Source: Artemia franciscana
Lineage: Eukaryota; Arthropoda; Branchiopoda; Anostraca; Artemiidae
DNA: 64,000 nucleotides
Reading direction: 5' to 3'
NCBI RefSeq assembly: GCF_032884065.1
Contig: NC_088863.1
Coordinates: forward strand, 46,211,797-46,275,796
Below, one piece after another: positions 1-64,000 of this stretch. Under the pieces are notes generated by a model, which saw only the letters and a list, made by a program, of their open reading frames with translations, was not told the DNA's origin and did not search any database. How positions within the stretch are numbered: the first letter of the stretch is position 1; each line of letters opens with the position of its first letter. A program made the position numbers and the translations under genes.

Positions 1-178
1 TTTCTTTTGCAATGTAAGAAGAAGAAGATTTTGCCTCCTTCAATAAGATTTAACTTACGTTTAGGCACTATTTAAGGAGAAAAGTCTGAACAAAGTTTAC
101 AGACATTGAACTGCCTTATCAAAGATAAAAGTAGCAAAAGAGCTTTGAAAGTGATTGATAAACTTTTCCTGGAAAATC
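1..178. other. Unassigned sequence at window edge
   Basis: AT-rich sequence with no coding signal or recognisable repeat. It ends where a Helitron-like 5' end begins. Confidence 0.4.
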
Positions 179-274
179 TGTATATACAAAAATAAGTTGT
201 CTGTGTGTTATGTCTGTCGAGTGACGTCATGTTTGTGTGTCGACTGACGTCATGTTTGTCAACTGATGAAATTA

Positions 275-705
275 CAGACCGGGACACCGGGACACAAATG
301 ACGACCGGGACACAGGGACACAGGGAATATAAATGATGATCGGGAACCTCAAAGAGCAATTACAGACTGGGACACCGGGATACAAATCACGACCGGGACA
401 CAGGGAATATAAATGACGACCGGGACACAGGGACACAACTACAAAGGGGACGTCGGGGGCACAGGGAAGATATATAAATGACGACCAGGACACAAGGATT
501 GTTTGAAGAGAGATTACAGACCGGGACACTGGGACACAAATGACGACCGGGATACCGGGACACAGGGAATATAAATGACGACCGGGACAATCAAAGAGAA
601 ATTACAAACTGGGACACCAGGACAAAAATGACGACCGGGACACAGGGAATATAAATGACGACCGGGACAAAGGGAATATAAATGACGACTGGGACACAGA
701 AACAC
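275..705 (+). repeat. Minisatellite inside Helitron remnant
   Basis: Imperfect tandem units built from GACCGGGACACAGGG and AATATAAATGAC blocks, with occasional CTCAAAGAGAAATTACAGA spacers. The same array occurs in the other Helitron copies (about 1540-1700 and 55885-56190), so it belongs to the element. The units leave all frames open in places, which creates spurious minus-strand ORFs rich in Val, Pro and Cys. Confidence 0.85.
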
Positions 706-866
706 ATCATTAGAATAATGAGGTATAGATCTGAATACGGATTGTTTTTCCCATGGACAATTATATGTTGCATGTTCAAGAGTCAGTAAACCTGACAATC
801 TATTTATATGCACAGACAATGGGACAGTGAAAAATGTTGTATATTTGCAAGTTTTACGTAGTTAAA

Positions 867-870
<4 letters not shown>
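700..870 (+). pseudogene. Helitron helicase C-terminal scrap
   Basis: The broken translation keeps the order of the Helitron Pif1-like helicase C-terminus: an Asn-Thr-Asp-Cys-Phe-like stretch, then L-Y-V-A-C-like, then F-I-Y-A and a terminal V-V-Y-P-Q-V-L-like tract. It is disrupted by stops. The same segment recurs at 1698-1805, 56205-56395 and 57690-57835, where more of the helicase is preserved and confirms the identity. It is a short non-coding fossil. Confidence 0.6.

Positions 871-959
<89 letters not shown>
870..959. repeat. (TA)n microsatellite
   Basis: About 90 bases of nearly pure alternating TA at the junction between Helitron remnant A and the 5' end of Helitron B. The length in the assembly may be unreliable. 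Confidence 0.95.
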
Positions 960-961
<2 letters not shown>

Positions 962-1120
962 TCTATATATATAAAAATAAGTTGTCTGTCTGTCTGTGGA
1001 TCAGGTGACGTCATGTTTCTGTATCGGCTGACGTCATGAAGTTAGTTGTCGTCATTTTTGCTATGACGGTGACGTCATTAAAGATATTTAAGACATATAT
1101 GTTCACGTAGAAATCTATTA

Positions 1121-1471
1121 ATGTTTAAGTTTAAAATGACTGATGAACTTACAATGGCAAAAGCTGATGAAGATGCTCAAAGAGTCTATGCCAAAAAACT
1201 TGCTGCTGATAGAGAAAGTCAGAAAAGAAAGCGTGCCGAGGAATCAAAAGAACAGCAAGGAAACAGGCTTGAGGCTAAAGAACGCAAAACCGCGCAGTTA
1301 GATGAAGATCAACCTGGACAGCGAGAGTCAAAACATATCAAAACTGAAAATGATAGCGATGATGATTGGGTTTGGGATTTTGACTTGGATAAGGTCATCA
1401 ATGCCTACCAGATTTTAGTTAAAAAAACAAAGATTCGGCGATATGTATTTCATAGTGAAGCTGAAAAATAA
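1121..1471 (+). CDS. Helitron-type N-terminal protein fragment
   Basis: A 116-residue open frame inside Helitron B. The protein is highly charged: Lys/Arg/Glu-rich repeats around residues 25-65 (for example AAADRESQKRKRAEE-like), then an acidic Asp patch near residues 83-95. Lys/Arg/Glu-rich repeats of this kind are common at the N-terminus of Helitron Rep-helicase proteins; similar decayed repeats flank the helicase remains at 56840-57000 and 57890-57990. No Rep HUH motif or helicase motif is present, so it is probably a remnant rather than a functional protein. The first two in-frame Met codons (1121, 1136) are equally plausible starts. Confidence 0.5.
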   Translation: MFKFKMTDELTMAKADEDAQRVYAKKLAADRESQKRKRAEESKEQQGNRLEAKERKTAQLDEDQPGQRESKHIKTENDSDDDWVWDFDLDKVINAYQILVKKTKIRRYVFHSEAEK

Positions 1472-1539
1472 AGAAGAAAAAGAAAACTGAAAAAAGAAAA
1501 AATGTAAAAAACTAAAAAATACTAAAAAGAAAAAACACT

Positions 1540-1700
1540 CAAAGAGAAATTACAGACCGGGACACAAATGACGACCGGGACAGAGGGAATATAAATAACG
1601 ACCGGGACACTCAAAGAGAAATTACAGACTGGGATACTGGGACACAAATGACGACCGGGACACAGGGAATATAAGTGACGACCGGGACACAGGGACACAT
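1540..1700 (+). repeat. Minisatellite of Helitron B
   Basis: Shorter version of the GACCGGGACACAGGG / AATATAAATGAC array described for Helitron remnant A, in the same orientation and followed by the same helicase scrap. Confidence 0.85.
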
Positions 1701-1834
1701 CATTAGAATAATGAGGTATAGATCTGAATACGGATTGTTTTTCCCATGGACAATTATATGTTGCATGTTCAAAAGTCAGTAAACCTGACAATCTGTTTAT
1801 ATGACACAGGGACACAACTACAATGGCGCGTAAC

Positions 1835-1914
1835 TAATATGGCGCTTAACGACTTACGCACGCGGGGGGGGGGCTTGGGGGGGCGCGAAGCACCCTACCA
1901 ACTAGGTGTAGCTA

Positions 1915-1983
<69 letters not shown>

Positions 1984-2093
1984 CAGGTGGGACAAAGGGA
2001 CACAACTACAATGGCGCGTAACTAATATGGCGCGTAACGACTTACGCGCGCGGGAGGGCTTAGAGGGGCGCGAAGCGCCACCCCAACAGCTAG
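1835..2093 (+). repeat. Tandemly duplicated Helitron 3' terminus
   Basis: Two successive copies of the 3' module (GGCGCGTAACTAATATGGCG, a G-rich tract, a GCGCGAAG hairpin, CTAG). The inner one ends at about 1915 with a damaged hairpin, then a (TA)n run (1915-1979) and an ACAGGTGGGACA linker lead into the outer one ending at 2093. A duplicated terminator could reflect use of alternative ends or a nested insertion. Confidence 0.65.
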
Positions 2094-2624
2094 TCTAATA
2101 TAAAAAAAGGTTAGTAAAATTGATTTATTTTATTTAACAAACAGCAAAATATCACTTTGATCATGATTTTCGCCTCTCCAGAGAAAACTTGCTCAAAAAG
2201 TTCTTAAAATTAGCTGAAAACAAAGAAGTCAAACCTTCTTAATTCTTGGCACAGGGTTAGTTAATTTTTCTGTCAAAAGTGTTAACAGAACAACAATATT
2301 TAGTCTTGGAGAAAGGTCCAAAATTTTGTTTTAATTAAATAAGGTCCCCGTAAAGGAAATTATTTCTTTAATAGAAACATCTTTACACATAAACGTAAGA
2401 CTAGTAAAAGATGTTAACTATTACAAAAGCAGATAAGAGGAACACTTTAGTAGTGATGAATACTAAGGACCACAAAACAAAACTAAGGAATTTATTGAAG
2501 GGTGAAAGAACCTATGAAAGGCTATCTTATGATCTAGCAGACTCGTAAACAGATAAGTTTAAAAACAAATGAAAGTGATTGAAAGACAAAGGAAAGATTA
2601 CACCTAAACTTTATTATAAATGCT

Positions 2625-2880
2625 CTTAACCTCTAGTTACTTGATAATAAACCTGTTCAGGCAAATGAAACCAATGATGCAGAAAATAGGAATTCAAAAA
2701 ATCTGTATCTGTAACTCCTCTGAAAAAAATAAGAAAATTAAAAAATTTGTTATTATTTTGTTTTGCATAGATGCCACTGTTTTATTTCTATTGCATTACT
2801 TATCTGTTGAAAATGGCTGGTGTGTATGTGCCCAAAATTTCCAGTGGTTTGCTACTGTTTGCACCGTCAAATAATAGGAC
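2625..2880 (+). repeat. Interspersed repeat, copy 1
   Basis: About 250 bases sharing with 4655-4935 a colinear string of matches: CCTCT-GTTA, CAAATGAACCA-like, GGAATTCAAAGAAAT-like, TCTGTAACTC-like, ATTATTTTGTTTTG, and TGTGTATGTG followed by CCAAAAT. It interrupts PLE 1. Family unknown; possibly a SINE or a piece of the PLE's own non-coding region. Confidence 0.5.
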
Positions 2881-3049
2881 TGTCACTATTCAGCTGTTAT
2901 TTCTAAGTTTTAGATTTAGGGGGAATTGATGAAAAATTTTGATCCATTGAGTTGAATTTATAACTCATATCAAGATGACTGACCATCTAGTATGTCAACA
3001 AAAGCAAGTGAAGAAATCATTAAAGAAGTCATGGAAAATAGTTTCAATC

Positions 3050-3460
3050 ATAAATTACTACTACTACTTACTACTCAACAGACCATTAAGCCACCTGAGG
3101 TCACCACAGCTACGCACGCTCCCCCTCCATCCTATTTTACTCACAACCTTCCTCATTACACCCTTCCAGGCAGTTCCCATTTCCATTAAATCTTCCTTTG
3201 CAACATCTCCTCACTCAAACCACAGATGAAATGCTTTCTATTTAGCCCTGGACGGTTGTCCAAAAAGAACAATCTTTGGCAATCAGCCATCCTTTGTCTG
3301 CAGAATGTGCCTTACCCACCCCAACCTTTCTTTCATTACAGCCCTAGAAAGCAGGATTAAAGTACATGTTTTTGTACAGCCTACCATTCAAAATACAGTT
3401 AGTCAGCTGCATACCCAAAATAATCCAACGTAATAAGTGGTTAAACAGATCTGGAAGTCA
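3050..3460 (+). repeat. Interspersed repeat with CTACT tract
   Basis: Begins with an ACTACTACTTACTACT tract and a CCACCTGAGGTC segment. It contains CCCTAGAAAGCAGGATT and a GTTAGTCAG end. The last 120 bases reappear in reverse orientation at about 5930-6010. Class not determined. Confidence 0.45.
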
Positions 3461-3753
3461 ATGTAATAATGGATTTAGTAAGGTTGAGTAATATTTTCTC
3501 TTATTGTGTAATATGTACTCTTATTCTTTTCAATTCAGAAAGGAATTATTTACCAGATAAATGGTTTACCTATGGAGGGGGAGGCTCTATTAAGTCAACT
3601 ATTAGCATATATTTTTGTTGAAAAAACAGAAACAATAGCATTAAACTCATTTCTCAAAACACAAATTCTGGGTACATTATATGGAAAATATAATTTCAGT
3701 ATGGAATCATGAAGAGAAAGAACTAGGAGTTTTTTTAATATCTCTTTTTTTCA

Positions 3754-4044
3754 GTGGGAGCGGATTTAAATTTTAGAGTTGAATTAACAGCAGATGGGAT
3801 ACTCCCTTCTCTAGATGTTCTTCTTTCAAAGAATGAAAATAATCTGGATTTTAAAATATATAGGAACCCAACTAACAACAATAGATTTTTGTCTTGTTTC
3901 TCAAGTCATGCTTGCCTAGTAAACGTTGTTTTGACCATAACTTTAACAGACTGCATTGTTAGTATCCATTCTTCATATTTCATAGAGGACGAGTTGTCTT
4001 TTCTGCAATATGTAATAATAAGTAGCAATTATCAAATTACTTAA
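3754..4044 (+). pseudogene. PLE 1 reverse transcriptase C-terminal part
   Basis: A 96-residue open segment. Its first half matches the Penelope RT tail: a Phe-x-Val-Glu strand, Gly-x-Leu-Pro-x-Leu-Asp, then Ile-Tyr-Arg-Asn-Pro-Thr and Asn-Arg-Phe. The corresponding family motif is usually Tyr-Arg-Lys-Pro-Thr. The frame continues 40 bases on in another frame (4086-4298), where the pre-endonuclease linker sits. No initiation signal makes sense here; it is an internal fragment. Confidence 0.7.
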
Positions 4045-4654
4045 TTGACCAGACTATATCAACAAGAAGAAAAAAGTTTCAGGAGATGTCAAAGGAATTC
4101 TTAAATTTAACTGAGGATAAGGATAATTTTTGTACTTTACCCTATGTTCCAGGGCTGCACGAAAACATGAAAAGAATTTTACAATTCAATGGTTTAAAAG
4201 TAGCTTTAAAAATCAGCAATACTATAAGTAGTTTTCTGAATTCTGGAAAGGATAGAACTTCAATGTTATGGCAAAGTGGGTCTATCTGCAAAGTGTAACT
4301 GTTATGGCAAAGTGGGTATATGGCAAAGATCCCATATGCTTGCAGAATCTCCTATATGGATCATACTAACCAGAATTTAGAAATGAGACAGCTACAACAT
4401 CAAGAATCGATTTTTCAACCCTAAAATAAAAATAAAAAGCTGAAAATTTCACATCAGCTCTAGCAGAACACGTTTCTAATTTTCCTGCCCAATTTATTAT
4501 GTTTCTAGGGATATCTTTGATATCTAGGGACCAAGGTTTAAAATAAGTTTCCAGGGAAACCTCTAAAACCATAAAAAAAAACTCGCTTTGAACAGAGATG
4601 CAGGTGAATTTCGCTTAAATTCAGCCTGTAACAATTTACTTTGATCAAATCAAG

Positions 4655-4935
4655 GAAGTTTTATTTCTCCCAATGCTTTTGACCTCTGTTTACCTGATAA
4701 CAAAGCTTTCCATACAAAGCAAGCTAATGAACCAGAAACTAGGAAGTCAAAGAAATTTGAATCTGTAACTGCTTTAAAAAAAAGAGCTTGGAACAATTTA
4801 TAATTATTTTGTTTTGTATAAATATTGATGTTTATTTGTTTTATTTTAGTTTATCAGCTGAGAACAGCCACTGTGTATGTGACCAAAATATCCAGACAGT
4901 TCTACTTTACCCAGTTTTCACAAACTACTCAGGTC
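4655..4935 (+). repeat. Interspersed repeat, copy 2
   Basis: Second, diverged copy of the 2625-2880 sequence in the same orientation, just beyond the PLE remnant. With copy 1 it brackets the C-terminal RT segment, so it could be a repeated non-coding flank of the element. Confidence 0.5.
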
Positions 4936-5336
4936 TCCTGCTGTAAAGCTTTTTTTTATATGGTAATTATTTGTATTGAAAATTACCACAGCAATTCAAC
5001 AGCTTATTGGCTTACAGAACCAGATATCTTTATGAATGCTTTTTTGCCATATATAACATGCAAAAACAAGCAGTTGAGATAGGTCTTGCACATTGGTAGA
5101 CTTATCTAGATGTAGAGGATAGTATCTACTACTAATACTCTCCATATCAATTCATCATCCATCCATTCAGCAAATTTGTCTAATTTTTTTTTAATAGACT
5201 TTGGCAGTCTTTTGAATACAGAGATACTCATTACATTGGGATAGGCTTTGAGTTATTGAGAACAGAAAAAATGAACATATGCAACCTTAAAACTATTAAA
5301 CATTGGCAATATTTTATTTGTGCAAGAACTTAAAAA

Positions 5337-5420
<84 letters not shown>

Positions 5421-5929
5421 TTGTTTCTAGCCTAGTAAAAAGTTTGCCACCATAATTGAACCCTTTGGATTATAAATCCTTCTGTTGGTTCCCCTGAATA
5501 TTTGGGTACCTCAACTCTTAGAATTACATTGCTACTTATTTCTTGATGGACAATTCCTTGCAAAATGACCAATGAAATGACACACATAACATTTTTCTGG
5601 TAGTGTTTTGCTTTACTGGCTACCATTCTATTGGTTGCTAGAGGAAAACTTGTGGGGGAGGGGTATTGTAGTTTTCAGGTGTATACAGCTTTGAATTACA
5701 CTTGGTGCTGGTTTGGGTGAGGGGCCTCTTTTACTGACTGAGGATTATATTTCTAGGCTTTTAATTTCTGTACTATAGTGTGCACATGGAAATTTATTGA
5801 ATGTTATGACCCCATTGCATATCATATTACAGTGACCAAGTAGGGTTCTGAAGCATAGGCACTCCAAAAAAGAGAATGATTTACTAGATGTTTTTAGAGA
5901 AATTGTTTTGGGTACCTAACTGACTGACC
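4936..5929. other. Non-coding stretch with (TA)n microsatellite
   Basis: AT-rich sequence with a nearly pure TA run at 5340-5410. No coding motif or recognisable element is seen on either side of it. Confidence 0.5.
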
Positions 5930-6010
5930 ATATCTCAAACTTTATGCTGTATAAAAATGTGGTTCAATCCTGCTTTCTAGGGCTATACCAAGAGAAAGGA
6001 TACTTTCCTC
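5930..6010 (-). repeat. Inverted partial copy of the 3340-3420 repeat
   Basis: On the minus strand it contains ATAGCCCTAGAAAGCAGG, a CCACATTTTTATACAGC-like stretch and a GGTCAGTCAG end. This matches 3345-3420 with few changes. Confidence 0.55.
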
Positions 6011-6179
6011 AGATGACTAAAAACAGATTGCCAATGATTTTCTTTGTTTGCCACCTATCTAGTATCAAACACAAAATAAGTCGTCACAAATGGGTAGGAA
6101 GATGATACAAGGAAAGATTTCCGGGAAATCAAAACTTCCTGAGGAGGGGGGGGGTAGAGAGGGAGGCTTTGAATAGATT

Positions 6180-6658
6180 GGGGCTGGGTGCTGCAGTAAG
6201 TTACACCAACTATTGTATTGGCTATAACTTCGAGAAAAATAACGTTTTGTTGTCTGCAGGAAGAGAAAAATCTTTATTTAATGGTGGAATTCAGAATAAA
6301 TTAACTGGACTTGAACTGAAGAATTTTGTGTGCAAACTTCAGTGAAATTAACTAGTTGGACGTTATTGAAGACATACTGGGCCAGAATATTCAAATATTC
6401 AGAATTGATGATGGTGATGCAATATGGCAACACCAGCTGTTTTTTGCTCTGTGAATAATAGTGAATTGTGGCGGATATAGAACACTAACCAAAGAACAAA
6501 ATTGGCAAATATACTAAACCAAAACTGTAGAACCAGAAAAAAGAACTTTTCCTGTGTAATATGGACCAGTGTTAGACTTCCAGAACCGCGGTTGTGAATA
6601 AAAGTGCTGCCACCTACGAGTACGAACTAATTACAGACTTTTCGAGAAAGAACCACAG
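6180..6658 (+). other. Probable 5' leader of LINE 1
   Basis: About 480 bases without ORFs directly upstream of LINE ORF1. They are less AT-rich than the surroundings near the ORF. The true 5' boundary of the element cannot be set without a second copy. Confidence 0.4.
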
Positions 6659-7621
6659 ATGGCATCGCAGTCATCTAAGCGGAAGAAAGACAGTCCGATT
6701 AAAGGCCAAGACAAATGCTCAGCGTGCGCGGTAGCATTAGACCCTAACTCATCTGCCCTTGAATGTGATTCTTGTGAAAATTGGCTATGTATAAAGTGTT
6801 TGGAGATGCCCCTAGCTGAGTACAATCTTTTCACAAAGATGACAAGGCGAATTGGTTGCCAGTGGGTATGCCCAGTGTGCAAACTCAGGGCACCGCAGTC
6901 GTCCAATCAAAGTAACATTGGTAACCAAGTAAAAACCCTCCTTTCCGAGTTTGAAGATCGAATCACAAAAAAGTTTGATGATTCGTTCGACTTATTTAAG
7001 GACAGTATCACAAAAGAAATAAGCGAGGCAGTAAACCCACTCAGTGATCGGATCTCCAACATTGAAAGAGACATGGCATCTAAGTGTTCTGTTGCTGATG
7101 TCGATAGCAGAATTTCTAAACTAGTCGCGGAGGGAAAAGTTGGTACTGACCTAGAGGACCAAGTCCTAAAAGTGATGAGGCAGGATAGGGACAGACAACG
7201 CAGGAAACTGAACCTCATCGCTTACGGTGTCTCACCTACAGACGATGATACAAACTTTGTGATCCAGCACCTAGCCTCAGATTATAGTCTCCCCGGCGTC
7301 AAAATTCTGAACCTGAAAAGACTCGGTGCAAACAAACCACCCACCCAGCAAGTCCCAGACCGCCCTCCCCCGATTCTTTTTAGTGTTACAGACATTGCCA
7401 CCAAGGTAAAGATCTTGAAAAAATCCGTCGAGCTGAAAGCAGACATACAGTTCCACAGCGATGAGTCCCGAGAGGACAGAGCTAAACGTAAGAGCGCTAC
7501 AGAGGAACTTAAAAGACGGATTGCAAATGGTGAGACTGACCTCAGAGTACGGAACGGCAAAGTCGTTTCAAAAAACGGTCAGCGAGCTCCACCCCCAGCA
7601 TTGGGGGCGATGGAGCACTAG
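6659..7621 (+). CDS. LINE 1 ORF1 protein with PHD-like zinc finger
   Basis: A 320-residue protein, likely the RNA-binding and chaperone partner of the ORF2 enzyme. Residues 20-74 form a zinc cluster: C20-x2-C23, C36-x2-C39, C44-x2-C47, C71-x2-C74, with Trp42 and Trp69 at the usual PHD positions. The His expected at position 44 of a Cys4-His-Cys3 PHD finger is Cys. Residues about 90-150 are rich in heptad-like Leu/Ile/Phe and charged residues and probably form a coiled coil for trimerisation. Residues about 175-300 are basic (RQDRDRQRRKLN and later KRKSATEELKRR) and resemble the C-terminal domain of CR1/Jockey ORF1 proteins. The first Met follows a stop-rich leader; ORF2 starts 38 bases after the stop in another frame. 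Confidence 0.85.
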   Translation: MASQSSKRKKDSPIKGQDKCSACAVALDPNSSALECDSCENWLCIKCLEMPLAEYNLFTKMTRRIGCQWVCPVCKLRAPQSSNQSNIGNQVKTLLSEFEDRITKKFDDSFDLFKDSITKEISEAVNPLSDRISNIERDMASKCSVADVDSRISKLVAEGKVGTDLEDQVLKVMRQDRDRQRRKLNLIAYGVSPTDDDTNFVIQHLASDYSLPGVKILNLKRLGANKPPTQQVPDRPPPILFSVTDIATKVKILKKSVELKADIQFHSDESREDRAKRKSATEELKRRIANGETDLRVRNGKVVSKNGQRAPPPALGAMEH

Positions 7622-7659
7622 ATGCACAGCCAGACGAAAGACATGTAAATAGTAGTTTA

Positions 7660-10600
7660 GTGTCATTTAACAGTGTATTATATAGTAGTTCCATATCAGC
7701 TCAAGAACATTCATCGGAATGCAGTTTTGAAACTGCCAAATCTGACACTAGCTGCGTTCTTTCTGTTGAATTGGAATACAACTCGCCAGATTCTTATTCA
7801 ACTGACGCAGCATCTAGCAAAGCAGACGAAAGTCCGTCATCCAACGATGACGTGCTAGTTCCAGCGGGCTCAGGAAGAAGAAGAAGCAGACAGAAACAAG
7901 TGATGAAAGTGTTGTCAACAAACATTGACTCCTTGCCAAACAAGCTGAATGAGCTAAAAGTGTTGCTGGCTCACGAAGATATAGACGTTGTGTGCTTAAG
8001 TGAAATTTCCCCAAAAAACTCTCAAAATAGACTGGAGGATAGCCATATTCAGATACCAGGATACACAGTCATTTCGAATCTGGACAGACCCAATGTGAGG
8101 AGAGGAGTTGCCATATACATCAAGTCAGCCTTGAAGGTAAATAACATTGACCTTTTCACAAGTGCCAATTATTTTTGGGTAGAGTCTATCCTGGTTGAAT
8201 TGACAGTAGGGTCTGAAAAGTTTAGAATTGGCGTGATTTACCGTAGCCCTTCCTCCCCCAGCTCCGAAGAATCATTTCAGTATGTGGCAAATATTATAAA
8301 TGAAATGACAATATGTAACCCCAAAAATGTCATCATCACAGGAGACTTTAACATGCCGGACACCAGGTGGGTCGATGGTTTAGGCTTTACTCTTCAAAAC
8401 AACTATACCAATCCAACTCTTGAAGCCTTTGCTGATAACCTGCTGGTCCAGACAGTTGAGTTCCCTACCAGACATAGAGATCATCAAACTCCATCTCTCC
8501 TTGATCTCGTTCTGTCAAACAACCCCGAAAAAATTATGTCAACAGCAAACTTACTCCCCCTTGGAGCAAGCGACCATCTTTGTATCCTGAGTGCAATAAT
8601 CTTGAATCAGATACCAACCAACAAAATCAAACGAACGTTTGTTGATTACAAGAAAATACGCCAGGACCTACAAGAGATTGAATGGGAAAACTCCTTGCAA
8701 CAAGACACTGAAGCATCCTGGGAGCTTTTCAAGGACATACTACTGAGTCTTGAGTTGAAGCATACGAAAACTTACTTCTCAGAACGTCCCAGAACCCTTC
8801 CGTATATGTCACCACAGCTAAAAAAAGTCATTAATAAGAAAAAGAAAGCTTGGAAAAAGTATAAAAATTGTGAGAGTGCAGCCCATCTAGAGCAGTACAA
8901 AAAGGCCAGGAACAAACTGAGAAATGCGACCAGAAAAGCAACCATAAGATATGAGGAGTCGATAGCACTAGAGGCAAAAACCAATCCAAAAAAGTTTTGG
9001 AGATATGTCACTTCAAACAACCCAAGCCGCAGGTCGATCCATCATTTTACCTCCAGCGATGGAACCAAAATAACCAACCCATTGGTAATGGCAGATACCC
9101 TCAATCAATGCTTCTCGTCAAATTTCTCTAAAGACCCTGGATGCCCCCCACCGGATATGCCAACCACCCACATCAAACACCCTATGCCACCGATCCAGTT
9201 CACAGCTTGTGATACTTACAAGCGCCTAAAAACTTTGGACCCATCCAAGGCAAAGGGACCCGATGGCATCCATCCTAGGTTGCTGAAGGAGACCGCAGCT
9301 GAAATAGCGGAACCCCTGACAAGAATATTCCAGATGTCAATAGCTTCCAAAACTATTCCCTCTGACTGGAAAACAGCAAATGTCATGCCAGTTTTCAAAA
9401 AAGGACAGAAAGATAAACCACAGAATTACAGACCCATCAGCCTGACTTCTGTCCCATCAAAAGTCATGGAAGGCGTCTTAAATGATGCAATCGTTGCACA
9501 TCTGGAAACTAACAGCCTGTTATACGATGGACAACATGGTTTCAGGAAGGGTCGCTCTGTGGAGACAAACCTAATTCAATCATATGACATAATCACCAAG
9601 ATGATTGAGGAAGGCCTTCCAGTTGACGTACTCTTGCTGGACCAAGCCAAAGCTTTCGAGAAGGTAGTACACTCGTACCTGGAAAGGAAACTAGAGTTCT
9701 ATCAACTCCACCAAGATGTAAGGGAATGGATTATCCAGTTTCTCAAGGATAGAATACAGAGGGTGATGATGTATGATGAGGAGGGGAATCAAATCATGTC
9801 AAACCCAACTCCAGTGCTCAGCGGAGTTCCGCAAGGAACTAAACTGGGACCTACCCTCTTCAACATGTTCATCAATGACTCAGCCCAGTCAGTGCAAAAT
9901 GACCTTAAACTGTTTGCAGACGACTCGAAATTGTTTGGCCCAGTCGCAAACAACCAACAGTGCGCAGCTCTGCAGGCAGATCTGCACACCCTCAACAACT
10001 GGTCCTCTTCCTGGTCCCTCGAGTTTAATGCTGAAAAGTGCAAAGTCCTACATCTTGGCCCTAAGAACCCAGGAATGACATATACAATGACAGATCGTAC
10101 TGGGAAGCTCATAACTTTGGAAACTGTCACCGAAGAAAGAGACCTTGGGGTCATTGTTGATGACAAAATGAAATTCCATAGTCACAGCAAATACCTAGCT
10201 GCAAATGGCAACAGGTCCCTTGGTCTCATCAGACGTAATATCACCAGTAGATCTCCCAGGACAATCAGGAAGCTATATACAGGACTGGTCAGACCGCAAC
10301 TTAAGTACGGAGTCTCTCTTGCCGTTCCCCACTATGTCGTGGACAAGAAGATCCTTGAGAGCGTTCAGCGGAGGGCTACAAAACTACCAACCAAATGTAA
10401 GAACCTCTCGTACCCTGAACGCCTCAAGAAACTCAAGCTCCCAACCCTGACGTACAGGAGGAAACGCGGAGATGCAATCCTGACCCACAAGCTGCTGGAG
10501 AATGGTGTCACACCAGGGCTTTTTAATAAGTCGCTCTCTAGCCACACCCGGGGCCACACCAAGAAGCTCCAGCAACAAAGAAGCTCACGGAGAGAACGTT

Positions 10601-10764
10601 CCAACTTCTTCTCAACTCGTGCTGTTCCACTGTGGAATTCCCTTAGTGAAGAAACAGTTCAGTCCAAAACTGTTGACAACTTCAAAAAAGCAATTGACCA
10701 AGACTGGGCAGCGATGGAGTGGAAACTACACTGGGAGGCCAGTGGATCTACTCAACGGAACTAG
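7660..10764 (+). CDS. LINE 1 ORF2: endonuclease-reverse transcriptase
   Basis: A 1034-residue enzyme that would nick target DNA and copy the element RNA by target-primed reverse transcription. A Ser-rich extension (residues 1-80) precedes the endonuclease, which shows catalytic Glu115 (LSE), the Y-R-S-P strand, GDFN at 228-231, and Ser304-Asp305-His306. RT motifs follow: K-G-P-D-G, N-Y-R-P-I-S-L, Q-H-G-F-R-x-G, motif A with Asp661 (LLLDQAKAF, with Glu after Phe where Asp is common), S-G-V-P-Q-G-T-x-L-G-P, and FADD at 752-755. The C-terminal part has the E-R-D-L-G-V and Q-R-R-A-T-K motifs usual for the group. Length and motif order fit a complete CR1-group ORF2. Translation probably depends on reinitiation after ORF1. 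Confidence 0.92.
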   Translation: MSFNSVLYSSSISAQEHSSECSFETAKSDTSCVLSVELEYNSPDSYSTDAASSKADESPSSNDDVLVPAGSGRRRSRQKQVMKVLSTNIDSLPNKLNELKVLLAHEDIDVVCLSEISPKNSQNRLEDSHIQIPGYTVISNLDRPNVRRGVAIYIKSALKVNNIDLFTSANYFWVESILVELTVGSEKFRIGVIYRSPSSPSSEESFQYVANIINEMTICNPKNVIITGDFNMPDTRWVDGLGFTLQNNYTNPTLEAFADNLLVQTVEFPTRHRDHQTPSLLDLVLSNNPEKIMSTANLLPLGASDHLCILSAIILNQIPTNKIKRTFVDYKKIRQDLQEIEWENSLQQDTEASWELFKDILLSLELKHTKTYFSERPRTLPYMSPQLKKVINKKKKAWKKYKNCESAAHLEQYKKARNKLRNATRKATIRYEESIALEAKTNPKKFWRYVTSNNPSRRSIHHFTSSDGTKITNPLVMADTLNQCFSSNFSKDPGCPPPDMPTTHIKHPMPPIQFTACDTYKRLKTLDPSKAKGPDGIHPRLLKETAAEIAEPLTRIFQMSIASKTIPSDWKTANVMPVFKKGQKDKPQNYRPISLTSVPSKVMEGVLNDAIVAHLETNSLLYDGQHGFRKGRSVETNLIQSYDIITKMIEEGLPVDVLLLDQAKAFEKVVHSYLERKLEFYQLHQDVREWIIQFLKDRIQRVMMYDEEGNQIMSNPTPVLSGVPQGTKLGPTLFNMFINDSAQSVQNDLKLFADDSKLFGPVANNQQCAALQADLHTLNNWSSSWSLEFNAEKCKVLHLGPKNPGMTYTMTDRTGKLITLETVTEERDLGVIVDDKMKFHSHSKYLAANGNRSLGLIRRNITSRSPRTIRKLYTGLVRPQLKYGVSLAVPHYVVDKKILESVQRRATKLPTKCKNLSYPERLKKLKLPTLTYRRKRGDAILTHKLLENGVTPGLFNKSLSSHTRGHTKKLQQQRSSRRERSNFFSTRAVPLWNSLSEETVQSKTVDNFKKAIDQDWAAMEWKLHWEASGSTQRN

Positions 10765-10792
10765 ACAACGCACTTCCACCTCCATCACTCAA

Positions 10793-10872
10793 CCGGCGAA
10801 TCTACAGGATGTTCACCCAACCTTATTCGCCGGCCAGTGCAATTTAAGGTAAGGTAAATTTAAGGTAAACTA
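10793..10872 (+). other. LINE 1 3' stem-loop and short-repeat tail
   Basis: A perfect 9-bp stem (CCGGCGAAT at 10793-10801 with ATTCGCCGG at 10825-10833, 23-base loop) is followed by TGCAATTTAAGGTA and repeats of TTTAAGGTAA. CR1/L2-type LINEs typically use a 3' stem-loop and a short microsatellite tail as the template signal. The stem and tail positions fit that role; function is inferred. Confidence 0.65.
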
Positions 10873-11393
10873 GTTAGCTGATTCTACAGTTTATAATAAA
10901 ATCTATTTGTAACTGACTAGTTGGGTATTTCAAGCTTTAGTGCATATATAACTGAGACCTTGATAGCTAACTAGTTAAATAATCCAACAGTGTAGCCTAT
11001 ATACATCTGATTGTAGCCGACAAGTAGGCTAATTTAGATCTTTCACAAATACACTTCCATTCATCTTAGCCACCAAATTGTCCAGACTTTTTTAAACTAT
11101 GTTATTTGGTTGACTAAGAATTTTTTGGAGGAGACAGGCAAAAACACTACCCTTCATGACTTGTCTAACTAGCAAACTACTGCATAGGAAGAATCAAACC
11201 TGGAAACAAAAAAAAGAAAACAGCTCCAAACTATCAGAAGTATCAAAAGGCACAGAATGAGGCCACCAATTCCATCAAACAACTGAAGAAGAGTCATGAA
11301 GAATGGTTAGGTGAAAATACAAAAAAAAATAATCCCAAGCTGTTTTGGCAGTATGCTTCTGTTAAATGTTGAAATAGGCACTCTGTCCCTGAT

Positions 11394-13059
11394 TTGACCC
11401 ATCATGGTCAGACAGTTTCAGACCCAGCTATTAAAGCTGAGATCCTAAATAACCAGTCTGCATCAGCTTTCACACCAGAAACTGTGAGTCAGCTCCCAGC
11501 TCCTCTCTCATATACTGTTACTCAACCAATGCCACCTCTTGAGGTAACTGAGGAGTCTGTTTTGAAACAGCTTGCTTTGTTGGATGTAAATAAATCTGCA
11601 GGGCCAGATGGTCTCCACCCTGTCTCTTGCATGAGAGCAGAACAAATATAGTATACCCACTCTCCAAGCTCATCAGACTATCTCTTGATAGCTCAAAGCT
11701 TCCTGCAGAGTGGAAAGTGGCACATATTGCCCCCATTCACAAAAAGGGAAGGAAAGATTCTGTGGAAAATTACAGGCCTATTAGTATAAACCTCTGTTGC
11801 TGTTAAGCTTCTTGAATGTATTGTCAACAAAGCAGTTATTGAGCATCTTGATCAGAATCATCTTCTCAACAGCTCTCAACATGGTTTCCAATGCAACAGA
11901 TCAGTTGACACTAATCTGCTTGAGTCATATGACTATATTACAAAACTACTGGAGTTGGGAATCCCTGCTGACATGATCCTTCTTGATTTTTCAAAAGCAT
12001 TCAACAAAGTTTGTCATAGGAGACTTGAGCTTAAGCTACAATCTTTTGGTTTGGAAGAAAATATTCTTAAATGGATTTTGGATTTCTTGATGAATCATGT
12101 TCAGCATGTAAGATTGTTTGTGCAGATGGCAATCCTATTCTCTCCTCTCAGAATGTTATCAGTGGGGTTCCACAGGGTAGTGTTCTTGGCCCCACCATGT
12201 TCAATATTTTCACAAATGATGCTCATCTAGCACTTAAAATCAGGATGACACTATATGCTGATGATTCCGAGGTAATTGGTCCAGCAAGCACTCTTGAGGA
12301 TAATTCCCAACTTCAGAAAGACCTTGATCTCCTTAGCATGTGGCTTCAGAAAGACCTTGATCTCCTTAGCATGTGGGCGAAATCTTGGCTACTCACTTTC
12401 AATGTGTCAAAATGTCATGTTTTACACTTTGGGCACAAGAATATCAATACCACTTGCGCTCTTTACAGTCAGTTCCTTTCTCCAGTGTTGGAAGAATGTG
12501 ACCTAGGAGTAAATTATTGACAATCCTCTTAAATTCAGCACTCATGCAAAGGAGGCAGCAGCATCAGCTAGCTCATCACTAGGGCTCATAAAAAGAACAA
12601 TTTTCTCCTGTTCTTCTAAAATTCTGAGCCTTTTGTATAAAGGGCTTGTTTGGTCAAGGCTTGAGACAGGCATGGTTCTTGCATCCCCCTTTATCAAAAA
12701 AAGGTGTTAAAATTCTTGAAGATGTCCAGAGAAGAGCCACTAGGGTGGTGAGTGGATTGCATGAGCTCCCTTACCCTACAAGGCTATGCAAGCTGAAACT
12801 CCTAACTCTGGTTTATAGAAGAAGACAGGGTGGTGCCATTCTGGTTCATAAACTTATTAATTCAAAGGCACTTCCTGGTCTTCTTCCTCTGGTGTCTCAG
12901 GACTCTCATACAAGGGGACATAACTTGCAGTTATCTATGCATTTTCCTCAAAGTGGCAACATGCCCATTCTCTTACTAACCATGTTGCCAACCTCTGGAA
13001 CAAATTATTGTCAGATACCATTGCTGCCCAAACCACAGACAGCTTTAAGAACCATCTAG
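11394..13059 (+). pseudogene. LINE 2 reverse transcriptase pseudogene
   Basis: Open segments at 11394-11651, 11955-12230, 12071-12520 and 12646-13059 overlap or abut in different frames and together cover the RT palm, thumb and the C-terminal Q-R-R-A-T-R-V motif. Motif A Asp and YADD Asp-Asp are still readable, so decay is mainly by small indels. A 33-base exact tandem duplication (12311-12376) adds 11 residues in frame just after the YADD region. Confidence 0.8.
12311..12376 (+). repeat. 33-bp exact tandem duplication in LINE 2
   Basis: CTTCAGAAAGACCTTGATCT plus 13 more bases occurs twice back to back with no differences, duplicating L-Q-K-D-L-D-L-L-S-M-W in frame. The exact identity suggests a recent replication slip. 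Confidence 0.95.
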
Positions 13060-13226
13060 ACAATGAATGGTCAACAAAAGAACAGAAGTATAACTGGGAA
13101 GCACTTGAATCAGCAGCATCCAACCACTAGTCAAGTGTACATATTCAGCTATGTCTCATGTATTATCAATTCTGGAGTTTCTACATGAAAAAATCCTTAG
13201 ACTGCTCCAAGCTGCAATTTAAGGTA

Positions 13227-14430
13227 TATATAAACTATACTGTTATATATTAGGTATCTGGTGGTATCCCAACAAAAAGAAGAAGACTTTCATATTGCTA
13301 ATGTTATGCTCATTTTTACAGTTTTGTTTGTATTTTTGAAAATTAATCACCCCCCCCCCTAGTGGTCTTTTATGTAGACTTAAGCTGCATAAAAGCAACT
13401 TTATAACATGCAGCAAGTTACAGTTAAATCATATAATCACTTTTTTAAACAAACATCTTTGGATTAAGCTAAGATATGAGACTTAAGAAGATTTAATGAT
13501 TTAAACATTATTTGTTTTACCTTTAGCCCTGGAAAACTGTCGCTTTGTAAATTTTATGACCCCTAAATCGTTTTTTTAATATTACTGTGTGGACAGTAGG
13601 CCTATCACATAACAAGACACTACCACACATAAATTTCTTTTTTAGATGCCAGTTACTGGGCAAGTTCAAGCTTGATGGATCCCTGCTTATTTCTGAGATA
13701 ACAAGAGTGAGTAGTAAATTTTATGAAGCAAGAATAACAGTGTAACTTTTCTGCAAAAATCAGAGTTTTTAAATTTAGTTTTTTTCTTGGATTTGTGTTA
13801 GTTTTCTTTTGAAAATAGTTGCTGAAATTCTAATTTCAACATCTGTCTAGGTGAGAGTATTCATGTATCTTCAGAAGCCTGAATATTACAGACACTACAC
13901 CTCTTCTTCTCTTTTTAGATGACATCTAGAATCCTGCCAGAAAAATCGATCTATAGAAGAATTACTTTATTCAAGCAACTAAGAATATAACATCTCAACT
14001 CTTGGTGACTCCAAATAAGATCAAATTGGGGATGTTATGAAGAATTCAGAAAATAGCAAAGACTCTGACAAAGATTAGCCTATGTAAGAAAGGCATACTG
14101 AACAGTGTTCAATGTTTTGTTCTGACTAGGAACTTAACATTTTTTTTATACCTCCCAAAATAAAACAAAATAGTTATTCTAATGTCTACAAATGCATGGG
14201 AGACTTGGGCCTACTGCTTCTTTTTCAATTTAGGCTACCTACTTTGCATGAAAGTCAACCAGAACAGGTTTGTCAGATTTCACAACTCTTGTCTCAAAAT
14301 CATCTTTATCTTGAATATTAAAAATGTCCGCACATGCAGCAGATGATTTGAAATTCCTACAAAGAGGCCTCAGAAACTTCGGTATGATTTTTTGCATCAT
14401 TTTGCCTATTTTGATTTTTTCTATTTTTCA
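13227..14430. other. Unassigned non-coding stretch
   Basis: AT-rich sequence with no recognisable coding motif, long repeat or element end. It contains a short poly-C run near 13350. Confidence 0.4.
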
Positions 14431-14439
14431 GATATAGCC

Positions 14440-14650
14440 ACGTTGCCACAGATTAGAGACCAATACAGTTTTGAAAACTCGGTTTATTTTTGGGACATAG
14501 TGCGCGGTAGCGATGCTGGCTGCTGGAGATAGAAACCGGCAGCACAGCTTATGTGTATGCAACAAAACAAAATTGCGTTCCCGCCTAGGGTGTTGTAGCA
14601 TGATCTGCGCGTTGGAGTGCGGGCTTTGAGGAGGCGCCAAGTTCAGAGCT
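14440..14650. promoter_or_regulatory. GC-richer patch, possible promoter or first exon
   Basis: About 200 bases noticeably richer in G+C and CpG than the flanks (GTGCGCGGTAGCG, CGTTCCCGCC, TGCGCGTTGGAGTGCGGG). A polypyrimidine tract and CAG end just before it. No clear TATA box, no convincing ORF on the plus strand, and a 70-residue minus-strand ORF that resembles nothing known to me. It could be a transcription start region of a gene I cannot identify, or a fragment of an unknown element. Confidence 0.2.
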
Positions 14651-14839
14651 CTGTATCAAAAGCTTCTTATGGGCAAGATAGGAATTTTCATAACTGTATG
14701 TTGGTATCTAAGCTATGCACGTTGCTTACTAACACGAAATGGAATCTAGCGAAACAGCCGATTCCTAGATAAGGGACCAGTTTAAATATCATTGCCTTTC
14801 CATCACAAATATAAAAAAAAAGAAGAAGAATGGGGAATT

Positions 14840-15475
14840 CTTTTCGTAAGAAAGTGCAATTTTAATGAATATTTCGGCCCTATGTCCAAAGACGTACTCA
14901 ACAAAATATAAACTTATAAAAGAAAAAGATCTTCAAAAACATAAGACATATAAAACTAAAGTGAAAAGTTAAAAAAAGTCCTAGCCTCCTTATTTCAGCG
15001 AAGTTCAATCAGGACTGATAAACAAGGTGAAGTGAAACAAGTTGATCCATGGAATTGAAGAAGAATAGTTAAAACACGTTTTCATTGTTAATCTTGCCTT
15101 TTCGGCACCTAACCTCAAATGTCTTTTTGTAACTGGTTCTGTGTTAATGTCTACTGCTTTTTTAAATTTTCTCATGACCATTTTTAATTAAATCTGTGCA
15201 TAGAGCATTTTGTATATATTCCCTTAAGTCCCTATTTAGGGGAATATTATTATTAATCTTAACTCTGATTTCATTTGTTTCTCAAACTATTTGCTTTATG
15301 CCTACGTCATTGCTAATAAAGGCAGATTCTTCAAAAAGTATTTTGTGACTAGTATTTTCAAAAACACGGCTGCTTAAAGCAGAATCAAAAGAAACATTAA
15401 CAATATTAGAATTTAGAGCTTTAGTGATATCATGTTTATGCTGTCGTAGGCATTGTCGTGCAAAGATTATGATTT
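14840..15475 (-). mobile_element. Penelope-like element 3' fragment (PLE 2)
   Basis: Reading the minus strand from about 15475, a frame of about 95 codons with one internal TGA gives R-Q-C-L-R-Q-H-K-H-D-I, then S-H-K-I-L-F-E-E-S-A-F-I, then an E-T-N-E-I-R motif and an N-R-D-L tract. These fit the C-terminal half of the GIY-YIG endonuclease of Penelope-like elements (R-x-x-E-H-K-like helix, H-x-I, R-x-x-E-x-I-x-I, and a late Asn). Downstream (minus) sequence to about 14840 contains GACATAGGGCCGAAATATTC and looks like the untranslated tail. Only the 3' end survives. Confidence 0.6.
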
Positions 15476-15949
15476 ATGCATTTACTTAACCTAATCTACT
15501 ATAAGGAAAAGTAAGCAATATAAGAAAGAATTGCAGACATGCGAGAATAAACACAACCACTAGCAAAGCAATCATAATCACTACATCTCCCTTTTTTCAC
15601 TTTAAACTAATTGGCTCATAATGCACCAGGACTGCATCATATCATCACCTGCTGAGATCTCATTAAATTTATTTACATCCCAAGAAGGCACTAGGCTTCT
15701 CTATTGTGTTTTCTAAGTATGCATTAAGGTTGTTACACTAGTAAATATACTATCACACTTAACACCTTTTTTTTAGCGGGCACAAGAAGGCGCTAGGCTC
15801 ACTTCTCTGATATTTACTCTTGGTATATACTTTGCATACCTTTTGCTTCACACATCTATTTACGGGTTCAATCTCTTTAGTGATTTGACCACTCTGCCAG
15901 AACATGTTTTTGCGCTGACTGGAGGGAGAGGTGCTGCTCCCCATGTCTA
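15476..15949. other. Unassigned stretch
   Basis: No element could be assigned. The 61-residue minus-strand ORF here (15759-15944) could be further Gypsy 3' sequence but shows no diagnostic motif. Confidence 0.35.
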
Positions 15950-17350
15950 AATTGAGGCCTCAAAAAAGGTGAGCTCTGTCCCCATTTGGTCTAGTAGGAC
16001 TGAGGAGCACCACGGTGATCTTCTGAGCTGATTCCTGGGTGGTGACTGTGATTTTTTAGCCAGAATTTCTTTGTTTTGAATAGAGTGTGGCCGAAGTTAT
16101 GACAGTTGGCCCACCAGGGTCTTTAGTCTCCAAGTCAATGCCAAGGCGGCTCTAGAGGTGAACTCTATTCCGTCTTATGACCGACCCGTTGTCTATGTCA
16201 AATACGTAGGATCGAAAGGCGTCAGACTAGATTATTACATTTCCTGGGCTCTATTTACTACTCGGAGTCTTCTGCAATGGCGTTTCTCCAAAAATTGCGA
16301 TTGCTGACCACTTATTTTTTAGGTGGTGAGTAGTATAAGGCAGAAGTGTCCTCAATTGACGTCTCATTGGAAGCTGGGACGGCCAGGCTAGTCCATCCAC
16401 GGGTGTGTTCCTGTATTCGGGCAGCCCCAAGGATGGTTCTTCACTGTTTTCTGATGCCGTTGTCATAAGGCTCTTTGCCGTCTGGACAGTCTTATCCACA
16501 AAGCTGTTGAACTGGGGGTAGATTGGATTTGACGTTCTGTGAATGAATCCCCATGTCCAGGCAAAATCTTGGAATTCAACCAAAGAGTAGCGAGGGCCAT
16601 TGTCGGATGTTAGTATAGATGGTATGCCATATTTTGCGAAATGAGATCTGGGTCTGGAGATGACGGCCTTTGACGTGGTGGAGCTAAGTTTGTTTACTTT
16701 GAAATAACAGCTATGAAAGTTCACTGTTACAAGAGATTCATTATTATAGAGTGTGAATAGGTCAGATGCGACTTTTTTACAAGGAATACATTGTATTTCG
16801 TCACTGATCATGGGCTTTTTTTGGTTTGATAGCATGTTTCTAGCACACTTTTGGCAACTACGAACATATTCCTCAATGTCTGCGTTCAAGCCTGGCCAGT
16901 AAACTTGCATTCTGGATCTTTGCTTGTTTTTTTCCTTTTCCAAGATGACCAGCGTGGATTTGTCTTGCTTTAATATATTGGGTAAAATCTATCTCTCACC
17001 TTTGAAGATGATGTCTTTGTTTGTTGACAGTTCATGCTGGATATTCCAGAATGGACCTGCCTCTGACTGGCATGTTTTTCTAATTTTCGACAAGCCTTCA
17101 TGGATTACTTTCTCCAGAATGCTGAGTTGTCTATCTTTGGGAGTTTCGTCGTGGATTCGTGGGATCTTCTAACCACTTACAGAAGATTTCTAGAGATCTG
17201 ATGAACATACACGTCTATTTCGGTCACTACTTTCTCATTGATGTCCGGAGTGGAGACGAGAAAGAAGATCGGCGATTGGTATTTCTTAAACTGGCCGCAA
17301 ATGCTGATCAAGATCGTATGATTGGAGTTGTAGCATTAATTAAGTCCGTC
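15950..17350 (-). mobile_element. Decayed Gypsy-type LTR retrotransposon (pol end)
   Basis: Minus-strand order: end of RNase H at about 17345-17240 (M-L-Q-L-Q-S-Y-D-L and, after a stop, I-A-D-L-L-S-R), linker, integrase N-terminal region (I-F-K-G-E-R; Y-W-P-G-L-N; C-Q-K-C), integrase core (16943-16251) and the post-integrase motif R-S-Y-V-F-D-I-D-N-G-S with R-R-N-R-V-H-L near 16210-16145. This is the order of Gypsy/Ty3 pol. Several stops break it, and no LTRs were recognised. It is a fossil fragment. Confidence 0.8.
16251..16943 (-). pseudogene. Gypsy integrase core remnant
   Basis: A 230-residue open segment of the Gypsy polyprotein. It begins within the zinc-binding domain (C-Q-K-C at about residue 30; the paired His are lost upstream), then the DDE core: first Asp in A-S-D-L-F-T-L, second in T-S-D-N-G-P, and the Y-P-Q helix. 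The Glu that completes the D,D-35-E triad appears as Asp (F-V-D-K-T-V), and the usual Asn-Gly before it is Asn-Ser. Loss of the catalytic Glu and of the zinc His, plus stops outside this segment, mean it is inactive. The Met start is incidental. Confidence 0.8.
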
Positions 17351-17379
17351 ACTAGTGATTGTTATTCAAATTTATAGAT

Positions 17380-19150
17380 AGTAGTGTCATGTCACTACTG
17401 AAAAGGTTTGTTAATTTTTTGGTTTATGTTTGCCTCAAATTTAGTTATTGCATCCCAGGTTTTTTTTTATCTTTCAAAAAGTGCTAGCTAGATGAATGAT
17501 ATTTTAGAATGGATCTAGGCTACAAGCAAGCTCAACTTAGAACTGAAGGAGGTAATAAATGAGAATAGCCTAACAGCTTTTCAGAAGGAGACATGCTAGA
17601 ACAAAAAGAGAGATACTAATAATAATAACTGATTCAAAGCAGATAAAAACGGGGAAAAAGAAAATTGATTCACTAATAGCCTACTTAGTATGTAGCATAT
17701 TCTAAACTAAGAAATAGGTTACATCATTTGTCTTGTTAGCATAATTTCTTTACATAGGGTGAGACCTCCAGCACTTGGCCAGTGCATAATCTTGATCAGA
17801 TGTGCTGATTAAAAACTATCTTTCCTAAAGCCTACATAGATAGCAGGCTCCTGATCTTGAACATTATATGTAGAGGGTTAGATAGTTATGATTTGCTTAT
17901 GATTAGGACCTGACCAGTTGGGATTGGTGGACTTTAATGTTGGAAAACAGCTGTTCTTTCAAAAATTGAATTTAGACAAAAGTGTGTAAAACTTTATTTT
18001 CATTACAAGCTGTTTAAATTGGAAACTATGCCACAAAGCAGTATAGTTTCCAAGGTATAATTTCATTGTCTATCAGGTAGCAAAGCAGCATTAATGCTAA
18101 TTCTAGAAACACATTTAGCCTATTTCTGGTTGACCCTTCTCCTCCATGGGGCAAAATTAAAAATGCATAAAGTAGGCAGGGTTTTGAAGCCAAGGGAAAA
18201 TTTGAGGTTGTACAATATGAATGAAATTTCATTTAAATACTAATTCCAGTCATCACTGGTAATTTGTGTATAGTAGGAAGTCAAAAGATAATTAATAAAC
18301 ATGCATCTATTAATGCCAATATCCAACATGGTTCACTTTCAAGTTTAAACTAGCCAGCTGTTTCTGGCAAAAGAGAGTGATTAGTTAAATAATATGTTTA
18401 TATTCCATTGATTTGAAGATATGCCTTCTGACAGAACAGAGGTAATACAGTTTTTGGTTTGAGATTAAATTTATTCAAAATGTGTATTTTGCTATGTCTA
18501 ATTTTGCTTACAGGTAACATTACCTATGGAGTGAAGTGTATTAGTCCATGACCCCTGCAGGCAGTGGGGTGAGGTCTGTATTCTATATTTATATAATAAT
18601 AATTTGGGCTGTAGCCTCAAAGAGTAAAATGGAGAAAAAGGAGCTTTTTAAACGTAGCCTAACCTTGTCTATGCTAATGTTAAGTTTATTTTGTGTGTGA
18701 TTGCTTGATATTTATATCACTTTTATTACTGATTGGTTGAATTGTCAGTTGATGTTTATGATGTACTTTTTGCTGATTGGTTAAGCTTTGTTTGTTATGG
18801 TCATGATTTTTTATCATTTTCTCCTGAAATTGCAGTTAGTCCTGGGCAACCTTCTGTAATGTTAAAAGCTTGAAGGGAGGATATTTTAGTTTTTTTGTGA
18901 TTTTTTTTTATTTTTATTTTTTTAATTACTACATATAGCTAGATTCTGATGATTGTATATTGTTTTTATGTCATTATTCATTGATATTGCCCAAACATTT
19001 CCCTCAGCTTTGAAACCTTGCCCACTTTATGTGTTTTTAGTTTGTTGAAAGGGGATTTAGAAAGCTATAAAATGGATGCATTTCTCTAACAATGACAATG
19101 AAACAAAATGTAGCCATTAGAATCTTGCTATATGCAGTAATATGTATTTT
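17380..19150. other. Unassigned non-coding stretch
   Basis: AT-rich, stop-dense in all frames, no recognisable motif or element boundary. Confidence 0.4.
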
Positions 19151-19151
19151 T

Positions 19152-20240
19152 GACAGTTTTTGATGAAATTAAAGTTTTACCCAAAACTGAGGTTTAGCCC
19201 TACTCTAGTTTATATAAATACAGTTATTCCGTTCTAAAGCACTTGTCTTAGATTAAGTCTATCCAGTGGTGTTTTTGAGGGAGGGGTGGTACTTAGCCTC
19301 TCCCCCCAATAATTTGGAAAAAAATTATAGTTTATGAAGTAGCTTTAAAACTATTGCTGGTTTAAGTGACAAATTTGCTCTTTACTTTGATAAAAAAATT
19401 TTAATCAATCCATGCTTGTTTTTAACACAAGGAAAACAAGAGAAATATCACCCATTACACTTCATAATATGTTCTACAGTAATATTTTTCCAAATATACT
19501 GCCTTTGAAACCTTACCATTAAGCAAAGTGTGAGCCTAGTCAATGGCAGAATCAACAAATATCCTATGTTTCCTGTTTTGCCACATTTGCTCAGGTAAAT
19601 TTTTCCCCAATATTTAATGGTATTTTGCTTCCTAAAATCTATCAGTTCAGGATTAGATCTTTCAATTTTTGACAGCTTTTGATGAAAGTATAGTTTTACC
19701 CAAAACTGAGGTTTAGGCCTACTCTAGTTTATATAAATACAGTTATTCTGCTCTAAAGCACTTGTCTTAGGTTAAGTCCATCCAGTGTTGTTTTTGAGGG
19801 GGGGGGGGTAGTTGCCCTCTCCCCCCAATAATTTGGAAAAACACTATCATTTATTAAGTAGCTTTAAAACTGTTGCTTATTTAATTGGCAAATTTGTTCT
19901 TTACTTTGATCAAATAAATTTTTAAATCAATCCATACTTGTTTTTAACAAAAGGAAAAGAAGAAAAATAGTGCCCATTACACTTCATGATAGATAAGATA
20001 AGATACAATATATTTGCAAAAAAACCTGCAGGCCATAGCAGATATGTTCTACAGTGATATTTTTCCAAATATACTTCCTTTGAAACCTTACCATCAAGCA
20101 AAATGTGAGCCTAGTTAATGGCAGAATCAAAAAATATTCTATGTTTCCTGTTTTGCCACATTTGCTCAGTTCAATTTTTTCCTTAATATCTAATAGTATT
20201 TTATTTCCTAAAATCTATCAGTTCAAGATTAGATCTTCTT
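19152..20240 (+). repeat. Direct tandem duplication of about 0.5 kb
   Basis: Copy 1 (about 19152-19665) and copy 2 (about 19671-20240) share colinear sequence: GACAG-TTTTGATGAAA, ACCCAAAACTGAGGTTTAG, TTTATATAAATACAGTTATT, CTCCCCCCAATAATTTGG, and CTAAAATCTATCAGTTCA near the ends. Offsets are 519 bases at the start and 576 at the end, because copy 2 carries an extra insert of about 50 bases. No coding potential. Confidence 0.85.
19990..20040 (-). mobile_element. Short insert with pentamer tail, probable LINE 3' end
   Basis: About 50 bases are present only in the second duplicate. On the minus strand it ends GTATCTTATCTTATCT, a pentamer tail of the type CR1/L2 LINEs leave after severe 5' truncation. 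The flanks share only 3-4 bases, so the insertion mechanism is uncertain. Confidence 0.4.
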
Positions 20241-21778
20241 GTTTTAAAACTTTCAAAAGTGGAAATGAATACACCCTCAATATCTGCAAATAGGATAGAA
20301 ATAGAATCATCAAAGAATAATAAGATAGATATACAGCAAAAATAATTTCCTAAAAGAAAATAAGACTTAGTGCTTTTTCTAATGATATTTGTATTATAAA
20401 TAGATAGGTCAAATTGGTTGTCATTTGGTCATGTAATTCGGCAGAGGGGGATCTGCTCCAGGAATAATTTGATTGTTTTAATTTTTATTTCCAGTATTTA
20501 AATTGAAACTCTGATTCTCTTATTTGTCATTGAAATGCGTAATAAGCACTGATAATATCCTATTGCTTATGTTCTGGATTCATATATTAACCCATAAATG
20601 TAGTACTGTCTCTATGTACAATACCTTGCTGACTTTTTGCTATTTTTGCTTTTTTTTTAATATCTCTTTTAACCAGCTACAAAAAAAAAGAATTGACCTA
20701 AATTTACTAAGCATTATGACTAAAATTAGTTGCATTTCTCACAACACCAGTGCTACTTGTGTGACATTTATCTCTGCATCATCAATCTGCATGAAATGTC
20801 TGCCAAGAATAATATAAAGTGAATTTAAACAAAACATGTATATTTTTCTTATAATTTAGAAATTTTGTGTGCACATATAAGTGGTACTAATTTTGTGTGC
20901 ACATATATGTGGTATGGTGGTACCAACTCATTTTCTTGTTCTGTTTTTATCATGCAATACTAGGAGACATAGCTTTGCTTGTGAAGGAAATTACAGACAT
21001 AAAACAGTATCCAGTGTAACCCTCCCCTCCAGAAATCTATACCCTTCAGAAAAGATACAAAGGGGGAGGTAACTTTCAAACTCGCGTAGCCAATTTTCCC
21101 TTCCAATGTGTCTCCCTGACAATTTTTAATTAACATAAGGTTTCTGCCAAAATGATGCCAAGAATTATTCAGATTTTCTAGATATTCTTTTCCAAACAAT
21201 GCCTCATGGATAAGTTAATAATTCTAACTATATTTTTTGAATACTTTCAAATTTGAAGTACAAATCCCTATTCAAATGTGGGTAATATGTCATGATATAA
21301 TGTTACACAGTATGTGGTAATACTTTCACATATCCTATACATTTACTTAGACAGCAGTATTGTGCTGCCTATGATTTTGTTTCAGCTTTATGTGGCCTGC
21401 TGTAAACAATGCTATTTGTTAATATAAATTGGTGAACCCACAACCAAATCAATTTAATAAAAATTCTAAACCCACATTAAATAATCAAATATACCAGTAC
21501 TGGTCCTTGGCTTTTACTAAATTTGTTAGCAATGAGCTGCTGCAGACAACAGTAGTAAAGTGGAAATAAGCTTTCAGGGTGGTAAAGGTAAATGTCATAT
21601 ACACTTCTATTTTGTTTTATAGACAGATTCACCACTAATGCTGCAGTACATATTCCCCTTCCCCCAACCCCCACACCCAACACAGGATTGCACCATTCAT
21701 TTGCTTGTAATTTCGAATAGACTCTGTAAGATTTAATTTGTTTGTACAAAACTTTTAATATACATGATTTATTAAATT
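20241..21778. other. Unassigned non-coding stretch
   Basis: AT-rich and stop-dense. A small direct duplication of TTTTGTGTGCACATATA occurs at 20865-20910. No gene or element recognised. Confidence 0.4.
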
Positions 21779-22203
21779 ATTATTTATTAAGGGAGTTGGC
21801 TGTTATGACGTCATCTTCATCAATGCCAAAATCGACTCATTTTTCCACCTTGCCTGTCATCCTTTTGATTCGGTTGTACCACTGGCTTGTTTCGGACTCA
21901 AACACATGATTAACTTCACATTCTATATATTTGTTCGCATTTTTTTGAGTGACTTTTGTTAGTTTGTTTTTCAACATGTTGGCTTGTTTGGTATTACCAT
22001 GCCCAAAAAGCCATCTCTTTTCCATCACTATTTTCTTAACTAATTGTGTAATATATGGTCGATCTGAAGAGAAACGTTTTGTTGAATTCTCAGAAAAACA
22101 GGCCTTAAAATTTTGAAGCAAAGTTTCTTGGAAAGTAGTAGCTTTTTCATTACTATTTTTAGCATCTTGAAATTTTTCCCATTGGAAAAGGCAATTACAG
22201 ATA
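21779..22203 (-). mobile_element. LINE X internal fragment (copy 1)
   Basis: Minus-strand protein segment (22121-21837) with S-S-D-R-P-Y-I-T-Q, K-R-W-L-F-G-H-G-N and Q-W-Y-N-R-I-K-R-M-T-G-K. It is the linker between endonuclease and RT of a LINE family, here called X, whose second copy lies at 25680-26100 on the plus strand. The two are colinear and close to identical over about 410 bases. This copy stops abruptly after CTCCCTTAATAAA and on the other side joins LINE Y. Confidence 0.75.
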
Positions 22204-22275
22204 CTGTTCCAAGTACAAAACCCTGTGAAACTGTATCACAGCTTTTTTCTTCAGATCTCATAGTATCAGTTTGAA

Positions 22276-22380
22276 CATATTGTACTCTACAAGAAAAAGA
22301 AGAATATTAAAATGAAATGACTAGATTGGACATATTGTATTCTACAAGAGAAAGAAGTACATTAAAATGAAATGACTGGA
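22276..22380. repeat. Imperfect 55-bp tandem duplication in LINE Y
   Basis: ACATATTGTA-TCTACAAGA, AAGAAG and ATTAAAATGAAATGACT occur twice with a period of about 55 bases and a few differences. It lies between motif A and motif B of LINE Y. Confidence 0.8.
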
Positions 22381-23265
22381 CCCTTAATTCCATAAGCTTC
22401 ACCCTTAATTAACATAATATCATGACGAACCATATCAAAAGGCTTTGCATTATCTAGAAACACAGTTGCCACTTTACATCCTTTATCTAACACCATAGTA
22501 ATAATACTAGTCAAATATATATTTTCTTGGTCAACTTTATGCTCTTAATAGAATCCAAATTGTGAAGGAGTAGATATTCTCTGGTCTTCCAGGTTGTGAT
22601 ATATTCTCACCTAGAATATTCTTCCAGTATCCTAGACATACTGGGTAAAATCAAAATTGGTTTATAATTTTCAGTATCACCTGAACTTCCTCCTTTATAT
22701 ACTAACTTTGCTGAATAAATTTTGCTGATTTAAATAACTCGGAAACACCCCTGTTTTTAGACACTTGTTAATTAATGAAACAAAAATTGGTGCAATCACT
22801 TCCCGACTTTTTTTTTAGTGTTCTAATTGAAAGAATATCAGAGCCAGCAGCCAAACTTTTCATACCATCCACAATAGGTTGACCTTCAGATTCTTCAACT
22901 AGCAATGGATTTAAATAAATTTCCAACCCCATAGGAAGGTCATATTTGGAAAGCCTGGTTTGCTTATTATTAACTTTGTCCAACTGTTCTAGCAAATTCT
23001 TTACAAATTTCCTCTTGATTAGTAAGATTGGTTCCACCTTTATGGAATGTTTTCTCAGGGAATCCTCTAGATGGTTGCCCTAAGGTGTTTCTAATCACAC
23101 TTAAGACCACACGGCTATACATGACATAAGAAACCAAGAGATGAAAGGATTCAGTAAATGAGAAATACAATCAAATAGGTGAGAAAACGAAGATTTTGTC
23201 AGCCAGTGGTAAAAGACAAAGAACAAGCTAATATTTTGACAAGAACCTCCGCCAAGCGAATGTCC

Positions 23266-23350
23266 TATTCAGTAGCTATTCTGCTCAGTGCTCATAAAAA
23301 AATTAAGCCTTTCAGAGTAAACCTAACAAGAGCAGAATAGGTACTGAATA
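23266..23350. repeat. Inverted repeat, possible small MITE
   Basis: The 21 bases at 23266-23286 (TATTCAGTAGCTATT and six more) pair with 23330-23350 with one mismatch, with 43 bases between. It sits in the decayed LINE Y where continuous coding would be expected, so it may be a small foldback insertion. Confidence 0.5.
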
Positions 23351-24350
23351 AAAAAACCAGCCAGAAATAAATGAAAGAAAATTCACTAATTGGATTCAAA
23401 AAGTATTCTTTGCCTTGCAATAGATTTTGCCTTTCTGGAACTTTGATTTTCATTCGATATGCAGAGAGATTTCTTTGGCTTTGTCTTATAAGATATAACA
23501 GTGTTGCTGTCTCGGATTTTTGGGAAAACTTAAACTTGCCCCATTGCTATTCTTCTGATCCCTGTAAAACTTCACTCCAGCTCACCATTTAAAGTTCCCT
23601 CCTGATAGATTTGTCATCTGTGAAAACTTTTTAACAATCTATTAGTTACAGTCTCAAGATGGAGCTTTATTTCATTAGCTATGTGGTTGCTCTTACCAAT
23701 ACTTTCCAAAAAGTCCTGTCTATTAAGGAAAACAAGGATTAATGGGGTTGAATTTTGAAAGATTCTATATCTAGCGGGTTTATCAACAATTCATGTAGGG
23801 AGTTTGTTTACACAATTAAGGAATTGTTGTTGTGTCACAGTATCTTCATGTTAGCCAAATCGTTCTTTCCATGATATTTATTGGAAATTCAAGCTGCCAG
23901 CTATGATCAGACCATATTTATCTGATGCACTGATTTTTTGAAAATAAACTATTATAGCTTGTTCTTTATCAATCTTCAATGGAGCAGAAGAGCTTCTATA
24001 AACACAATGATTCTTGTAATACTAGGATCAAGTTAAACCATTAGAGCAAAGAAGACCAACTTGACATCATCACTGTTAGGGGATTATCCACCATTCTAAT
24101 ATAATATCCTGAACTAACTATTACCAGTAAACTCCTCCCTTTAATTACTTGAACTCAAGTTGGATATTATCTGATTTTCCTGAATAGAGCTACAACTATC
24201 CTTTAATCTTTTAGACTGTTCTTGGAACTAACCTCTGTTAACACAACCAAGTCAAATCCCTTGTTTGTTACAGGACTGTTTACTTACTGAATATTATTGT
24301 TCAACTGCTTAGCAGTAGCTACTAGTAATAAGAACTCTGTAGGTTTTTGT

Positions 24351-25679
24351 TTATCTTGACAAATTAGGCATGCTATATAAACTGCACAAAGAAGATTGAG
24401 TGTTGCTTAAGATTATTCCTTTGGCTCCAGGTTTTTTTGGACGATTTTTCTACCTCCCGTGATGACAAGATCGTTTTTCCCTTTGAGACCTGGTCCTGCA
24501 TCTTTGAAACTAGAGCTTTATGGTTTTCTCTGTCCTCTTTTGAGGGGTATTTACAGAACTGTACTGTCACTTTCACAGCACACCTAATAAATGACCATTT
24601 GGCTATTTTCGTTCAATAGAAGGGGGATGGAATTTGAAAAGGTCTGGTACAATTGATGCTAGTCCTGATGAAATACTTGCTTGAACTCTTTAGTCTAAGT
24701 TGTCGGGCATTAAAACTTGGTTAGAATCAACTAGTTCTTCAAGAGGAAGGATTTGATAAAAAATAAAACAGCCTTACATTGCTGATTACGGCGGTACAAA
24801 AAATTTTTGGCCACCAAAACCTATTACATTGTTTTTGCTTTGTTAGTGGTCTGTTGTTTCTCATAGATTTGCCTAGTCTTTTATTAACTTGTTCAGTGAG
24901 AAACTGCTGCTTTGTGCCTATAACATCCTGACTCCATCCTTTGTTTGCTCGTCAGCATATATTTTGCTTAAATTGTCCTCAATTAAGTCTACTCTTTGTA
25001 CCAGACCTGCAACAAGCAACTCCATATCCTTTTTAGTGCTTTCATAGATTTATTCACAGTTCTACTGACAATATTAATGATGCCCTCTTTTTTTTACCCT
25101 ATCAGACCTGTGAGCGGCTTTCACGATATAGGACAAGCCGATGAAGCTTTTTTTCCATTTCTTAGATTATTGAAAGGTTGTAGTTAGCTTTCAGCATATC
25201 TGCACATGATATAAAACCATTTGATCCAGTTGTCGCAGTTCATTGCAGATGTATCTTCCATTTATTTAGTTTTAAAACATTGCAGTGAGTTGTTTTCATT
25301 TTGTTATTCTTTCAATTGACGTTATTCAGCTCTTTTCGCTACTATAGTGGCAACAACGTTTATACTGTGAATATTTTACCAGTAACACTGTCTTTCAGTA
25401 GTGAGAGTTGGAATATCTATCAGTAGAATAAAAGCACATCTGATAATAATAAATCTGAGCACAATTTTCAATGATTCATTTTGGTGGAAAATTTGGCTAT
25501 ATTTTCTTCAGGAACCACACAATTTCACAACAATAACTTAGTCAAGATTTGTTTGTTTTTACCATATCGCACTAGTATCATCTACTGATTATAGTTGTCA
25601 CTATAAAATATGTAGCAAATGAAGAACATAAGATTAGTTTCAGAGCAGCTTCTAGCTAAAACAGGGGTGGATTGAGCAT
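24351..25679. other. Unassigned stretch, possible LINE Y ORF1 remains
   Basis: The minus-strand 67-residue ORF 24576-24373 (V-K-V-T-V-Q-F-C-K-Y, then E-K-S-S-K-K-T-W) lies where ORF1 of LINE Y would end and is charged like an ORF1 C-terminus, but no diagnostic motif is visible. The remainder shows nothing recognisable. Confidence 0.25.
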
Positions 25680-25757
25680 CTGTAATGTCTTTTCCAATGG
25701 GAAAATTTTCAAGATGCTAAAAATAGTAATGAAAAAGCTACTATTTTCCAAGAAACT

Positions 25758-26194
25758 TTGCTTCAAAATTTTAAGGCCTGTTTTTCTGAGAATTCATCAA
25801 AATGTTTCTCTTCAGATCGACCATATATAACACAAGAAGTTAAGAAAATGGTAATGGAAAAGAGATGGCTTTTTGGGCATGGTAATAGCCAACAATCCAA
25901 GAGGTTGAAAAACAAACTAACAAAAGTCACTCAAAAACACGCGAACAAATATGTAGAACGTGAAGTTAATCATGTGTTTGAGTCCAAAACAAGCCAGTGG
26001 TACTACCGAATCAAAAGATGACAGGCAAGGTGGAAAAAGGAGTCGATTTTGGCATTGATGAAGATGACGTCGTAACAGCCAACTCCCTTAATAAACATCT
26101 GGTTAACATTGTTCAATCCCTCCCGTCTTTGCTGAGCAAGGAAGTACTCACTCCTCCTCCTGAGTCCTTCGATTTCCCTGTAATATCAGAGTCC
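25758..26194 (+). pseudogene. LINE X endonuclease-RT linker segment
   Basis: Two overlapping open segments (25758-26021 and 25997-26194) in different frames encode S-S-D-R-P-Y-I-T-Q-E-V-K-K, K-R-W-L-F-G-H-G-N, W-Y-Y-R-I-K-R, then M-T-G-K and A-N-S-L-N-K-H-L-V-N-I-V-Q-S-L-P. A single frameshift separates them. The segment reads straight into the RT once the 2.2-kb insertion is ignored. Confidence 0.75.
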
Positions 26195-28437
26195 CAGGTG
26201 TTTTTATGGCACTTGGTATTAACCAAGTGACATATAACGATCGCAAATTCTGTTGGTCTGTCTGTCCTGGTTTTGCATGTTTAGACACTTCCAGATAAGC
26301 TAGGACGATGAAATTTGGCAGGCGTATCAGGGACCGGACCAGATTAAATGGAAATAGTCGTTTCCCCGGTTTGACCATCTGGGGTGAGTGGGGGGCCAGT
26401 TAATTCCAAAAAAATCAAATAGTTCAACTTACGAACGGGTGATCATATCTTAATGAAATTTAATGTTTGGAAAGATATCGTGTCTCAGAGCTCTTATTTT
26501 AAATCCCGACCGGATCAGGTGACATTGGGGGGAATTGGGGTGGGGAAACCTAAAATCTTGGAAAATGCTTAGAGTGGAGGTATCAGGATGAAACTTGGTG
26601 GGAAAAATAAGCACAAGTCCTTGATACGTGTTTGACATAAGCGGAACGGATCCGCTCTCTTTGGGGGAGCTGGTGGTGGGGGTTTAATTCTGAAAAATAG
26701 AAAGGAGTGATTGGATCTTTTTGAAATTTGATGTTTCGAAGAACATCGTGCCTCAGAGCTCTTATTTTAAATCGCGACCAGATCCAGTGACATCGGGGGG
26801 TGTGGGGGGGGACCTAGAATTTTGAAAACGCTAAGGTGGAGGGATCGGGATGAAATTTAGTGGGAAAAATAATCGCAAGTCCTAGGTACGTGATTAATCT
26901 AACAGGAACGGATCCGCTCTCTTCGGGGAGTTGGGGGGGGGGGGTTAATTCCGAAAAATTAGAGAAAATGAGGTATTTTTAACTTACGAAGGAGTGACCG
27001 GATCTTAATTAAATTTGATATTTGGAAGGATATCGTGTCTCAGAGCTCTTATTATAAATCCCGACTGGATCTGGTGACATTGGGGGGAGTTGGGGGGATC
27101 TAAAATCTTGGAAAACGCTTAGAGTGGAGGGATTGGGATGAAACTTGGTGGGAAGAATAATCACAAGTCTTAGATACGTGATTGACATAACCGGAACGGT
27201 TCCGCTCTCTGTGGGGGAGTTGGGGGGGGAGGTTAATTCTAAAAAATATAAAATGAGATATTTTTAACTTACGAAGAAGTGATCGGAACTTATTGAAATT
27301 CAGATTTAGAAGGACCTCGTAACTCAGACCTCTTATTTTAAATCCCGACCGGATGCAGAGTCATATTTGGGGGGGGGGACCTGAAATCTTGGAAAACGTT
27401 TAAAGCGGAGAGATCAGGATGAAACTTTGTGGGAAGAATAAGCACAAATCCAAGATAAATGACTGACATAACCGGACCGGATCCGCTCTCTTTGGTGGAG
27501 TTGGGGGGGGGGGAGTAATTCGGAAAAACTTACGAACGGGTGATCAGCTCTGAATGAAATTTGATATTCAGAAGTATCTTGTGATTTAAAATTCTCATTT
27601 TAGAATCCCGACCAGATCCAGTGACATTGGGGGAAGTTTGAGGGGAAACCGGAAATCTCGGAAACCAGAAATCTTGGAAAACGCTTACAGTGGAGAGATC
27701 GGGATGAAACTTGTTGGGAAGAATAGGCACAAGTTATAGATACGTGATTGACATAATTTACGGATCCGTTCTCTTTGGGGGAGCTGGGGGTTGTTAATTT
27801 GGAAAATTTAGAAAAATTGAGGTATTTTTAACTTAAGCACGGATGACCGAATCTTAATGAAATTAATGAAATTGGATATTTAGAAGGAACTCATGTCTCA
27901 GAGCTCTTATTTCAAATCCCGACCAGATCTGTTGACATTGGGGGGAGTTGGAGGGGGAAAACTGAAATATTGGAAAACACTTATAAATGTCGTATATTCT
28001 TGATTGACGTAACTGGACTGGATCCGCTCTCTTTACGGGAGTAAGGGGGTGGGGTTCAGTGCTTTGGCGAGTTTGGTGCTTTCGGACGTGCTAGGACGAT
28101 GAAAATTGGTACGTGTGTCAGGGAACTGCAAAATTTGACTTGATAAAGTCGTTTTCACCGATTCGACAATTTGGGGGGGGGCTGAAGGGAGAGGAAAAAT
28201 TAGAAAAATTGAGGTATTTTTAACTTACGATTGGGTGATCAGATCTTAATGAATTTTGATATTTAGAAGGACCTCGTGACTCAGAGCTCTTATTTTAAAT
28301 CCCGACCGGCATTAAGCCTCTTAGTTTTCCTTTTAAAGCAACCTATTGATTCTTAGACTTTTGCTAGAGCTCATACCATGTGAGCTCTTGGCTCTTCTGA
28401 CCTCGTCATAAGTGTCATATGAGATCTTAGCTCTTGT
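26195..28437 (+). mobile_element. Non-coding 2.2-kb tandem-module element, copy 1
   Basis: Begins TTTTTATGGCACTTGGTATT with a perfect palindrome (CACTTGGT / ACCAAGTG) and ends AGCTCTTGTT. Inside are seven degenerate modules of about 260-390 bases, each with AGAGCTCTTATTTTAAAT, CCCGACCGGAT, GACATTGGGGGG, GATGAAACTTGGTGGGA, GGATCCGCTCTCTTTGG and ATTTTTAACTTACGA. The module anchors lie near 26491, 26760, 27045, 27330, 27593, 27905 and 28290. It has no credible ORF. It interrupts LINE X and is flanked by up to four matching bases (GTTT). A second full copy lies at 51193-53376. It is probably a non-autonomous DNA transposon of unknown superfamily. Confidence 0.8.
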
Positions 28438-29857
28438 TTAAATTAAAAAGGCTTAAAAGAACAAGCATTACCCCTGTAGATGTTCCCGTCGATCTCATCA
28501 AAGCATTTTCAGATTATCTTAGTGGCCTTCTAATACTCCTTTTTAATCAGGTGACAAATTCAGGTGAGTATCCATCAATTTGGAAAAATTGGTTGTTTGG
28601 TACACCAATACCAAAAAAAGATGCGCCCAATAATTTTTTGGGTGTCTGACCGATCACTAACACACCCATTTTGGGAAAACTGTATGAGAGTTTTGTTGCA
28701 GCATGGCTGAAAGACCATATTTTTGGAGAAAATTTATCCGAGACAGTTTGGAAATATACCGAACACGTCTGCATCTCAATGCTTAGTAAGTATAATTGAC
28801 AGTTGTACAAAAACTCGATGAACCAAATTCTTGGATTAATCTTATTGCAATAGATCTAAGAAAAGCTTTTGATTTAATTTGCCACAATATTCTCGTGAAA
28901 AACTTCTTGAACTTGGTGTACACTCATTCCTTGTGCGTTTAATTGTTAGTTTTCTTTCTGGTAGATGTCAACGGACAAAATATAAGTCCGCCTACTTCGA
29001 CCCACTCCCCTTTTTTTGTGGAGTTCCAAAAGTTACCCTCTTGGGACCATTTTTGTTTCTTGTCATGATAAATGACTTGGCAACAACACTGGATGACCGC
29101 TGGAAGTATGTCGACGATCTTTCACTCATTGAATGTTGTTGAAAAAACCTCCCAAGCAGAGAAGGTTCACTAATGAATGATATATGTCAAGAGGCAAAGG
29201 TGGACAAAATGAATGTCAACTTTGAAAAATCCGTAATTTTAACCATTTCTTTTTTAAAACCTACGACAGATTTTAACCCACTTATTCCCAGCGCCATTCG
29301 CGTGACTGGAATTAAACTACTTGGTGTTCATATCACTTGGAATCTAAAGTGGAACAAACATGTTGATGGCATGTTAAAAAAAAGCTAATTTGGCCATCAG
29401 GTCTCTGAAGCTGTTGGCTCGCCATGGAATCCCTGCAACACACCTCCTACGCATCTATTTCTCCATTATTCGTTCCACACTTGAGTACTGTTGCCCTTTA
29501 TGGCATTTCGGGCTGACTAGGGAACAGTCAGACCAGGTTGAGAGGGTGCAATACCGTGCCCTCCTAGTAATCTCAAAAGCCCCAAAATTACCGTACATAT
29601 CCCTTAATCAGTTTCAACTTCAAACCCTTCACTCCCGTCGTTTTAAACTCGCCCTATCATTTGGTAATGAAATCCTGTCCTTCCCCATACACCGAAATAT
29701 CCTCCCGCCCCAACATCAACCGGCACGGGTAAGGCCAATCACGGCCTTTGCAGAGCCATTACCGAAACTTCAACCTGTGACTGTGTCACATGCTCGTTAT
29801 GAGCTTAGTTTGGTGTCCTCGTTTGTTAAGTTGTTTAATGCTGGGTCGACTTTTTAA
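28438..29857 (+). pseudogene. LINE X reverse transcriptase
   Basis: Open segments 28438-28649, 28879-29142, 29173-29388 and 29390-29857 cover the RT from fingers to the C-terminal domain. The last segment (155 residues) contains L-L-R-I-Y-F-S-I-I-R-S-T-L-E-Y-C-C-P-L-W-H and E-R-V-Q-Y-R-A-L, motifs shared with many invertebrate LINEs. One TAA plus a short A run at 29380-29388 splits the final two segments. Motif B has Lys-Val in place of Gln-Gly, so the enzyme would be inactive even if the frame were open. Confidence 0.8.
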
Positions 29858-29860
29858 TCC

Positions 29861-30870
29861 GAATCATTGTTGTTAATTGTATATATTATAATTGTATGTA
29901 TGTTGATTTTGACTTGTCGACTGATTTTCGTGTGTATGTGACAACAAAAACTAATAATCGGCACTGTCTGTCGCATGCTTTTTATTAAAGTGAATTCGAA
30001 TTTCAATGTGGTGCCCAGTGAGTTCTGCTTACTTTCGCATGATCAGCAACTTCCTATGGGTAAAATTAAGGCATGCAGGATTAAAAAAAGTAAGTGCCTG
30101 CCAATTGTGGACTGCCTACCTCAAAAAATCTTTTGAAGTTTGCAAGTAAGGAAGAGGCGGGGCTATGTGCTTTAATATACACTACAAGCTTTAATTTAGG
30201 CTTAAGATTCACCCCCACAAGTTCAATTCATTCAGATCATCACCTTTACAAAGATATAAAAAAGAACTTGAGTTTACCTCAGATAGAACTAATCAATAAT
30301 CTGGTTGTATGCCATCCAAAGATTTACACCCCCATCCCTCAGTATCAGACCATTTTGCATATTTGTATATACATAATCTGAAGCAAAATATGACAAACCC
30401 TTTATTTTGCTTTCCTTGTGACACACCAGTCTATAGATCTGTCTGAAACAAAGTAGGCACTCATAATGCTTTCCCATGCCTTCAAACATGTTACTGAGGG
30501 ATTACTTTCATATTTTTTTTTTTTTATTGCTTTCTTATTGCTTCCAACAGATTTCTTAACGATTATTCATCCAAAGAAAAGGTTGTCCACAAGCATATTC
30601 TTGAGGATTTTTTTTTCTTCTTTTGTTATAGTCTGTCAAGGCAAAGAGGAACATAGCTTACTTCAAGTGCCCTAGAGAGGAAATAATTAGAAACGAATGC
30701 TAAATTGTTTCTATTTGGACCCATCTCACCCATCTGGAACTGTTTTCTAAAGAGGGCTATGCTAGTAAAATCATATGTTGACTCCTTCAATTGAAATTTC
30801 AATAGAAATCTAAAACCTATTAGTCAAATTGAGCTGAAAAAATGTTGGACAAAATGGGTCAGTCATGAAA
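29861..30870. other. LINE X tail and unassigned sequence
   Basis: The first 140 bases are probably the LINE X 3' untranslated tail (ending near ATTAAAGTGAATTCG). The rest has no recognisable feature; a 95-residue plus-strand ORF at 30094-30381 shows no family motif. Confidence 0.4.
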
Positions 30871-33800
30871 ATTTAGAAAAATGCTTAATGTTTTAAATGG
30901 TCAATATAAACAGTTATTGGAACCAGTGCTTACAGTCAGTCCTTGCACTCCCTCTTTTCAGAGGCAACGCACTTGTGTAGCATGTAGTAAATGGCCACGA
31001 GGCTTCAATTCATTATTTTTTTTAGAGCCACATCATATGAAAGGAGTGGTTGTTGAAACTTTGAAGGGGGGACATTTAACTAGAAATTGAAATTTTCTAG
31101 TTCCCTTTTTAACAGTTAAAAGTGATTGCAAGGTAACCAGCCCTCCACCCACGCCTTTTTTTCTCCATAGACATCCAATTAAACTTTTTACCCCCTACAG
31201 GAGAAAAAATTTGACCCCAGCCCTACAGGGCTGACATAACCCCTAAGGCAAGAGATGTAAGCTATGTAAGTTGTCAATGGTTTACATATGATTTTGATCG
31301 AAATAGGGGGTAGGGTTGGACCTGGGTCTTCAAAAAGGCTTAGGGTATCAAAGTGAAACTTTAAGGAAATTCAGGAACAAAGTCAAAACACTAATTATAG
31401 GCTGATTGTCCAAAAGGCTTATCAGCAATATATGAGAAATTGCTAAGGATATCAAGTTGAAACTTCGAGGGCATGTTAAAGGGGATTTTGCAGAGTGTTT
31501 GGAGGGAAACCAGCCGCTCTTCCTTTGCATTCTTTCAGATGTCTCCTCCCCTAAACACTGATTGAAATTTTGAATAAGCCTCTCTTTTCAAAATACTCAA
31601 AGAGTCTAATTCCTAAGGATGCCATGCCCCCCTCACAATCCTGAGACATTGATTGTAAATTGTTACTTTTGCCTGTTGTTTATATGCATAAATTGATTAT
31701 TGGAAAAATAGGAATGTTTGATTCTCGGTGTATCCAGAAATGCTTAGGGTATTATAGTGAGTCTGTTTGGAATGTTGAGACGTATCTTGAGCTAAATCAG
31801 AAGATGTCATGTGGATCCAGTTTATCAAAAAGGTGTATCTGTAATATCTTAAAATTGGCTGTATTAAGTTGAAACTTTCTAGGGGAATGTTCAAAAGTGG
31901 TTGGAAGACATCAATCCCTCCTCCTATATCCTTTTCAGCTGCACTCCCCTCAAAGACATCCAATCAAAATTTCAAAATAACCATCTTGTTCAAACTAATC
32001 TCAATGTAAAAAAAACTATGCCTCTAGGGATAAAACTACCCCTCCCCTCCTCCAGAGTTCATGGGGCAAAGGTATTAAGTTGTGCAAGTTGTCTATTATA
32101 TATAAGTTTTGTTGTTGGAAAAAGAAGGTGTGTTTGATCTTGAGTCTCCAAAATGACATAGGACATTAATGTGGAGCTTTCAAGAAATGTTGAGGGGAGG
32201 ACAAACAAAACTGAAACACACCATTTGCAGATGTAAGGAAAGGCTGAGGGCATTAAGAAAGAACTTTCAAGGCCAGTTGAGGGGGATGGTGAAGAGTGAT
32301 TGGAGGATAACCGATCCCCCTAATTCTTTTGAGATGCCCGTCTCCCTCAACGCTGATTTAAATTTTAAACAGCTATTTTTTAATAGTCAAAAACTTTTAA
32401 CAATTAGTCTCCGGTGATGCCATGCCTCCCATAGCCACAAGGGCAAGAATGTAGATTACCTAACTTGTCCTTTTTTTTACATGCACGATTTATCATTAGG
32501 AAAGAGAAGTTTTTGATCCTGGATATGTTCTTAAAAGCTATGGGTATAAATGTGAAAATTTTGGGAATGTTCAGCTCTATCTAAAGACACTTAAGTGGAT
32601 CCAGGTTATCAAAAACGTGTTTGTGCAATATCTTAGGAACAGGTCTGGGTATTAACTTGAAACTTTCAGGGCCACTACTACTGCTGCTGTCGCCCCAGTT
32701 GAGACTACTTCTAGCTGCTATTATGACAACTTATTTTGCCAACTTTTTGCGACTGTAACCACTTGCAACTGTGACTGCAACTATCTCCGACTGTGGCTTT
32801 GACTTGCAATGTCTTTTAGGAAATTATGGTGTAGATATTGAACAAAATCAAAGCATACTATGTGCATGCTGGCTGTATCAGTAATATCTCAGGGACGGGT
32901 GAGTGGATTAAGTTGGAACTTTCAGGGTATATTCGATAGAATGCTCAAAAGTAATTAGGGGTTGGCAATCCCTCCCCCGCTTTCCCTATTTCGATGCCGC
33001 CTCCCTAACACTGGCTGAGAGTTTTGAAAAAAAATCATTTGGTTCAAAATAGTCAGAAAGTTTAAAAACCGTGCCTCCATGGATGCCAAACCGCCACAGG
33101 TCACTGGGGCAGGGATTGTAAATTATGCAATTGTCCCGTTGTTTACCTACAGAAATAATCATTGGGAAAGGGAAAGTATTCAGTCATGGATGGCTCCAAA
33201 AAGGCCATGTTGGTGAATTTGACACTTTAGGGATTTTAAGAAGGATATCGAACTAAATCAAAAGACAATTTTGCGTTCAGGCTTTCAAGAGGGGGAATCT
33301 GTAATACATTAAGAGTGGCTAAGAGCATTAACTTCAACTACAACTGGTTGCAACTGTGACTACTTATGATTGTGACTGTGACAACTTTTGACTGTGACTA
33401 CTTGCAACTGTGTTGAAAATTATTTTCAAGAAACGTTTAGGGTGATGTTGAACAAATTCAAAAAAACACTTTGTCCAGGCTGGTCGTCAAAAGAGCGCAT
33501 CAGCAGTATCTGAAAAATGGCTGAGGGTATTTAGGTGAAAATTTTAGGATGTGCAAGTGCTAGGAGGGCAAAGAACATTTTTTTGATGCCGCTTCCCGTC
33601 AACAGGGATGACAATTTTGAAAAAAGATGTTTTTTTCATAATAATCAAATTGTCTTAAAACTTTGCCCCTGGGGATGCTGTGCCCCCAAAGCCTCAGAAA
33701 AAAATCCTGTAAAATATGCAATATGCCCATTGTTTACATTCACAATTTGTTATTGGGAAAAAGGGAGGCGGTGGGACTGGGAAAGCTAAACCCTGGATTT

Positions 33801-34740
33801 GTCATGGAAGTGTAAGGGTAATAAGGTTAAACATCAAAGAATGTTTAGGGAGATGTAAAAACTGAATCAAAAGACACTATGTGGGTTCAGGTTATCAAAA
33901 GTCATATCTAATATGTTAGGAATTGTCAAGGATATAGACTTGAAACTTTCAGGAACACTTTTGCTCGTACAACTGTGACTGAAATTGCGATTGCTAACAT
34001 AACTACTTGCAACTGCTTGTAAGTGTAAATACTTAAACGTTTAATACTTCTGACTGCGACTACTTGTGACTACAGTTGCAACCGCTTGTGACTGGGACTA
34101 CTTATGACTGTGACTGTGACTACTTGCTTCTGCGACAGCGACCACTTGTGACTTTTTCTACTTGTGACTGCAAAAGCTAGTGACAATAACTACTTGTGAC
34201 TGTGACTACTACTGTTTTTACTGCCATTACTACTAAGATTGCGATTGTAACTGCAAATACTACCGCCATTTTTTTACTTCCAGCTACAACTGTTGAATTA
34301 AATCAAATGAAATTAACTGCATCCAGTATGTTCGAATTGAATAGTGCATCTAGGTTACCAAAATGACTTATTTGCATTAACCCATGAATGGGCTAAAGGG
34401 GATGTTGCCTGAATTCGAAAGACACTAGGTGCTTTCAAGTTGTTAAAAGTGTGTATTGGGGTGTATCTATATTGAACGCAGGAACAATCATGAGTATTGA
34501 GATGAAACTTCCATGGAAGGCTAAGGGGGATGTTGAATAAGATCAAAGGACGCTATATGCATCCAGGTTGTCAACACAGCGTATTTTCAGTATCTGTAGG
34601 ACACTCAGGGAAGGCTATCAAGAGGAAACATATAGAGAATATTGAGGAAGATATTAAAGTCAAAGATGCTCTGTACATTCCATTTGTCAGTGTAGGTAGC
34701 TGTAATTTCTCAGAAACAACTGAGGCTATTTAATGGAAAG
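30871..34740 (+). repeat. Degenerate tandem-module repeat block, about 3.9 kb
   Basis: Recurring but strongly diverged phrases: TTGAAACTTTCAGGG-like, ATGTTGAA-TAAATCAAAAGACACTATGTG-like, CCAGGTTATCAAAA-like, TCTGTAATATCTTAGGAA-like, and CCCTC--AACACTGATT-like. Instances of the GAAACTTTC phrase lie near 31351, 31454, 31866, 32171, 32653, 32910, 33932 and 34497. Between modules are degenerate ACTGTGACTACTT tracts (about 32675-32800, 33335-33420, 33960-34290). No coding content. It may be an old, larger relative of the modular element at 26195-28437. Confidence 0.65.
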
Positions 34741-36849
34741 TGTCAGGAAATGTCACTTGGGGTCTTGAACTTCCTTAGACCTTAGATCTGCCTCTGTATT
34801 CAGAGGCATCCAGAGCATCAAGAAGTAGTTGCCATTCTTCCAGCAAGGTTACTTTGCAAGGGTACCCTCGCACTGGGGCTGGATTGAGGGTTTTAATTTT
34901 TGTAGATCTGTCTGGTACGTTTGGTGCGTGGTTTTCTGGGTCTGCCCCAGCGTTGTGTACCCGATGGCTGCCACTGGAGCACGGAATTAGGTATTTGGAG
35001 ATTGTACATAAATAGTATATGGCCAAGTTATCTTCATCAACGAATTGTTATGACATCTGTCTTAATGCATACTTGCAGTGGACGTTGGAAATTCTCCTAA
35101 GACAAGCCTATGTTGGCTTTCACGGGATCGTGAAAGCAGAGCTTTTATTCCTTTCCTTTTTTGTTTTTTTTTGCTGTCAGCTTCACCTGGTGAAGACAGG
35201 ACTTTGTTGTCAAGACATTCCCTTTTATTGTGAAGAAATTTCCCTTTGTTGTCAAGAACAAAAATGCTACAGCGTTGTGGAAATACCACATTGTTTGTGA
35301 AATCACTTCAAAACTTACAGAGGGACAAGAATTAAGTTCGGTATTTCAAAAGAATTGCTCCATTCTTGAAGTTTGTCCCTATGGATGCTTCGTTTAAAGT
35401 TCCACTGATATCATAACTCTCTTGCCAAATTTTGAGCCTTAAGGAACGACCACAAGACAAGCCGGACGCTTTGTCTTGATCTATCAAAATTTGATATGCT
35501 GTAAACACATCAACAACAATTTTTTTAATCCTTGTCCTACATATTTGTAATTCTTTCTTCTGATTTATAGTTTTTCTCCGTTACCTCTATTAAATAGCCG
35601 ACATTGTATAAAAAAGACATATAAAGGTCTGTCCCAACTATGGGTTCCATACTTGGAACCCATTCTATACTTGGGACAAAATGGGGAATTGTGAAAATAA
35701 TGCACTTCCTTAAAAACTAATCTAGCTTTCATTTTTAAACCTTGGGGATCACTTACTTAGTTAAAGCAAAATATAATGAGAAATTTTTGTTTCCTCATTA
35801 AAAAGCATGAGGGAGGTGGAGGCAAACACAAAAAGTTGTCCCAAATAGTGGAGACCTTGTCCTACCTTACTGAAAACAATCCTTATTTCTAACTGTGTTT
35901 TTATTTCTCATAATATCAAAAAAAATACAAAAGAAACACCACCATCCCAGGATTAGTAGAAAAAAAAAGAAAAAAAGGAAGGCAGTTTAATATATAATTA
36001 AATTCTTAATAGTATTTTATTTCTTAAAGTTAAGAAAGGGGAAAATGCATTTTATTAAAGGTGTTTGGTACAATAGCAGTTGTAGCATACAAATATTTCC
36101 TTTTGGTTAGTTAAGTTCCCTGCAACAAGTCCTTTACAATAAGTTTCATCTTCATTTTCCAAGCCATTCTTAAGATGTTGGTGATATGCCCTCTTCACAA
36201 CCTGTATACACACTATATGTTTTTTTTTCAGCTCAACTGTAGCCTTAGTTGTAGTAGTAGTAATAGGAGTACTAGTACTAGTATCTCTGCCGCAGTAGTA
36301 ATAGTAGGTTTAGCAATAGCACTAATAGTAGTAATACGCATATATTGCCTTTGGGTCTGTTGAATATCCCACTTTTGATTCCCTAGAAGTTTCAAGGTGC
36401 TATGATAATGCTAAAATACCCTTCATATTGCTCTGTGCCCATAGTACATTAATATAGTTTATTCTTCAGCATTTCCTTAAACTTTTAGCTTAATACTCTT
36501 AGTCGTAGTTGCAATAGAAGTAATAGTTGGAGTTGTTATAATTGTAATCGCAGTGGTTTTAGCAGTGGCGTGCACATGTTGTATATTAGGTGTGATTTTA
36601 ACTTAATCAAGGCTTGAACCTGTCAGATTATTTGAAACCATAGGCGAGTATCAGAAGATTGTTGTAAGTGAAGATTCTCTTGTATTTATCACCTTTAAGC
36701 CAAGACGGCTCAATGGCAATATGGTGCAAAAGAAGAATTTCAGCAACATAATATACTTGAAAAGTAGGTAAATCTCATTTACCATTTTTGGTCATTTCCA
36801 CTGATATTGGCAATCGGAGTAAAAACTAGATCTATGTTGCATGGACAAC
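34741..36849. other. Non-coding stretch with small hairpins and a degenerate TAGTAG tract
   Basis: Contains a perfect 9-bp hairpin (GCTTTCACG / CGTGAAAGC near 35118-35139), a nested inverted repeat at 35631-35677 (GTCCCAA outer and GGGTTCC inner arms) and degenerate TAGTAGTAATAG tracts at 36240-36345 and 36510-36570. The phrase CAGAGGCA-C-AG-GCATCA at about 34800 recurs near 39775, indicating an unassigned interspersed repeat. No gene recognised. Confidence 0.45.
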
Positions 36850-38145
36850 TTGAGGTGTTACAGCAACCATTGTTCGGCTTCGCCGAGTAAAGTGTTGCAA
36901 GATCAACTCTTTGGTTTTGTTTTCTTGCTTCGATTAAACGCTGAAGCTGTTAATCTGTAAGAATCTTAAAAGAAATACTAGGTACACCAACTCGTAAAAG
37001 TTGCGAACCCCTCATTGCAACTAGCAGAAGTTGCAAATCCCTCATCGCTGAAGATTATTGTAGGCTAACAGCCGATTATTACTTACATGTCCCCTATATG
37101 TCTCTGGTTCCACCACTGAAACCAAATTGGTCTTACCATCAAATACACCGGAAACAATAATAGGTACACCAACTAGCAAAAGTTGCGAACCCCTCATTGG
37201 CGAAGATGATTATGAATTAACAGCCGATTGTTGCTTAAAACTCCCCTATATGTCTCGCAATTGGTATTGGCCTAATTTTGGTTTCAGTGTGTAACTTACT
37301 ACTGAAGTTGTCAACCCCTTTAAACTTTCACACTGGTATATCTCATGAAGGAATTTTCCTACCAAAATATGGATGACATATATTTTGATCAGCTCATCAA
37401 GAGCTATCGACTGCCATAAAAAAATGTATCTGTCTTAGTTCAAAAGTTTTACTTTTTTGCCATAGGCCGAGTTTCTAATGTCATCACTTAGAAAGGGGTA
37501 AAGGATAAACTCTAATTTCTTTAGCAATGACAGCTTTTAAAGTTTAAGAGGCACATCTGATACCATTTCTAAATCGGTCTATTTTTGGTTTCAGTGTGTA
37601 CCTTACTACTGAAGTTGTCCATCCCTTTAAACTTTCAAACTGATATATCTCATGACGAAATTTTTCTATCAAATAATGGATGACATATACTTTGATCAGC
37701 TCATCAAGAGCTATCGACTCCCGTCAAAAAAATCTATCTCTATTAGTTCTAAAGTTGACTTTTTTTTGCCGTAGGCCAAGTTAGAAAGGAGCAAATCACT
37801 TAGAAAGGAGCAAAGGATAAACTGTAATTTCTTTAGCAATGAGAGAACTTTTAAAGTTTAAGAGGCACATCTGATTTCATCTCTACCGCAATCCCGAGTA
37901 CGAAAAACCGAATGATAAACTCAGCTGAAATCACGAACAGAAATGGGTATAAACAATAGATTTTTGGCAGGAGTTCTACGAAGCTTCACAAAATGCTAAG
38001 TCCTATTCATCAATCTGGCGTAAGGTCCACACTTTCCGTAAAACTCGCAGATTTTAGACCCTTACCACTCTCTGGGAATAAGCTGAAATCGGGATGCTAG
38101 GGAAAAAAAAACACGACAAAACCAGTGTTGCTCTCGCAACACAAA
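36850..38145. mobile_element. Unclassified repeat element with internal tandem duplications
   Basis: Both ends carry GTGTTGC: near 36892 beside a CGGCTTCGCCG hairpin, and in the perfect hairpin GTGTTGCTCTCGCAACAC at 38125-38142. Inside, a segment of about 110 bases (TAGGTACACCAACT, AAGTTGCGAACCCCTCATTG, ACAGCCGATT, CCCCTATATGTCTC) is duplicated at about 36980-37110 and 37155-37260, followed by a 300-bp tandem duplication. The GC hairpin is somewhat Helitron-like, but TC and CTRR ends could not be demonstrated. Confidence 0.5.
37274..37882. repeat. Tandem duplication of about 300 bp
   Basis: Copies at about 37274-37582 and 37583-37882 share TTTGGTTTCAGTGTGTA, TTACTACTGAAGTTGTC, GATCAGCTCATCAAGAGCTA, GGATAAACT and AAGTTTAAGAGGCACATCTG, with roughly 10-15% difference judged by eye. 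Confidence 0.85.
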
Positions 38146-38473
38146 AATCTAGGAGGAAAAAAACCTGCCTGCAATCAAGAGTCCACCGTGTAGATTGTTG
38201 CACGCAATCCGTCTGTTAATTACTTGAAACCAAGCCCAGTGTCCGAGTGTTTAAGCTGGATAGAAGACCAGCCCCATGATGGATTCATCTTTTGTGCCTG
38301 ACACATAAAAATATAAAAAAAGGAATGCAAAATCTAAAACACGTCGACAGAGCAAGATAGTTTGAAATAGTGCTTTTTGGGAAAAGGAAATAATCGAAAA
38401 ATCATGTTTCATTGCTTTGAAGCAGCCATTTAGCCATTAAGGACCTGACAAGTAATATAAGACCTATTTTCAG
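38146..38473. other. Region upstream of first p53 exon found
   Basis: No coding exon recognised. An ATG-ATG at about 38277 opens a 10-codon frame closed by TAA with no splice donor. It ends with a splice acceptor (CCTATTTTCAG). Confidence 0.4.
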
Positions 38474-38528
38474 GGAACAAGAACAAGATGTCAGTCCAGT
38501 GTCTATTTCAAGCAATGCAAGTCAGCAT
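38474..38528 (+). CDS. p53: p53-family gene, coding exon equivalent to TP53 exon 3
   Basis: A 55-base exon between the acceptor CTATTTTCAG and the strong donor GTAAGTTT. Only one frame fits the next exon: it begins with the last base of a split codon (phase 2) and ends on a full codon (phase 0), giving EQEQDVSPVSISSNASQH. In human TP53, exon 3 has the same phases (2 in, 0 out) but is only 22 bases. The residues lie in the poorly conserved region between activation and DNA-binding domains, so the call rests on splice signals, phase and position upstream of the clear p53 exons rather than on sequence match. The upstream exon, which should carry the Met start and an FxxLW-like activation motif and end in phase 2, was not found. 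Confidence 0.7.
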
Positions 38529-41500
38529 GTAAGTTTATTGTTTAGTTTTACTCCATTATCTTACAAATCTGATTTTGTTGTGTTCATTCCATGTCTAAGC
38601 GTTTTGTTTTTACAAGTCAGTTAAACCACTCAAGTCGGTGTTAAAATATCTCTGAAAGTACTGAAGAGCGTCTGAGAAGAAGTAGAGTGAGACCTTTGAT
38701 TCTTGCAGTTTTGGAGATTTTTTTTTGCGGTAAATCAAAGAAGAAGAAGAAATAAATAAATGCCATGTACAATAAAAAATCAAAGGGAATCAGCTGTTGG
38801 AGTTTTACCCCTTTTCGTTTTTTGTTCTTCGGATAAAAGACCCGTCCCCTTTCCTTTACATTTTCTTATAGTATAATCTCAAAGGACAGGCTGAATAAGT
38901 CTGTGCTAATAGTCTGTATACATAATATAGGTGCTAAGCCTGTGGTGTTGCAATAAGTAAACTTTCGGGCGAAAATCTATTTCTGTCTTTCCGGACTTGG
39001 CCATTGATATGTAGTGTTATTCAGAAAGCTTTTGGTTTTGAAGCTCTTATTTATCTGATTGGCCAGGGTCAACCTAGAGTCCACCCCTACACCAGATTTC
39101 ATTGTGTAAATTTAGTGATTTCTTTTTTATTAGTTTGTTTGTAGACTGCAAAGTCTACGTTATAGAGTACAGAGTGCAGGGTTTTATTGGAGTTTACACT
39201 TGGAGGAATAAATTGAGTCATTTTCTCCAACTATGTGAGATTATTTTCCCTGGACGCAATTAGGGTAGGAAAAGAGTTGGCGAGAAGTACCGTTATTAGT
39301 ATATTGACAAGAGCGCCTGTTTACCTTCCAAAGAGATAATTAGAGAGGTATCAGTGGTGACACAGGGTGTGACATCCTTGACCAATAGCTTGGCCCTTGA
39401 AAAGATAGTATACGTTTCACACGCACATTGGTTGTGATACCAGTGCCTGAAAAAACTGTAGAACTCTTTAATCGCTCGAACTCGTTACCATACTCTAGCG
39501 ACACCACCAGCGGCGCTGGTGTGGTGTTACAGAACAAATAGCGGTGGCTCACAAGTTCCCACATTAAATATCAGCCGTGAGAAATAGTTAGGCTATGTCT
39601 TTTATTGTCCACATTCTTTTACTTAGACTGTTCCTGTTGGAACTGTACCTGTTGGAACTGTTCCTGTTTGTTAGACTGCGGATGCTAGAGGATAAAGAAC
39701 GGTGCTGTGAGGAATTACCTAAAGATTCTGCTTTAGGAAAAGTGTACCATCACTTAGATCATCCTCTGACTGCAGAGGCACCTAGGGCATCAACAGAGTC
39801 TTAATTGTTCATGGAATTCTGGCGCTGCGAGCAGTCGCAGCACCAGCATTCTTCCTGCATTGGTTGTAGAAACATGCTAAAAGGCTGGAGATTCAACTGA
39901 TATGTGGAATTTTAGGTTTCAATGGTACAGCTCTTCCTCCCTAATCATTTGGGTTAATCTACCTCTTTAGGGTTGACTTTGGAAATCTAAGGTCCTTCAC
40001 TCTGAAGATATAGCCTACTTGTTGCCATCACCAATGGTGAATATCTGTAATAAAGGACTGGCTAGTCATTGTTTGAATGTTATCATTCGAGACTCGATCT
40101 AAACTAGTATATGTTCATAGTTCATGGGAAATACATATTTTCAAAGACTAGAGTTTGACACCCTTACTCTCCATTAATGTTCCACGATTTGACTGCATAC
40201 ATCAGAATCAGTAGAATTACTGTTGAAAGAACTAAGTTTGACATTGTACAAGAAAACTTTCAATCATCAGATTCTCTTTATCGTGTTCACTGTCTATTTT
40301 ATCAAAATTTCCAAGAAAGATGAATGAAAAAAAAAAACAAGAAAAAACATGCATTTTAAAACAGTTTAGTAAAGGAAAATCAGCTAAAACTAGTAAATTA
40401 AAAAGGGTCATTCACAACATACAAAGGAAGACAAAATCAAAGTTGTTCAAATAAAAGGAGTAAATTAGCTGTATTTTTATTATTTAGATAATTTTGAAGA
40501 CCACACTGCCTTTCCATGACGATAAATAAAAGTTTTACGATGATGACGGTCACTGCATATGTGACCAAAATATCTAATATTTTTGTTTGTGAAATTTATC
40601 ACTGTCTATTAAAAAGATTTGATGCCTATTTGAACTTCTATTTATCGTTTCATTATTTTTGATGTCATATAAGGGACAAACATTTTTTCATGTCTTGAAG
40701 TTAAGCAGCAAATGGGGGATAAGACAGGAACAGGCTGAGAAGTCAGCCACCCAGGCTGAGGTCTGGGTAGGGAGTGTCTTATTGGGGCAAATATTTTTCA
40801 CACACACTTGGTAATCATCTTGAAAAGAAGAGGGGTTTGAAAGCACTAATAAAAGGAAATGGGATGTCCAAAGGACAGACACTTGTTTTTTTTAGCTTTG
40901 TGATTCTTTTTTCAACCTCCAATTGGGATATGAAAGTAAAAAAATTTGAATCATCAGCCGGTAATTGATAAGATTATGGCGGAAGGCTTTGCACGATGGG
41001 AGCGAGGAGCAAGTTAAGGTTTTTTGGCAGTAACTTTAGGTTGGTTGAAATGAAGGTGATCAAGTCTCCTGCAACACCACTTTTTAGCCTCTGGATACTA
41101 CTTTTTTCGTTTGCTATCAAACGATTCTTCAACTTTGTTTTTGTAGTAGGACTGGGAAAAAAGAGTTGGATCAAAGGCATTTTAGTTGATACCTGAAAGA
41201 GACTTTCATAACAATTAAGGGTTGGAAAAATGGGCAGTCATAAAAGACTAACATACTGTTTCCATGGTGACTAGGTGGGTGCCAGATCTCGAAATTGGAA
41301 GTACAAGTGTAAGCAACAAGCCTTGCTCCAGAGCTACGTGGAAGTTCCAACTCTTGGAATGCTTAAACAAATCCATGAAACAGTGATGGAAGAAGACAAA
41401 TTAATTTTTTTTAAATAGGGTAGCAGAGGCTGTTGAAAAAAAAATGCTTGGGTATTATTATATATAACATTTTAGGGTTTAGCAAGGTCTGTATTAGATG

Positions 41501-42878
41501 GGTGCCACGCTCGCAGACACCTGACAAATGAGACCTTGAAACCAAAATTAAACACAGAATTTGCACTAAACAATAAAAAATCCCGTCGATTTCTGAGACA
41601 CTTCATTATGTTGATGACACCTAGTTCACCTCTACACTTCTGAAAATAAATTACAGTCAAAACAGTGGATTACACAAGGTGAGTCATACGTGGTAAATAA
41701 GTTCTTTGACGATCCTTAGATTGCAGCACAGATATAAAAATTCATCAGCTTTTCTGGAATTAATGATGAGAAATACAAAACACTTACGAAAAATGTTGAT
41801 TTCACTATTAGGCCTTGGACTCCTTAGCTTGTGTTTGAAACTTAAACCATGTGTATTTTACTTTACATTGGGAAATACGAAAAAGAAGTGGGGGGCATGA
41901 GTATTTTTATAAGCAAAAAGAGCCTAACTACGTTCACACTAACATGCTATGATCTAATTTGACTGTCTCTTAAAAAAGCTGCCCCTGGCTATTTTTTAAT
42001 ATTTCTTTTTGTCCTAAGCCAAAAAAAAAAAAAAAAATAATAATATTGAACTCTATTGGTATAGTAGACGGCTTTTGTAGTATTTATGTCAGTTTATGAG
42101 TTTCCCAAAGCTGGTTTGGTATTTTGTTCTATTTTATATAGTAATTATTGAGACGGGGACATATTTTATTTGCTCATTCATTATCAACGATTCACCAATT
42201 AGAAACAATTCATATGTGAAAAGATCTTTCCAAAAGAAGACTCATTTATAAATCTTCTTGCATAAATTTTTCTTAAATGGTTTACTCAAGCTTGCTAAGT
42301 ATTAAGAATTTCGAATTGTTATTAAAAGCTAAACAGAGAACAAAACTGAAATTCTACATCCTGTCAAGATCAGGGGCGATAATTGATACAAGACAGGGGG
42401 AAGTAACTGCCCCCCCCCACGACCCCAGTTTGCCCCCCCCCCCAGCTGAAGTTTAGTCGCTTCGAAAATCTTGTCAAAACTAAGATAGACCTACAAATTC
42501 AAGCATCCATAAAACAGATCAGTTTTGTATAGTATATCTTTATCTCTGTGGTACTATATGGCTAGTTTTGTCACTTGGCTTGGGAAATCGGCACCAGTTT
42601 CCACTATATAAACAAAATAGTCTATATGTAAAGAATTTGTATTTCATGGAGCTGTGGTAATTTCAAGTTCTAACAAGTAAACCAACCCTTCCAAACCCAG
42701 AGCAATTCAGACATTACATTTTATAGTTTTTATCTAGGTAAATAGAAAAACATTCAGGGAGAAAACTTTGGAAGCGCTCCATTATGAATCCCCCTGCATC
42801 TATCCTTTTATGCTCTGTGCTGTAAATAGCTGTCATTCAACGGCTTTTAAGATAGTTGTTTTGTATTTTTACTTTTAG
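38529..42878 (+). other. p53 intron (4.35 kb)
   Basis: GTAAGT donor and TATTTTTACTTTTAG acceptor. The intron is phase 0. It holds AT-rich sequence, poly-A and poly-C runs (42020-42035, 42400-42450) and no clear coding feature. ORFs such as 39595-39804 and 41706-41900 lack any motif. Confidence 0.65.
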
Positions 42879-43037
42879 AAGGATTTCTTACAATCGCTTC
42901 CAACTCTTGCGCCTTTAAGTGTCGACCGTTCTCACTGGTTGTCTTCATCATCTAGTTATTCATCTTCTGTTGACAGAGTAGGATTTGAAGTCGTTTTTGA
43001 CGAAAATGGACAACCGACTAAATCCTGCTCCTGGACG
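42879..43037 (+). CDS. p53: p53-family gene, exon with start of DNA-binding domain (TP53 exon 4 equivalent)
   Basis: A 159-base exon (53 codons, phase 0 to 0); the other two plus-strand frames contain stops. The acceptor is TTTTTACTTTTAG and the donor ACG|GTATAG. It encodes a short linker (K-D-F-L-Q-S-L-P-T-L-A-P-L), a Ser-rich stretch, then the first strand and L1 loop of the p53 DNA-binding domain: V-G-F-E-V-V-F-D-E-N-G-Q-P-T-K-S-C-S-W-T. Against human p53 from Tyr107, it keeps Gly108-Phe109, Phe113, Gly117, Lys120, Ser121 and Thr125, with one extra residue in the loop. Lys120 contacts DNA in the human protein. The exon ends with the codon ACG for Thr125, exactly where human exon 4 ends. 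Confidence 0.88.
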
Positions 43038-43639
43038 GTATAGCATTTGTTTCTTTATTTTATTTTTAATATTTGCTGTTTTGTAAAATATTGTTTCTGT
43101 ATTTTAAGCTTAATTATGTATAGGGACAAAACAAAGTTTTGTTGGCTGAAAACTAAAATAGGTTATTTTAATAGAACTTCTTAGACTGAGCTTGAAAATG
43201 TTTTCTGTTTTTTCCTTTATGTACAGTGTTTAAACTGTTAAGTTTTTGTGAAATTCAACGAAAATTAAGTTAGTTCGTCGTCAAAGATAAACAAACAAGT
43301 GCCAAAAATGAATTTGAGGGTATTTTAAAATTAACAATTCAAAATGGCATTAGAAATGCTCCGAAATAATTGTAAAAGAATTTTTCTAAAAATTAAGAAA
43401 AGGTAACTAGAAAAACGGAATTTGTAACACTCTTGGTACAAAAAACTGCAAAATGGAAAACCGGTTATATAGTCATCTGTAGCTCCAGGCCACAAATGCC
43501 CTTTGCCTCATGAATCAACTAGCCGCTGTACCATAAATGACCCACTGGGCGGTGACATATCAAAGATAACTCTGAATAAAAAGGCAAAATGCAAGAGACA
43601 GCTGCTGCATATATTCGGTATGCCCAACAGTATATTTTG

Positions 43640-43830
43640 TTTCAAAACAGGGACGTGGGCATTTGTCAATTTCCTATTTCAACCTTTACATCTTGTAGCT
43701 TAGGTTTGTGGGGTTATTTATAAACTTCTTATTTTACTAAAAGTGGTCATTTCAAAACTTAATAACTTGTATTTTTTGTCTTTTAATTTATTTTACTAAG
43801 ATCAAATTCTGACCAAAATTGCTTGCTTAC
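43640..43830 (+). repeat. Intronic duplicated segment, copy 1
   Basis: Shares CTATTTCAACCT-TACATC-TGTAGCTTAG, GGTTATTT, GTCATTTCAAAA-TTA, TTTAATTTATTTTA and GATCAAATTC-GA-AATTG with 49210-49400. Non-coding; possibly an old repeat. Confidence 0.65.
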
Positions 43831-44125
43831 CACAGCATTTCCTTTCTTAAAGAGAATTGCCCCCAACTATCTATATTTTACTTTAAAAGTACTATTTTTT
43901 AGCACTTGTTCATACTTTTGCTATCATTATTCTTTAGGATTATTTCTCATAGACAACTTCTATGAGCAAGTAAAATAACATGTTCAGACTCTTGCCCAGT
44001 GATTTAACTGTGGGAGTTTCGTTAGTCTTCTTTTTGGTGATTTGTTGTCCGAAAGCATTTTTTGTGGACCAACGAAAAGCTTCTTTTCGATCATTTAACC
44101 ATCCAAGGAGGACACACGTTTACTC

Positions 44126-44126
<1 letters not shown>

Positions 44127-44191
<65 letters not shown>
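44127..44191. repeat. (TA)n microsatellite
   Basis: About 65 bases of alternating TA. It produces a spurious Tyr-Ile repeat ORF at 43980-44255. Confidence 0.95.
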
Positions 44192-44193
<2 letters not shown>

Positions 44194-44708
44194 TCTCTTT
44201 TTTGTGGTCATCTAATGATACCACTAAGCATGCGTTAGAAATACAAGTGTTTTGATCGCATAAAGTTTAAGTAAATTGTATAGTTACTTAAATCTGATTT
44301 TGTAATAACAATTTTTAATGTAATTTGTTTATTTCCCATCGAATAGTTAAGTTACCAGGAATGTGTTGTTGAATTATCATACTTATTCTCTTTTATTTTT
44401 ATGTTTTGGATTGCTTTGATAAAATAAACACCATAAATACAATATTTTTCAAGTTTCATTAAATTACACATAACAAAAACATGTCATTAAGCGAACAATT
44501 TCTTTTAAGTAACGTAAAGTTAAATTATAAAATGAACTTTTTTTGAATAACATGGAGCAATCATCTAGGCCTAATGCACAATTTCTTCGCCCTCACTTGA
44601 TTCAGTCTTCTAAGTTGTAGCAAAATTCTTGCTGACACTGTGTATGATTTCTAAGCTATTGTTAAGTGTGTTTTTTTCTCCAAAATTGACGGATCTTGTT
44701 TGCTAAAT

Positions 44709-45014
44709 CAGAAATTAAATAAAAAAACAAGTTTTTTTTAAATGAAAGTAAGGAGCGGCATTAAAACTTAAAACGAACAGAAATTACTCCGTATATGAAA
44801 GGGGCTTTTCCTCCTCGACACCCCGCTCCTTACGCTAAAGTTTTTTATTGTTTTAAAAAGTAGAGTTGCGAGAAAGAATCAAACTTTAGCGCAAGGAGCG
44901 GGGTGTCGAGGAGGAAAAGCCCTCTTCATATACGGAGTAATTTCTGTTCGTTTTAAGTTTTAATGCCGCTCCTTACTTTCATTTAAAAAAACTTGTTTTT
45001 TTATTTAATTTCTG
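44709..45014. repeat. Long hairpin (foldback), arms about 135 bp
   Basis: 44709-44843 is the near-perfect reverse complement of 44881-45014, with a 37-base loop. Arms run from CAGAAATTAAATAAAAAAAC through AAGTAAGGAGCGGCATTAAA and ACTCCGTATATGAA to CGCTAAAGTTT. Transcribed, it would form a long double-stranded RNA stem. It is the left end of the larger element to 46443. Confidence 0.93.
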
Positions 45015-46443
45015 AAAGTTTTTGAATTAATGCATGTCTGATTTTGGCTCTCCGTACATAAATTATAAAAATGAAATTTGCATATTAATTCTTTTTTGGC
45101 TAAATGGCTTTCTCTTAGTTTTGATCAGACGATTTTGAGAAATAAGGGGTGGGGAAGGAGGTCTAGTTGCCCTCCAATTTTTCGGTTACTTAAAAAGGCA
45201 ACTAGATCTTTTATTTTTAACGAACGTTTTTATTAGTAAAAAAAATACGTAACTTAAGAATTAACTTACGTAACAAACTTTTATATTCTTATATTTTTGA
45301 TTATATATATGAGGGGGTTGGTCCCCTCGTTAATACCTCGCTCTTCACACTAAATCTTGTTTTATCCCAATTCTTTAAGAATGACCCCTGAATCAGAAAG
45401 GCTGTAGAATAAATAGTTGAAATTATTAAAAAAAATTTTAGCATAAAGAGCGAAGTATTTATCTCCTCCTAAATACCTCGCTCTTTATGCTAGAGTATTT
45501 TTAGAACCCCTCATATGCGTAATAATCTCTGTTCGTTTTAAGTTTTAATGCTTCTCCTTACTTTCAATTGAAAAAACTTTCATGTTTACATTTTCATTGT
45601 TTTTTTATAGTTATGCTAGAAAGTCCTGCGCCCTTTTCATTGAATTTCTCTTCCCCCATGAAATATTCCTCCAAGAAAGATCCTCCCATATAGCCCTCTC
45701 CCCTGAACCCCACACCCAAACCAAAAAAATCCCCCTGATAACGTCGGTACACTTCCCAGTAACCATTACTGTATGTAAACATTGGTCAAAGTTTATAACT
45801 TGCAGCCCCTCCCCCAGGGACTGTGGGGGGTAAGTCATCCCCAAAGACATAGTTATTATGGTTTTCGACCATGCGGAACAAAATGGCTATGTCAAAATTT
45901 TGATCCGTTGACTTTGGGAAAAAATGAGCGTGGGAGGGGGCCTAGGTGCCCTCCAATTTTTTGGTCACTTAAAAAGGGCACTAGAACTTTTCATTTCCGT
46001 TAGAATGAGCCCTTTTGCAACACTCTAGGACCACTTGGTCGATACGATGACCCCTGGGGAAAAAAAACAAAAAAAACAAATAAACACGCACCCGTGATTT
46101 GTCTACTGGCAAAAAATACGAAATTCCACGTTTTTGTAGATTGGACCTTGAAATTTTATCTATAGGGTTCTCTGATACGCTGAATGCGATGGTGTAATTT
46201 TCGTTAAGATCCTATGACTTTTAGGGGGTGTTACCCCCTATTTTCCAAAATAAGGCAAATTTTCTCAGGCTCATAACTTTTGATGACAAAGACTAAATTT
46301 GATGAAACTTATATATTTAAAATCAGCATAAAAATCCGATTCTTTTGATATATCTTTTAGCATCGAAATTCCGTTTTTTAGAGTTTCGTTTACTGTTGAG
46401 CCGGGTCGCTCCTTACTACAGTTCGTTACCACGAACTGTTTGA
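44709..46443 (+). mobile_element. Unclassified foldback-type element
   Basis: Starts with the long hairpin. It continues through a second, weaker stem built on CCTCGCTCTTTA / TAAAGAGCGA (about 45345-45490) and another CTGTTCGTTTTAAGTTTTAA block, and ends GAGCCGGGTCGCTCCTTACT followed by a CAGTTCG / CGAACTG hairpin (46419-46439). No credible ORF. A shortened, inverted copy lies at 47700-48457, confirming that the right half is a dispersed repeat. Confidence 0.6.
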
Positions 46444-47651
46444 TTACAGTTGTGTTGACCTTGAAGTTCTAGTTAGAGGTAACTGCTTCAAAATGCGTCA
46501 AAAACTGGTTGAAAATGCGCCATAAATGAGTCAACATTCGATTGTAAAAACAAGTCTGTGGCAATAAATTCAAATATAAGTACAGTGCTAACACTTAAAA
46601 TGTTACATGCACAAGTAAAAACGAACAATTATATATAGAAAGTTAATCAGTGGTGTGAATTTTAAATATGTCCAACTAGTATTTTAAGCCTGATAGCTCT
46701 ATTTAAAACGAACTACAATTGAATGCATACTTTTACTAAGGAAAATACTATATCAGTATCGCTGCTCAGAATTTAATATTTAGGTCACAAGTTTGTTGAT
46801 AATAAATCAATTGTTTTGCAATATGAAGGACACATTGACTTAAGGGAAAACTGAAATTAAAAAACTTTTAAACTCTTAACATATGAATTTTAAAAAAGTG
46901 GAAGAGTTTAGAAACGAAACTCTAATAACTTCTTGGCAACAATCTTGTCACACGATTTTACTATGGAAATTAGTACGTGCGCAATAAAAAAAAACAGTAA
47001 ATTCCTGAGTTTTTAAGGAATAGCAAAAGCAATTTAAACGTACTCTTTGTTTGAAATTATTGCCCCCCCCAAAAAAAAACTCCACATGTCTCTAGGATCC
47101 GTATAAATATATATTTTCTCTGTAACCCTAACTAATACAACTGCATACAGTAATTATTCATATGGTATTCTATCTTCTTAAAGTAGATATCTGATTTGAA
47201 TCTTTTCTTTTTTTCTTTTTTTTGATTCGAATCTCAGATCTTAGAATCCTTGTTCCCTAAGTTTTGCTTTTCTTTCTTTCTGGTCATGTGACAGACTTAT
47301 TCACCATAACTTCCTTTAACTCATTTTTGTTAGTTGCTTTATCGTGACTTTAGAGGATTTTAACTGTCTTCTAATTTCAGGTAAATGATCAAGAGTAATA
47401 AAGCGTTTTCCTGTCATTATCTCTTTCATTTCTTGCTACAGTATTCTTGTGAGGAAAAATGTTAAATCTCCGGTTTCGTACCCAAGAACTTTTTTGCTAA
47501 ATATCTACTTTAATAGTTATAATTTCAATCTATAAATCCAAATTCGGTTGTCACCCAGACGAATAATTTTTTTTCAAATATATTCCACAAGGGCTAAGCA
47601 TGTATCTTGAAGACTTAGATTTGACAAGATTTGACTTAGATTTTTCACAGT

Positions 47652-48062
47652 AGTGAATGCAGTAGTACCGCATATCATTAAACATCCAAGACTTTGTCAA
47701 ACAGCGCGTGGTAACGAACTGTAGTAAGGAGCGACCCGGCTCAATAGCAACCAAAACTCTAAAAAATGAAATTTTTTATAACAATAGTTACATCAAAAGA
47801 ATCGCATTTTCATGCTGATTTTAAATATATAAGTTTCGTTAAGTTTGGATATACCCATCAAAAGTTAGGGTTCTGAGAAAATTTTCCTTATTTTAGAAAA
47901 TAGGGGGAACATCCCTTAAAAGTCATAGAATCTTAACGAAAATCACACCATCAGATTCAGCGTATAAGGAAACCCTACAGTAGAAGTTTCAAGCTCTTAT
48001 CTACGAAAATGTGGAATTTTACATTTTTTGCCACAAGACAGATCACGGATGCGTGTTTATTT

Positions 48063-48094
<32 letters not shown>

Positions 48095-48542
48095 CCCCAG
48101 GGTCGATCGTATCGATCCAGTGGTCCTAGAATGTCGTGTAAGGGCTCATTCTAACGTAAATTAAAAGTTCTAGTGCCATTTTTAAGTGACCAACAAAATT
48201 GAAGGGCACCTAGGCCCCCTCACACGCTCATTTTTTCCCAAAGTCACCGGACCAAAATTCTGGGATAGCCATTTTATTCAGCATAGTCGAAAAACCTAAT
48301 AACTTTGTCTTTGGGGACGACTTACTCCCCCACAGTCCCCGTAGAAGGGGCTGCAAGTTACAAACTTTGACCAGTGTTTACACATAGTAACGGTTATTGG
48401 GAAATGTACAGACGCTTTCAGGGGGATTTTTTTGGCTGGGGGGATAAGTTGAGGGGTAAACATCCAAGACTTTGTCAAACAGTTCGTGGTAACGGACTGT
48501 TTGACAAAGTCTTGGATATTTATGCGGTACTACTGCATTCAC
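47652..48542 (-). mobile_element. Inverted, shortened foldback element copy with nested inverted repeats
   Basis: The core (about 47700-48457) is the reverse complement of about 45705-46443. It is flanked by a 25-base direct repeat starting AAACATCCAAGACTTTGTC (47680-47704 and 48458-48482). The second direct repeat is itself followed after 14 bases by its inverted form (48497-48517). The outermost arms (47653-47704 and 48497-48542), starting GTGAATGCAGTAGTACCGCA, are inverted to each other. A run of 26 T lies at 48068-48095. No coding content. Confidence 0.65.
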
Positions 48543-49209
48543 CACTCTGCATTGATTACAAACACTACTAATAATGCACTTAATTCTTGATATTAAATAT
48601 TGAATGGTGTTACTATGTTTTAAAATTTGTGGTTGAGCTATTTTTCCATTTTCCATTTCCATTAAGAAAGATTTTCAATCTTTCTATAAATTCGTATATG
48701 TTCCCTCATATTTCGATATAATTTTTGTTAATTCAAGTTCCGCCGTAAGTGAAGTCATTTCGATTTCCCCTTCCGACAAAACGATTTTTGATTTAATTTA
48801 AAACCTTACCTCAAACCTTAGTTCTTCTTTTGCCACCGGATGTAGTGAAGTAAACTAGGTTATAGCCACTAGGTGTGGTGTAGTTACCTGGGAGGGGCGA
48901 GACTAGCGACCTAAGCTATGGTCCAAATGACTACCGGTAGCTTGTTGTTCTATGGGGTGGCCGAATTTAATTATAGGGAGATGGTTTCTACTCAGCTTTG
49001 CGAGAAAGACAAATATTAAATATTGATTACTTTTAATTGACTTCAGACAACACGGTACAGGGTAGTCTCCCAATAGACTAAAGGTACAATACACTACTGA
49101 CAACCATAATAAATACGCACATTTGCATCAACTCAAAATAATACAAGTTCTGGAAATGACCAGAGGTCAAAGATATCTCAGAGCGCAAAAGGAAAAAGGC
49201 AACTGTTGC

Positions 49210-49400
49210 CTATATTCGCCTATATTCAATTTACTATTTCAACCTCTACATCCTGTAGCTTAGATCTCTGAGGTTATTTCGAAACTGCTTATCTTAGTAA
49301 AATTGGTTATTTCAAAATTTAGTAACATACATTTTAAGCCGTTTAATTTATTTTATTTAGGATCAAATCCGACTAGAATTGTCAGCTTACCCCACTCTCT
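49210..49400 (+). repeat. Intronic duplicated segment, copy 2
   Basis: Direct-orientation counterpart of 43640-43830, about 5.6 kb downstream in the same intron. Confidence 0.65.
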
Positions 49401-49445
49401 TCTAAAGCAAAATTGCAGCGATAATTGTTTCTCGTTTCGGATGAC

Positions 49446-49601
49446 ATGGCTAATTATGAATCAATCTGTTTTCTTTCTTTTTCCATTTACAGAAAAAACT
49501 TTTCGGAGCTAGATACCTGGAAAGACTATTTGTGCAAGGGCTACCCCTCTTACTGCTGGGTAGTCTACTTGAATCCAGAAATCGGAAATTTTCATTTTTA
49601 A
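49446..49601 (+). CDS. Small ORF, possible alternative p53 exon (speculative)
   Basis: A 51-codon frame from ATGGCTAAT. A splice-like acceptor (TTCCATTTACAG) ends at 49492 and a GT follows TGG at 49560. The part 49494-49559 reads K-N-F-S-E-L-D-T-W-K-D-Y-L-C-K and on to Y-C-W, ending phase 0, which would join the phase-0 exon at 55087. F-x-x-L-x-x-W-x-x-x-L loosely recalls the p53 activation motif (F-x-x-L-W-x-x-L) but has two extra residues. A gene-internal start in this intron would resemble the delta-133 promoter in human TP53 intron 4. Chance is equally possible; the frame is short and reads on to a TAA without a splice. Confidence 0.15.
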   Translation: MANYESICFLSFSIYRKNFSELDTWKDYLCKGYPSYCWVVYLNPEIGNFHF

Positions 49602-51192
49602 AGGGGATTATCTCAGTCACTTAATACAGTTTAAATCGTATTGCTGTCTGAAAATGCGTGCTATCTTTGTTCGTAGTGCAACTTCTTAATCAAGTAATTT
49701 ACAGTGGTGAACTCAATAATTGCCACATAACCAAACGCCAATGTTTAATATGCTATTCAAGACTATTTACCAAATCAACTAATATCTGGAATTCCCAGAA
49801 ATGTTGACTAAAATAGTGAGTCCCGATATAAACTCCAGACTGGCAGATTAGCTCTCAAGAACAGGTTTATCTCATGCCTTTACAAATCACAGCAAATTTT
49901 GAAAAATTTGCCCACTGTAATCTCCAATTGGAAAATTATCCTACATACTCTGCTCAATTAACGTATTTAAGGCAACGAAGCACAGTCTTTGAAAAAATGT
50001 TGCCTTTTTTGTCTCCTTTCAATCCTAATGCCTTGACCGTAGATGTGAAAATTTTCACTTTCCTTCTAATCTAAAAAGGACGTAAGTCACCCACAAGAAT
50101 TTGTTCTGTGATGAATTCCTAGATTTCTCCCGTCTATTTATCCCATTCCCTGGCTAACGGATCCCTATGGGCCTTGCCTATAAATTTTCCTATTTACGAG
50201 GTTTTTAGCGCATTAATTGTATTAATGTCCTAGATATTCGTCAGACCTACCAAATTTTAAATCAGTTAAGGTGGCCTAATTTATTTGGCTGTTCTTATAG
50301 GCTAAATTAGCCTGTGGTTTCAGGAATAGCCACGACTAGTGTTTTATGTTTGGTAGGGTGTATAGTAATGCTAAGGCTTACACTTCACTCCTAATGCGAA
50401 ATTAACGTATACCATTTACAACTTATAGGGTAAATTCCTTATTCGACCAATTTTAATCCTTCTTCCACAAGCCTATAGCAAAACGCTCTGGCATTGTGAA
50501 CTCATTAATGGAAAGCTAAGGTATTTTTAAAATAATGTTCAAAGAAAAATCAATGCCTTAAAAACGTGCTTGAGCGCGATTTTAGGCCATGCAGATGAAC
50601 ATTTATCTGATGATTATGGCTAATGGCCCTACACTTATAAAAAGTCTTATATTTTCTCCTGGCTACTTAATGAATTTTCTGTTCTTGCATGGGTTTTATG
50701 TTTTCAGTAAAGTAGGACAATAGAAAATTATCACGAAATTTGTTTAAGCTCATTAATAGGTCAATGTCCTATTGACTACGAACATTTAGTTTTGTTCTGT
50801 TTAGGCTTGGAGGCTTGTTTAGGCTGTTTAACCTTGTTTTTTGTTAGTTTTTGATTTTTTTTTTTTTTTTTTATCGATAATAACCCTTACGATAATAAGC
50901 TGTTAACGTAACTCGGGCAATGATACAAAAAAACCAACATGACTTTTGAATGAAACTTAGTATTCAACCTTTCCCAGGAATACATCAACTTTCCCATGAA
51001 GAATACATCTTTATAGGATTATATTTGATTTTTCCCAGAAATGTATAATAATCAGTAGGGTTAGTAGGGTTAATACTTAGGGATTTAGGGGTCAAATGCA
51101 TACTATCACCAGATCCTTTCTTGGAAGCGATAAAGTACAAAGAATTAGATTAGTAACTGATAACATGAAAATATCAAAGATAAAGTTCTTTT
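49602..51192. other. Unassigned intronic stretch
   Basis: AT-rich intronic sequence without recognisable motif. A poly-T run lies near 50850. Confidence 0.4.
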
Positions 51193-53376
51193 TTATAGCA
51201 CTTGGTATTAACCAAGTGACATATAGCAATCGACAATTCTGTCGGTCTGTCGGTATGTTTGTCGGTCTGTCGGTCCCGGTTTTGCTACTTTAGGCACTTC
51301 CAGGTAAGTTTGGACGATGAAATTTGGCAGGCGTATCAGGGAAGGGACCAGCTTAAATTAGAAATAGTCGTTTCCCCAATTTGGCCATCTGGGGGGGGAG
51401 TGGGGGGCCGGTTAACTCGGAAAAAATAGAAAAATTGAAGTATTTTTAACTTACGAACTGTTGATCAGATCTAAATGAAATTTGATTTTTGGAATGATAT
51501 CGCGTCTCAGAGCTGTTGTTTTAAATTCCGACCGGATCTGGTGACATTGGGGGGAGGGGGGTATGGGAGGGGGAAACCTAAAATCTTGGAAAACACTTAG
51601 AGTGGAGGGATCGGGACGAAACTTGTCGGGAAAAATAAGCACAAGTCCTAGATACATGATTTACATAACTGGAACGGATCCGCTCTCTTTGGGGTGGTTG
51701 GGGGGGGGGGTAATTCTGAAAAATTAAAAAATGAGGTATTTTTAACTTACGAACGGGTGATCGGATCTCAATGAAATTTGATATTTAGAAGGATATGCTG
51801 TCTTAGAGCTCTTATTTTAAATCCCGACCAGATCTGGTGACATTGGGGGGGGGGAGTTGGGAGGGGGAAACCTAAAACTTGGAAAAAACTTAGAGTGGAG
51901 GGATCGGGATGAAACTTTGTGGGAATATTAAGCGCAAGTCCTAGATACATTATTGACATAACCGGAACGGATCCGCTCTCTTTGGGGTAGTTGGGGGAGG
52001 GGTTAATTCTGAAAAATTAGACAAAGAGGTATTTTTAACTTACGAACGGGTGATCGGATCTCAACGAAATTTGATATTTAGAAGGATATCATGTCTCTAA
52101 GCTCTTATTTTAAATCCTGACCGGATCTGGTGACATTGGGGGAAGTTTGGGGTGGGGAACCTAAAATCATGGAAAACGCTTAGATTGGAGGGATCGGGAT
52201 GAAACTTGGTGGGAAAAATAAGAGCAGAAGTCTTACATACGTGATTTACATAATTGGAACGGATCCGCTCTATTGGGGGGGGGGACTAATTCTGAAAAAT
52301 AAGAAAAAAGTACGTATTTTTAACTTACGAAGGAGTGATCGGATCTTCATGAAACTTCATATTTAGAAGGACCTCGTAACTCAGATCTCTTATTTTAAAT
52401 CTTAACCGGATCAAGCGTAATTGGGTGGGGGGGACAGTTGGGGGACCGGAAATCTTAGAAAATACTTAAAGCGGTGAGATCAGGATAAAACTGGATGGGA
52501 AGAATAGAAACCTGTCTAAGATACGTGACTGACATAACCGGACCGGATCTGCTCTCTTTGGTGGAATGGGGGGGGGGGGTAATTTTGAAAATTGAGGTAT
52601 TTGTAACTTACGAAAGGGTGACCAGATCTTAATGAAATTTGATATTTAGAAGGATCATGTGCTTTAAAGCTCTAATTTTAAATTCCTACCAGATCCTGTG
52701 ACATTGGGGGGAGTTGGAGGGGGAAACCGGAATTTTTGGAAAACGTGAAAATTGGGGTATTTTTATCTTACGAATAGATCGGATCTTAATGAAATTTGAT
52801 TTTTAGAAGGAATTCATGTCTCAGAGCTCTTATTTCAAATCCCAACCAGATCTTTTGACATTGGGGGGAGTTGGAGGGGGAAATCTTGGAAAAACACTTG
52901 GAGTGGAGGAATCGGGATGAAGCTTGGTGGATAGAATAAACATATGTCCTTGATACGTGATTCACAGAATCGTACTGGATTCGCTCTCTTTGGGGGAGGG
53001 GTTCAGTGATTTGGCGAGTTTGGTGCTTCTGGACGTGCTAGGACGATTAAAATATATAGGCGTGTCAGGGAGCTGAACAATTTGACTTGATAAAGTCGTT
53101 TTCCCAGATTCGACCATCTGGGGCTAAAGGGAGAGAAAAAATTAGGTATTTATAACTTACGAGTGGGTGATCGGATCTAAATGAATTTTGATATTTAAAC
53201 GGACATCGTGACTCAGAGCTCTTATTTTAAATCCTGACCGGCATTAAGCCTCTTATTTTCCTTTTTAAATCAATCTAATGATTCATAGAATTTTGTTAGA
53301 GCTCATACCATCTGATCTCTTGGCTCTTAGCTCTTCTCGCCTCGTCACAAGTGCCATATGAGCTCTTAGCTCTTGT
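51193..53376 (+). mobile_element. Non-coding 2.2-kb tandem-module element, copy 2
   Basis: Full second copy of the element at 26195-28437, same orientation. It begins TTTTTATAGCACTTGGTATT, then a GTCGGTCTGTCGG tract, and ends AGCTCTTAGCTCTTGTT. Seven modules have anchors near 51511, 51810, 52104, 52387, 52670, 52838 and 53221. Imperfect inverted matches link the ends (TAGCACTTG at the start, CAAGTGCCATATG at about 53350). It lies in p53 intron 4. Poly-G tracts of variable length mark each module. Confidence 0.8.
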
Positions 53377-54089
53377 TATATATATGATTGACGTGTAATC
53401 CTAGGGTTAAAGGTTATCAGCAATTAAAATTTAAGTTACTTGGACAATGAGAGTAAAAGCTAATGTTTGTAATTAATTGTCAGTTCGAAAATATTTCTCG
53501 ATATGGTTTTATTGAAAATGCTTTATTTAAATTTCGGTTACACAAGGCATCGGTTCTCTCTTTTCTGTATTATATATATATGTTCTACTGCAGCTACGGG
53601 TCGGAAAAAACACGGAAGACATAGCCCTTATGCCCGAAATGTTTAGAGAAATTTCAAAAGTAAAATAACAAATTATAACTTAGGTTCCATTCAGGTTTGA
53701 AACGGAGATTTGTTGCAGTGAAGACCAGTGTGCTTGCCTTTAGAACTAGGAAATTACATACTTAATTTTTGTAAATGGTGATTAACCGTTTGTTTGAGCC
53801 ACAAGTTGGTTGTATTCTCAATATTGGACAAGGCGGAAATTTTCAAGGTAAGGGATTGTGAACCTCTAGTTCAGGGGGTTTTGATCATGAAAGATGGAGT
53901 GTCTCAGAATTTTCATTCACCTATATTTCGCCCTGTTTGGGTGAAGTTGTAGTTTGTGGGAAAAAAAAAACACTTTTTATGGCCTGATCTCTTCCATAAT
54001 TATTTAAAAAGCGGTAGAATTTTAATATTCGGTCATATTCTAAAAGCTTTGATGAGATACAATCACCTCTGTAAAGAAATGGGAAGGAA
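53377..54089. other. Unassigned intronic stretch
   Basis: AT-rich, with a small TATATATATG tract near 53570. No coding or element motif. Confidence 0.4.
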
Positions 54090-54890
54090 AAAAGTGGATA
54101 TGCTTTAACGGGCAATTGTCCTTGGTTTTAAGGGGGCGAAAGGGAGGTGCAAACCTTCCATCTAGGATAATCAACCTTGACAAATATGCCTGTAGACCCG
54201 TCTCCTCCTGTTGCAATTCACCAGTTACTCTATATGGAAAAACTAACATTAAATTTGTCGAAATGTTTACCTACCTTGGCTTTACAATTTCCTCAAATGG
54301 ATCGCCTCTCTCCGAGCTGCAAGCAAGGATATCCAAAGTGTTTTCTGCCACGGGTAGGCTGAACCGCCACCTTCGATGAAGACCGAACATCAGTCGTTCA
54401 ACTAAACTGCGGGTTTTCAAAGCCTTCGTCGGTTCGGTAATGCTTTACGGACCTGAAACATGGCATGCATCAACCACGACACTAAGGCCATCGATGTATT
54501 CCAGACGACGAGCCTGAGAAGGACCGAAGGTTTAAGATAGTTTGATTTCATGAGCATATGAGAAGCCGCTGTAGCTCACCAAGCAGTCTTGGTTTTCTAC
54601 CCAAGCAGCTGAGCGTACCTGACAATGGTTCAAACACCTAATCGGAATGCCCTTGCACTTACCCACTAAGACGATCTTTGATTTTGACCCTACGGAAGCC
54701 GGTTTGAAACTACCCTGCGGCCGACCGAAGAAACGATGGTCCGACAGCCTCTCCGAGTTTCTGGCGATGGCAAACATCAGACCGAGTGAAGCATAAACAC
54801 TCGCACTGAATCAAAGTGGATGGAGGAGCCAGACGTCACTACACCGAGCAGCACCCGGCAAGAGACCTAAGTCAAGTATCTTAGAATTTA
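54090..54890 (+). mobile_element. RTE-like LINE remnant (RT C-terminal region)
   Basis: Broken frames give V-E-M-F-T-Y-L-G-F-T-I-S-S-N-G, L-Q-A-R-I-S-K, L-R-V-F-K-A-F-V-G-S-V-M-L-Y-G-P-E-T-W, and, after stops, M-P-L-H-L-P-T-K, C-G-R-P-K-K-R-W and a W-R-S-Q-T-like end. This order (F-T-Y-L-G-S, L-L-Y-G-A-E-T-W, G-R-P-x-x-x-W) is typical of the RT tail of RTE-type LINEs. 5' truncated and frameshifted; inactive. Confidence 0.7.
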
Positions 54891-55086
54891 CACGATCTAA
54901 TTTTTTTTATTTGAGCTAAAATTGCTGTCTTGTTGCAATAAGTAACAGAAAATGACACTTTTTTATGTGGAAAATATATATATTTTTGGCTGCTACGGGC
55001 TGTGATTTGCTATTTACTGCGGTGCAGCTGCTACTGCATCAAATGATTTTTTGTATTCTAATAAACTAAATTGTTCACTTTTATAG

Positions 55087-55282
55087 CACTCATCTGTTTT
55101 GAAGCGTCTGTATGTGAAAGATGGCAATGCAATTCCGTTTAACCTTAAGGTAACAGGCTGTGCTCCGCGTGTTTTTGAGAACCTTTACGTTCGAGTTCAG
55201 CTTCAGTTTTCTGAATTTCAGTTTTCACAGGATGTCGTTGCTCGATGCCCATTTCATACAATTACTGATCGTGTTGACTCAT
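55087..55282 (+). CDS. p53: p53-family gene, DNA-binding domain exon with zinc site (TP53 exon 5 equivalent)
   Basis: A 196-base exon (65 codons plus one base; phase 0 in, phase 1 out) between TTTTATAG and the strong donor GTAAGAA. Human TP53 exon 5 has the same phases and is 184 bases. The protein starts H-S-S-V-L-K-R-L-Y-V-K (human Y126-SPALNKMF-C), continues through L-Y-V-R-V-Q-L-Q-F-S and reaches V-V-A-R-C-P-F-H (codons 54 and 57 of the exon are Cys and His). These correspond to human Val173-His179, including Arg175 and the zinc ligands Cys176 and His179. The order also fits Drosophila p53 (K-L-Y-I, then L-R-V-F-L-x-F-S, V-V-R-C-x-x-H). The product would be a tetrameric DNA-binding transcription factor controlling stress and apoptosis genes. 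The second pair of zinc Cys and the DNA-contact Arg residues lie in later exons outside the window. Confidence 0.93.
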
Positions 55283-55428
55283 GTAAGAATTACTAATCTT
55301 CCCTTGTCTGTATGCTTAGCTATTGTTTATTCTTGTGTATTTATTTGATTACTATTTGCTCTTTAGTCATATCTTAAGGACGACGAAATTTATGTACCTA
55401 TATTTTGTTTTCTTCTTTTGTATACATA
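55283..55428 (+). other. Start of p53 intron 5 equivalent
   Basis: Begins with donor GTAAGAATT in phase 1. The intron continues at least to the end of the window (more than 8.7 kb), as no next p53 exon (expected Cys-x-x-Ser-Cys and Asn-Arg-Arg motifs) was recognised to 64000. Confidence 0.6.
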
Positions 55429-55534
55429 TCTATATATATAAAAATAAGTTGTTTGTTTGTGTGTCTGTCTGTCTGTCCGCATATGACGTCTGAATTATTT
55501 CATCATATACCAATTCAAAAACGAATGTATTCAA

Positions 55535-55614
55535 GCCGAAGTAGCTGAGTTGGTAAAGCGTTATGTTCCAGGTTCTAGGTCCGAGAGGTTCCAGGTTCGA
55601 ACCTTGGCTTTAGC
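55535..55614 (+). ncRNA. tRNA-like (SINE-head) sequence in Helitron C
   Basis: 80 bases with a Pol III box A match (TAGCTGAGTTGG) and box B match (GGTTCGAACCT). The T arm pairs (CCAGG / CTTGG with one G-T). GCCGAAG and CTTTAGC form a 7-bp acceptor-like stem with one mismatch and one wobble. The D stem is partial, and no sensible anticodon arm can be drawn, so it is a tRNA pseudogene or captured SINE head rather than a working tRNA. Confidence 0.6.
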
Positions 55615-56530
55615 ATTAATACAAAAGAAGAAGAAAAACTAAAAAAGGTAAAAACTACAAAAAAACTGAAAAAAACTAAAAAAACTAAAAAAAGGTAAAA
55701 AACTAAAAACTAAAAAAGAAAAAAAGCAAAAAAAAATAAAAAAAGGTAAAAACTACAAAAAAAAAACTAAAAAGAAAAAAAATTAAAAGCTAATAAAAAA
55801 CTAAAAAAACTAAAAACTGAAAAAGAAAAAAAAACTTAAAAAAGGAAAAAAAACTGAAAAATAAAGGAGAAAAAGAATACTAAAAACCGAGACACAGGGA
55901 ATATAAATGACGACCGGGACACTCAAAGAGAAATTAAAGACTGGGACACTGGGACACAAATAACGACCGGGAGATATAAATGACGACCGGGACACTCAAA
56001 GATAAATTAAAGACCGGGACACAGGGAATATAAATGACGACCGGGACGCTCAAAGAGAAATTACAGACTGGGACACTGGGACACAAATGACGACCGGGAT
56101 ACTGGAAATATAAATGACGACCTGGACACAACTACAGCGGGGATGCCGGGGGCACAGGGTGATATATAAATGACGACGGGGACCCAGGGAATGTTCGATT
56201 AGCAATCACCATCAACAAAGCTCAAGGGCAATCATTAGAATAATGAGGTGTAGATCTGAATACGGATTGTTTTTCCCATGGACAATTTTATGTTGCATGT
56301 TCAAGAGTCGGTAAACCTGATAATCTATTTATATGCACAGACAATGGGACATCGAAGAATGTTGTATATTTGCAAGTTTTACGTAGTTAAAAACATATAT
56401 ATATATATATATCTATCTATATTCACAGGTGGGACACAGGGACAGAACTACAATGGCGCGTAACTAATATGGCGCGTAACGACTTACACGCGGGGGGCTT
56501 GGGGGGTGCGAAGCGCCCCCACCAACTAGG

Positions 56531-56561
56531 TGTTGGGGTGGCGCGAAGCGCCACCCCAACA
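56531..56561 (+). terminator. Helitron 3' terminal hairpin
   Basis: Perfect palindrome: TGTTGGGGTGGCGC, GAA loop, GCGCCACCCCAACA. It lies 1-2 bases before CTAG and corresponds to the hairpin thought to signal the end of Helitron rolling-circle transposition. It is a transposition terminator, not a transcription one. Confidence 0.85.
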
Positions 56562-56568
56562 TCTAGTA

Positions 56569-58250
56569 TCTATCTATATTATATATATAAAAATGTACTG
56601 TCCGTCTGTCTGTCACTAAGTATTACGGCAATATACATAAGAAAACTAACTAAAAAAAAACTTTAAGAATTAAAAACTATCTTCTAAAAAAACTGAAAAG
56701 GAAAAAATTAAAATAACCTAGATTAGGTAAAAAAAACTAAAAAGAAAAACACTAAAAAAAATAAAAAAAACTAAAAAAAAAAAAACTAAAAAAGGAAAAA
56801 ACTGAAAAAAAAGATAAAAATCTACAAATGATGTCATGTTCGCAATGCGAAACCAGTCTTGCGGTTGATACAGATAGTAAAAAAAGAAGACGTGTCGGTG
56901 TATTAAAAAAAGCAATGCGTGAATAATTAGGAAATATCAGAGCAACGCAAAACCAGGCTTACGACTCAAAGAGAAAGGGCCAGATTAAGAATGTTCAGTT
57001 TACGTCATCTATTTCGATCCAAAAATGACAGCGTTGGCCCTTGCGTCGAGCTGCAACGTTGTTGCTTGGTGAAATAACTGCTCATTCCGCCTTGAAATTG
57101 CTTCTGAACATGCAGTCTACAGAAACTCTCACGTGCAACATTTCCAAATCATCTGGGATGGGTGAAGTATTGCAGCAATGCAAACTTATTGTTTGGGACG
57201 AGTGCACAATGGCTCGAGGCTCTTGGCCGATCATTGCAAGATCTGCGAGGAAATTCCAAACCCTTTGGCTTATAAAAATCATAAATAGCTAAGTGAATGA
57301 GCGATTCTGGCAGCCAAGAACAAAGACGTCCACGAAATCAACAATATTATTCTGACGAAGATTCGAGGCCAGGCAGTCATTTACAAGTCAGTCGACACAG
57401 TTCTGGAATCAAATGAAGTGGTTAACTATCCATCAGAATTTTTAAATTCCCTCGATCTCTAGGCTTACCAATAATACTGTTGCTAAATATTAACCCACCA
57501 AAGCTTCGCAACGGCACGTGACTTGCCATAAAAAAACATGCCTTCCGAGGGCGAGGCTGTTCTTATTCCTTGCATTCCCGTGATTCCAATGGATCTGCCT
57601 TTTCAATTTAAAAGATTGCAATTCCCAATTCAATTAGCATTTGCAATCACCATCAACAAAGCTCAAGGGCAATCATTAGAAAAATACCGTATAGGTCTTA
57701 ATACGGATTGTTTTTCCCATGGATAATTATATGTTGCATGTTTTAGAGTCGGTATACCGGACGATTTATTTATATGCATAGACCATGGGACTGCGAAGAA
57801 TGTTGTATATCCACAAGTTTTACGCAGTAAAAAATTAACACCTTGCATACGTTTTGCTTGGGGGGGGGGTTAGGCTTGAGGCTCAGATAGAAATTACCAA
57901 AAGAAAGCGTGTCGATGTATTACAAGAGCTACGCGAAACCTGGCTTGCAGCTGAAAGAGAAAATAAACAAAGAATGGATGTCGAGGAATTACCAGTTGTA
58001 TATCCGCAAGTTTTACGCAGTTAAAAATTAGCACCTTGCACACGTGTTGCTGGGGCACGTTCCGGAAAAAAACTGAGCAGTAAAGAAGAAAAATAAGATG
58101 AAGAAGCAAAAAATATAAAAAACTAAAAAAGGTAAACAACTAAAAAAACTAAAAAGAAAAAAAAGAAAAAACTAATAAAACTAAAAAACTAAAAAAGAAA
58201 AAAAAAACTAAAAAGAAAAAAAATTAAATAAAAAACAAGGGATCACGAGA
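56569..58250 (+). mobile_element. Helitron D remnant with helicase
   Basis: A second 5' end (TCTATATTATATATATAAAA and a CTGTCCGTCTGTCTGTC tract) starts immediately after Helitron C, giving a head-to-tail pair. It contains A-rich ACTAAAAAA arrays (56640-56820, 58080-58230), charged N-terminal repeats (about 56840-57000) and Pif1-type helicase remains. No 3' hairpin was found, so the end is approximate. Confidence 0.6.
57030..57835 (+). pseudogene. Helitron Pif1-type helicase remnant
   Basis: Three frames together give the second half of a Helitron helicase: T-A-H-S-A-L-K-L, C-N-I-S-K, L-I-V-W-D-E-C-T-M-A (Walker B, D-E box; about 57190-57215), A-K-N-K-D-V-H-E-I-N-N-I-I-L, G-Q-A-V-I-Y-K-S-V-D, G-E-A-V-L-I-P-x-I-P, F-P-I-Q-L-A-F-A-I-T-I-N-K-A-Q-G-Q-S-L (motif V/VI region; about 57630-57680) and the final L-Y-V-A-C and V-Y-P-like tract. 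The Walker A loop and Rep domain are absent. Stops and frameshifts make it non-functional, but it identifies the scraps in the other Helitron copies. Confidence 0.85.
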
Positions 58251-59394
58251 AGTCAAAAACCTTAAAAAAGAGAACCAAAACTTTGAAGCTTAGTAGATGT
58301 CATCGTTAGAAAGTAACTTACCTTGGATTTCTTACCTTTTCTTGGATTGTTCTTCTACAATTATAACACTCGGACTCCATTGTTTTATTTCTCATTTTGT
58401 GTCCTGTAATATGCTTTTTTTGTCAGATCTCGGCTAATATTCATGCTTACATTGTTTCTCGTTTTTCATTTTTTTTCGTATTGGATAAAAGATTGAAAAA
58501 AAAAAAAAACACATCCTTCTTTACTTTAATACAAGTAACAACATTAAAACTTAAAACAAACATTACGTTTAAAGTGTGGAATGAGGTTCCCACTCAACCA
58601 ACCCTTTCCTAATTTCGCTAAAGTTTAACTTTTACTTTACGGGAAAACTTGCCAGAATGCAGTGAATATCCTGCGTTGATGTTTAAAAGCGTTTTATTTA
58701 TCCAAACGTTTGGATTAAAACTTTAACCTATTTTGATTTGGTAGGAGGACAGCAACCTTTTCCCATCATAATAGCTTGGGACCCAACCAACAAAGTTCTA
58801 ATATCACAGGCTTCAACGAGCTAAAGAAGGTTTAAGGATAATTAGTCAAGGACAGATTTGGTTGCTGAAAACTAATATAGGCGGGTGTAATGAAGATTTT
58901 GCGCACCAAAGGAGATATCACCTAACTTGCATAGTTGATGACGTCATCAGCTATATTTCCTGTTTTAATTTATATTTTCTGTTTGAACTAAGAATGTGAA
59001 ACAGAATAAGGTAGCGAGAGAGAAAAGAAAAAATGATGAGCACAATAAGATCTAGCTTCCTATTTAAACATACCTAAGTGGTGGCCTCAGAAACTCCTGT
59101 ACTTGCATTAGGGTTAGGTTCAAATGGGGAGGAACATTGCAATTGGGGCTGCATAGGAAGGTGACAACACCTTTGCAACTCCATCCGTTAGTGGTGTCCA
59201 AAATAAAAAAAAACTGCTTCAGAATTAGAGCTTTTGATAAAAAAAAAGAGAAAGAAAAGAATCTAAGAAAATTACCACAAATTACGCATATGTTATACTT
59301 CTTCATGCGAACTATCACACTTTTCGGCACAAGCACACAAAACATCACAAAATCTAGGAAGGCATTTACAGTTCTTGGTGCACTTTTTGCTACA
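58251..59394. other. Unassigned stretch (p53 intron 5 equivalent)
   Basis: AT-rich, with no p53 exon or element motif recognised on either strand. The minus-strand ORF 59483-59064 starts inside the pseudogene end but soon loses any family resemblance. Confidence 0.4.
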
Positions 59395-61395
59395 CTCTCA
59401 AAAGAGTTGTGAATATCCCGACGGAAGCAAGAAAGCGCTCGAAACAACAGGAACAATATCTTGTCCAGAAAATTGCCATCCATAATTCAAAGGGCTTTGC
59501 AGACATGGTATTGCCATCAGTGAGGCCTTCTGAATTGTAAGCTGATAGTAAGAACTCTTACAGTGTTCCATAAAGACCCCTTCTGTAGGAGGCAATGCTT
59601 TCAACTCCTTCTTACGAGGGTGCATGTGTACTCGTAAATCACTGAGGGAAACTGACTAGGATCCATCTCCATAAGCGCTAATTATCATACTTTCTGGTAA
59701 CATCTTGGAAGGAGAACATACTGGCTTCTGTGAAAGTTTCATATCTCAACTTCTGTATTGTACACTGAATCTCCATGTACAGACCGCTCTTCTTGGCGGA
59801 CGCTAAGAATGTTCGTTTTCCTTTGCAGAAAAAGTAATTCGTTGTGTCGGACCCCGAAATGCAGTGAATGAACGTCAGGGAGTTCAATATTTGCTTCTCT
59901 GTTCTCTGGGATGAAAAATCAACGGGGACATAATAATTTGAAAACCTCACGAAGAGTTGAGGCACAAGATTCTCCCCAGGAAAAAGGTTTAGGAGACGAG
60001 GGAATTAGTCCACTAGTATTAAAACTGTATCAATGTCATTAGCGCAAAGATTCTCCCTTTGAAAGCCGTTTCTGAAGCAAAAGGCAATGTGCCGAGCCAT
60101 TCTCGTGTCCCCTTCCTCATGTGTGCTACGCAGAATCTCCTCGAAACTCAGTGAATCAACCTCATGGCTTAAACATACAGCTCTCATCCTGTCTTCAAAT
60201 CCTACAGACAGCCATACACGCAAGGTGTCGATAGTACTTAAGCTGCTTATATATTTAAATCCATTTGCATCCCATGTTTCATAAATTGCTTTCATCAAAT
60301 TTGCTTTGCTCTTTGTATTTGCAACAATCTTTGTCCAGTTTACAATTTTTGAGCTCGTCGAGAAGGACTATGCTGTTGAGCAGCATCCATGTAGCTGGTG
60401 ACACTCACTACAGTCCTTCAGAAATATACTGCCTCCATTTGGATCAGTGTGACCAAATATTCCGTCATACCTGTCATCCACAATATGAATTTCACCTGCT
60501 GTTGCAGGCATCCCTTTCAACACGACTTTAAGCAACCGCATGTCATATATTTTGACGGTTTCATGTTCAGCTAGTTACTTTTGACGAAAAAGTGGCGTGA
60601 AGTGGACAACAAAGGCTTCACGCCAATACAAGCAACGTTCCACTTCAAAGTTTGGTTTTTCAGGCCATTCACGCAAGACACTGGCCTCTCTTAGAGAGTC
60701 TAGCACGTTAGACTTAACGCCACTTCGAAGCGGCAACATAGAATCCCTGAGCTCAAAAATTGAAGGAGCATATGAAACGAGCTCAAAGCTCAGATTATTT
60801 CTACGCTGTTTCAAGCCACTATCAGTGCTGGAATCTGTCCCACACAGGATTCTCTTCACTGCCATAAGCTCTAAAAAAAGCAATTTGTCCAACAGCATTC
60901 GTTTTTTCTCCCGATTTTCTTGAAGCCACATCCGTTGGGGTTACTTTAACTTTTGAAAAGGCTTTTCCATCTCCTTTGACATACTTGGCTACAGCTTCAA
61001 ATCCTCGTTCCTCAGTTGCAAGTAAGGAGCTCGCAACCGATAGACAGGCCTGCTCATTGGTAATCACATTCATAAGAATGTCCTCTTGTAGTAAAGGGGT
61101 CTCTGTGATATTGCAATGCCGTTTTTACAAGCATCATCTGCTTTTTTATAAATTTGGGGCTATCTTCGCAATGCGGAGAATCAAGCTCTGAAGTTTCATT
61201 CATATTAATAAAGTCATACAAAGCAGACGAAACTGATGCAACAAAACGTAGGGGATTAATCCACTTAGCGACTGCTAGTTGGTTTGTTGTAACACCAACC
61301 ACACTAGAATTTCTTTTCGAATCAAGATTTATGGTGGACTCAACAGTATGATCCGGTGGCACAGGGTTAAACGAGTCTGGTCGCCTTTTCACATT
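59395..61395 (-). pseudogene. Broken copy of an invertebrate multicopy gene family (HEE-DTR motif)
   Basis: Minus-strand segments in order: 61392-61054, 61073-60822, 60931-60575, 60298-60005 (S-T-H-E-E-G-D-T-R-M-A-R-H, then N-D-I-D-T-V-L-I-L-V), 59965-59678 (I-H-C-I-S-G-S-D-T-T-N-Y-F-F-C-K-G-K) and 59625-59398 (L-P-P-T-E, H-C-K-S-S-Y-Y-Q and Y-G-W). The order HEEADTR, DTDV, GCDT-x-FFGKGK, LPPT-x-x-AL-x-x-H-x-x-RA-x-Y-Q and GW is one I know from abundant, uncharacterised invertebrate proteins thought to be transposon-associated. Here stops and frameshifts split it. It runs antisense within the presumed p53 intron. Function unknown. Confidence 0.6.
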
Positions 61396-64000
61396 GAATA
61401 GACCACTCTAACATAACTCTTGCACTTCATCTGGCAGGCACCTTATCTCCAAGATGTACTGTATCAGACAGATTGCTTACTTGTGATGGCCTGCAGCTAC
61501 ATTGAATGGTAGCATTAACTTGGCACTTAGAAGGTGGTTAGTAACCAGTAGCCAGAGCGCCCACCATGATGGAACTGCCAGAAAAAAATATCATCTTCTT
61601 TTATTGCTTCCAAAACTTGTGATTTCGATTACTGTCACGAGAGCCTTCAAATTTCTCCAGCTATGAAGACAAAAGCTCTAGTTTCTTCTTGACTGCTTCA
61701 ACAACACCAGCAAAATTGTAAAAAATTTTAGATCGCTGAAGAGTATATTGCTAAGCTCTTCAAGAATTCTTACACAACCATCATGTTCCTAACCTTCGCA
61801 AACATTCTCAAATGCTCCTCAATATAGTTGGATGATAGCTTCAAGCTTGATGACATGTACGAAAAAGGCACGGTAATACAGCTTTCCAGTCATAACTTTT
61901 CTAATCGTTCCTTCTAAAAGGATCCAAGACTTAAACACAATTTCTTCAAATCCACTGCACCCCATTATCAGACCAACAGCACCAAGATAGTTCATCTTCA
62001 GATGTAACCCTCCTAGCTTTCAAATCACATCCCGATACTTGTCGCGGTTCTGAAGTTGCAATGCTGATATAATCTCGCATATTGCTAAGTCGCAAGTCGC
62101 TACAGTGTAGGGTAATTGCAGAAACTGTGCAGTCCGTCGAAATGTTTAAACAGCGACTGACAACAACGACTGGGTTATTGGTTAGTTGGTGGCTAAGGTA
62201 TTACTGGGAGGTAACCAACTTGAGTGTTTGGCAAAGTGGCTGATGAACTAAGTGCTGCACAGAACATTTTGAACCCAGGAGCAGTTTCAGAGTCACAGTC
62301 AATGTCAAAGAACTCTGTCGGTGCCGCTCTACACAGAACCCATGTAAAGTACAAGGGAAGAAGCGATATCTCACTCGACTCATAAATTGTCCTTTAACTA
62401 ATATAGGAGCTCGTATCCTCTTCTTCAAGTAAGATCGTCCGAACTAATCAGGTGTCAAAGTAATTGACTGGGGAAGTGCAACATTTTGGGGCCATCTCAA
62501 CGGAAGCTTGACCTGATCACTGGCATCTGCTGATGAGCGTGGCTGTTAACAATGCTAGTGGTGGAGTGACTGGACTTCCCATCTGATGTTTCTTCCTGTG
62601 AAAAAAAAAAATTGACGCAAAAGCAGTCAAATATTCTCATTCACTGAGCTCTTAGAGGTATTTCTCTGAAACGGTTGATATTTTTGCAACTCTATGATCC
62701 CCTCCCTCCTAAAAACTCATCTAGGCAACACCATGGATAGCAGCGAACGCTTGAATCTGTTTCGCCAGAGGCTCATTGTACGATAGCCAAGTAATGAAAA
62801 TACTGCTTAAATGAAAGGAAAAACTGTAGAAATGAGAAAATTTGTCATTTTTTTTTAATGTCACTACTTTTTCTTGGTTACTCCCATTTTTCAAACCTTT
62901 AGGGGGATGTGGGCATGGCTTCCTTTGCCCCCTTCCCCTTACATATGCCACTGATAACAGATGACATGGTAACCATCACTTTATTTAACCTCCTGCAAAT
63001 GATTACAATGTATTTCCAGGATGTTCAGCAAAATCTCCGAGTAAGAATGCCAGGGTGTTATGCAGAAGGAGTGGAACAACAGAGTTAGCTCTTTCGGAAA
63101 AGTTCTCTTTCGGTACAGTCTGTCTCAGCCCTGCAGTCTTAAGCCAAATTTTACATATTTTTTTTAGCCTCTTCATGACATAGTAAAAGCTCCGCCTGTC
63201 ACTTGATTGATATGTGTTTTCTGGTGTTGTTTTTACGATTACAAAAGTCCTACTAGCTGATCTCGTATTTCTTCCTGATGAGCTCTCATCAGACGTGTCA
63301 CTTTCTGACCCTTCTTCATTAGCTGATGGTCATCATCATAAACAACTACAGTGCTCAAAGACACCTCCGGAGTAAACTTTTTCACTTGCTTAGCAACTGT
63401 CCCAGGAGAGACAGCCTCTTTCAGGCAGAAGTAAGTTGGTCCAATCGTTTCTCTATATAGACAAAATGAACTACCAAAATAATGTCTCTTGTGCCTTCTT
63501 ATTCACTGAAAGCCTGTTTCTTTTTTCTTTTCTTTTTTTTTGCTGTCCGGTTCAAACCCATGCTGAATAAACAGAACAGAAAACTTTTCATACACTTCAC
63601 CAGTCGCCTATACTTTTCTGGCTCTTAAAGTAGGGCCAATCATGTGGTCGAATAAGGAGCTTAAAAGTCCACTTTTACCTCTTTTGGTTTTCTTAAAAGA
63701 AATCGCTGCAAACATTTATTGTGGTACTTAGACCCGCGGGCATCAAGATCAACATCCTTGCATCGATGATAGGCGTCTGGCTCTTCGGCAGAAAGCTCCT
63801 CTGTTTTGCTAACAATATTTAAAACTCACTTGTGGTTAAGAGAGACCTTAACATGTCATGTCTCCTCTTCTGGCTACCAGGTTTTACGCAAAACAAATAA
63901 TGGAGTTTGTAATCAAAACAACCATTTTTACTAGATCTGGTATCTCTTCTTTTGTCACTGACACTACCTGGCTCCAGTTTTTCACATGGCAGTTCTCTTA
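61396..64000. other. Unassigned right end of window
   Basis: Possibly the decayed N-terminal part of the minus-strand pseudogene (for example the 75-residue ORF 62428-62201), but no diagnostic motif is visible. No p53 exon or element end was recognised. Confidence 0.35.

Follow-up and report, generated by a model that had tools for sequence, protein, structure and literature searches.

The sea anemone Nematostella vectensis carries a p53-family gene, nvp63, in which, according to the accessible text of PMC1964547 (2007), five introns of the DNA-binding domain (DBD) and the oligomerisation domain (OD) occupy positions identical to those of human p63, p53 and p73, four of them within the DBD and one at the OD. 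Since that text reports identity between sea anemone and human, the conservation of these introns is not a new inference: the ancient inheritance of p53 intron positions, older than the split between arthropods and vertebrates, is already published. Within the arthropods, the accessible part of PMC5374463 describes the p53 gene of Litopenaeus vannamei as comprising 10 exons, with a DBD and with full-length and short isoforms, and that of PMC7531772 places most ecdysozoan p53 proteins on long branches and doubts their position in the tree.

The stretch analysed here (the window, 64,000 nucleotides of the Artemia franciscana genome) almost certainly holds the 5' part of the DBD-coding sequence of a functional arthropod gene for a p53-family transcription factor, hereafter gene A. 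On the accounts cited above, gene A resembles nvp63 as an invertebrate p53-family gene with DBD introns at human positions, of which it lacks one, and resembles the L. vannamei gene as a split arthropod p53 gene encoding a DBD.

Exon structure of gene A

A first-pass annotation of the window proposed a p53-family gene of three exons with chaining splice phases. The coordinates and phases are exact, with AG/GT borders on all three segments, and the second and third encode p53 sequence; the first remains an unproven candidate. The features are as follows.

38474..38528, plus strand: putative upstream exon with a strong donor, phase 2-0, EQEQDVSPVSISSNASQH; unproven
42879..43037, plus strand: exon 2 of gene A, phase 0-0, with the T125 equivalent as its last codon
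43038..55086, plus strand: intron between exons 2 and 3, 12049 nt, matching human TP53 intron 4 in position
55087..55282, plus strand: exon 3 of gene A, phase 0-1, spanning the Y126 to codon-187 equivalents
55283..64000, plus strand: start of the intron after exon 3, 16,242 nt in all, matching human TP53 intron 5 in position
C1:46283321-46283534 (window scale 71525-71738): exon 4 of gene A, beyond the window
C1:46299383-46299515 (window scale 87587-87719): exon 5 of gene A, beyond the window

The coding exons beyond the window lie approximately 7.5 and 24 kb past its end. In all three p53 loci of the genome (gene A and the loci B and C described below), exons 2-5 follow one another in phases 0-0-1-2-0 and every border is AG/GT. 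Exon 2 encodes a serine-rich linker, the first strand and the L1 loop of the DBD (GFEVVFDENGQPTKSCSWT), and joins exon 3 in frame. Upstream, its frame stops at the TAG that belongs to its acceptor, which may be of the NAGNAG type (42879 or 42882). Its donor, GTATAG, is mediocre, ranking in the top 15% of window GTs by weight tables. The translated frames of the three window exons contain no Met codon, so the start codon must sit upstream of them.

The introns of gene A measure 12,049, 16,242 and 15,848 nt, against 1,725-8,543 nt in B and C. The first bears repeats, namely a tandem array of approximately 293-nt units (51394-52744) and inverted arms between 45700 and 48456, and its equivalents in the two paralogues span 1727 and 1725 nt. 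The window also carries a LINE reverse transcriptase, for which prokaryote and virus collections yielded no relatives.

The candidate at 38474-38528 had been equated with human exon 3. The phases (2-0) agree, but sequence support is absent: the segment falls outside every Pfam P53 match, and no counterpart was found in the 16-17 kb upstream of both paralogues (best scores 23 and 22, against 22-33 for shuffled sequence). Upstream of exon 2, six open candidate exons using three donors, 38474-38528 among them, have splice sites at least as good as its own, and an alternative acceptor at 38423 likewise yields phase 2. The FxxPhiW activation-domain motif is about as frequent upstream as chance predicts (2 occurrences against a shuffled mean of 1.86), and its relaxed form occurs 14 times (shuffled mean 8.1, range 4-14). 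For p53 of L. vannamei the accessible part of PMC5374463 reports an imperfect FxxPhiW motif; none like it was found in the upstream sequence of gene A.

Assignment to the p53 family

The claim of a p53-family gene is borne out. A search of the joined exons against the P53 profile, proposed as a check, was run and is significant: the three-exon product matches Pfam PF00870 (P53) at E 1.8e-13 (51.3 bits, cut-off 27, profile 7-86), the candidate exon 1 being part of the query yet outside the matched residues 50-133. Exon 3 alone matches at E 2.2e-9. Exon 2 alone has no Pfam match but falls within that of the joined product; its counterparts in both paralogues are 47-49% identical (blastp 3e-11 and 6e-11). 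With the candidate exon and exons 2-5 joined, the match reaches 1.3e-41 (143 bits, cut-off 27) over residues 50-235 and profile positions 7-192 of 193, and the predicted product thus spans a complete p53 DBD. On the evidence of these matches, exons 2 and 3 belong to the p53 family beyond reasonable doubt.

A six-frame scan of the window used open segments of at least 12 residues and a profile of vertebrate p53/p63/p73 sequences. Of 3495 segments, exon 3 alone scored within the inclusion threshold (E 1.5e-4, against E 1.1 for the next), and no further p53 exon was detected in the window beyond it. Among PDB sequences, exons 2-5 match p63 (7.1e-30), 7pc6 (2e-29), which is the Alvinella p53 homologue, p73 and p53. 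Predicted-protein searches with the joined product and with exon 3 returned no homologue from a collection that may contain few animal proteins.

Two sub-threshold matches were set aside: Endotoxin_M with a window product (E 0.16), and CEP1-DNA_bind, which we take to be the nematode branch of the p53 fold, with the joined exons (E 0.0076). Motif scans of the window gave no HLIRVE-type and no PYxxP-type match; ten other matches (CxCP, 6; L3-type, 1; NRRPI-type, 2; GRDR-type, 1) were dismissed on visual inspection as not p53. The host is very likely an arthropod: there are 97 Chitin_bind_4 matches.

Residues of the DNA-binding domain

The Lys-Ser of loop L1 and the R-C-P-x-H zinc motif noted earlier are both present, as PTKS and RCPFH. 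RCPFH in exon 3 provides the C176 and H179 equivalents, and MCRNSC in the next exon, beyond the window, supplies the remaining zinc-site residues, completing all four ligands (C176, H179, C238 and C242 equivalents). Six of the seven residues K120, R175, R248, R249, R273, R280 and R282 are kept, in human numbering; the R273 equivalent is Lys. At the C275 equivalent gene A carries Ser, and B and C carry Cys; the H178 equivalent in gene A is Phe.

Compared with human, gene A is three residues longer between the P151 and R158 equivalents. An L-x-V/L-R-V stretch before the RC zinc motif resembles that of Drosophila melanogaster p53, and the L3 loop, SCPGGINRR, is nearer to p63/p73 than the Drosophila sequence is.

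Towards the C-terminus, P53_tetramer (PF07710) gave three matches in the genome, none over the cut-off (best E 6.6); P53_C (PF11619) gave no match, its control being equally silent; and a further oligomerisation-domain profile found nothing significant among plus-strand segments of the stretches examined. Comparison of downstream open reading frames of A and B returned exon 5 together with matches taken as repeats, and no later coding exon was assigned. The SWIB domain, as in MDM2, has five matches at E <= 1, three of them over the cut-off, which could be SMARCD-type genes.

Paralogous loci

Two further p53 loci, B and C, lie 8-9 Mb away and share the cuts and exon plan of gene A. They are 1.07 Mb apart. 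Their collinear stretch measures approximately 46 kb in B and 38 kb in C, with a DNA identity of 83-97% and insertions; their coding sequences differ at 14 of 702 bases (Ks 0.054). This spacing, collinearity and small coding difference, and the single run of N in each of the two 50-kb stretches examined, would suit a single locus whose two haplotypes the assembler placed one after the other, in a genome of two p53 genes, not three. Against this stand the Ks and the large insertions, in our judgement high, though not impossible, for alleles, and the integrity of all four exons in both B and C; we give the haplotype explanation somewhat less than an even chance.

Gene A and B are 60.6% identical in amino acids over 231 codons, with pS 0.773 (Ks saturated) and Ka 0.277, and, as judged from coding sequence, the exons evolve under purifying selection. 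That gene A is a decaying duplicate, a pseudogene beside working B and C, is very improbable: its longer introns and the Ser and Phe substitutions noted above lean that way, but each of exons 2-5 is open and bordered by AG/GT, Ka against B is 0.277 with synonymous sites saturated, the four zinc ligands are intact and the Pfam score stands at 143 bits.

Intron positions compared with human TP53

For human TP53 we take the splice positions to be c.375, c.559, c.672, c.782 and c.919. Relative to these positions, three cuts coincide in A, B, C and human: cut 1 comes immediately after the T125 equivalent, cut 2 precedes the H193-equivalent codon by 17 nt, and cut 3 falls 35 nt past the R249-equivalent codon. 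Three of the four DBD introns of TP53 (T125 phase 0, 187 phase 1, 224 phase 0, 261 phase 2) are therefore matched exactly; the reported agreement at the T125 and codon-187 equivalents holds to the base, and the codon-261 cut outside the window agrees likewise.

The broader proposal, that the p53 domain has retained its exon structure, stands for these three cuts and fails at two others. Human intron 6 (224/225) is absent from all three p53 loci of the genome. The post-domain intron is shifted by 4 nt relative to human and is in phase 0, where human has phase 1. With human TP53/TP63/TP73, gene A has in common the domain family, the zinc ligands, the L1 Lys-Ser and the introns at T125, 187 and 261, and differs in intron 6 and in the phase of the post-domain intron. 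The ACG codon offered as further evidence carries no weight: the two paralogues read ACA there, and wherever an exon closes with a Thr codon on its usual final G, that codon has to be ACG.

Independent intron gain at coinciding sites is scarcely credible: although the human positions are those assumed above, intron sliding or gain does happen, and of the five human cuts one has no counterpart and another is out of register, three cuts agree in base and phase across three loci, two cuts falling on two given positions among approximately 250 sites would occur about 3 times in 100,000 (a rough arithmetic estimate), and the accessible text of PMC1964547 reports the same positions in the sea anemone.

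Discussion

In gene A, long, repeat-bearing introns stretch exons 2-5 over approximately 45 kb. Its domain would adopt a zinc-stabilised p53 fold for DNA binding, using the loop L1 Lys, the L3 arginines and zinc held by the C176/H179/C238/C242 equivalents. By analogy with the family, the product would regulate transcription in a sequence-specific way, in the manner of stress-response and apoptosis factors. The intron cuts almost certainly descend from an early animal p53 gene, three being retained exactly; the host lineage lost the human intron 6 cut before the local copies diverged, and the post-domain intron is located elsewhere.

More tentatively, the arthropod lineage may have built a small p53 family independently, comprising a diverged A and a recent pair B/C on a shared ancestral exon plan (three animal-wide introns, intron 6 lost), with A and B/C dividing labour somewhat like p53/p63/p73. 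We consider this possible but doubtful.

The find refines a known story and opens no new one. Intron agreement to the base with vertebrates, and reportedly with a cnidarian, is independent evidence that a single gene was inherited. One cut is missing from all three copies; its loss marks a lineage event, which could be mapped across arthropods. If the small arthropod p53 family is real, the shared cuts would help to root the long-branched ecdysozoan p53s independently of their fast-evolving protein sequence.

p53 identity and extent of gene A

Gene A, the p53-family gene in the window, has two exons and a candidate exon there, and the borders and phases assigned to all three in the first-pass annotation were reproduced on re-reading the sequence, with AG/GT at all of them. 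The window occupies C1:46211797-46275796; the next two exons of gene A and two further loci, B and C, lie on the same contig (C1, NC_088863.1).

Exons of gene A and the other p53 loci (exons 1-3 in window positions)
38474-38528, + strand: exon 1 (candidate), AG/GT borders, phase 2-0
42879-43037, + strand: exon 2, AG/GT borders, phase 0-0
55087-55282, + strand: exon 3, AG/GT borders, phase 0-1
C1:46283321-46283534: exon 4, homologous exons in B and C
C1:46299383-46299515: exon 5, homologous exons in B and C
C1:54416791-54431055 (54.417-54.431 Mb): locus B, four homologous exons
C1:55485873-55495594 (55.486-55.496 Mb): locus C, four homologous exons

Joined into 136 residues, exons 1-3 match the Pfam P53 profile significantly, as their proposed identity predicts (E 1.8e-13, profile positions 7-86 of 193); exon 3 by itself gives E 2.2e-9, and exon 2 by itself gives no match to this profile. 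The top solved-structure matches are 7pc6 (1.4e-7; the p53 homologue of Alvinella), p73 (1e-6) and p63 (4.2e-6). In a control, a profile built from vertebrate p53/p63/p73 domains was searched against the 3495 six-frame open segments of at least 12 residues in the whole window. Exon 3 is the sole segment to pass (E 1.5e-4; runner-up E 1.1), which places the p53 assignment far above chance. The acceptor of exon 2 is a NAGNAG (TAGAAG, window 42873-42881), and the first Lys of this exon may be optional.

A Pfam P53 search of the 1.27-Gb genome, in which match counts are lower bounds, gives at least six matches, all on C1 and all within the three loci. The joined exons of gene A encode a complete DNA-binding domain (E 1.3e-41, profile 7-192 of 193; the match leaves out exon 1, although the query included it), and in the PDB exons 2-5 are closest to p63 (7.1e-30). 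The zinc ligands are present in MCRNSC and in RCPFH, the motif already picked out in the first pass. Aligned to the human p53 sequence, and in human numbering, gene A has the equivalents of K120, R175, R248, R249, R280 and R282, and differs at those of R273 (Lys) and C275 (Ser). Its introns are long (12.0, 16.2 and 15.8 kb; those of B and C range from 1.7 to 8.5 kb), and there are repeat arrays in the first of them. Gene A is real, and its reading from raw sequence is correct, with exact borders for the two domain exons.

Genes A and B share 60.6% identity over 231 residues; with Ka at 0.277 and synonymous sites saturated, selection has maintained both copies. Across the 234 residues covered, B and C are 97.4% identical; 14 of their 702 coding bases differ, and each is ~61% identical to gene A. 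They are collinear over a stretch that measures ~46 kb in B and ~38 kb in C, and may have arisen by a recent duplication or be two haplotypes placed in series. As far as the present analysis goes, these two additional loci are new.

Intron positions compared with human TP53

The human cuts, at c.375, c.559, c.672, c.782 and c.919, were compared with those of A, B and C by computing the spacing from each cut to conserved residues. In all three loci, as in human TP53, cut 1 falls immediately 3' of the T125 equivalent, cut 2 lies 17 nt 5' of the H193-equivalent codon, and cut 3 lies 35 nt 3' of the R249-equivalent codon. The distance from the H179 equivalent to cut 2 is 25 nt in A, 28 nt in B and C and 22 nt in human, which indicates indels on the 5' side of that loop. 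The human c.672 intron is absent from A, B and C, where the stretch from H193 to R249 is a single exon. Within the domain, three of the four human cuts are thus kept exactly and one is lost. After the domain, the next cut in A, B and C lies 72 nt past the D281 equivalent in phase 0, whereas the human cut lies at 76 nt in phase 1. The proposal that the human exon structure has been kept therefore holds to the base for the three cuts and fails at c.672 and at the post-domain cut. Loss of the 224/225 intron, common to all three loci, is new as far as this analysis goes. The ACG codon at cut 1, taken in the first pass as a detail shared with human, is a coincidence, since exon ends usually carry G and codon 125 is ACA in B and C.

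The evolutionary reading of these positions was partly right, but the ancestry is already in print and older than had been claimed: PMC1964547 reports that five introns occupy identical positions in Nematostella nvp63 and in human p63, p53 and p73. Published papers describe a shrimp p53 gene of 10 exons with an imperfect FxxPhiW motif (PMC5374463), long-branched and reduced ecdysozoan p53s with Priapulus as the exception (PMC7531772), and how exons and introns are arranged in three early animals and in unicellular relatives (PMC6981761). Among the matches listed, no title or abstract gives the positions of p53 introns in any crustacean or chelicerate; the gene-structure figure or supplement of PMC5374463 may hold them.

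Exon 1 and the start of the gene

Exon 1 is the weak part of the three-exon model and falls outside the matched stretch in every Pfam P53 match. By weight-table scores its donor is very good (top 0.7% of GTs) and its acceptor ordinary (top 9%). Upstream of exon 2, six open candidate exons of 20-400 nt, exon 1 among them, have sites at least as good. Its phases do agree with human exon 3, with which it had been equated, but an alternative acceptor at 38423 likewise yields phase 2, so the agreement says little. The 16-17 kb upstream of B and of C yielded no counterpart; the top alignment scores there fall at the low end of the range given by shuffled controls. Met is absent from the frames of exons 1-3, and the start codon must therefore be further upstream.

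Repeats and mobile elements in the window

Repeats and mobile elements (window positions)
269-699, 1566-1699 and 55886-56130: one minisatellite (~27 nt, GGGACACAGGGAATATAAATGACGACC), near both window ends
6602-10764: seemingly intact LINE
6602-7621: first ORF of the LINE, sub-threshold PHD-finger match, overlapping the second frame
7540-10764: endonuclease/reverse-transcriptase open frame of the LINE, 1074 aa
16251-16988, minus strand: LTR-retrotransposon integrase fragment (Integrase_H2C2 8.4e-9; rve under its cut-off)
26447-27528 and 51394-52883: tandem repeats, units ~157-293 nt, consensus sequences related by eye; the second within p53 intron 43038-55086
55535-55615: tRNA-like stretch (Rfam tRNA 38.3 bits; CTA-anticodon tRNA by ARAGORN)
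57029-57289: helicase-like fragment (PIF1)

The tRNA-like stretch, closely 3' of p53 exon 3, is followed by A-rich CTAAAAA arrays, which make the head of a tRNA-derived SINE the more likely reading. The PIF1 fragment lies near the minisatellite array at 55886-56130, which suggests that Helitron-type elements carry the array.

Host and function

Chitin_bind_4, a family typical of arthropod cuticle, has 97 matches in the genome at E ≤ 0.001 and none in 14 control genomes, in support of the arthropod host proposed at the outset. Gene A carries an intact p53-type DNA-binding domain, under selection, with its zinc ligands and divided by long introns. By analogy with the p53 family, this domain would bind zinc, and the gene product would bind DNA sequence-specifically and may exert transcriptional control over damage and death responses.
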